Virus record (IMG/VR): IMGVR_UViG_3300005581_000096
Span: 1-28,085 of that record
Length of the DNA: 28,085 bases
Origin: a virus
Strand: one strand, 5' to 3'
A program made the translations under genes and the position numbers. Under the pieces are notes generated by a model. That model saw nothing but the letters and a program-made list of their open reading frames with translations. It had not been told where the DNA came from and ran no database searches. This document shows, piece after piece, positions 1 to 28,085 of the stretch; positions within the stretch are counted from its first letter, which is position 1; each line of letters begins with the position of its first letter.

Positions 1-2
1 TA

Positions 3-95
3 CCCATAAAGTTCAATGAGCGGATGCTGAGATACCGTCTCAGCGACATCATAGCCATTGAGTCCGCTGCCGTAGCAACTCATGATCCAAAATAA
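3..95 (+). CDS. C-terminal end of an excisionase/AlpA-like helix-turn-helix protein (cut by window edge)
   Basis: The frame is open from the window edge to TAA at 93-95 and gives about 30 residues with the core PIKFNERMLRYRLSDIIAIE. This matches the recognition-helix end of the HTH_17/MerR-like excisionase and AlpA families, where a 'P.iki..r.lRYrlsDl..w' pattern is usual. The N-terminal half lies outside the window, so the start cannot be given. Such proteins are small DNA-binding factors: excisionases, regulators of integrase genes, or phage transcription factors. No integrase is visible here. A 7-bp hairpin at 26-44 falls inside the coding region. The family call rests on motif shape only. 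Confidence 0.55.
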   Translation, partial: PIKFNERMLRYRLSDIIAIESAAVATHDPK

Positions 96-162
96 AGCCA
101 AGGTCTCCCAGTCCCGGCAACTTCGGTGGCAAAAACAAAATAGATTCTTGGGTTTGTGTGCA

Positions 163-255
163 ATGTGCCGCTGCTATAGCGGACGTAATTACCGTTGCGA
201 GTTGTGCAAAACAAAACACAACAAGCGAAACCTCAACAGAAACAAAAAAATATAA
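163..255 (+). CDS. possible 30-residue Cys-rich micropeptide
   Basis: An ATG at 163 opens a 30-codon frame ending with TAA at 253-255. The product has four cysteines near its start (MCRCYSGRNYRCELC, a C-x-C plus C-x2-C arrangement) followed by a basic Lys/Arg/Asn tail. It could be a tiny zinc-binding peptide. Its stop overlaps an ATA codon at 252-254 that is in frame with the next gene, the same geometry as the ATGA overlaps elsewhere in the window. The first part of the frame spans a 5-bp hairpin (about 169-183). With so short a frame it may also be a chance ORF in an A-rich leader. Confidence 0.25.
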   Translation: MCRCYSGRNYRCELCKTKHNKRNLNRNKKI

Positions 256-488
256 ACACGCCAACCATCATCGAATACATCGGCGGACCCAATGACGGGG
301 AGGGGGAATCTTTTGCCAATTTGCCAAGCTGCAACATTCGCAAACCCAGCTTCGGGCCGGTGCGTTTTAGGCTGGGTTATGAGTGGATCAACACCAACAT
401 CCTGCTCTACTACGCGATCTACCGGATCGACCGTGAGACCAACAAGGCGCATTTTGTGGCCCAAGAAAAATTTGTTCCAGTGCCATGA
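195..488 (+). CDS. small conserved phage protein with GGPxDG motif
   Basis: The conserved-looking part begins at TIIEYIGGPNDGE, about residue 24. The 'GGPxDG' turn near the N-terminus is typical of a widespread family of small phage proteins of unknown function. The rest is beta-rich and has aromatic residues (LGYEWINTNILLYYAIYR). The longest frame starts at TTG 195, and GTG at 204 is another option. The first 20 residues are Gln/Lys-rich and look like a translated A-rich leader, so the true start may be later. No ATG exists between 195 and the motif. An ATA at 252, overlapping the stop of the upstream 30-codon frame, is the nearest candidate. Function unknown. Confidence 0.6.
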   Translation: MRVVQNKTQQAKPQQKQKNINTPTIIEYIGGPNDGEGESFANLPSCNIRKPSFGPVRFRLGYEWINTNILLYYAIYRIDRETNKAHFVAQEKFVPVP

Positions 489-491
489 TTT

Positions 492-764
492 ATGTATCCA
501 TGCTCTCTTTGCGGCGGCTTGCCAAGAACGCACCTTAATCTCTATCAATGCCGAAAAAACCCATGCCACATTGCGGATCTTAACACGAGGATCTGGTTTG
601 CAGTATCAACAGGTAACGAAACAATGCGCGTTTTTGCAAAACCAACGGTTCTTGCCCGCGAAGCCAAAGCAGGTACCGGCCTTGACCGGAATTATCGTTC
701 GACGCGTTTGCCTAACGAGCCTAAAAAAAACACCCATGACCTGTTTTACGAAGGCTATTACTAG
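492..764 (+). CDS. small zinc-ribbon-like phage protein
   Basis: The 90-residue product starts MYPCSLCGGLPRTH and has a second cysteine pair (YQCRKNPCHI), so it should bind one zinc ion through four cysteines. The 'PCxxCGG.P' start resembles the Lar/restriction-alleviation-like and other small zinc-ribbon proteins of phages, but the tail shows no specific match. The start is ATG 492, three bases after the previous stop. The gene overlaps the next one (736-936) by 29 bases. The role is unknown; DNA or RNA contact, or a protein adaptor function, would be the usual guess for such ribbons. Confidence 0.6.
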   Translation: MYPCSLCGGLPRTHLNLYQCRKNPCHIADLNTRIWFAVSTGNETMRVFAKPTVLAREAKAGTGLDRNYRSTRLPNEPKKNTHDLFYEGYY

Positions 765-936
765 GCAGGCGCTTGCCAATCGGCAGCTTCGGAAGCTGGG
801 GCTTTGCCAACGGTGTCGCAAATCATCACCCGAATCCAGTCGCTGCCCGGATTGCCGCGAGCATGAACGGACCAGATCCGCTCGGTTCAAGCAGCGGTCG
901 CGTACTTTGGGCAGACCAAAAAGCACAAATCTTTGA
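736..936 (+). CDS. small CxxC...CxxC zinc-finger-like protein
   Basis: This gene lies in the last third of a much longer open frame that begins near 292. Only the part from ATG 736 looks like protein. The 66-residue product has two CxxC knuckles (LCQRCRK and SRCPDCREHE) and a strongly basic C-terminus (RFKQRSRTLGRP). This is a common phage layout for a small zinc-binding, nucleic-acid-contacting protein. It overlaps the end of 492-764 by 29 bases. The TTG at 933 overlaps its TGA stop and could restart translation for the next gene. Function unknown. Confidence 0.6.
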   Translation: MTCFTKAITRQALANRQLRKLGLCQRCRKSSPESSRCPDCREHERTRSARFKQRSRTLGRPKSTNL

Positions 937-962
937 GGCATTACGGATACATCGCTAGGGAA

Positions 963-1142
963 ATGTTGAGGAACGTGACGGAACAAAACCGAATCATTCT
1001 CCGCAAAACGCAACGAGCCGTGCAAGCAATCGGCCCCAACGCATCAAGCGCAAGCGGCGACTTTGCGGATCAACTTGTAAAACGGCTGATGACCGATGCA
1101 GAGTTTGAGCGGTTAAAAAAATGGAACAACGATGAACCATAA
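963..1142 (+). CDS. hypothetical small helical phage protein
   Basis: The product is 59 residues from ATG 963, or 69 from TTG 933, which overlaps the preceding stop as TTGA. It is predicted to be mostly helical, with basic and glutamine-rich segments (RIILRKTQRAVQAIG) and an acidic/aromatic end (EFERLKKWNNDEP). No domain was recognised. It sits between two small zinc-finger-like genes and a coiled-coil gene on the same strand, with 6 bases to the next start, so it is part of the same rightward operon. Confidence 0.5.
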   Translation: MLRNVTEQNRIILRKTQRAVQAIGPNASSASGDFADQLVKRLMTDAEFERLKKWNNDEP

Positions 1143-1148
1143 AACACA

Positions 1149-1433
1149 ATGAGCGCCACCTGCCCTGACCACAGCGAAAGTGAGTCACCGCGGATGTGCG
1201 CCTGCACCCGCGACACGCTCGACGCCTCCCGCCGCATGGTCGAGACTCGCGACCGAATCATCGCAGACCTAAAGCGCCAAATTGAAGAAATCAAAACTGA
1301 CCGAGAGTTTGTCCGAGGCTGGGCAGTTAGGTGCCAGAACGAAATGGATTATCAGGCCAGCCTAGCTGATATAGCGCGAATGGAAATCCGCGAGCTAAAG
1401 GCGATGCTGCACAGCGTTTCTGATCCGTCGTAG
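1149..1433 (+). CDS. hypothetical coiled-coil protein
   Basis: The 94-residue product has an N-terminal Cys-containing segment (TCPDHSESESPRMCACTRDTL) followed by heptad-like charged helix (about residues 25-90, with stretches such as IIADLKRQIEEIK), so a coiled-coil dimer is likely. The leader just before ATG 1149 is AT- and A-rich (cataaaacaca) and has no Shine-Dalgarno sequence. The next gene starts two bases after its stop. The function is not recognisable. Confidence 0.6.
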   Translation: MSATCPDHSESESPRMCACTRDTLDASRRMVETRDRIIADLKRQIEEIKTDREFVRGWAVRCQNEMDYQASLADIARMEIRELKAMLHSVSDPS

Positions 1434-1435
1434 AA

Positions 1436-1729
1436 ATGAAAACAAAATTGAACACCATATACACAGCCATACTTCAGCACGTTATCGACGAGAAAAACGA
1501 CCTCGACTCAAAATTGAGCTTTTTAAGTGCATTTGCTTTGACCGCCACCTTCGGCACCATACCGCACGAAGAACGAAGCAGGCTCAACCGCCAGCACGCG
1601 GTTATGACCACATACTCCCAAATCCTTGGCGAGCGCATAGACGCTGCAAACCGGCAACCAAAGCAAGACTCCATGCAGGTGCCGCAAAAAAACAAAGCTA
1701 AACAAAGAAAAACAAAGGAAATTAACTAA
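1436..1729 (+). CDS. crAss001_48-related (DUF7681-like) small phage protein
   Basis: The 97-residue product has an all-helical pattern: VIDEKNDLDSKLSFLSAF, then LNRQHAVMTTYSQILGERI. The order 'E..DLd.KL..L..F ... L..Q...M..Y..iL..RI' is the signature of a widespread small phage family often named crAss001_48-related. Its function is unknown. The C-terminal 25 residues are Lys/Gln-rich and disordered. This is the last gene of the rightward cluster before the terminator and repeat region at 1742-1901. The family call is from recall of the motif and has not been tested by a search. Confidence 0.65.
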   Translation: MKTKLNTIYTAILQHVIDEKNDLDSKLSFLSAFALTATFGTIPHEERSRLNRQHAVMTTYSQILGERIDAANRQPKQDSMQVPQKNKAKQRKTKEIN

Positions 1730-1741
1730 CGCCTAGGCAGC

Positions 1742-1765
1742 AAAACTGTTGCCAAATAGCAACAG
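1742..1765 (-). terminator. intrinsic terminator for the leftward cluster
   Basis: CTGTTGC (1746-1752) pairs perfectly with GCAACAG (1759-1765) around a 6-base loop. Read leftward, the stem is followed by TTTT (complement of 1742-1745). It would end transcription of the 4361-to-2040 gene cluster and lies 13 bases past the stop of the converging rightward cluster. Confidence 0.5.
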
Positions 1766-1769
1766 CCCA

Positions 1770-1802
1770 ACGTCCTTGGAACGTCCTTGGAACGTCCAAG
1801 GA
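1770..1802. repeat. three tandem 11-bp repeats
   Basis: ACGTCCTTGGA occurs at 1770-1780 and 1781-1791. A third copy at 1792-1802 has CCAAGG in place of CCTTGG, so copies two and three together form an inverted repeat (CCTTGG-5-CCAAGG, 1785-1801). The array lies in the non-coding gap between converging clusters. It could bind a protein or form a hairpin. Confidence 0.7.
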
Positions 1803-1839
1803 GCGTAGCGTATCCGAGGAGTAGAGGGGAGGGGAGGAT

Positions 1840-2043
1840 TCAAAGCAACGGAGCAAAGCAACGGCAACGGCAACGGTAACGGAGCAAAGCAACGGCAACG
1901 GAAGCCGGTAGCAGGATGTGGGGCGTACTGTTACTGCCCCGCCGGGCCGTGGGCGGGTGCGCCGCCGCGCCCGCGGTGCCGCGCCGCCGCCCGCGCCGCC
2001 CGCGCCCGAGCCGCGCCCGCCTGCCTGCGTCCGACTTCGTCAC
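1840..2043 (-). CDS. doubtful Arg-rich ORF at the end of the leftward cluster
   Basis: The frame opens with GTG at 2043, overlapping the stop of the terminase-small-like gene as GTGA, the junction used repeatedly in this window. It gives 67 residues. The first half is Arg/Gly/Ala-rich (GRRARLGRGRRGRRRG) and extremely GC-rich. The second half reads through the CAACGG array as RYRCRCRC. It may be a basic nucleic-acid-binding tail protein, or simply an open frame in low-complexity DNA. The start geometry is the only positive support. Confidence 0.25.
   Translation of the reverse strand: MTKSDAGRRARLGRGRRGRRRGTAGAAAHPPTARRGSNSTPHILLPASVAVALLRYRCRCRCFAPLL
1846..1901. repeat. short tandem array of CAACGG units
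   Basis: CAACGG or TAACGG units occur at 1846, 1859, 1865, 1871, 1877, 1890 and 1896. Within the array a 21-bp block is present twice (1850-1870 and 1881-1901), 31 bp apart. Iterated blocks like this in a gap can be origin iterons, protein-binding arrays or slippage products. The array also falls inside the doubtful leftward frame 1840-2043. Confidence 0.7.
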
Positions 2044-2696
2044 ACCTCGGGCAAGCTACGTGTATGTGCAAGCGTCGAGCTTGACGTGGGCGACAGTCTC
2101 CGTACGGCGTCGGCTACGGCCTCGGGCGAGGCGAGCACGACCGTGTTGTGCGTCGTCTGCGCTGCGCCTGCGCTGCCGAATCGCTCCTTCATCAGTCCAC
2201 GGATCAACAGTTCGTGCAACTTCTCCGAGTATTCCCGTTTATAGCCTACGAGCATCCCCATCTGATAGACTGGCTGCAGCCTGCCTTCCGTGGCCGCGCT
2301 CCACGCATCCGCGAGCAACAGATCCGCCGCCTCCTTCGCTGCCGCTTCCTCCTCGTTCCTGAACCACTCCCACCGCCGCCATCGTTGCAGCTGCGCCTTC
2401 GTGGTTCCGCTACGGCTCCGGGCCAGCCGCTCCACGGGCACAACCGAGAGCACCGCGAGGTATCGCACCGCATCGGGGGGCAGATACCCCGGCCATTCTG
2501 GGCCTCCCCGCTCGCTTTCGTTGCTGGTCCCCGTCACCGTGCTGTCCTGCTCCGTCACCGTTCCGTTGCTCCCGGGTCTCGGCACGGCTTCCCACGTCAC
2601 CCGCTGCCGCTCTTGCTCGATCTGCTCGTGCAGTCGCTGTTGTGGCTGGGTCGGTGGCGTGTATTCTTCGGCGTCTAGCTGCTCGGTGTTGTTCAT
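2040..2696 (-). CDS. terminase small subunit-like DNA-binding protein
   Basis: The 218-residue product has a Pro/Gln-rich, probably disordered first 70 residues. A helical region follows (PVERLARSRSG, LQRWRRWEWFRNEEEAAAKEAADLLL). It ends with the segment TEGRLQPVYQMGMLVGYKRE plus YSEKLHELLIRGLMKERFG. That last pattern ('eG..ePvy..G.vVGy.r.YSd.LL..LLk...PerF') is common at the C-terminus of phage small-terminase-like helix-turn-helix proteins, which recognise packaging sites. The large terminase is not in the window, so a different DNA-binding role is possible. A promoter-like sequence lies just upstream (2705-2733). Confidence 0.55.
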   Translation of the reverse strand: MNNTEQLDAEEYTPPTQPQQRLHEQIEQERQRVTWEAVPRPGSNGTVTEQDSTVTGTSNESERGGPEWPGYLPPDAVRYLAVLSVVPVERLARSRSGTTKAQLQRWRRWEWFRNEEEAAAKEAADLLLADAWSAATEGRLQPVYQMGMLVGYKREYSEKLHELLIRGLMKERFGSAGAAQTTHNTVVLASPEAVADAVRRLSPTSSSTLAHTRSLPEV

Positions 2697-2704
2697 GGGG
2701 GGCC

Positions 2705-2733
2705 GTGCTACCAGTCCTGCCGCTTCTTGTCAA
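2705..2733 (-). promoter_or_regulatory. promoter-like sequence before the terminase-small-like gene
   Basis: Read leftward, TTGACA (2733-2728) is followed after 17 bases by TAGCAC (2710-2705). The -35 box is perfect for sigma-70; the -10 box is weak. The start codon ends at 2694, so the mRNA leader would be nearly absent. Confidence 0.35.
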
Positions 2734-2785
2734 CCGGGATTTGATTCCACCGACACCGCCGGCCAAGGCTGCTTTGGTCCAGGCG

Positions 2786-2823
2786 TGGCAAAGCCCGGCT
2801 CCGTCTGGATGCGGTAGCCGGGC
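2786..2823 (-). terminator. hairpin with short T run after gene 2846-3280
   Basis: Read leftward, the 8-bp perfect stem (2823-2816 with 2800-2793) and 15-base loop are followed by TTTGCC. It lies 23 bases past the stop of the 2846-3280 gene and upstream of the promoter-like sequence at 2705-2733. It would separate the two leftward units. Confidence 0.4.
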
Positions 2824-2845
2824 CTGCTCTGCTCTGCTGGTTCTG

Positions 2846-3280
2846 TTACTCGTCTCCGCTGTTCAATGCCTCAAGGGCGTCCTCCGCGATCTCCGCACAG
2901 TATCTTGCTCGTGGGTGGTTGCTCATGCGGCCCGCCTCGTTGATTGCTTCCAGTGCGGCGAGCAACTGGGGCGCGGCTGCGATCAGGCGGGCGTTTCCGT
3001 GTCTCTCCTCGTCGGGTATCACGCGGCTAGTGTCGCAGTCCGCGACGTGGTTCCCTTCGCTGGTCATCACCCGCGTGTCCTTCGCTCTCCACGGCCCCGG
3101 TGTGTGCGGCCCCCATGCCTGCGCGGTTGCAGCCGCTGCCCGTTGCGCTGCTCGCCTTTTGCCGCAGGTGCAGTCACTCCCCCACCGGAATGCCCATTCC
3201 CTTCCGTTCCCGAGCGTGATCAAGGTCGAGTCGTCGGTTGTCGCGGTCGCGGTCTCGCCGCAGTTGTCGCACGTCTTCAC
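2846..3280 (-). CDS. phage protein with zinc ribbon and HTPGPW/NARLIAAAP signature
   Basis: Starting at GTG 3280, which overlaps the stop of the upstream gene as GTGA, the product is 144 residues. It begins VKTCDNCGETATATT and has a second pair (DCTCGKRR), so four cysteines can form a zinc ribbon. The middle and end carry HTPGPWRA and NARLIAAAPQLLAALEAI. These two motifs mark a very common small phage protein family of unknown function. The longer frame reaching 3592 is a shadow of the neighbouring genes and reads as Arg/His-rich noise. The combination of ribbon and family domain in one chain may be a fusion. Confidence 0.7.
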   Translation of the reverse strand: MKTCDNCGETATATTDDSTLITLGNGREWAFRWGSDCTCGKRRAAQRAAAATAQAWGPHTPGPWRAKDTRVMTSEGNHVADCDTSRVIPDEERHGNARLIAAAPQLLAALEAINEAGRMSNHPRARYCAEIAEDALEALNSGDE

Positions 3281-3537
3281 GGCCTGCCCTCCCTTTCGCT
3301 CGGTGTCATCTCGCTCTCCTGCCATGTCTCGGTCACGCTCGCGGTGTATTCGGTCAGTGCCCCGGTGCGGAAGTCCTGCGATGTCCGTTGTCGGGTTGTC
3401 TGGACTCTCCACTTCCCGTCGCCGCACATGGGCGACAGTTTGCGGTCGAGCATCCCCGTCCGCCCGTCCGTGTGCGTGACAAGGTCGCCTTTCCGCAGGA
3501 TCCACGCGGCGGCGGTGGTGGTGGCGGTGGTGGTCAT
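3277..3537 (-). CDS. small phage protein with KOW/SH3-like start
   Basis: The 86-residue product starts at ATG 3537, which overlaps the previous stop as ATGA. It has a Thr-rich opening (MTTTATTT) and then ILRKGDLVTHTDGRTGMLD, a 'kGD.V.h.dGr.G.v' pattern seen in KOW- or SH3-like beta barrels of small phage proteins. The remainder (GKWRVQTTRQRTSQDF) is beta-rich and polar. Function unknown. Its stop overlaps the GTG of the following gene, so translation of 3534-4085, 3277-3537 and 2846-3280 is probably coupled. Confidence 0.6.
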   Translation of the reverse strand: MTTTATTTAAAWILRKGDLVTHTDGRTGMLDRKLSPMCGDGKWRVQTTRQRTSQDFRTGALTEYTASVTETWQESEMTPSEREGRP

Positions 3538-4085
3538 CGTGCTGCCTCCTCGCATCCATTCCACACGCACACCCGCGGCGACTCCCACTCATAGTCGCCG
3601 TCCCAGTCCCGCACCTCTACCACTGCACCCTTCGGCGCGGTCACGTCCTGCACGGCCCCGCCGCGCACCTCCACCACCACCCGCCACGGCTGCCCGATCC
3701 GCGTGTTCCAGTTTGGTGTCCACTCTGCTAATGCGGCGTGTGCTTCTTTGCACAGCTTGCCCAATCTGGGGCGGGCCGTGGTGGCGTACATTTCCGCCGC
3801 TCGCACCAACTCGGCCAGAGCGTCCCGCTGCCGTTCGTGCTGGTCTGCCGTCGCGGTTTCCCGCGCCAGTTCCGCCGCCACTACGGCGCGGGCCTGCTTC
3901 ATCGTGCTGTCGAGTTCCCGCACGGCCTGTTCACCGTGTTCCCGCGTGGTTACGTTCTTGCAGACCTGCACGCTATTGATGAGCATCGCGAGAGCCGCGA
4001 CCGGGGTCAGATTGGCCTCCGGTGCTGGCTCCTCCGGTGTTGGCTCGCTCTGCCGGGGGGTGTTGGTGGTGGTGGTCGTGTTCAT
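3534..4085 (-). CDS. hypothetical phage protein, helical N-half and beta C-half
   Basis: The 183-residue product begins with a Thr/Pro/Glu-rich linker (MNTTTTTNTPRQSEPTPEEP). Residues about 28-115 form long helices (VRELDSTMKQARAVVAAELA, ADQHERQRDALAELVRAAEMY), probably a coiled coil. The C-terminal part WRVVVEVRGGAVQDV then VVEVRDWDGD matches the 'v.veV.gGvvqdV ... v.V.D.D' strand pattern of small phage proteins of unknown role. It lies 12 bases after the first gene of the leftward cluster. Its first codons are almost pure ACC/ACA repeats. Confidence 0.6.
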   Translation of the reverse strand: MNTTTTTNTPRQSEPTPEEPAPEANLTPVAALAMLINSVQVCKNVTTREHGEQAVRELDSTMKQARAVVAAELARETATADQHERQRDALAELVRAAEMYATTARPRLGKLCKEAHAALAEWTPNWNTRIGQPWRVVVEVRGGAVQDVTAPKGAVVEVRDWDGDYEWESPRVCVWNGCEEAAR

Positions 4086-4097
4086 GGTCGTAGTGGT

Positions 4098-4361
4098 TTA
4101 TTGCTCCCCCGCCGCGATGCTCGTCCGGTCGCCGTCCGCGTGCCGCTGGCGGAAGTCGCCGCGATACACCGCCCGGGCCTGCTCAAAACTGAGCATCTCT
4201 CCGGTTTCGCAATCCATCCAAAGATCGCCGCCGCCGCAGTGCATGACTCGGTCGGAGTTTTCCATCTCCTCCCGCACGCTCCACGTGTTGTGATAGTATC
4301 GGGGGGGGGTGGTGGTGCCCTGCGTCGCGGGCCGCGTCGTTGTTGTGGTGGTGCTGTGCAT
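4098..4361 (-). CDS. hypothetical protein, first gene of the leftward cluster
   Basis: The start is ATG 4361 (MHSTTTTTTRPATQGTTT), preceded by GGAGAG at a good Shine-Dalgarno distance, one of the few such cases in the window. The product is 87 residues, with a Thr-rich leader of about 20 residues, then NTWSVREEMENSDRV, a Cys/Gly turn (MHCGGGDLWMDCETG) and a helical end (MLSFEQARAVYRGDF). No family was recognised. The longer frame to 4421 is not needed, since the divergent control region begins there. Confidence 0.55.
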   Translation of the reverse strand: MHSTTTTTTRPATQGTTTPPRYYHNTWSVREEMENSDRVMHCGGGDLWMDCETGEMLSFEQARAVYRGDFRQRHADGDRTSIAAGEQ

Positions 4362-4375
4362 GGCTCTCCATATGG

Positions 4376-4395
4376 ACCGGAGCCGCTTAGGTTGC
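4376..4395. promoter_or_regulatory. operator candidate, copy 1, over the leftward promoter
   Basis: This 20-bp site (core GCTTAGGTT at 4385-4393) is 17/20 identical to 4462-4481 and in the same orientation, 86 bp apart. Read leftward it covers the spacer of a weak promoter: TTGCAA (4394-4389), then 17 bases, then CATATG. A regulator bound here would act on the leftward cluster. Confidence 0.45.
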
Positions 4396-4461
4396 AAGCC
4401 CTTTTCTTTGCTCGGCCTCACTTTTATTTTTGACCTCCCGTAACTTTCCCCTTGCGCTCCA

Positions 4462-4481
4462 ACCGGAACGGCTTAGGTTCC
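4462..4481. promoter_or_regulatory. operator candidate, copy 2, before the rightward cluster
   Basis: The second copy of the 20-bp site lies 4 bases before the ATG at 4486. Between the two copies is an AT-richer stretch (4400-4437) with TTGACC in rightward orientation, a possible -35 box. Paired sites on both sides of a divergent promoter are what a repressor or activator switch would use. No palindrome is evident in the unit itself. Confidence 0.45.
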
Positions 4482-4485
4482 CCCC

Positions 4486-4611
4486 ATGCACACCATCCGC
4501 CACCTCCTCCGCCTCCTCGCCGTTCGGCTCGGGCGCAACGTCCGCCGCCACTCACGCTTGCCGTATCTCGGGGAGTCAATGGCGTGGTTCAACGCCCCAA
4601 CCCGCCGCTAA
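4486..4611 (+). CDS. 41-residue basic hypothetical protein
   Basis: ATG 4486 opens a 41-codon frame, MHTIRHLLRLLAVRLGRNVR then RHSRLPYLGESMAWFN, ending with TAA at 4609-4611. The next gene's ATG follows at 4613. The product has a basic amphipathic helix and a short conserved-looking end. It fills the gap between the divergent control region and the zinc-ribbon gene and is too well placed to ignore, though no homologue is recognised. Peptides of this size are often missed by gene callers. Confidence 0.4.
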   Translation: MHTIRHLLRLLAVRLGRNVRRHSRLPYLGESMAWFNAPTRR

Positions 4612-4612
4612 T

Positions 4613-4828
4613 ATGTCCGACCTCGACGCTCTCTTTACGATCACCTGCGCCGACTGCCGCGAGTCCTCGCCCGCGCTCGATTGGTGTGAGACGGCAGGCG
4701 GGCACAGGCTCCCGGTTGACCAGTTCCAGTGCCCCCGCTGCGCCACAGGTTTCCGCCGCGTCCCTTCCCGCCTGAACTACGGCCCCGCCTACGTGTTGGA
4801 GCCAGTCGCCCAGCCCGCCCTCCTTTGA
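4613..4828 (+). CDS. small zinc-ribbon protein
   Basis: The start is ATG 4613; the longer frame from 4430 runs through the control region and is not protein-like. The 71-residue product has ITCADC, then C-terminal WCETAGG and FQCPRCATGFRRV. The two CxxC pairs suit one zinc ion, as in small phage regulators. It lies directly before the ArdA gene (4 bases between stop and ATG), so the two are probably expressed together early after infection. Function unknown. Confidence 0.55.
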   Translation: MSDLDALFTITCADCRESSPALDWCETAGGHRLPVDQFQCPRCATGFRRVPSRLNYGPAYVLEPVAQPALL

Positions 4829-4832
4829 TTTT

Positions 4833-5408
4833 ATGACAGCACCAACAACCACCACCAACGCAGCGGGCGCGACGAGTCCCGCAGACAGCACAGCAGCAGC
4901 AGACCACCGCATTTATGTCAGCACATATGCGAAATATAATAGCGGTTCAATCAAGGGCGCATGGCTGGACCTTAGCCAATACGCCGACCGAAACGCCTTC
5001 CTTGAGGCGTGCGCGGAACTGCACAAGGACGAAACCGACCCCGAGCTTATGTATCAGGCGTTCGAGGGATTCCCCCGCGCATGGTATGAGGAGTCCAGCG
5101 CCCCGCCCGACGTTTTTTGGGAGTGGCTCGACATGAGCGACGACGACAAGGACGCTTTCGGTATCTACGCCGACGACATGGGCGGCGATGTCACGGTTGA
5201 CGACTTTCGCGAAGCGTACCAAGGCACGGCAGACAGCGAGGCGGATTTCGCGGAGCAATTCGCGATTGAAACCGGATCAATTCCCAAAGATCTCCCAAGC
5301 TGGATCGTGATCGACTGGAAAAGCTCATGGTCGACCGGATTGCGCTTTGATTACTGGTGCGACCGGAGCCGGAGCGGCGGGGATCTTCACTTCTTCCGCA
5401 ACATCTGA
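4833..5408 (+). CDS. ardA: antirestriction protein ArdA
   Basis: ArdA proteins are elongated, acidic DNA mimics that bind type I restriction-modification enzymes and stop them cutting incoming DNA. This 191-residue product fits the family in order and length: IYVSTYAKYNSGSIKGAWLD at residues 27-46, YQAFEGFPRAWYEES at 74-88, DDFREAYQGTADSEADFAEQ at 123-142, and the C-terminal LRFDYWCDRSRSGGDLHFFR. It has many Asp/Glu, as expected. An extra Thr/Ala-rich tail of about 25 residues precedes the domain (MTAPTTTTNAAGATSP). It leads the rightward block, consistent with early expression against host restriction. Confidence 0.92.
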   Translation: MTAPTTTTNAAGATSPADSTAAADHRIYVSTYAKYNSGSIKGAWLDLSQYADRNAFLEACAELHKDETDPELMYQAFEGFPRAWYEESSAPPDVFWEWLDMSDDDKDAFGIYADDMGGDVTVDDFREAYQGTADSEADFAEQFAIETGSIPKDLPSWIVIDWKSSWSTGLRFDYWCDRSRSGGDLHFFRNI

Positions 5409-5424
5409 CCGACCCGCGCCACAC

Positions 5425-5448
5425 CGCGCCCCCGCTGTCGGGGGCGCG
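5425..5448 (+). promoter_or_regulatory. 10-bp GC hairpin between ardA and the next gene
   Basis: CGCGCCCCCG (5425-5434) pairs perfectly with CGGGGGCGCG (5439-5448) around a 4-base loop. No T run follows, so a complete terminator is unlikely. Attenuation or 3'-end protection of the ardA message would fit. An A/C-rich leader (5461-5492) separates it from the next ATG. Confidence 0.5.
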
Positions 5449-5492
5449 TTAGGCGCGAGCCATTCAGGCCCGAGCAAAACCAAAAAAACAAA

Positions 5493-5768
5493 ATGATCCA
5501 GCAACCTCAACAGACAGACCACCACCACCACGAAGCCGCCGCGCCTGCCGCCGCGACAGTCGCAGACACTGCGGAAACCATCCGCACGTTTTGCCTGCTC
5601 GCGCTCAAGGGTGCGCTCTACCTTGAAACCAAAGGTCTCCGGCGGCGGGGGCAGTCCGCCCTTGCCGCTGCCCGCGCCCAGTTCCCGCAGGCCGTGACGG
5701 CCCGCACCGCTGCCGCCGCCTTGCCGCAATTAGTCGCCCAGCTTCGCGAAATGGGGGTGGTGAGATGA
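5493..5768 (+). CDS. hypothetical small helical protein
   Basis: The 91-residue product has a Gln/His-rich start (MIQQPQQTDHHHHEAAAPAA) and then helices (IRTFCLLALKGALYLETKGL; AALPQLVAQLREMGVVR). The leader before ATG 5493 is A-rich (aaaccaaaaaaacaaa) without a Shine-Dalgarno sequence, and the first codons are CAA/CAC-rich. Its stop overlaps the next start as ATGA, so the DUF7007-like gene is likely translated by coupling. No function is apparent. Confidence 0.6.
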   Translation: MIQQPQQTDHHHHEAAAPAAATVADTAETIRTFCLLALKGALYLETKGLRRRGQSALAAARAQFPQAVTARTAAAALPQLVAQLREMGVVR

Positions 5769-6349
5769 GCCGCGAAATCGAAAGTCCCACCGCGTTGCGA
5801 GATAGTCCTTGGGGGCGCATCATAGCGACGAAGCCGCACGGCGCGGGCATGATCTGGGTCACCACGGCAAGCCACGGCGGGCTATGGCTCGACCCTGCCC
5901 GCCGCGCAGAGATGGCCGCCGCGTTTCCGTCGTTCACGCCTTGGGGCGGGCGCGGATTTGAATGGCTGGAGGAGGATTGCGATGTAAGCGTTGCCGCGAT
6001 CCTGTGGCCTGCCGATTTCACGCCGTCGATGGTCTCGGCATCCGTGGCGATGGTCTCGCAGCCGGGGCGCGGTTACTTCGACGCCGTGCGCCCGTGGCTG
6101 GAGTCGCCCGCGGGTGCCGACGCTCGCCGAATCGCGGCCGAGTTCAACGCATCCGTGGCCGATCTGTGGGAGGTGGGCAGCCTGAGCGGCGGAAAACACG
6201 ACGCGCCGGGGTGGCGCGTTATGTTCACGCACCGCACGACCGGAGAGCAAAAGTGGCTTGCGCTGCCCGACTATCCCGAGAAATCGCTGTATTCGGGCGC
6301 GGAGCTTGAGCAGTTCGCGGAGCCAGCAGCAGCAGCAAAAGCGGCCTGA
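5765..6349 (+). CDS. DUF7007-like phage protein
   Basis: The 194-residue product has PWGRIIATKPHGAGMIWVTT and then ASHGGLWLDPARRAEM, followed by FEWLEEDCDVSVAAILWP. The sequence 'G.i......g..wv.T.sHGG..l...r...m' and then 'yEeD..w.v' is the hallmark of the DUF7007 domain found in phages and plasmids, whose function is unknown. The C-terminal third (GWRVMFTHRTTGEQKWLALP) is beta-rich, and the end is Ala-rich. The start is ATG 5765, overlapping the upstream stop by 4 bases. The next start lies about 95 bases on, past a hairpin. Confidence 0.7.
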   Translation: MSREIESPTALRDSPWGRIIATKPHGAGMIWVTTASHGGLWLDPARRAEMAAAFPSFTPWGGRGFEWLEEDCDVSVAAILWPADFTPSMVSASVAMVSQPGRGYFDAVRPWLESPAGADARRIAAEFNASVADLWEVGSLSGGKHDAPGWRVMFTHRTTGEQKWLALPDYPEKSLYSGAELEQFAEPAAAAKAA

Positions 6350-6360
6350 CCCGCCCCGAG

Positions 6361-6389
6361 TCCGTTCCGGTGCCCGTGGCCGGAGCGGA
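6361..6389 (+). promoter_or_regulatory. stem-loop before the 6444 gene
   Basis: TCCGTTCCGG (6361-6370) pairs with CCGGAGCGGA (6380-6389), one T-G wobble included, around a 9-base loop. It lies 12 bases past the DUF7007-like stop and upstream of an AACCAAC-rich leader (6416-6443). It has no T run. A role as attenuator or mRNA-stabilising stem is possible. Confidence 0.35.
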
Positions 6390-6443
6390 AGCGGTGCGGG
6401 CAGTCCGCCCACATCGAACCAACACCAACAGAAAACCCAAACA

Positions 6444-6749
6444 ATGACATTTCCCACAATACACATGAACGGCACCAACCCCGACGACCTGCTTGAGGGT
6501 TACCGCAATGCCCTCGACGCATTGACCGACGCGCAGGACGCGCTCGCGGAGTGCTTCCCGAACGGTCGCGACTATTACCCGCAGGGAGCGGAAGCCATTA
6601 GTTTGGCACAGGCCGAGCACTGGAAACGCCGGGGGATGCTGACCGCGATTCACGACGAAATTCAGGAGCTTGCCATGTTCTGCATGAGTGCCATCGACGA
6701 ACGCAATGAACGCGCTCGCGAACGTGATGCACGGAGGACGCAGGCATGA
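6444..6749 (+). CDS. conserved phage protein (HMNGT...PNGRDYY family)
   Basis: The 101-residue product contains IHMNGTNPDDLLEGYRNALD and FPNGRDYYPQGAEAIS, then a helical end (HWKRRGMLTAIHDEIQELA). This motif pair defines a common family of small phage proteins of unknown function, so this reading frame is certain. The start ATG 6444 follows a C/A-rich leader (caacagaaaacccaaaca) with no Shine-Dalgarno sequence. The open frame extends back to 6258, but that part is not protein-like. The stop overlaps the start of a membrane micropeptide (ATGA). Confidence 0.75.
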   Translation: MTFPTIHMNGTNPDDLLEGYRNALDALTDAQDALAECFPNGRDYYPQGAEAISLAQAEHWKRRGMLTAIHDEIQELAMFCMSAIDERNERARERDARRTQA

Positions 6750-6811
6750 TGTGGCTCGAGCTTTTTGTCCTGTTGTCGCTCCTTTTTTCGGTCATTTTTT
6801 TCAAGCGATGA
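6746..6811 (+). CDS. 21-residue single-span membrane micropeptide
   Basis: ATG 6746 overlaps the preceding stop, and TGA 6809-6811 overlaps the next ATG (6808), so the small frame is joined at both ends by ATGA. The product is MMWLELFVLLSLLFSVIFFK plus a final Arg: one hydrophobic segment of about 16 residues with a positive C-terminus. The perfect fit into the operon suggests it is translated. Phage micropeptides of this shape can act on membrane proteins or as minimal holins, but no such function can be assigned here. Confidence 0.55.
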   Translation: MMWLELFVLLSLLFSVIFFKR

Positions 6812-6993
6812 GACACCCAGCCTCTCCTCCGATACATGCCCGCTGCTACCTAGCATCCGTGAACATGGTGCCGCACGGCCCCAGCGTTCCCGGCGCGATC
6901 TGGATCGTGTTTTGCGTTACATGGTACAGCCACCACGGCCCGCACGGAGCCGAAGGATACCCAGAAGGGGCCGCGTTGTTCAGCCTCAACTAG
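6808..6993 (+). CDS. hypothetical small protein
   Basis: Starting at ATG 6808, coupled by a 4-base overlap to the micropeptide, the product has 61 residues. It is rich in His, Pro and aromatic residues (IWIVFCVTWYSHHGPHGAEG) and has one or two short hydrophobic stretches. It could be membrane-associated or a small beta protein. Nothing in the family literature is recalled for it. It precedes the 7002 gene by 8 bases. Confidence 0.5.
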   Translation: MRHPASPPIHARCYLASVNMVPHGPSVPGAIWIVFCVTWYSHHGPHGAEGYPEGAALFSLN

Positions 6994-7001
6994 CGCACCA
7001 C

Positions 7002-7334
7002 ATGAAAGCAAAACGCAATTTCCGGCGCTACGTGTGGAAGATGAACGAGGGCAGGCGGCGGGCGGTGGCCCGCGTGCTGGCGCAAGTCACCGAGCAGACG
7101 CGAGCGGTGCGGATGCGGAGCAGGCGCGACCCGGAAAAGTTCGTGATCGTGACCCGTTGCACGTATCCCGGGAAGCAGTGGCGCGGATCGTTCTTCGACC
7201 AGCACGGCCCGTGGAGTCACTTCAACGCCGAGACCATCGCGGACGCGCTGCGGAGCTTGTGCGGGGAGCGGGTGCCGGGCATCGGTCCGTCGTGGGGGCA
7301 CGCGGGGCAATACGTCGTGGAAAGAGTCATTTGA
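7002..7334 (+). CDS. hypothetical basic phage protein
   Basis: The 110-residue product has a highly basic first half (MKAKRNFRRYVWKMNEGRRR, VRMRSRRDPEKF) and a second half with the look of a small mixed alpha/beta domain (VIVTRCTYPGKQWRGSFFDQ, then HFNAETIADALRSLCG). The start is ATG 7002; the open frame continues upstream to 6765 only as a shadow. No domain was recognised. Its position before the orphan and helicase genes suggests an early role. Confidence 0.55.
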   Translation: MKAKRNFRRYVWKMNEGRRRAVARVLAQVTEQTRAVRMRSRRDPEKFVIVTRCTYPGKQWRGSFFDQHGPWSHFNAETIADALRSLCGERVPGIGPSWGHAGQYVVERVI

Positions 7335-7383
7335 CAACCAACCAAACCCGCTTTAGTTTCAACGCAGCAACCAACAACATCCA

Positions 7384-8271
7384 ATGAAAATCAACCGCAC
7401 TTACCAAGTAAAATACGTCAAGACCATCCTCGGTTTACGCCTTTCCAAGTCGCGCACCGGAAACGGGGCGTGGATGGATGGAGACTCCGCCCTGCCGCGC
7501 CCGGTCGCAGAGTCTTTTGATAGAACCGTGAAGCGCAAGACCGACCCGGAACTCGCCGCTATTTACAGCCAGATTTTCTCCGGGAAGGAGACGCGCATCA
7601 GCAGCACAGGTGACAAGGCGTACAGCTTCACCGTAACCGGCAAGCCTGACATGACCATGACGCTGCGCGGCACGATGGAGATGGCGGCGCTGCCGCTCGA
7701 TGCGGTTCCTGTGGACATCATGGCGGCGGCGGAGGCGCAGAGCAGCGGGCGGTGGCAGTGGGACAAGGCGCATCTGACGATCACCGGAAAAGATGCCGAC
7801 CTCGAACCGTGGGGAACGCAGGCCGCGGAGTTGGTTGGGGTGCGTGGAAAAACGCTGCATTGCATCGCTCATATCGGAAAGACGTTTGCCGGTACGGATG
7901 TGACCCTGAACCTCACGAAGCGGCAGGACAAAAGCGAAAAGCAGTCGGAGAAGGCGCGGAATCTGTATCTCGAAATGGCGCAGGAGGTTGTCTGCGGATG
8001 CGGTGTTGCTGGGATGTGGGATGGGGACTCTTGGTATATGTCCGAGTCCGTTCCGTTTACCGTTCGCATCCGATCCACGCCGGAGGCGACCGCTGAAGCG
8101 GTTCGGCGCAAGATCGACCCGGTTCTTGAGTCCTTGGAGCGCGAACTCGTGGTGTGCGACCGGATTATCGAACAACTTTCTGGATGGAAAGACGAACATG
8201 GCAACCATTGCCCAGAGGGCAAACCTCCGAAGTGCAGCGTGCCCGCAATGATCCAGAAAGGAGCGAAGTAA
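7384..8271 (+). CDS. 295-residue protein of unknown function
   Basis: The leader is rich in AACCAAC/CAAC motifs and has no Shine-Dalgarno sequence. Residues 1-170 look beta-rich (for instance YSFTVTGKPDMTMTLRGTME). Residues 175-290 include a Lys/Glu-rich helix (KRQDKSEKQSEKARNLYLEM), a Cys-rich bend (VVCGCGVAGMWDGDSW) and helical segments (ESLERELVVCDRIIEQLSGW). The end has two more cysteines (HCPEGKPPKCS). No homologous family was recognised. It is separated by one base from the next Cys-rich gene, followed by the SNF2 helicase, and so may belong to the same process. Confidence 0.65.
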   Translation: MKINRTYQVKYVKTILGLRLSKSRTGNGAWMDGDSALPRPVAESFDRTVKRKTDPELAAIYSQIFSGKETRISSTGDKAYSFTVTGKPDMTMTLRGTMEMAALPLDAVPVDIMAAAEAQSSGRWQWDKAHLTITGKDADLEPWGTQAAELVGVRGKTLHCIAHIGKTFAGTDVTLNLTKRQDKSEKQSEKARNLYLEMAQEVVCGCGVAGMWDGDSWYMSESVPFTVRIRSTPEATAEAVRRKIDPVLESLERELVVCDRIIEQLSGWKDEHGNHCPEGKPPKCSVPAMIQKGAK

Positions 8272-8272
8272 T

Positions 8273-8587
8273 ATGGGCCTTTTCGGATGGTCGCTGCCGC
8301 CGGGATGCGGTACGCTACCGGGCGAGGGGGATTACCCATGCGAGGTCTGCGGGAACCATGAAAACCGCTGCATCTGCCCCGAGTGTCCCGAGTGTTCGGA
8401 GTTCGGGCGGGCGCAGTGCTACGAACTGAGGCCGGGAGGCTGCGGCATGATCCGCACCGAGGAGCAGAGCGCGAGCATGGCAGCGTTCGATGCGAGCCAG
8501 CAGGCGCAGACCGAGCGGGAATCCGAATGGGCGAAGCTGGAAGCAGAGAGCGGCGGAGACTCGACGCAGCGGAACGACGCTTTTTAA
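8273..8587 (+). CDS. Cys-rich conserved phage protein (CEVCG...CICPECPEC)
   Basis: The 104-residue product starts MGLFGWSLPPGCGTLPGEGD, then YPCEVCGNHENRCICPECPEC and FGRAQCYELRPGGCGM. The order 'lPPGc..lPG...pCevCg...d.CiCpECp.Cg..G...CY' is a known small phage family, likely binding two zinc ions through nine or more cysteines. Its function is not known. The C-terminal 40 residues are acidic, Ser/Gln-rich and probably disordered. It lies between the 295-residue orphan and the helicase on the same transcript. Confidence 0.7.
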   Translation: MGLFGWSLPPGCGTLPGEGDYPCEVCGNHENRCICPECPECSEFGRAQCYELRPGGCGMIRTEEQSASMAAFDASQQAQTERESEWAKLEAESGGDSTQRNDAF

Positions 8588-8615
8588 GAAGTCCATTCAG
8601 TAACCAACCCAACAC

Positions 8616-10613
8616 ATGACCCAGACCCTCGACATCTCCACCCTTTGCGCGTGGACCGAACCCAAGAAAGTAAACACGAAGCAGGGGCCGCGGATTCTCC
8701 GCACCGCTCCGCCCAATGAAGCGTTCTCAAAGCTCTGGAAGCAAGGAAAGGAGGCGCTGAAGGCGGCGGGACTCGGCTGGAACAAGTCGCTGCTCGGTGA
8801 GTGGCAGATTTGTTGGTGGAGCGTGGACGGCGAGGCCCAGACCGAGGCGCGGGCGACCATTGCGGAGAGTCGGGCCGCGGAGCCACTGCGCGACGTAGTG
8901 ATCCCGGTGCCCGACGGGCTGGCATATCTGGATTATCAGCGGGCGGGCATTGCGTGGGCGATGGCGAGACCTGCGGCACTGATCGCGGACGAGATGGGAC
9001 TGGGAAAGACCATACAGGGGATCGGCGTGATCAACGCAGACGAGGAGATTCAGCGCGTACTGGTGATCTGTCCGGCATCGCTGAAGCTGAATTGGCAGCG
9101 GGAAATGGAGAAATGGCTGACGAGGAAGCTGCGGATCGGCATTGCCGCTGGCAAGTTCTGGCCGGGATCGGTCGTGGACATCGTGATCGTGAATTATGAC
9201 ATCTGCGCCAAACACGCGGAGAGCATCCACGGCGAGGTTTGGGATTTGGTCATTATGGACGAGGCCCACTATTGCAAGAACCCGAAAGCCCAGCGGACAC
9301 GGGCGCTGCTCGGAGGTGGCAAGGAGAAGCGCCCCTCGGTGCAGGCCCGACGCAAAATCGTGCTCACTGGCACGCCGATCCTGAACAGGCCCATCGAGGC
9401 CCAGCCTATCCTCGGCTTTCTGGACAAGGACACGTTCGGGAATTTCTTCCACTTTGCGAACCGCTACTGTGGCGCAAAACGCGGAAGATTTGGGTGGGAC
9501 TTCAGCGGCGCGACGAATCTGGACGAGTTGCAGCAGCGGCTGCGCTCGACGGTAATGATCCGCAGGCTGAAGGCCGACGTGCTGACCGAACTCCCAGCAA
9601 AGCGGAGACAGGTGATCGAAATCTCCGGGGATGCTCATGTTGGGCTGCTTTCCAAGGAACGCGGAATTGAGGAGCGGCATCGGGACATGATGCAATCGCT
9701 CCGCGACGCGCTGGAACTCGCTCGGGTGCTGGAGAACAAGGCGGCGTATGCGGATGCCGTGGAGAAGCTGCGGATGGGTCAGCAGGCCATGTTCACCGAG
9801 ATGGCGGAGATCCGGCATCAGGTAGCCTTGGAGAAGGTGCCCTACGTGGTGGAGCACGTCTCGGATGCGGTGGAGAGCGGTCCGGTCGTGCTGTTCGCGC
9901 ATCATCGGGACGTGGTGGCCGCGCTGGTCGCCGGGCTGCGTGAGCAGGGGCGGCGGGTGGTGTCGCTGGTCGGCGGCATATCCGACGAGGACAAGCAGGC
10001 GGCGGTGGACGACTTCCAGAGCGGGGCCGCGGACGTGTTCGTGGGGAACCTGAAGGCCGCGGGCGTCGGAATCACGCTGGTGCGCTCCTCGCATGTCGTG
10101 TTTTGCGAACTGGATTGGGTGCCCGCGAACATGAGTCAGGCCGAGGATCGGTGCCACCGCATAGGACAGCGGGACTCGGTGCTGGTGCAGCACATCGTTC
10201 TGGAGGGGTCGCTCGACCAGATCATGGCGAAGGCTTTGGTCAGGAAGCAGGACGTGGCCGACAAGGCGCTGGATGATCCGACCACCGCAGCAGAGGCGCA
10301 AGAACCTGTGGAGACCGTGACGATCATTGCAAAGGACGCGGAGGATGATCGCCCAGAGCGCAGGTCAGTAAGCACGGAGAAGCCTAGTCGGGACTATTCA
10401 GCCGACGAGATCCGCCGACTACTCGCGGGTCTTCAGACGCTTGCGGCGATGTGCGACGGCGCTCACTCGGTCGATGGGAGCGGCTTTAACAAGTGCGACA
10501 GCCAATTTGGCAAGGGGCTGTCGAGGCAATCCACGCTTTCGCATCGTCAGGCCGCAGTTGCGGAGCGGTTGTGCCGGAAGTATCGGAGGCAGATCGGGGA
10601 CGTTCTTGCTTGA
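8616..10613 (+). CDS. SNF2-family (SF2) helicase, phage type
   Basis: The 665-residue product is a double-RecA ATPase that moves on duplex DNA. Motif I is ADEMGLGKT (residues 124-132), motif II DEAH (215-218), motif III LTGTP (250-254), and motif VI QAEDRCHRIGQ (508-518). The motifs resemble SMARCAL1-like annealing helicases more than chromatin remodellers. After the helicase core, a C-terminal region (about 580-660) with LLAGLQTLAAMCDGAHSVDG and the final RKYRRQIG resembles a tail seen in phage SNF2 proteins. Such enzymes are implicated in replication-fork handling. ATG 8616 follows an AACCAACCCAAC leader. Confidence 0.9.
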   Translation: MTQTLDISTLCAWTEPKKVNTKQGPRILRTAPPNEAFSKLWKQGKEALKAAGLGWNKSLLGEWQICWWSVDGEAQTEARATIAESRAAEPLRDVVIPVPDGLAYLDYQRAGIAWAMARPAALIADEMGLGKTIQGIGVINADEEIQRVLVICPASLKLNWQREMEKWLTRKLRIGIAAGKFWPGSVVDIVIVNYDICAKHAESIHGEVWDLVIMDEAHYCKNPKAQRTRALLGGGKEKRPSVQARRKIVLTGTPILNRPIEAQPILGFLDKDTFGNFFHFANRYCGAKRGRFGWDFSGATNLDELQQRLRSTVMIRRLKADVLTELPAKRRQVIEISGDAHVGLLSKERGIEERHRDMMQSLRDALELARVLENKAAYADAVEKLRMGQQAMFTEMAEIRHQVALEKVPYVVEHVSDAVESGPVVLFAHHRDVVAALVAGLREQGRRVVSLVGGISDEDKQAAVDDFQSGAADVFVGNLKAAGVGITLVRSSHVVFCELDWVPANMSQAEDRCHRIGQRDSVLVQHIVLEGSLDQIMAKALVRKQDVADKALDDPTTAAEAQEPVETVTIIAKDAEDDRPERRSVSTEKPSRDYSADEIRRLLAGLQTLAAMCDGAHSVDGSGFNKCDSQFGKGLSRQSTLSHRQAAVAERLCRKYRRQIGDVLA

Positions 10614-10644
10614 CTATCAGGACGAAAACGCCTTTACTCCACAC

Positions 10645-11064
10645 ATGACACCACCAGATCCCGAGCCAATCTTCACCGCAGAACATCGCGCAGTCATGGC
10701 AATGCTGGGGAAGCGCGGAGGCCGCTCCCGTAGCAAGGCAAAACTCGACGCCATCCGAAAAAACGGATCCATGCCAGTGCGGCCCGGTAGCCTTCCTCGC
10801 GGCGGACTTGGAGTGAAACTGGCTCGGGAACGCAGGCTGGCGATGGAGGCGGCGGGCCTCATTGAGACGCAGCCGCCGAATCGCGACAACCCTGTGGTTC
10901 AGTGCGTGCGTCGGTGCGGGTTCCGTATGGCGATCAGCAATGAGATGTCCGAGGTGTTTCACAAAGGGCAGGGCATCAAGTGGACGTGCCCGCGGTGCAA
11001 GGCACCGAACCTCGCCAAACCGTACCGGCGACTGCCGAAGATCAAGTTTCAACCTCCGGTGTAA
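10645..11064 (+). CDS. hypothetical protein with basic N-part and C-terminal zinc ribbon
   Basis: The 139-residue product begins at ATG 10645, 31 bases after the helicase stop. Residues 22-60 are basic (GKRGGRSRSKAKLDAIRKNG, then RPGSLPRGGLGV), and the C-terminal part carries a CVRRCGFRM...WTCPRCKAPN pair that can bind zinc. This suggests a DNA- or RNA-binding role, possibly with the upstream helicase. A strong intrinsic terminator follows 23 bases after the stop. No precise family was recognised. Confidence 0.6.
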   Translation: MTPPDPEPIFTAEHRAVMAMLGKRGGRSRSKAKLDAIRKNGSMPVRPGSLPRGGLGVKLARERRLAMEAAGLIETQPPNRDNPVVQCVRRCGFRMAISNEMSEVFHKGQGIKWTCPRCKAPNLAKPYRRLPKIKFQPPV

Positions 11065-11068
11065 GATT

Positions 11069-11341
11069 TCAGGGCTGTTGCTGCTCGCCGCCATCGGGAT
11101 TCGTTCCGATGGCGGTTTCTTTTTGCACCCTTGCAATGTGTTTGCAAGCAAGGGCCGCGATGCTTTTTACAGCGCGAGAAGGTTCAATGCGGCACTCAAA
11201 GTGGCGGCAGTTGCAACGCCCAAACGGGAAATCGGAGTCCGTGAGATCCACCAGATAGTCGAGGTCGTCGCTGCTCTCGCTCGGGCACCAGTAGAGGCCG
11301 ATGCCGTATTGGCGGATCGGTCGGTTGTAACGCGGAGTCAC
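11069..11341 (-). CDS. small SWIM-like Cys/His protein
   Basis: The 90-residue product starts at GTG 11341, overlapping the HNH gene's stop as GTGA. It reads RQYGIGLYWCPSESSDDLDY then LVDLTDSDFPFGRCNCRHFE, followed by ALACKHIARVQ. The 'v.l....CsC.hf.......CKHi' spacing is that of SWIM zinc fingers (CxC-xn-CxH), which bind DNA or proteins in recombination complexes. It is the last gene of the recombination operon. The longer frame upstream to 11419 is a shadow of the HNH gene. Confidence 0.6.
   Translation of the reverse strand: MTPRYNRPIRQYGIGLYWCPSESSDDLDYLVDLTDSDFPFGRCNCRHFECRIEPSRAVKSIAALACKHIARVQKETAIGTNPDGGEQQQP
11088..11125 (+). terminator. strong intrinsic terminator of the rightward block
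   Basis: CCGCCATCGG (11088-11097) pairs perfectly with CCGATGGCGG (11106-11115) around an 8-base loop and is followed by TTTCTTTTT. It would end the long 4486-11064 unit. The hairpin lies inside the 3' end of the converging leftward gene (11069-11341). Confidence 0.85.
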
Positions 11342-11760
11342 AAGGCGAGGCCCAGCTTGCGAGCGTTCTTCATGTCCTCGTGGATCTCGGTGTGGCATTT
11401 CCGGCACACTGCGGCCCACGTCTCAATACGGTTCAGATTCGGCCCTCGGCCTTGCATGTGGTGGACATCAGTGCTTTTGGCGCGATTTACCCGCCGCGGA
11501 TGCAGCATCCTGCACGCTTCGCAATCGGGATGAGATGTCAGGAAATTCGCACGCAGAGTGGAATACTCCTTGTTCTCTTTGGTGCGCTTTTCGGACATTG
11601 GCGCGATGCGTGTTCTGGGTTTTGGAGAACGCGGAGTCCACTTGGTCGGCCCAAACGCAATGAATCTTCCTCCATGCTTTCTGCCCTTTGGGCATTTCCA
11701 TGTTACAAGCGCATGGTCGATCCGCGCCTTACGGCAATGCTGGCACTTGACTGAGATCAT
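11338..11760 (-). CDS. HNH endonuclease
   Basis: The 140-residue product starts at ATG 11760, which overlaps the upstream stop as ATGA. It has an N-terminal zinc knuckle (VKCQHCRKARIDHALVTWKC) and a C-terminal HNH domain: CEACRML, then DVHHMQGRGPNLNRIETWAA and VCRKCHTEIHED. The HH pair is the catalytic start of the beta-beta-alpha-metal motif, and the two CxxC pairs hold the structural zinc. HNH proteins in this position may nick at junctions, act in packaging or be selfish. The genes around it are recombination genes, so a role with the RusA-like protein is possible. Confidence 0.8.
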   Translation of the reverse strand: MISVKCQHCRKARIDHALVTWKCPKGRKHGGRFIAFGPTKWTPRSPKPRTRIAPMSEKRTKENKEYSTLRANFLTSHPDCEACRMLHPRRVNRAKSTDVHHMQGRGPNLNRIETWAAVCRKCHTEIHEDMKNARKLGLAL

Positions 11761-12110
11761 CGAAAATCGAGCCAGAAAGCAAGCCTGTTGGCAATACGAC
11801 GCGGCAACAGGAACATAATCATGGACTGGCGAGCGAGCGCAAGGTTGTCGTGGCAATGGAGCGAGAGTCGGTAGAGTTGTGCGCTAGTGCGGAGCCGGTG
11901 CCACCAGCCTCGGGATCCATTAGCCACAAGGAACGCCCGCAGTTGCTCCTGCCTTTCCTTCTGGATGTTCGCCTTGGCGATGCGGGCCAACAGAAAGCCC
12001 TTGTGCGATTTGATGCAGGCCACTTCTCCGTGTCCCGGTATTCTAAACAACTCAATTCGATACGAAGGAGCACTCGATTCGCAACCGCACTCACATTCAA
12101 AGGTTCTCAT
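11757..12110 (-). CDS. hypothetical protein with Cys-rich N-terminus
   Basis: The 117-residue product starts MRTFECECGCESSAPSYRIE, with a CxCxC cluster, and then has basic helical segments (ARIAKANIQKERQEQLRAFL) and a hydrophobic end (SMIMFLLPRRIANRLAFWLD). The start ATG 12110 overlaps the end of the RusA-like frame as ATGA. It may be a small metal-binding partner of the nuclease genes on either side. No family was recognised. Confidence 0.55.
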   Translation of the reverse strand: MRTFECECGCESSAPSYRIELFRIPGHGEVACIKSHKGFLLARIAKANIQKERQEQLRAFLVANGSRGWWHRLRTSAQLYRLSLHCHDNLALARQSMIMFLLPRRIANRLAFWLDFR

Positions 12111-12414
12111 GGGTAGGTTATTTTAATTTTAGTGTGTTCCGTTTCGCCCGCCTCGGTTTTGCGCTGGCTAACTTCAATTTTCGTTTGACCCGGCTCGTCT
12201 GAATGTAGGAGTCCAGCGTATCGGCAGCAGTCCACATGGTATTTCTCCGCGAGGTTGTCTTCGTCGAGCAATCGCTTTCGCACGCTCGTAACGCAGACAA
12301 GAACTCGGCTTGAATCGACTTCTTTAGCTTCGCCCGCTCCCAATGCCCTAACGCAAGGAGCGCGTTCCAGCTTGGTAATCGACCCGGTATCAGGATTTCG
12401 ATGGACTCCGACAT
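12107..12414 (-). CDS. RusA-like Holliday-junction resolvase, coding region split over two frames
   Basis: RusA enzymes cut four-way DNA junctions. Here the N-terminal half is in one frame from ATG 12414 (IEILIPGRLPSWNALLALGH, then WERAKLKKSIQAEFLSAL), matching the 'iPg..PSwN.lL...hW.R.k.k' start of this family. The C-terminal half is in the -1 frame (VRKRLLDEDNLAEKYHVDCC, then RYAGLLHSDEPGQTKIEVSQ) and carries the catalytic Asp cluster (DEDNL). The two parts fit as one protein if the ribosome or the sequence shifts by -1 somewhere between about 12350 and 12290. The first frame is also open back to GTG 12489, which overlaps the upstream stop, and the second ends at an ATGA overlap with the next gene. 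Causes may be programmed frameshifting, a mutation or a sequencing error. Confidence 0.65.
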
Positions 12415-12485
12415 TAGGGGGAGATTGTAGAGCAGGTTTGCGGTGCATGGCGAGCAGAATATGCTGCGGAAGCGGAATGTTTGGG

Positions 12486-12716
12486 TCACGAAGGCTGCTC
12501 ATCAGTTTGTGTTGTCTTGGTGGTGCTTTTTCCTACCTCAAGGAGTGCTGCCGCCAGCATATCCCGGCAGTTACGCAGCTTGGCCGTGCCTTCCTGCGCC
12601 TCGCGAAGCAGCACGCGTGCAAACGGCGCATCGGAGCGGCTCAACAAGAAGCACGCGGCGTTGGCGGCGAGCACGGCGTCGTGCAGCGACCTGCGTGTCG
12701 GGTCGATGCTGCTCAT
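12486..12716 (-). CDS. hypothetical small helical protein
   Basis: The 76-residue product, from ATG 12716 (overlapping the previous stop as ATGA), is nearly all helix: SLHDAVLAANAACFLLSRSD, then LLREAQEGTAKLRNCRDMLA. The C-terminal tail is Thr-rich (GKSTTKTTQTDEQPS). It lies between the 184-residue hypothetical protein and the RusA-like gene in the recombination operon. It has no recognisable domain and could be a small subunit or regulator. Confidence 0.55.
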   Translation of the reverse strand: MSSIDPTRRSLHDAVLAANAACFLLSRSDAPFARVLLREAQEGTAKLRNCRDMLAAALLEVGKSTTKTTQTDEQPS

Positions 12717-13267
12717 TCGGCTCTGCCTCCCCTTGCGCGAAACTCAGCGGCGATCCGCTTCACTTCGGCTCTTGCACGGGCGTCCTCCTCCAGTTGCTCC
12801 TGTGTAGGCTTGCTCGCGGAGGCGGGCGCGGTGGCCGGGTTCCAAACGGCGTCTTTCCGCTTGCGCCTGTCCGCCCATTCCCTCGCTTTGTCCAGTTCGC
12901 CGGGGAAGTGGCGGCACAAGGTCAGGATCGAAGTTCGGCAGAAATTCGGCTCCTTCTTCCGCTCGACTTTGTAGAACTCGGAGACTTCGGCCACGCTTTC
13001 CGCGTCCATGCCAGCTTTGATCGCGTCTTTGAGCGCACGGATCTCGTCGTCCATCCACGGAGTGGTCGGCTTACGCCGGAACAACGCGGCAACAGCAAGC
13101 GAACACGGCGTGGTGGGAAGGTTGTTTTTCTTGGATGCAGGACGCGGAACGGCGGACTCGTCGCATTCCTCGATGCGGATGCCTTCAACTCCGGTGATGC
13201 CGAGCACCAACCGCAGTCGTTTCTTCGCCCCGGCGGGACCGATGCAAGTGATGGTGTAGCGGGTCAT
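12713..13267 (-). CDS. hypothetical replication-associated protein
   Basis: The 184-residue product begins MTRYTITCIGPAGAKKRLRL, a beta-rich segment, then has a linker and a helical part: TTPWMDDEIRALKDAIKAGM, VSEFYKVERK and LTLCRHFPGELDKAREWADR. The 'W...E..al......ed...v..yY.........R..l.tLl.....EvdrAreW' layout is shared with phage proteins encoded beside helicases and primases. A binding or loading role is an inference. The basic, disordered C-terminus (ARARAEVKRIAAEFRARGG) may contact DNA. The gene follows the UvrD-type helicase with an ATGA overlap. Confidence 0.55.
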   Translation of the reverse strand: MTRYTITCIGPAGAKKRLRLVLGITGVEGIRIEECDESAVPRPASKKNNLPTTPCSLAVAALFRRKPTTPWMDDEIRALKDAIKAGMDAESVAEVSEFYKVERKKEPNFCRTSILTLCRHFPGELDKAREWADRRKRKDAVWNPATAPASASKPTQEQLEEDARARAEVKRIAAEFRARGGRAE

Positions 13268-14883
13268 AGCCCAGCCTCCGCGATGAATCGGCTCGGAACA
13301 AATGGTTTCGGGGATCCAAACAAAGGCTTTCGGAACATCGACGCCGAAATGCGGAGCCTCATGCGGGCGCGGGTAAAGGCAACGAACGCGAGACGGCGCT
13401 CCTCCTCAATGTCGGTGTCCTTCCGCAGCATTGGAAAGATTCCCTCCTCCATGCCGATCACAAACACCGCATCGTATTCGCGACCCTTGCTGCCGTGCGC
13501 TGTGGCGACGGTGACTCCACCGCCGCGGTGCTCCTCCCACTGGTCCCGGTTCCACAGATCATGCAGCAGGTCGGCCACTGTGGCGGGTTGGCTTTCAATG
13601 AGCCTTCCCTGCACGGTTTCAATGGTTTCTGTCCCAATGCCTTTCATGGAGAGGAACTGCGGCACGGTCTCGGGAGTGACGGAGAAGCCGTGCGGAACGA
13701 TCTTGGCTACCTCGGGAAGCGTGGACTTAGCTGCGAGAGCGCGGCCCTTCATGGCGTTCACTTCGTGTTCGTGCTTGGTAAGCAGCAGATACTTCTCCGT
13801 CAGAATCGTGGATTCCGAATCGACTAACAGACCAATCAACGCAAGGGTGGCGCTCCATTCCTTCAAGTTGGGTATGCGCGGAGGCTCGTGGATTGGAATA
13901 CCCGCATCGCGCAGGACATCCCGAGCATCGTTGACCAGCCAGTTCATTCGGGCGAGCACGGCGATTTCGGAGGGCGGAGTCCCGGTGGCGATGTCGTCTG
14001 ATATGGCGTTGAGCAGCCAGCGGTGTTCGGCGTGGGGATTCTGCTTGAAGTTGACCGAGACAATGCCCGCAAGAGAAGACACGGGACGAATCCATTTCTC
14101 AATGCGATGGGTGTTGTGCGAGATCAATTTGTTGGCCGCGTCCGCAATCTCCAGATTACACCGGAAGCAATCTTCCAAGGTTAGAATCGTGGTGCCGGGG
14201 TTGTCTGCGTGGGCGACGAACAGCGCGGGGCGTCCGCCGCGAAAGCTGAAAATGCTTTGGTCAGGATCCCCCACAAGGAACGTGTTCTGGGCTGGAAACT
14301 TTTGGATGATCTGCCAGTCGATGTCCCCGGAGTCCTGAACCTCGTCCACATAAAGGTCGGTGATGGCCCATTCGTCCCGCACAACCTCGTTGGCAAGCAA
14401 GCGCAGGCCGTGCGTCAGGATCGTGTCGTAGTCGATCATGTTCTCGCGCTTGATGCGGAAGCCGTATTCCGCCCAAATCTGTTGCGCGTCCAGCCCGTCC
14501 TTCTCCATCAGCTTCTTCTCACTGAGCTTCTTAAAGCCCATCTCGTTGCGGATGGATAGCAGCATTCGGGCTCTGGTGTCCTCGTCCACCAGCCCAATCC
14601 CGCCTCGGCGGTAGCCGATCATGTGGCCGTGCTTCTGGAGCAGACCGAACATAAACCTGTGGATAGTGCCGACGAACCGTGGCTGGATCGGCAGCAGCCT
14701 TTTCCTCATCTCATTGGCCCCGGTGTTGGTGAAGGTGATGCAGACGATCTCCTTGGCTGGCGTTCCCCGGTGACGGATGCGCTCGACCAGCGTGGCGGTC
14801 TTCCCGCTGCCGGGACCAGCGATGACGGCGATTTGGGGAGAATCGCAGTTGATGACGGCGATTTGTTGCTCGGTGGAGTTCAT
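13264..14883 (-). CDS. UvrD/Rep-family SF1A DNA helicase
   Basis: The 539-residue product carries the classic SF1A motifs in order: Q motif NSTEQQIAVIN at the start, Walker A AGPGSGKTA (residues 22-30), motif Ia VCITFTNTGANEMRKR (47-62), motif II DEVQD (180-184), motif III GDPDQSIFSFRG (205-216), motif V ATAHGSKGREYDAVFVIGME and motif VI FVAFTRARMRL. It is shorter than cellular UvrD (about 720) because the 1B/2B insertions are reduced, as in phage versions. It unwinds DNA 3' to 5' and probably acts in phage replication or recombination with the ATPase and SSB. Its start (ATG 14883) overlaps the upstream stop by 4 bases. Confidence 0.92.
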   Translation of the reverse strand: MNSTEQQIAVINCDSPQIAVIAGPGSGKTATLVERIRHRGTPAKEIVCITFTNTGANEMRKRLLPIQPRFVGTIHRFMFGLLQKHGHMIGYRRGGIGLVDEDTRARMLLSIRNEMGFKKLSEKKLMEKDGLDAQQIWAEYGFRIKRENMIDYDTILTHGLRLLANEVVRDEWAITDLYVDEVQDSGDIDWQIIQKFPAQNTFLVGDPDQSIFSFRGGRPALFVAHADNPGTTILTLEDCFRCNLEIADAANKLISHNTHRIEKWIRPVSSLAGIVSVNFKQNPHAEHRWLLNAISDDIATGTPPSEIAVLARMNWLVNDARDVLRDAGIPIHEPPRIPNLKEWSATLALIGLLVDSESTILTEKYLLLTKHEHEVNAMKGRALAAKSTLPEVAKIVPHGFSVTPETVPQFLSMKGIGTETIETVQGRLIESQPATVADLLHDLWNRDQWEEHRGGGVTVATAHGSKGREYDAVFVIGMEEGIFPMLRKDTDIEEERRLAFVAFTRARMRLRISASMFRKPLFGSPKPFVPSRFIAEAGL

Positions 14884-15374
14884 GCTTCCCCTCCTTCGTC
14901 GTCCATCTTATCGAAGAAATTGCTGCTGATCCCTAGCGTTTTCTTCATCACGCGGTAGGTCTCGATGCTCGATGCGGCGCGAGATCTGGCCTCCCGCTCG
15001 GTTCGCTCGATATACTCTTGGGCCTCACCTATTTCAGAAGGAAGGAAATACCCGTTCGTGTCCGACAAGATTGGTATCTTGTGATTGATTCTGAGGTTGC
15101 GAATAACCTGTCTCACTTGGCGCACCGTGGTTTCCGTGGTGCTTGAAAGAAGGTGCTCCTCTTTCTTGTGACATTCCATCCACTTGTGGCTGCTGGCGAT
15201 CTCCAGTTGGGTGATTGCGATCCTGTCTGCCCAGAGGGATTCAATCAGGAATAGCACCGCGCTCTCGGAGTCGTTCATCTTGCCGAGTTGGCGGGCCACC
15301 ACAATCATCGCCCTTACTCCGTCCACGATGTTTCCGTCCGGTTCTCCGAGCGGAAGTTCGGGTTGTTCGCTCAT
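14880..15374 (-). CDS. winged-helix-like phage protein
   Basis: The 164-residue product starts MSEQPELPLGEPDGNIVDGV and contains TETTVRQVRQVIRNLRINHK followed by IPILSDTNGYFLPSEIGEAQ. The 'R.VR..I..LR.....pI.S...GYf' order is that of a winged helix with a turn/strand wing, common in phage proteins beside replication genes. The rest is a long helix (YIERTEREARSRAASSIETY). It could be a DNA-binding accessory for the ATPase or the helicase. The start ATG 15374 overlaps the ATPase stop, so the two are coupled. Confidence 0.6.
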   Translation of the reverse strand: MSEQPELPLGEPDGNIVDGVRAMIVVARQLGKMNDSESAVLFLIESLWADRIAITQLEIASSHKWMECHKKEEHLLSSTTETTVRQVRQVIRNLRINHKIPILSDTNGYFLPSEIGEAQEYIERTEREARSRAASSIETYRVMKKTLGISSNFFDKMDDEGGEA

Positions 15375-17308
15375 AGCGCGATCTGTTGCCAGCCTTCGTA
15401 AGTGGTGTCGCGCACGTCAATGGCGATCACCTGATCCAGAATCCCCTCCTCGACGCACTTCCGCAGATCCTCCAGCACGATCTTGGTGTTGGCCGCGTCG
15501 ATGCGTGCCAGTTCGTCCAGCAGCACAATCTTCAGCGGAAACTTGGCACTGAGAGCGGCGGCGATCCCTATGTCGCACAGTGCCTTTTCGGTGCCGCTGA
15601 AGGTGGAGCGGGTGATAAACTTCGCGTCCTTCCATCGCCCGATCTGGCCGTCGTGGTAGGCGAGCGGAGTGAGCAGCGCGTCCCCGGCCACCTTGTTTGC
15701 CACCGTCATCATCCCGCCAAACGCGGCGTCAATGATCTCTTGTTGGACGGTTTTGATCTCCTTGCCGATGGCCTTGATGCAGGCGACGTGCGCGGCTGCG
15801 GATGTGTGCTCCAGCGCGGCTTGTGCGGCCCGAGCGAGATCCTGCTGAAGATCCTTGGCTGTGTCTCGCTGTTTTCGCAGGGAAACAAGTTCGGCGTGCA
15901 AGAGTTTGAGGCGTTCCCCAGCAGCGTGGACACTCTCTGGATCCACGGACTCGTTTCCTCCTTGCAGGTCTAGCAGCGATACGTTGGCCGCAGCCCTTGT
16001 TTCAAGGTCCATCTTCCATCCAGTTTCTAGTGACCGGATTTGCTCGCGAACAGCGGAGAGCGGACGTTGCGCTGCAACTTCTCGCTTAAACTTGTTCATC
16101 GCCTCAATGTAGGCGGCGTTCTGTTGATCGTACTGACTCTTGATGGCTTTGTAAGCGTCGGTCGCAGTTTGCTTGCGCTCGGTGGCCGCAGAGATGGTTT
16201 TGTTCCAGTGCTCCTCAAGAATTGTTTTCCACCCTTTGCCCTTGCTCTTGCAAAACGGGCAGCACTCGATCCCGGTCAATTTCCCGAGTTCAATTTCAGC
16301 GGCGTGGAGTGCCTCGGAGGAAGTGTCCATCTCCTTTTTAATCTTTATCGCCTCCTCGTAGCTCTTTTTGGCGATGGTGTCGGATGGCGGAACAAGTCCG
16401 GCGTTGTCACCAGCGGCAATGCTCAGTTCTTTTTCTTTTTCCGCCAGTTCTCCGATCTCCCTCTGCCAGTTTCGGGCAGGAGTGTTCACGGTAGCGGCTA
16501 GGCGGCTCCTCAGATCGTTGGTGGAGGCGGACTGCTTGGCGGTGGCCGCAAGTGCGGCGTGCTCACGAACGACCTGCTCATGCTCTACGGAAACGACAGC
16601 AATGCGCCGATCCAGCCCAGTCAGCGTCTCGGCGCTGCACTCGCCCTCGCGGAGCTTTAGTTCGGTCAGAATCCGCACGGCACCTGCGGAGTCTTTAGCC
16701 CGGCGGTTCCATTTTGTAAACCCGAGCGCAAGATCTCCGGTGTCCTTGTCGGTCAGGGCGTTAATCCCAACCACCGGGTCGTTCAGTTTGTTTCTGCACA
16801 CGCTGATCCACTCCTGCTTGGAAGCCTCGATCTCCTCGGTATGCTCGCCAATCTTTAGTGCTTGAAGGCGGGCCACAACGCCACTCTGGGTGACGGTGCT
16901 GGGTATCGGGCAGTTGCGGAACACAAACTGGATCTTCTCCGCGTCGGTGAGCGCAAAGTAGTCGCTGGTGTTGAACAATGGCGTGGACTCTACAACGGCA
17001 AGTTCATCTGCGTCAAAATCGCTCTCGACCGATGACTTTACGCTGTCTTTTTCGAGCCAGAACCGTCGCGAAATCTTTGCTCCGGTTTCGAGTTCGATGC
17101 CGACAGACATGCTTGAACCTTCAGCCAATTCAAACGCATCCTTTGCGCGGCCTCCGAGTTCAGGGAGTTTGCCGCATAACGCCAGACGTATCGCGTCCAT
17201 GCGAGAGGTTTTACCGGCAAAGTTCCGACCGTTGATAATGACGCACTGGCTGAGTTGGTGCGTGAAAGACTGCCCTTTAAGGGCTTGGGCTTGGAGCGTG
17301 GTGATCAT
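15371..17308 (-). CDS. Rad50/SbcC-like (SMC-type) ATPase
   Basis: From ATG 17308 the product is 645 residues; TTG 17338 overlapping the SSB-like stop is the alternative start. Walker A is INGRNFAGKTS (about residues 26-36). After coiled-coil arms, a CPFC pair (about residue 350) sits at the middle, as in the zinc hook of Rad50/SbcC. The second arm is followed by a signature-like STFSGTEKALCDIG and Walker B KIVLLDELARID near the C-terminus. Such ATPases tether DNA ends and work with a nuclease (SbcD/Mre11 or gp47). No nuclease subunit lies beside it, only HNH and RusA further down the operon. Phage gp46-like roles in recombination-dependent replication are likely. Confidence 0.82.
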   Translation of the reverse strand: MITTLQAQALKGQSFTHQLSQCVIINGRNFAGKTSRMDAIRLALCGKLPELGGRAKDAFELAEGSSMSVGIELETGAKISRRFWLEKDSVKSSVESDFDADELAVVESTPLFNTSDYFALTDAEKIQFVFRNCPIPSTVTQSGVVARLQALKIGEHTEEIEASKQEWISVCRNKLNDPVVGINALTDKDTGDLALGFTKWNRRAKDSAGAVRILTELKLREGECSAETLTGLDRRIAVVSVEHEQVVREHAALAATAKQSASTNDLRSRLAATVNTPARNWQREIGELAEKEKELSIAAGDNAGLVPPSDTIAKKSYEEAIKIKKEMDTSSEALHAAEIELGKLTGIECCPFCKSKGKGWKTILEEHWNKTISAATERKQTATDAYKAIKSQYDQQNAAYIEAMNKFKREVAAQRPLSAVREQIRSLETGWKMDLETRAAANVSLLDLQGGNESVDPESVHAAGERLKLLHAELVSLRKQRDTAKDLQQDLARAAQAALEHTSAAAHVACIKAIGKEIKTVQQEIIDAAFGGMMTVANKVAGDALLTPLAYHDGQIGRWKDAKFITRSTFSGTEKALCDIGIAAALSAKFPLKIVLLDELARIDAANTKIVLEDLRKCVEEGILDQVIAIDVRDTTYEGWQQIAL

Positions 17309-17334
17309 TGGGGTTTTAAGCAGATAGCTCCATT

Positions 17335-17994
17335 TCAATACGGAATGTCATCGTCTTCCGCAGATTCCTGATCGAACTGTGGCAGCGGTGCGGCGGGTTT
17401 AGAGCGGGCGGGCGGAAGCGCGGCCCCGGTTCCTTTTTGGTATGCCGCTGGTAGGGAATCAAATCCACCGTCCCGGTCGCACGCTATGAACAGCGTGCTT
17501 GTGATGGCCTGCCTCTCGGCGGGCGTCAATTCCCCGGTGTTCTGCTCAAACGCCTCAACTGCCCTACGGATCGTGGCGAGGCCGACGCATTTCTGCATCA
17601 GTTTCCGCTTAAACCGAGCCAGACCAGCCAGATCGTCCGTTCCGGCAGTGCTTGTTGCACGAACCGGTGCCCTACCACTTTGAGCGGAAGGAGCAGACTG
17701 TCGGGGCGCAGGTTTCTGATGTCCTTGCGGGCTTTCTGCCATAACGACATCGAGGGCTGCGTTGTCCCGAGATCCGGTAGCGGTGATGGTGGCAAACTGC
17801 CCCTTCAAATCGCGCAGGGCGTCCTCACAGGCTTGGTTTTCGAGGGTGAGTTGATGCTCGTTCCCGTCGTGCTTGAAGCACACGTAATACGTGCCCTTTT
17901 TGAATTTGCTTTCAAGAACGTCGCTGGTCATCTCGACCGTTACCGGACTCTCCTTGACGAGTTCCGAGTGATATACTGTCTTTTTTTCAAACAT
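17335..17994 (-). CDS. single-stranded DNA-binding protein-like
   Basis: The 219-residue product has an N-terminal beta-rich domain (about 1-85: TVYHSELVKESPVTVEMTSD, then FKKGTYYVCFKHDGNEHQLT) resembling an OB fold, then a Pro/Ser/Gln-rich linker and a helical segment (ARFKRKLMQKCVGLATIRRA). The last residues, ESAEDDDIPY, match the acidic DDDIPF-type tip that bacterial and phage SSBs use to recruit partners. It is first in the recombination operon, right after the promoter at 18035-18063 and an AACC-repeat leader. The domain call is by shape; the tail is the stronger evidence. Confidence 0.75.
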   Translation of the reverse strand: MFEKKTVYHSELVKESPVTVEMTSDVLESKFKKGTYYVCFKHDGNEHQLTLENQACEDALRDLKGQFATITATGSRDNAALDVVMAESPQGHQKPAPRQSAPSAQSGRAPVRATSTAGTDDLAGLARFKRKLMQKCVGLATIRRAVEAFEQNTGELTPAERQAITSTLFIACDRDGGFDSLPAAYQKGTGAALPPARSKPAAPLPQFDQESAEDDDIPY

Positions 17995-18006
17995 AATATG
18001 ATGGCT

Positions 18007-18018
18007 GGTTGGTTGGTT
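18007..18018 (-). repeat. AACC repeat in the SSB-like gene's leader
   Basis: GGTT occurs three times in tandem on the plus strand; the mRNA reads (AACC)3 starting 24 bases before ATG 17994. The same element, with six copies, precedes the capsid gene (25637-25660). No Shine-Dalgarno sequence is present, so this may be the translation-enhancing part of the leader. Confidence 0.6.
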
Positions 18019-18034
18019 GATTTATTGCTCCGCC

Positions 18035-18063
18035 AGCATTGACCGTGACCCCGCGGGCGTCAA
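18035..18063 (-). promoter_or_regulatory. sigma-70-like promoter of the recombination operon
   Basis: Read leftward, TTGACG (18063-18058) and AATGCT (18040-18035) are separated by 17 bases. An A/T-rich stretch lies upstream (18067-18086), possibly helping polymerase binding. The leader that follows to ATG 17994 is A/C-rich with AACC repeats. It separates the recombination operon from the structural genes, which end at 18191. Confidence 0.45.
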
Positions 18064-18190
18064 GCCGTTTTTACCAAAAAAGTTTTGGTTCAATGTTTTG
18101 GGTGCGGAGAGAGGGAGGGGAATTTGAAATCCATTTGGAGCAGCGTTTCAACGCGGGGCGCAAGTTGATGCGCCACAAAAAAACGTGCAG

Positions 18191-18580
18191 TCAGGGCGCA
18201 ACGGCGCGGACGGAAACAATGCACGAGTTGCCAAGTGCGGTTCCGGCCCGAGCACCCCACGTCGTAATCGCATTGTTTGGCACCAACGCAATGCCGCCGC
18301 CGATGCTGCTGCTGCCCGCCGCCAGTCTCATGCAATAGGTTGCGCCGTTGTCGCTTGAAATATCTACGAAATTCGTGGTGTCGAGGTTTTGCAGCATGAA
18401 AACGCCGGGAGTGTTGCCGATGTCGCCAAAGACCAGCGCCTCAAAGGTTGTGCCGATGCTCTGAGTGCTGTCGCTGCATTGCGAGCCGCTAATAGTCTTT
18501 TGTGTCGTTGCGGAGGCAGTAACCCGAGCGAGCGATTTCAAAAATTGAAATGTCCCAGAAAATGTAAATTCGTTAGGCAT
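18191..18580 (-). CDS. small virion-associated-like protein
   Basis: The 129-residue product begins MPNEFTFSGTFQFLKSLARV and has the beta-strand repeats EALVFGDIGNTPGVFMLQNL, then TNFVDISSDNGATYCMRLAA. The 'e.l..gdigt.G....kNLD..Nyv.i...g.....lkpG' pattern is typical of a small beta-sandwich phage protein near tail genes, possibly a decoration or tail accessory. Ser/Thr/Gly/Ala dominate and charged residues are few. It is the last gene of the structural block; the promoter of the recombination operon follows. The ATG 18580 leader (ccgcaaaaaccaaactcctcac) has no Shine-Dalgarno sequence. Confidence 0.6.
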   Translation of the reverse strand: MPNEFTFSGTFQFLKSLARVTASATTQKTISGSQCSDSTQSIGTTFEALVFGDIGNTPGVFMLQNLDTTNFVDISSDNGATYCMRLAAGSSSIGGGIALVPNNAITTWGARAGTALGNSCIVSVRAVAP

Positions 18581-18637
18581 GTGAGGAGTTTGGTTTTTGC
18601 GGTTACGATGTCAAGAACAGTTCAATTTTTGAATGCC

Positions 18638-19384
18638 TCAGAAAGGCGGTGGGTATAGGTTTACCGGGAGCAGCGGTTTGCTGCGGGAGGCAAGTTTGAT
18701 ACGCCAGAAATTCAAGTGCGACTCCATGTTTCCTGTTGGGGTATGGTGATTTATGGTTTCGTGCTTGGAAAGATGATCGTGGCCGATGCGATTCCAATGA
18801 TAAGAATGGGTGCCTTGGAATTTTCGCTTGTCAAAGTATGAATTGGAGGCAATCCAACTATCGGAAGCAAGCACTGTGTCTGCCGGAAAGTTTTTGTAGC
18901 ACCAATCAACTTCAGCCGGGGTGAGTCGCTCGAAAAGCGAAGTTGCCCATCCGCAGCAGGTTAGCTCCTTAGTCACATCATCCTCGTAGTGCATGATGTA
19001 ATTTTGTCCACAGACCTGTAACGGCAATTCGTTGCGCTCGTTTACGTTGTTCCATGCCGCTACCATTTGCGTTATGTGATGCGGATCAATCCAATCGTCG
19101 TCGTCCAAAATTGTCCAGCAATCAGTTCGCACCATTTTCATGTTCACGATATGCTGATAGACCGGGCGTGTGTAAACGTCCTCGTCGTTGACTACTTCGA
19201 TGCGAAGTCGGTGCGAGTCCGGGATGTTGAGCAACTGAAGCGGCGTCGGATGTCGGTTGATTATGAGCAACCGCGCAAACTGGTAATTTTGATCTATAAA
19301 CGAGCGGATAGCGCGGGCGATGGTGTCGCGCCCGATGGTTTCCATAATGATGGTTACGGTTGGGTTGATTATGTGTGTTCGCAT
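18638..19384 (-). CDS. GT2-family glycosyltransferase
   Basis: The 248-residue product has the GT-A layout: a strand start TVTIIMETIGRDTIARAIRS with a helix, and TILDDDDWIDPHHITQMVAA (residues 91-110), with the DDDD/DxD site for nucleotide sugar and metal. Later parts, such as LTPAEVDWCYKNFPAD and WNRIGHDHLSKHETINHHTP, look like the acceptor side. It transfers a sugar from a nucleotide-sugar donor. It lies 4 bases after the collagen-like fibre gene and before the last small virion gene, so its substrate may be a virion protein or the host surface. Membrane segments are not seen. Confidence 0.85.
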   Translation of the reverse strand: MRTHIINPTVTIIMETIGRDTIARAIRSFIDQNYQFARLLIINRHPTPLQLLNIPDSHRLRIEVVNDEDVYTRPVYQHIVNMKMVRTDCWTILDDDDWIDPHHITQMVAAWNNVNERNELPLQVCGQNYIMHYEDDVTKELTCCGWATSLFERLTPAEVDWCYKNFPADTVLASDSWIASNSYFDKRKFQGTHSYHWNRIGHDHLSKHETINHHTPTGNMESHLNFWRIKLASRSKPLLPVNLYPPPF

Positions 19385-19388
19385 TATT

Positions 19389-20138
19389 TTAATAATAGCA
19401 ATAGCATTCGCCGGTAGGTCCGGTGGGACCGGTAGGTCCGGTGGGACCGGTAGGTCCGGTGGGACCGGTAGGTCCGGTGGGACCGGTAGGTCCGGTGCCT
19501 GCCGTCCACGCCCAATTCGGCACCAGCCCCCAAATCAAATCTCCGGCAGACGTTGCTTTGCGAGCTTTTTGCAAATGCGTATTGGTAAGCTGGTCGATAC
19601 GAAGACTTGGTTTAAAGTCTGGAAAATCGCCCGGATCGGGGAACGGCGCATTCTCCATTGCGTTGACCACGCTTTTATTAGTTTGAACCGCACGAACGTA
19701 CGCAATAGGTTGCCTCCAGATATTGCTTACTCCAGCAGTGTTGGTGTGCATTGAGTTTCCCCAACTCGCGCCCCATTTTAGCTCTGGGCCTGCGGTAAGA
19801 TTTCCGGCAAAACTAAAAGTCATTTCCAACCAAACCCAATCACCGCTAGTCAAAGTCATTTTGTTGTCAATATCCGTGATCGGCGCGGTCAGCGTAAGGT
19901 TGCCTTCGTCGAGGAATATCCAACCGCGCCGAACGTAAGCGTAAATAGAAGTTAGTGCGCTTGAAGTATATCCATCGATATATACCTCAAAAGGATGCAG
20001 CTTAAGTCTTGCCGGTATGTCCAGCCCGGCGTCTGGGGTTCGGTCATTAGAATTGCTATCAGGCGTTGCGTTTGCGTCTGGCGATCTAGTTGGAACAACC
20101 TTGCGGATTTGCTCTATTGTAGCATTAAGGTCTTCCAT
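19389..20138 (-). CDS. collagen-like tail fibre or virion fibre protein
   Basis: The 249-residue product starts at ATG 20138, sharing one base with the previous stop (TAATG). Residues 1-205 form a beta-rich body ([40 protein letters not shown]). The tail holds nine Gly-Pro-Thr triplets (residues about 216-242) and ends ECYCYY. The collagen-like part should form a thin triple helix, and the final cysteines may clamp the trimer. In phages such repeats occur in fibres or needle-like appendages. It follows the 715-residue tail protein, and a glycosyltransferase follows it. Confidence 0.8.
19413..19493. repeat. 81-bp collagen-type DNA repeat (4.5 copies of an 18-bp unit)
   Basis: GGTAGGTCC and GGTGGGACC alternate nine times with no mismatch, encoding (Gly-Pro-Thr)9 on the minus strand. 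The perfect DNA identity suggests recent expansion and likely length variation among relatives. Confidence 0.9.
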
Positions 20139-22285
20139 TAGAACGTCGTTGCTTGAATCTTAGTCATTCGCCAAAGGTTATATTTCCAGTATTCAACATC
20201 GGCGGAAAGCGTCACAAATCTTCCGGCATAACCGGATGCTGACGGCTCAGTGTCGCCCCACGCAATAGTTTCATTGATCCAAGGCCATTTAGGGTTTTCC
20301 GTTCCGGTGGTAAACGCGTGGCTTACCGCATTGGTTAATACTCCTGTTTCTCTAATGGCTGGAATAAAAAAGAAATCTTGAATTAGGTCAATAACACCGG
20401 GGTTTTCTAGTGTTATGAAACTTTGCGCCGCCTGCATTTCTGTTTGTGAACCATAAGTTTTGGTTCGTGTCATTTTTACTTCACGCGTTTTTCCGGTTCG
20501 TTTGTTCCAAACAATGTTTACACTCGGAGTTCCGTCGCGAGATACGGCGCTGTTTAGAGCAGCACCGTAAATTAGCGGTGGTGCGCTCATACTGCCGGTT
20601 GGGTAATCTACTACCGAAATGGAACTCGCATCACCACCAAAAGAAGTGGTGATCTTGGTGCCGTGAACGGATGAAATTGGTTGATAGGAAATTTCAGTTC
20701 CGGCTGTTTGGGCAATTGGAAAGGAAGGGGTTGCAATAATTTGCATTTTAATGCTAACAGGCGCACCTGTTTCTCCGTCCACTTCAGCGCGAGTAAATTC
20801 CGCTCCGGGTAGCGCACGAGTCTTGGTAATTTTGTATCGCAACGGTCCTGTGTTTTGTCCGCTGTATGGTTCGCTCGTAATAATTTTCAACCCGCCATCA
20901 ATAGTTTCTCCTTCGGTGATATTGGAAGCAACATCAAGTTGGCGTTTGATCGTAAACACCGACCCATCGCGGTCAATCTCAGGTTCAGAAATAATTTCGG
21001 GGCCGGGATAAGCAAACGTCTGCACTTTCTTCTCAAGCAGCACGTTGTTGAGCGGTCTGTATGTAGTCTCTGTAACTACATTTGAAGATGCCGTCAGCGT
21101 TGCTTCAACACTACTACCAGCAATGATTTGCAACGTAGTTTGAACTGCTCCGCGTTGAATATCGTAATCATCTGCCGTTCTTAATGGCGCAGGCACCGTC
21201 CATGTTTCGGTGGTTTTTTTCCGGTGAAATTGAGTTACGGCTTCGTAACGAATGTCGGTTACGGTAGTGCCAACAACGGTTAAGCCTCCGGGGCTAGTGG
21301 TGTCAGCAACAAGTTGCACTTGTTGGTCCACGGCTCCGCGTTCGTTGTCGTAGAAATCATTGATCTGAATTGGGTAGGCTGGATTTCCTGCGCTGCCCGT
21401 TCCGTCGCTGTTGGTCTCTTCGATTTGCGTGCAAATTACAGAGGATTCGTCTAGCGCCTCAAAGGTTGTTTTAACCGTGGCCGTAAGGGTAGCGACCTGC
21501 GTGCTGGGATTCGCCAACACTGTTTTGCGTTGAATCTTAATTGCCCCAAACCTCTCATCGTATCGGGAGTTTGAAACCAACGGGCCGGGCAACTCCATCC
21601 AAACGCGAGTGATGTCAAAGAACAAATTTCCTAAATCCCCTTCACTTGGTTTGGACTCCTGCTTTATTAGATAAGCGGACTGCGACTGAATTGCCGCAGT
21701 TACAGTCCCGTTCCCGTGGCTTACGGTGACTGTCGGAGCGACCGTGTATCCGGATCCGCCGTTGGTCAGTAGAACGCCGACAATGGATCCGTCGCGAATT
21801 TGAACCTTTCCCGCAGCGCCAGTGCCGTTTCCGCCGCTGAAAGCGAGCGTCGGTGCAGTGGAGTAGCCGCTCCCGGCGGAGGTTACGGTCAGGCCGGTGA
21901 CGACTTTTAACGTCGTCCCCTCGGTCAGCGGGGTGTCGGTCGCGGAAACGTAATTTCGGATGAAGATCGGAGCAGTCGATGCTTCGGAGGTGTACTTCTT
22001 GGAAATGTTGTATGCTTCCTGTCCGGTGCGCGTTGTTGTCGCCCAGATACGTCGCACCCACTGCTGAGTCCCTGTCCCCTCAATCTCCTTCTCCACTAAG
22101 AGCCGGAGATTGGTAAATCCTTTCCGTGGGGTGCCAATGTAGATCGGGGTGTAGCTGGAGTCCACGAGGACATCCTCCACCATCATCAGATCCTCCACGT
22201 TTTCTGTAGGGAATTGCGTGTGCGGTCGAGTCAGCCGGTCTTGCGGCTTGCCTGCTCCAAGATCCCGAGAGCCGCCGTAGTTCAT
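20138..22285 (-). CDS. large beta-rich tail or stopper protein
   Basis: The 715-residue product is predicted to be mostly beta. Residues about 130-205 contain two copies of a Gly-rich module: [20 protein letters not shown], then [20 protein letters not shown]; this 'GGSGYt.aPtv..sggnG' unit occurs in phage virion and adhesin proteins. Later parts repeat phrases such as [20 protein letters not shown] and [20 protein letters not shown], consistent with tandem beta domains. The position after the adaptor gene (22282-23301) and before the fibre gene suits a tail tube, nozzle or hub role in a short-tailed virion. Homologues have not been searched, so the exact function is unassigned. Confidence 0.6.
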
Positions 22286-23301
22286 CGAAACAGCCTCCTG
22301 CCTCGGTTTGTGCCACGGAAACTGTTGTTCGGGTTCTGGGCGTTGCCGCTTTTGGTGTCAGGCCGCAGATCGCCTAGCGAAGCAACCGCTTCCTCGGCGT
22401 GCTTCACAATCAATTCTTTACCGCTCAGATTGTTGAACCGACCATCCGCCGCGATGATCCTGCGGGCAACTCGCTTGAGATACATGAGCGGAAACGGAAG
22501 GTAAATGGACGTGTTCGGATCGGTCGTGTGATCCCCGTTGTCGATGTCGGCGGTTGTCCATGTAGGCGGTCCGATAGACGCCTCCCATGTGATTGGCACG
22601 GCCAAAGACGGCATCGGGTTTACGCGCAGATACATGGTGTAGGCTTCGTTCTGCCGGTTGCTTGTGTCCACAAAGTAGCTCGACGGGGTGGCGATCTGCT
22701 TGTTGAAGGTGTTGCTCTGGAGAAATCCGGCGGGCCGGGTGTGTGGGGTCACAACATCCACTAATCCGCACTCCTGAAGGAATGTTTGTCGGTCGGCACA
22801 ATGAGACAGATCCCCGTATCCGGGAAGTCGCACGGGCGCAAACACGGAGCCGATTACGTCGCTGCCGGTAACAACCGCATCCGTGAATGGGATGCAATCC
22901 GCATAGACGACTGCGCTCACTGTGCCGGTTCCTCCCATATAGGGGCGGACAAGCACGTTCTGGTAAGCAATTTCGTTGTCAGCCGAGTCGCCGCTAATTC
23001 GGATGGTGCATCCTTCCATCCATCCCGACCATGTGGTGATGGTTGCCGCTGTTGAGAATTGTGTGACCGCTACGGAAACAGTGGTCGGGGCGTGGAGATA
23101 GTATCCGAAGTTCTTCCTGAACAGGTTGGACGGTGCCTCTCCCCAGATTTCGATGTTCGCTTCGTTGAGCGCGTTGATAACCGCTTGAAGATCCCCGGTG
23201 CTTGGACCGCGAGTGCTCACGTTGTCCGCAGAGTCAGCCGGGGTCAGGGTGGTAATCCCGAAGTCCCGCAGCAGTTCAATAGCTAAAGTTTGGACGGTCA
23301 T
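22282..23301 (-). CDS. putative head-tail adaptor/connector protein
   Basis: The 339-residue product starts with a helical region (TLAIELLRDFGITTL, LQAVINALNEANIEIWGEAP) as in the head-tail connector proteins of short-tailed phages (P22 gp4 or T7 gp11 type). The beta-rich middle follows (TTWSGWMEGCTIRISGDSAD), then MYLRVNPMP and SIYLPFPLMYLKRVARRIIA, and a basic, disordered end ([14 protein letters not shown]). Its stop overlaps the next start as ATGA, so it is coupled to the 715-residue gene. It lies in the expected place between capsid and tail genes. The assignment is by gene order and shape. Confidence 0.5.
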   Translation of the reverse strand: MTVQTLAIELLRDFGITTLTPADSADNVSTRGPSTGDLQAVINALNEANIEIWGEAPSNLFRKNFGYYLHAPTTVSVAVTQFSTAATITTWSGWMEGCTIRISGDSADNEIAYQNVLVRPYMGGTGTVSAVVYADCIPFTDAVVTGSDVIGSVFAPVRLPGYGDLSHCADRQTFLQECGLVDVVTPHTRPAGFLQSNTFNKQIATPSSYFVDTSNRQNEAYTMYLRVNPMPSLAVPITWEASIGPPTWTTADIDNGDHTTDPNTSIYLPFPLMYLKRVARRIIAADGRFNNLSGKELIVKHAEEAVASLGDLRPDTKSGNAQNPNNSFRGTNRGRRLFR

Positions 23302-23319
23302 GGTCGGTGTTTACAGTGA

Positions 23320-23356
23320 GAACGGCGACAGCGCCTGCAAAGCTCCGTCGCCGTTC
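23320..23356 (-). promoter_or_regulatory. 10-bp stem-loop between the SAP-domain gene and the adaptor gene
   Basis: GAACGGCGAC and its perfect complement GTCGCCGTTC enclose a 17-base loop. It lies 19 bases before ATG 23301 of the adaptor gene and 22 bases past the stop of the 23378-23884 gene, in the mRNA. No T run follows. It may be an mRNA processing or attenuation site. Confidence 0.35.
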
Positions 23357-23377
23357 AGTCTCAAAAAATTGTGGCCC

Positions 23378-23884
23378 TTATGCCGGGGCCAGTTCCGGCG
23401 TTTCGAGCATCCGAAGCAGGTCATCCTTGGTGGCGGACGTGGGGATGGTGATGCCGCGCTCCTTGCACATCGCCCGAAGCTCACGCACGCCTTTAGGGGC
23501 AAGGGAACCCGGATTCGTTGGCAGCGTGCTGAACGGGTCTTCCGCTCGGACTACCGGAGCCAGCGGCGTCTCAGCCACCGCAAGGCGCTTGATCTCGGCG
23601 TGGGCTGCGGCAAGTTCGCCTTCCAGCCGGGCGGTATGCTCGCCAGCAGCAGACTCTGTGACTACTACCGCAGGGAGCCATTGCGGGAGTTCGCGCCCGG
23701 TCAGCTTGGAGATGTCGGGCAGGATCGTGTTGTGCCATTCGTCCAGATCAAACGGCGGCGTTTCGTGCCGCTGCGTCTTCTCGTTGTACACGGCCCGGCA
23801 GTAAATCTTTCCGCTCCGGCCCTGAAGCGAGGGCATGGACGGACGGGGCGAGTGATACAGACAGAGGGTGATCTGGATTTTCAT
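23378..23884 (-). CDS. hypothetical protein with C-terminal SAP/HeH-like domain
   Basis: The 168-residue product starts with a beta segment (MKIQITLCLYHSPRPSMPSL), has a helical stretch (ARLEGELAAAHAEIKRLAVA) and ends with GVRELRAMCKERGITIPTSA plus TKDDLLRMLE, a helix-extension-helix fold of the SAP/HeH/LEM type that usually binds DNA or protein. In phage structural operons such domains are common just after the capsid gene. They are often annotated as head-tail or DNA-linked adaptors without known function. A strong terminator lies between this gene and the capsid gene. Confidence 0.6.
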   Translation of the reverse strand: MKIQITLCLYHSPRPSMPSLQGRSGKIYCRAVYNEKTQRHETPPFDLDEWHNTILPDISKLTGRELPQWLPAVVVTESAAGEHTARLEGELAAAHAEIKRLAVAETPLAPVVRAEDPFSTLPTNPGSLAPKGVRELRAMCKERGITIPTSATKDDLLRMLETPELAPA

Positions 23885-23885
23885 A

Positions 23886-23924
23886 GATAAAAGCTGGGCC
23901 GCGGGAGGAGTTGCCTCCCGCGGC
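23886..23924 (-). terminator. strong terminator after the capsid gene
   Basis: GCCGCGGGAGG (23898-23908 as read on plus) pairs with its full complement at 23914-23924: an 11-bp perfect stem with a 5-base loop. Leftward it is followed by CCAGCTTTTATC. Partial termination here would make capsid mRNA more abundant than the tail genes downstream. ATG 23884 of the next gene lies immediately after. Confidence 0.7.
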
Positions 23925-23940
23925 TCAGAGTTGGTTTTGA

Positions 23941-25620
23941 TTACGTTACGACAGGCGCACCGTCAATCGGGATCGCGCTGTTGACAACGACGAAGCCGGG
24001 GCAAACGCCGTCCGAACGCTCGATGAGGGCTGCACCCCAGACCGCTTCCGCGCCGATGGCGTGGTCGAGATCATGGTTGCGGTGCTCCTCGGTGCGCCGT
24101 CCCATCTGCGGGGAGATGCGGGAACCGTTGATGGAGCCGACGCCGCAGATGATCGCTTCCCGCCCAAAGGCGATGGAGCGGCCAACCGGCACGCCGAGAA
24201 CATTGCACTCCACAACGAGATCGCCAGCAAGAAACTGGCCGTCCGTGGTTTCCCCGGTGAGGCCGGTCGAGATGCCGTTGGTGAGCAGGATGTTGCGTCC
24301 GGAGTTTGCAGCATACTGGAAGATGCCGTATTTTCCGTTGTTCGCACCAGACTGACCGATGATCATCACGTAGCGGGCACTGGATCCCGCGGCAATGGTG
24401 TTGCCGTTGTGATAGGTCCAAGGCGCGTTGGAGAAGTAGCGCGTGAACTCGGGATACGGACTGAGGGCCGCGGCGTTGATGCCGTAGCCTCCGCCGATTG
24501 CCACCCCGGTTGCCGTTGTGGCGGTGCCGGTAGCGTCATAGTAACGAGCCGTAGCAGTGGTGTTCGTGAAGGCGACGCCGGAGCGGTTCGCCCATGTGCT
24601 GCCACTGCCCCACGTCAGGGTTGGAAGGTTCGCCGCCAAGTAGGTGCGAGGCGAGAGAAGCGATCCGATGGGACCGGCGTTGCCGTGATCTTTCTGGAAC
24701 CAGCGGTAAAGACCGATGCCGCTCCACTCGGAGTAGTTCCCCTTGAAGATTGGGTTTTCGGTGCCGCGAACGCCAGCGTAAGACTGAGCCTGAAGATACG
24801 CGCTCTCGTAGTCCAAATGGCTCAAGCCATGATGGGTGCCAAAGAACATGTATTTTTCAGTGCGCGAGCCGCCGCTATCTTTCGGGCCGAGCGCCATTGG
24901 AAGCGCCCCGATGCCGGAGAGCTTGTTGCGGACGGTGGTGATGGTCGGAGTATCGACGTAGTGCGCCGTCTTAATGGTGGCGACAGTGCTGGGGCCAGCC
25001 GCCGTAAACGCATTGTTGCGGGCGGTAGCGTCAGCCTTTTCGATCATCAGACGAATCATGTCGTCGTTGCGTTTCTGGGCGTGCAACTGGCGCAGGCCGT
25101 CCACGATCATGGAGTCGAGGCGACCGCCGATCATGGTTTCGTCGCGGGCGATGGACTGGAAGCCCACACCGAACCACTGGCGTCCGATCTTCACTTGGAA
25201 CACGGATGCTTGGATCTTCTGCTCGTTGCCGATACGATCAGCCGAGCCTTGGGAGCCGGGACCGCCGAATCCACCATACGTGGTGATGTTGATGGTGTTG
25301 CCAGCGATTTTTTCAGTGTCGGTGATCTTGACGATGGCCTTTCCGCCGTCGCCCTCACCCATAAACCCGTCTGCAAACGGGTTTTCTCCATACATAGCTT
25401 CGGCACCAAGGACAACCTTGCGGCTCCACAGTTCCTCTTCGATCTTTGCATCCTGATCGGTTAGGTTGGCCTTGGTAGTGGCGTTAATTGCGGGGTAAGA
25501 CGCTCCGAGAACGGGCGTCACGAATGATGCGAAAGCAACTGCAAAAGCGACCGGCCAAGAAATGACCGAGAGCGCCGAAGCAACCGCTAACGCGAGACTG
25601 AGATGAAGTTTGTTTTTCAT
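23941..25620 (-). CDS. major capsid protein (DUF4043-like) with hydrophobic leader
   Basis: The start is ATG 25620; the frame to 25674 runs through the AACC-repeat leader. The 559-residue product contains LWSRKVVLGAEAMYGENPFA, then DGFMGEGDGGKAIVKITDTE, and RIGNEQKIQASVFQVKIGRQ with QSIARDETMIGGRLDSMIVD. The order 'W......ea......k.mGeg...iiqv...l.k..G..i...' is the N4-gp56/DUF4043 capsid family (HK97 fold). Residues 1-42 are a hydrophobic leader (MKNKLHLSLALAVASALSVI, then SWPVAFAVAFASFVTPVLGA) that looks like a signal peptide, unusual for a capsid protein. It follows the scaffold gene. Confidence 0.82.
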   Translation of the reverse strand: MKNKLHLSLALAVASALSVISWPVAFAVAFASFVTPVLGASYPAINATTKANLTDQDAKIEEELWSRKVVLGAEAMYGENPFADGFMGEGDGGKAIVKITDTEKIAGNTINITTYGGFGGPGSQGSADRIGNEQKIQASVFQVKIGRQWFGVGFQSIARDETMIGGRLDSMIVDGLRQLHAQKRNDDMIRLMIEKADATARNNAFTAAGPSTVATIKTAHYVDTPTITTVRNKLSGIGALPMALGPKDSGGSRTEKYMFFGTHHGLSHLDYESAYLQAQSYAGVRGTENPIFKGNYSEWSGIGLYRWFQKDHGNAGPIGSLLSPRTYLAANLPTLTWGSGSTWANRSGVAFTNTTATARYYDATGTATTATGVAIGGGYGINAAALSPYPEFTRYFSNAPWTYHNGNTIAAGSSARYVMIIGQSGANNGKYGIFQYAANSGRNILLTNGISTGLTGETTDGQFLAGDLVVECNVLGVPVGRSIAFGREAIICGVGSINGSRISPQMGRRTEEHRNHDLDHAIGAEAVWGAALIERSDGVCPGFVVVNSAIPIDGAPVVT

Positions 25621-25636
25621 AAGTAAGTTTCTAGTT

Positions 25637-25660
25637 GGTTGGTTGGTTGGTTGGTTGGTT
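25637..25660 (-). repeat. (AACC)6 repeat in the capsid gene's leader
   Basis: Six perfect GGTT units on the plus strand make (AACC)6 in the mRNA, ending 16 bases before ATG 25620. The leader has no Shine-Dalgarno sequence. This is the longest copy of an element also seen before the SSB-like, SNF2 and other genes. Confidence 0.8.
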
Positions 25661-25697
25661 TGCCTAAATCCCAAGTCTCCTGCTGCTGTCGCTTTGC

Positions 25698-26789
25698 CTA
25701 GTGACGCAGGACGTATCCGGTGCTCCGATGTGTCGGTAAAATTGACTCAATGGTTGCCAGATTGAAGCTGTCAGGTGAACTAAGGTCGAGGGCTTTTTTT
25801 GCCGAAGCATTGGCAAACGGTGCGCTTGCTGCTCCCCCGGCGGGCGTTACCTTCCTCTGCCCCTGCTGCGGTGCTGCCGCTTCCCGATACGCGGGAGCGG
25901 AGTCCATGAGTGCGGATAGTTCCAAGGCAACAGTCGTACCCCTTTCCGAGGCTCGCCTATGGGCGACTCGGGCTGCTGCCGTTTGGGCAACAAACAAGGG
26001 TGCGTCTTTGGTGGAGAGCACGGCACGATTTGGATGGTTTGGCGTTTCTCGGATCTCGCTTATCAAGCCTTGGATTTCCTGACCCAGTTCCGTTTCCGGA
26101 TTTTTGGAATCAGGGAACATTCCCTTGGCTTGGTCGATTGCTTGCAACCTTTCGGCCCTGAAATTCGCCTCGCCGTCAGCTTGGGCTTGCGCCATTGCGT
26201 CGGTGATTTGCCTTTTCAAGGCAGCTAGTTCGCTGATCCTCTTTTGCTTGGAGAGAAGTTCGTCCACTCCAAGTGATCTCGCCAGTTCATCTTCACTCGC
26301 AGTCGCTTCAGCCAGTTCGGCCTCAATCTCCGCAAGTTCCGTGTCCGGATCCGGCGGTGGTGGGTTGGCCCTGATGGCTTCAGCTTGTCGCTGTTCGACA
26401 AGCTCAATGCGCTCCTTCAGCGTCGGAACATCTTCGCCAGCGTCTCTGAGAATCTTGCCAAGGGCGATAGCCTCTTGTTCGATGTCGGAGAACTGCGCGG
26501 TGGTTACGCGATTCGGGAGAACCCGTGATCTTTCCGTTTCGTACGGAGGCTTTTCGCCTTCCGTTTGATCCGGTTCATCGGTGGGTTCTGGTTCTGCGTG
26601 TGGCGGGGTTTTCCCCTGTGTCGGCCCGTCCATGCCAAGCCGGGCGATCATCTCGTCCAGCTTCTCAAGCGGGGTGTCGGTTAGTGGTGGCAATCCGCCA
26701 CTCTGTTCCACCGGGGATGGTGCCGGTGGATTTGCTGGAGGCGGAGTTTGAGCGGCAGTTTCGGCCTGCTCTGAAGATGAAGTAGTCAT
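25698..26789 (-). CDS. putative scaffolding protein
   Basis: The 363-residue product is acidic, Pro-rich at the start (QTPPPANPPAPSPVEQSGGL) and helical in the centre: LKERIELVEQRQAEAIRANP, then DTELAEIEAELAEATASEDE and LLSKQKRISELAALKRQITD. A Gln/Ala/Ser-rich part and the end SILPTHRSTGYVLRH complete it. Composition, coiled coil and the place directly before the capsid gene fit phage scaffolding proteins, which hold capsid subunits in place during assembly. Sequence similarity in such proteins is too low for a firm call. Confidence 0.6.
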   Translation of the reverse strand: MTTSSSEQAETAAQTPPPANPPAPSPVEQSGGLPPLTDTPLEKLDEMIARLGMDGPTQGKTPPHAEPEPTDEPDQTEGEKPPYETERSRVLPNRVTTAQFSDIEQEAIALGKILRDAGEDVPTLKERIELVEQRQAEAIRANPPPPDPDTELAEIEAELAEATASEDELARSLGVDELLSKQKRISELAALKRQITDAMAQAQADGEANFRAERLQAIDQAKGMFPDSKNPETELGQEIQGLISEIRETPNHPNRAVLSTKDAPLFVAQTAAARVAHRRASERGTTVALELSALMDSAPAYREAAAPQQGQRKVTPAGGAASAPFANASAKKALDLSSPDSFNLATIESILPTHRSTGYVLRH

Positions 26790-26807
26790 CGGTGATTGGC
26801 GTGGACT

Positions 26808-27008
26808 CTATTTGTGCGGTGGATGTCCAGATTTTTTTTGAGAAATTTTGTAGGGCACTTTGCGCCAGTCGTTTTTAGCATCTGTGCTTTGCCCTCGGCC
26901 TGACAGAAAATGGTTCATCCGCTGGCGCATTTCCCGAGCGTTGAGGTGCCCGTATCCTCCGGAGCCTAACGCCTCTGCTTCTGAGTTGCTTTTGTTTTCT
27001 TGCTCCAT
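26808..27008 (-). CDS. hypothetical small basic protein
   Basis: The 66-residue product begins MEQENKSNSEAEALGSGGYG and has a basic C-terminal half (RQRMNHFLSGRGQSTDAKND, then WRKVPYKISQKKSGHPPHK). It is predicted to be largely disordered. It lies between a conserved phage gene and the scaffold gene. It could be a head accessory, but no family is recognised. The leader before ATG 27008 is AT-rich without a Shine-Dalgarno sequence. Confidence 0.45.
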   Translation of the reverse strand: MEQENKSNSEAEALGSGGYGHLNAREMRQRMNHFLSGRGQSTDAKNDWRKVPYKISQKKSGHPPHK

Positions 27009-27032
27009 TGCTTTAATTACAATCGAGTCGCT

Positions 27033-27584
27033 TCATTCCGCCGTCCAGATCTCCGTCTGTCGTTTCAGAGGTGAAGGAAATTCCAATTTGTTGTCGGTGA
27101 AACTACGTTCCCGGAAAACTACGTGGTTTGTTGGCTGCACTGTAAGATGGTCGCTGTCGAGCCGCACAAAACTGAACTCTTTGGCTTGCTCAGGATAGGC
27201 TGAAAAACCGTCACCCACTGGCGACACGGAGAATAGATACTCCCCTATATGTTGCTTGCGGTTTGCCATGACCTTACACTCCAGCCCTCGCAAGAAGGTG
27301 TATTCCGTTGCCGACCAATCCCATCCGTAGCAATCCCATGTCTGAGCATCGCGTTCCGTCCATTTTCCTTGCGGCTTACTGCTGAACGCAATAGCGTGAG
27401 CGGGAATGTTGCGGTAGATCGCACCCGATTCAAGCATCACGGTGCAACCCCAAACGCGACCCGGATAACAAACCAGCCCATACCAGACAGCGGGGATGTA
27501 GCCGCACGGTTTTTTGTGGGTGTGTCGCGAATCCACCCAGACGTAAAGGTGGCGCGGAATTTCGCCTGTGAGCGTATTCCTCAT
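27033..27584 (-). CDS. conserved phage protein of unknown function
   Basis: The 183-residue product is beta-rich and has a recognisable layout: IPRHLYVWVDSRHTHKKPCG, then YIPAVWYGLVCYPGRVWGCT and VMLESGAIYRNIPAHAIAFS. The ending FVRLDSDHLTVQPTNHVVFR matches 'aldnG.faaqPnNrirw.e'. Similar proteins occur near the portal and capsid genes of podovirus-like genomes. The function is unknown. A long Trp/Tyr-rich patch (TWDCYGWDWSATEYTFLRGL) may pack in the virion. Confidence 0.6.
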   Translation of the reverse strand: MRNTLTGEIPRHLYVWVDSRHTHKKPCGYIPAVWYGLVCYPGRVWGCTVMLESGAIYRNIPAHAIAFSSKPQGKWTERDAQTWDCYGWDWSATEYTFLRGLECKVMANRKQHIGEYLFSVSPVGDGFSAYPEQAKEFSFVRLDSDHLTVQPTNHVVFRERSFTDNKLEFPSPLKRQTEIWTAE

Positions 27585-27593
27585 TTTGATTTG

Positions 27594-28079
27594 TTACACA
27601 TGCAACCTGATGCGGGTTTTGATGCTGTCCAAAGAACGAGACTTCTCAAACACGCCGCCGCCCTCACGCGAACCCGCTGCGTCGGTATTTCCCTCGATTG
27701 TGCGAATGCGACCAGCCTCTGGTCCTCGCACGCAAACGCCAATGTGGGAAAACTTGAAGATCACGATGTCGCCGGGCTGAATATCAGAACCGGGACCGCG
27801 CATCGTTTCGGTGCTGCTGTCCTGCTTCAAACTCCAGTTTTCAAAGTCCCACGCGCCAGCCGTTTTAGGTCGAGCAAAGGTGTATGCGCCGCCCTCCTTG
27901 GTCATGGCCTCTCGGACCAACCAGCAGACAAATGCAGCGCACCACGGCCAAGCCTCGGTTGATGGCAGGTTGGTTGCGGCCTTGTATTCATTCACACGAG
28001 GTCCACAGTTGCTTCCGTTGATCTCCTCAACGCCAACTTCTTTTTTTGCTAGTTCAACGATGGTTTTTGCAAGGCTCAT
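27594..28079 (-). CDS. CHAP-like peptidoglycan hydrolase (endolysin or virion lysin)
   Basis: The 161-residue product has a CHAP/NlpC-like cysteine-peptidase layout: KEVGVEEINGSNCGPRVNEY near the start, AWPWCAAFVCW with the catalytic Cys at residue 47, KFSHIGVC with the His at residue 112, and IEGNTD with polar residues near 129-131. It cuts peptidoglycan peptide bonds. No signal peptide or cell-wall-binding domain is present, so a holin elsewhere, or packaging in the virion, is needed for release. It lies upstream of the head genes rather than in a late lysis cassette. The gene is complete, with ATG at 28079. Confidence 0.78.
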   Translation of the reverse strand: MSLAKTIVELAKKEVGVEEINGSNCGPRVNEYKAATNLPSTEAWPWCAAFVCWLVREAMTKEGGAYTFARPKTAGAWDFENWSLKQDSSTETMRGPGSDIQPGDIVIFKFSHIGVCVRGPEAGRIRTIEGNTDAAGSREGGGVFEKSRSLDSIKTRIRLHV

Positions 28080-28085
28080 TCGGTT

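Follow-up and report, generated by a model that had tools for sequence, protein, structure and literature searches.

The convergent gene gap near the left end of a viral DNA stretch (IMG/VR viral record IMGVR_UViG_3300005581_000096, classed linear; its entire 28,085 bases are referred to as the window) contains two repeat arrays, which are real, specific to this gap and adjoin a packaging gene, namely that of the terminase small subunit (terS). As the best single reading, favoured tentatively and with rather less than even confidence, the gap is suggested to be a candidate cis-acting packaging-initiation region, i.e., a pac-like region recognised by TerS, whose repeats are lineage-specific. 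An earlier sequence-only reading of this DNA had offered packaging, attachment and origin functions for the gap, a proposal which is partly supported, as the packaging function gains real support from the identification of the gene adjoining the arrays as terS.

The gap comprises 310 bases between position 1729, where the rightward open reading frames (ORFs) stop, and position 2040, where the leftward gene ends, and GC content changes across it from 48% to 66%. Its left border is formed by the last ORF of the rightward cluster (1436..1729, plus strand), which encodes a small protein of 97 aa related to crAss001_48 (Pfam PF21825, E=4.6e-13) with matches in 13 phage records at 36-49% identity; the six small rightward ORFs assigned left of the gap represent a choice among overlapping frames. 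Its right border is formed by terS (2040..2696, minus strand), which reads leftward toward the arrays and was identified by its match to phrog_4044 (E=3.3e-12), while Pfam and NCBIfam returned no match for its product. Just right of the terS cluster an ArdA-type antirestriction protein is encoded (4833-5408, plus strand; PF07275, E=5.7e-18), and further right (17335-17994, minus strand) a 219-aa protein without PHROG or Pfam match was noticed, whose terminal DDDIPY is reminiscent of the acidic tail found in single-strand-binding proteins. Window positions 9700-28085 are 100% identical to a second contig (IMGVR_UViG_3300027608_002410), which extends 3,722 bases further right; joining both yielded an extended sequence of 31.8 kb, and the array region lies outside the reach of this contig. 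A missed gene located over the arrays was rejected because both open frames found there (1840-2043, minus strand, and 1809-2084, plus strand) are of low complexity and the terS stop coincides with the end of its homologue.

The left array (1769..1806, plus strand), as delineated by repeat comparison, is composed of the 11-bp direct repeat AACGTCCTTGG, of which two full copies (1769-1779 and 1780-1790) are followed by a third one starting at 1791 that matches 7 bases and is 81% identical over 16 nt, meaning that of the three 11-bp repeats described before two are complete and the third is only partial. The right array (1841..1901, plus strand) consists of seven YAACGG units at positions 1846, 1859, 1865, 1871, 1877 (TAACGG), 1890 and 1896, with CAAAGCAACGG starting at 1841, 1854 and 1885, and includes an exact 24-bp block present at 1847-1870 and again at 1878-1901. 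Here, the number of units and the spacing of 31 bp agree with the former description, but the repeated block measures 24 bp instead of 21 bp.

Shuffle tests and the comparison with other gaps confirmed that both arrays are real. When the window was shuffled 200 times with dinucleotides preserved, no shuffle contained a direct repeat of 18 nt within 100 bp, the direct-repeat score of the gap amounts to 24 as compared to a shuffle maximum of 12 (0/100 shuffles), and the 11-bp array by itself scores 18 versus a maximum of 7 (0/100). No such excess was found in the three next largest gaps of the window, one of which is the other convergent gap (11065-11337). Of 11 short-range direct-repeat clusters in the 31.8 kb sequence, the arrays take second place, after a cluster at 19411-19497 which resides inside a collagen-like ORF. 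Searches for the units elsewhere in the phage had been proposed along with the arrays; with up to one mismatch allowed, the 11-mer and the 13-mer GCAACGGCAACGG each occur within the window in this gap alone.

Left of the arrays, folding identified a hairpin (CTGTTGC/GCAACAG; 1746..1765, minus strand) which resembles an intrinsic terminator. On the minus strand the 41 nt around it possess a dG of -17.7 (z -3.68), a stability reached by 0 of 200 shuffles, and the stem is followed by the U-run UUUUGCUG, hence the stable hairpin and subsequent U-run by which an intrinsic terminator is defined are both present. The terminator formerly claimed for the gap is supported to this extent, but a simple terminator scan did not report it, probably because G-U pairs lengthen the stem into the U-run. 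As the U-run is found on the minus strand, the hairpin would stop leftward transcription, i.e., the terS transcript, and the arrays, being located between the terS stop codon and the hairpin, are therefore placed in the predicted terS 3' UTR. The likeness to a Rho-independent terminator of a convergent gap consists in the hairpin and its minus-strand U-run at 1746-1765, and it accounts for the hairpin only, leaving the arrays unexplained. The partial third copy of AACGTCCTTGG forms an inverted repeat with 8-bp arms, and the 51 nt around it are matched in stability by 3/200 shuffles for the plus and 1/200 for the minus strand; the claim that the 11-bp repeats form an inverted repeat is therefore correct as to the arms, but gap-wide the structure is no better than chance (41/100 shuffles as good), and its interpretation as an operator was rejected on these grounds.

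Both flanks of the hairpin-array region are compositionally unusual. An AT-rich stretch (1686..1745, 70% AT) overlaps the end of the left gene and carries A-tracts with a period of 10 at 1688-1721; just 0.03% of the 60-mers in the 31.8 kb extended sequence are AT-richer, and the stretch represents mostly the Lys/Asn-rich end of a gene. When curvature was calculated with a simple wedge model, 0.24% of the 63-step windows were more curved than the A-tract flank, and ten separate places rank higher, which makes the flank one of many curved places. On the other side, between the arrays and the terS stop, a stretch with 86% GC (1920-2039) was noticed, not far from one with 31% GC (1685-1745).

For comparison, 13 viral contigs carrying the window's major head protein were found, including the identical contig mentioned above. 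A terS match was obtained in 5 of 17 related records, two of them weak, and in one of seven further records, this being a contig identical to part of G013. In one related lineage, represented by G010 (61,070 bases, the ends of which overlap by 772 bases at 94%), G011 and G023, the TerS of G010 (55540-56244, minus strand; PHROG 4044, E=6e-17) is 48-50% identical to that of the window and has a convergent left neighbour, and its gap of 396 nt exceeds all other intervals (59 in total) of a map drawn from the longest ORFs. The readable part of this gap is unchanged in G011 and shows one difference in 341 bases in G023. The convergent terS gap itself is thus kept within the lineage; the arrays, however, were not found in the terS gaps of these three records, an outcome of the proposed comparison with relatives that speaks against the sequence-only reading. 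Repeats in the G010 terS gap are marginal (2/100 shuffles as good) and are equalled in one of five other G010 gaps (49602-49961, 1/100 shuffles). Among 22 related records the sole exact copy of AACGTCCTTGG resides in that latter interval (G010 49858, L045:9858-9868) and not in the terS gap; so many bases having been covered, it is unsurprising and probably due to chance. This lone copy is located near a GATGTAGAAC repeat. In a set of nine related records no exact AACGTCCTTGG was present, and with one mismatch allowed scattered single matches were obtained in 9 of 13 other records.

G013 belongs to a different, more distantly related lineage (TerS match with E=4.7e-16) and possesses a different direct repeat of 26 bp, 88% identical and with a spacing of 53, which touches the terS stop; within the 399 bases tested behind terS the repeat excess was reached by 0/100 shuffles. 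The G013 gap amounts to about 1 kb, and as its plausible left gene has the same direction as terS, convergence is not kept. A 19-bp palindrome, TGTCGCCCAWTGGGCGACA, was noticed twice behind the G013 terS, with a distance of 381 bp (L055:14686-14704 and L055:15067-15085). As for the two weak terS matches, the distant relative G021 revealed no repeat excess behind terS (29/100 shuffles), and in G016 there is no gap at this position, the next ORF overlapping the terS end. The contigs G011 and G023 start, in G010 coordinates, at 55199 and 55685 and overlap by 487 bp with 18 differences. The idea that contig ends in the gap reflect physical genome ends was rejected, as 17 of these 18 differences locate to the terS part near the G023 end, rendering strain variation or contig-end noise the simpler reason.

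A GC-rich block which may be common to the terS gaps of the window and G010 was suggested by local alignment, whereby the best alignment of both gaps comprises window positions 1934..1965 (plus strand), including TGGGCGGGTGCGCC at 1950-1963, and G010 positions 55250-55287. Its score of 35 was reached by none of 300 shuffles and none of 1194 other G010 windows, yet its significance is modest: when the GC-rich part alone was shuffled 7/1000 reached the score, when both sides were shuffled 1/1000 did, a further site in the window's phage, represented by three overlapping windows of 804, gives a better match to the G010 gap, and under ungapped scoring an equally high value is obtained for 14 of 150 G010 windows. 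The 14-mer TGGGCGGRTGCGCC, picked after the alignment of both gaps had been seen, is found a single time, free of mismatches, in each of four sequences (the extended one of 31.8 kb, G010, G011 and G023), every time in the terS gap; because the latter three are one lineage, these are two independent observations and not four. TGGGCGGRTGCGCC is absent from G013, G014, G015 and G003 as well as from the terS ends of G021 and G016; no terS match was obtained in G014 and G015.

Observed in connection with the favoured packaging reading are the repeats, the neighbouring terS, the gap, the terminator-like hairpin and, in the few relatives read, a gap behind terS with differing repeats. The reading is favoured by the identity of the neighbouring gene, the restriction of the arrays to this gap of the window, the size of the terS gap in G010, the repeats behind the G013 terS and the GC-rich block with its 14-mer. 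It is weakened by the missing arrays and marginal repeats of the G010 lineage, by the lone exact 11-mer residing in another G010 gap, by the findings in G021 and G016, by the gap of G013 not being convergent, and by the modest significance of the GC-rich block. Of what characterises a pac or TerS-recognition site, the location at terS (the gap begins at its stop codon) and direct repeats beyond chance were found. A precedent is known from phage SPP1, whose pac site comprises three direct-repeat sets located at the gene of the small terminase; its boxA repeats are missing in the related SF6, where another pair is found instead (PMC4737164). The likeness to these pac sites concerns both the occurrence of direct repeats in DNA at this gene and their variation between related phages (PMC4737164). 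As a difference, the SPP1 pac spans promoters and the start of terS, whereas here the repeats of the candidate site locate to the gap behind terS; as the arrays end at 1901 and terS starts at 2696, the gap is not classed as an SPP1-type pac, and the position of the arrays on the 3' side of terS, with about 800 bp separating them from the start of the gene, counts against a packaging site. The same source reports that the DNA-binding domain of SF6 TerS has little preference for the pac repeats and that a bent-DNA model was favoured (PMC4737164), hence repeats near terS are no proof of TerS binding.

The suggested packaging mechanism assumes that the small terminase encoded by the right-hand neighbour of the gap would recognise non-coding DNA behind its own gene. 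Recognition would proceed via the direct repeats, i.e., the 11-bp units, which follow each other at a distance of one helical turn, and the CAAAGCAACGG units, with the curved AT-rich flank possibly assisting. TerS would then bring in the large terminase, which is expected to cleave the concatemer close to this site. Binding by TerS, cleavage and whatever role the repeats may have are predicted steps. A more specific version, considered doubtful, assumes a packaging site inside the terS 3' UTR in which fast-evolving arrays would be replaced between lineages, with position and GC-rich core staying and each TerS recognising its own array. Few phages have known packaging sites, and metagenomes hardly allow such sites to be read. 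Should repeat-bearing gaps behind terS mark packaging sites, the packaging start would become predictable for uncultured phages; if the repeats are not related to packaging, the gap would be an ordinary terS 3' spacer.

The latter possibility ranks next after packaging and is quite conceivable, if likewise held below even confidence. It assumes that the repeats of this 3' spacer, transcribed with terS, are not under selection and that their short units have grown by replication slippage in a convergent gap with a terminator. In line with this, the terS stop on one side and the terminator-like hairpin on the other enclose the arrays, the exact expansion of a hexamer and one exact 24-bp duplication look recent, the inverted repeat does not exceed chance gap-wide, and the terS gap of G010 is without arrays, with at most scattered single 11-mer matches held by related records. 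However, slippage without selection does not readily account for the absence of such repeats from the three other window gaps, for two separate arrays within one gap, for the terS gap being the largest interval of the G010 ORF map, or for G013 having its own repeats behind terS. An iteron-type replication origin, in which an initiator would bind the repeats and the adjoining AT-rich stretch would melt, comes third and is unlikely. SPP1 oriL and oriR have direct repeats beside an AT-rich stretch (PMC6316719), and the window resembles them in this arrangement, its direct repeats adjoining a 60-mer that ranks among the AT-richest in the 31.8 kb sequence; due to this flank the origin keeps some weight. 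Different from these SPP1 origins, as described there, no initiator gene was found beside the arrays (a partial scan of ORFs revealed none in the families covered) and no global skew extreme coincides with them. In the proposed GC-skew check the global minima of the three sequences examined lie away from the gap: the raw cumulative ones locate to 5745 (extended window) and 60288 (G010), the detrended ones to 7031 (extended window), 5889 (G010) and 17568 (G013). In G010 the detrended skew does change its slope at the terS gap, but phage skew also follows gene strand and the strand switch at this position would have the same effect; moreover, the AT-rich stretch is mostly a coding end.

Least probable by far is a phage attachment or recombination site or a module-boundary hot spot. 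The jump in GC content across the gap and the finding that 0/6 ORFs left of it have a G010 match would fit a boundary, but the ORFs that follow terS on its right side as far as 8587 are without G010 homologues as well, and the gap is therefore no special boundary. For the attachment site formerly suggested, neither the tyrosine-integrase nor the serine-recombinase family was matched in any of six records, which may be fragments.

A known RNA was rejected as an explanation: Rfam gave no match at gathering score in the window, with three weak matches (E 2-4) in 1600-2100, and no tRNA was found. Similar DNA was found neither for window positions 1-8000 among the phages of the phage collection nor for positions 1-4500 among the plasmids of the plasmid collection, and viral_contigs does not contain the 18-mer taken from the 11-bp array. 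In this latter collection the window TerS protein alone had no match, and a search with the TerS alignment retrieved G010 and G011 only; G010 TerS had no match in the phage collection, nor had the head protein, an SbcC-like protein and the G010 portal, and neither the TerS nor the TerL alignment revealed a relative in genome_contigs. The TerS fold was predicted with a mean pLDDT of 46 (4 sequences), and the TerS profile gave chance hits only against solved structures.

Next to these searches, two observations were made in the relatives. G011 (29332-29782) and G023 (31004-31454), which originate from one metagenome, have a 451-bp segment in common (93%), beyond which they diverge, hence the genome of this relative may exceed the 60 kb suggested by G010. 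Furthermore, the large terminases of G010 (46849-49140, minus strand) and G013 (L055:9235-11484, minus strand), which are 48% identical to each other, possess an N-terminal dual-specificity-phosphatase-like domain with the motif HCNxGxSRAP and, judged from their sequences, represent a predicted phosphatase-terminase fusion (phrog_2, E=1.4e-10; DSPc, E=6.7e-4, below its cut-off; DUSP10, E=0.0025), on which a literature search found no paper. Eight viral contigs (L077-L084) match this large terminase exclusively within residues 6-172, i.e., its phosphatase-like part.
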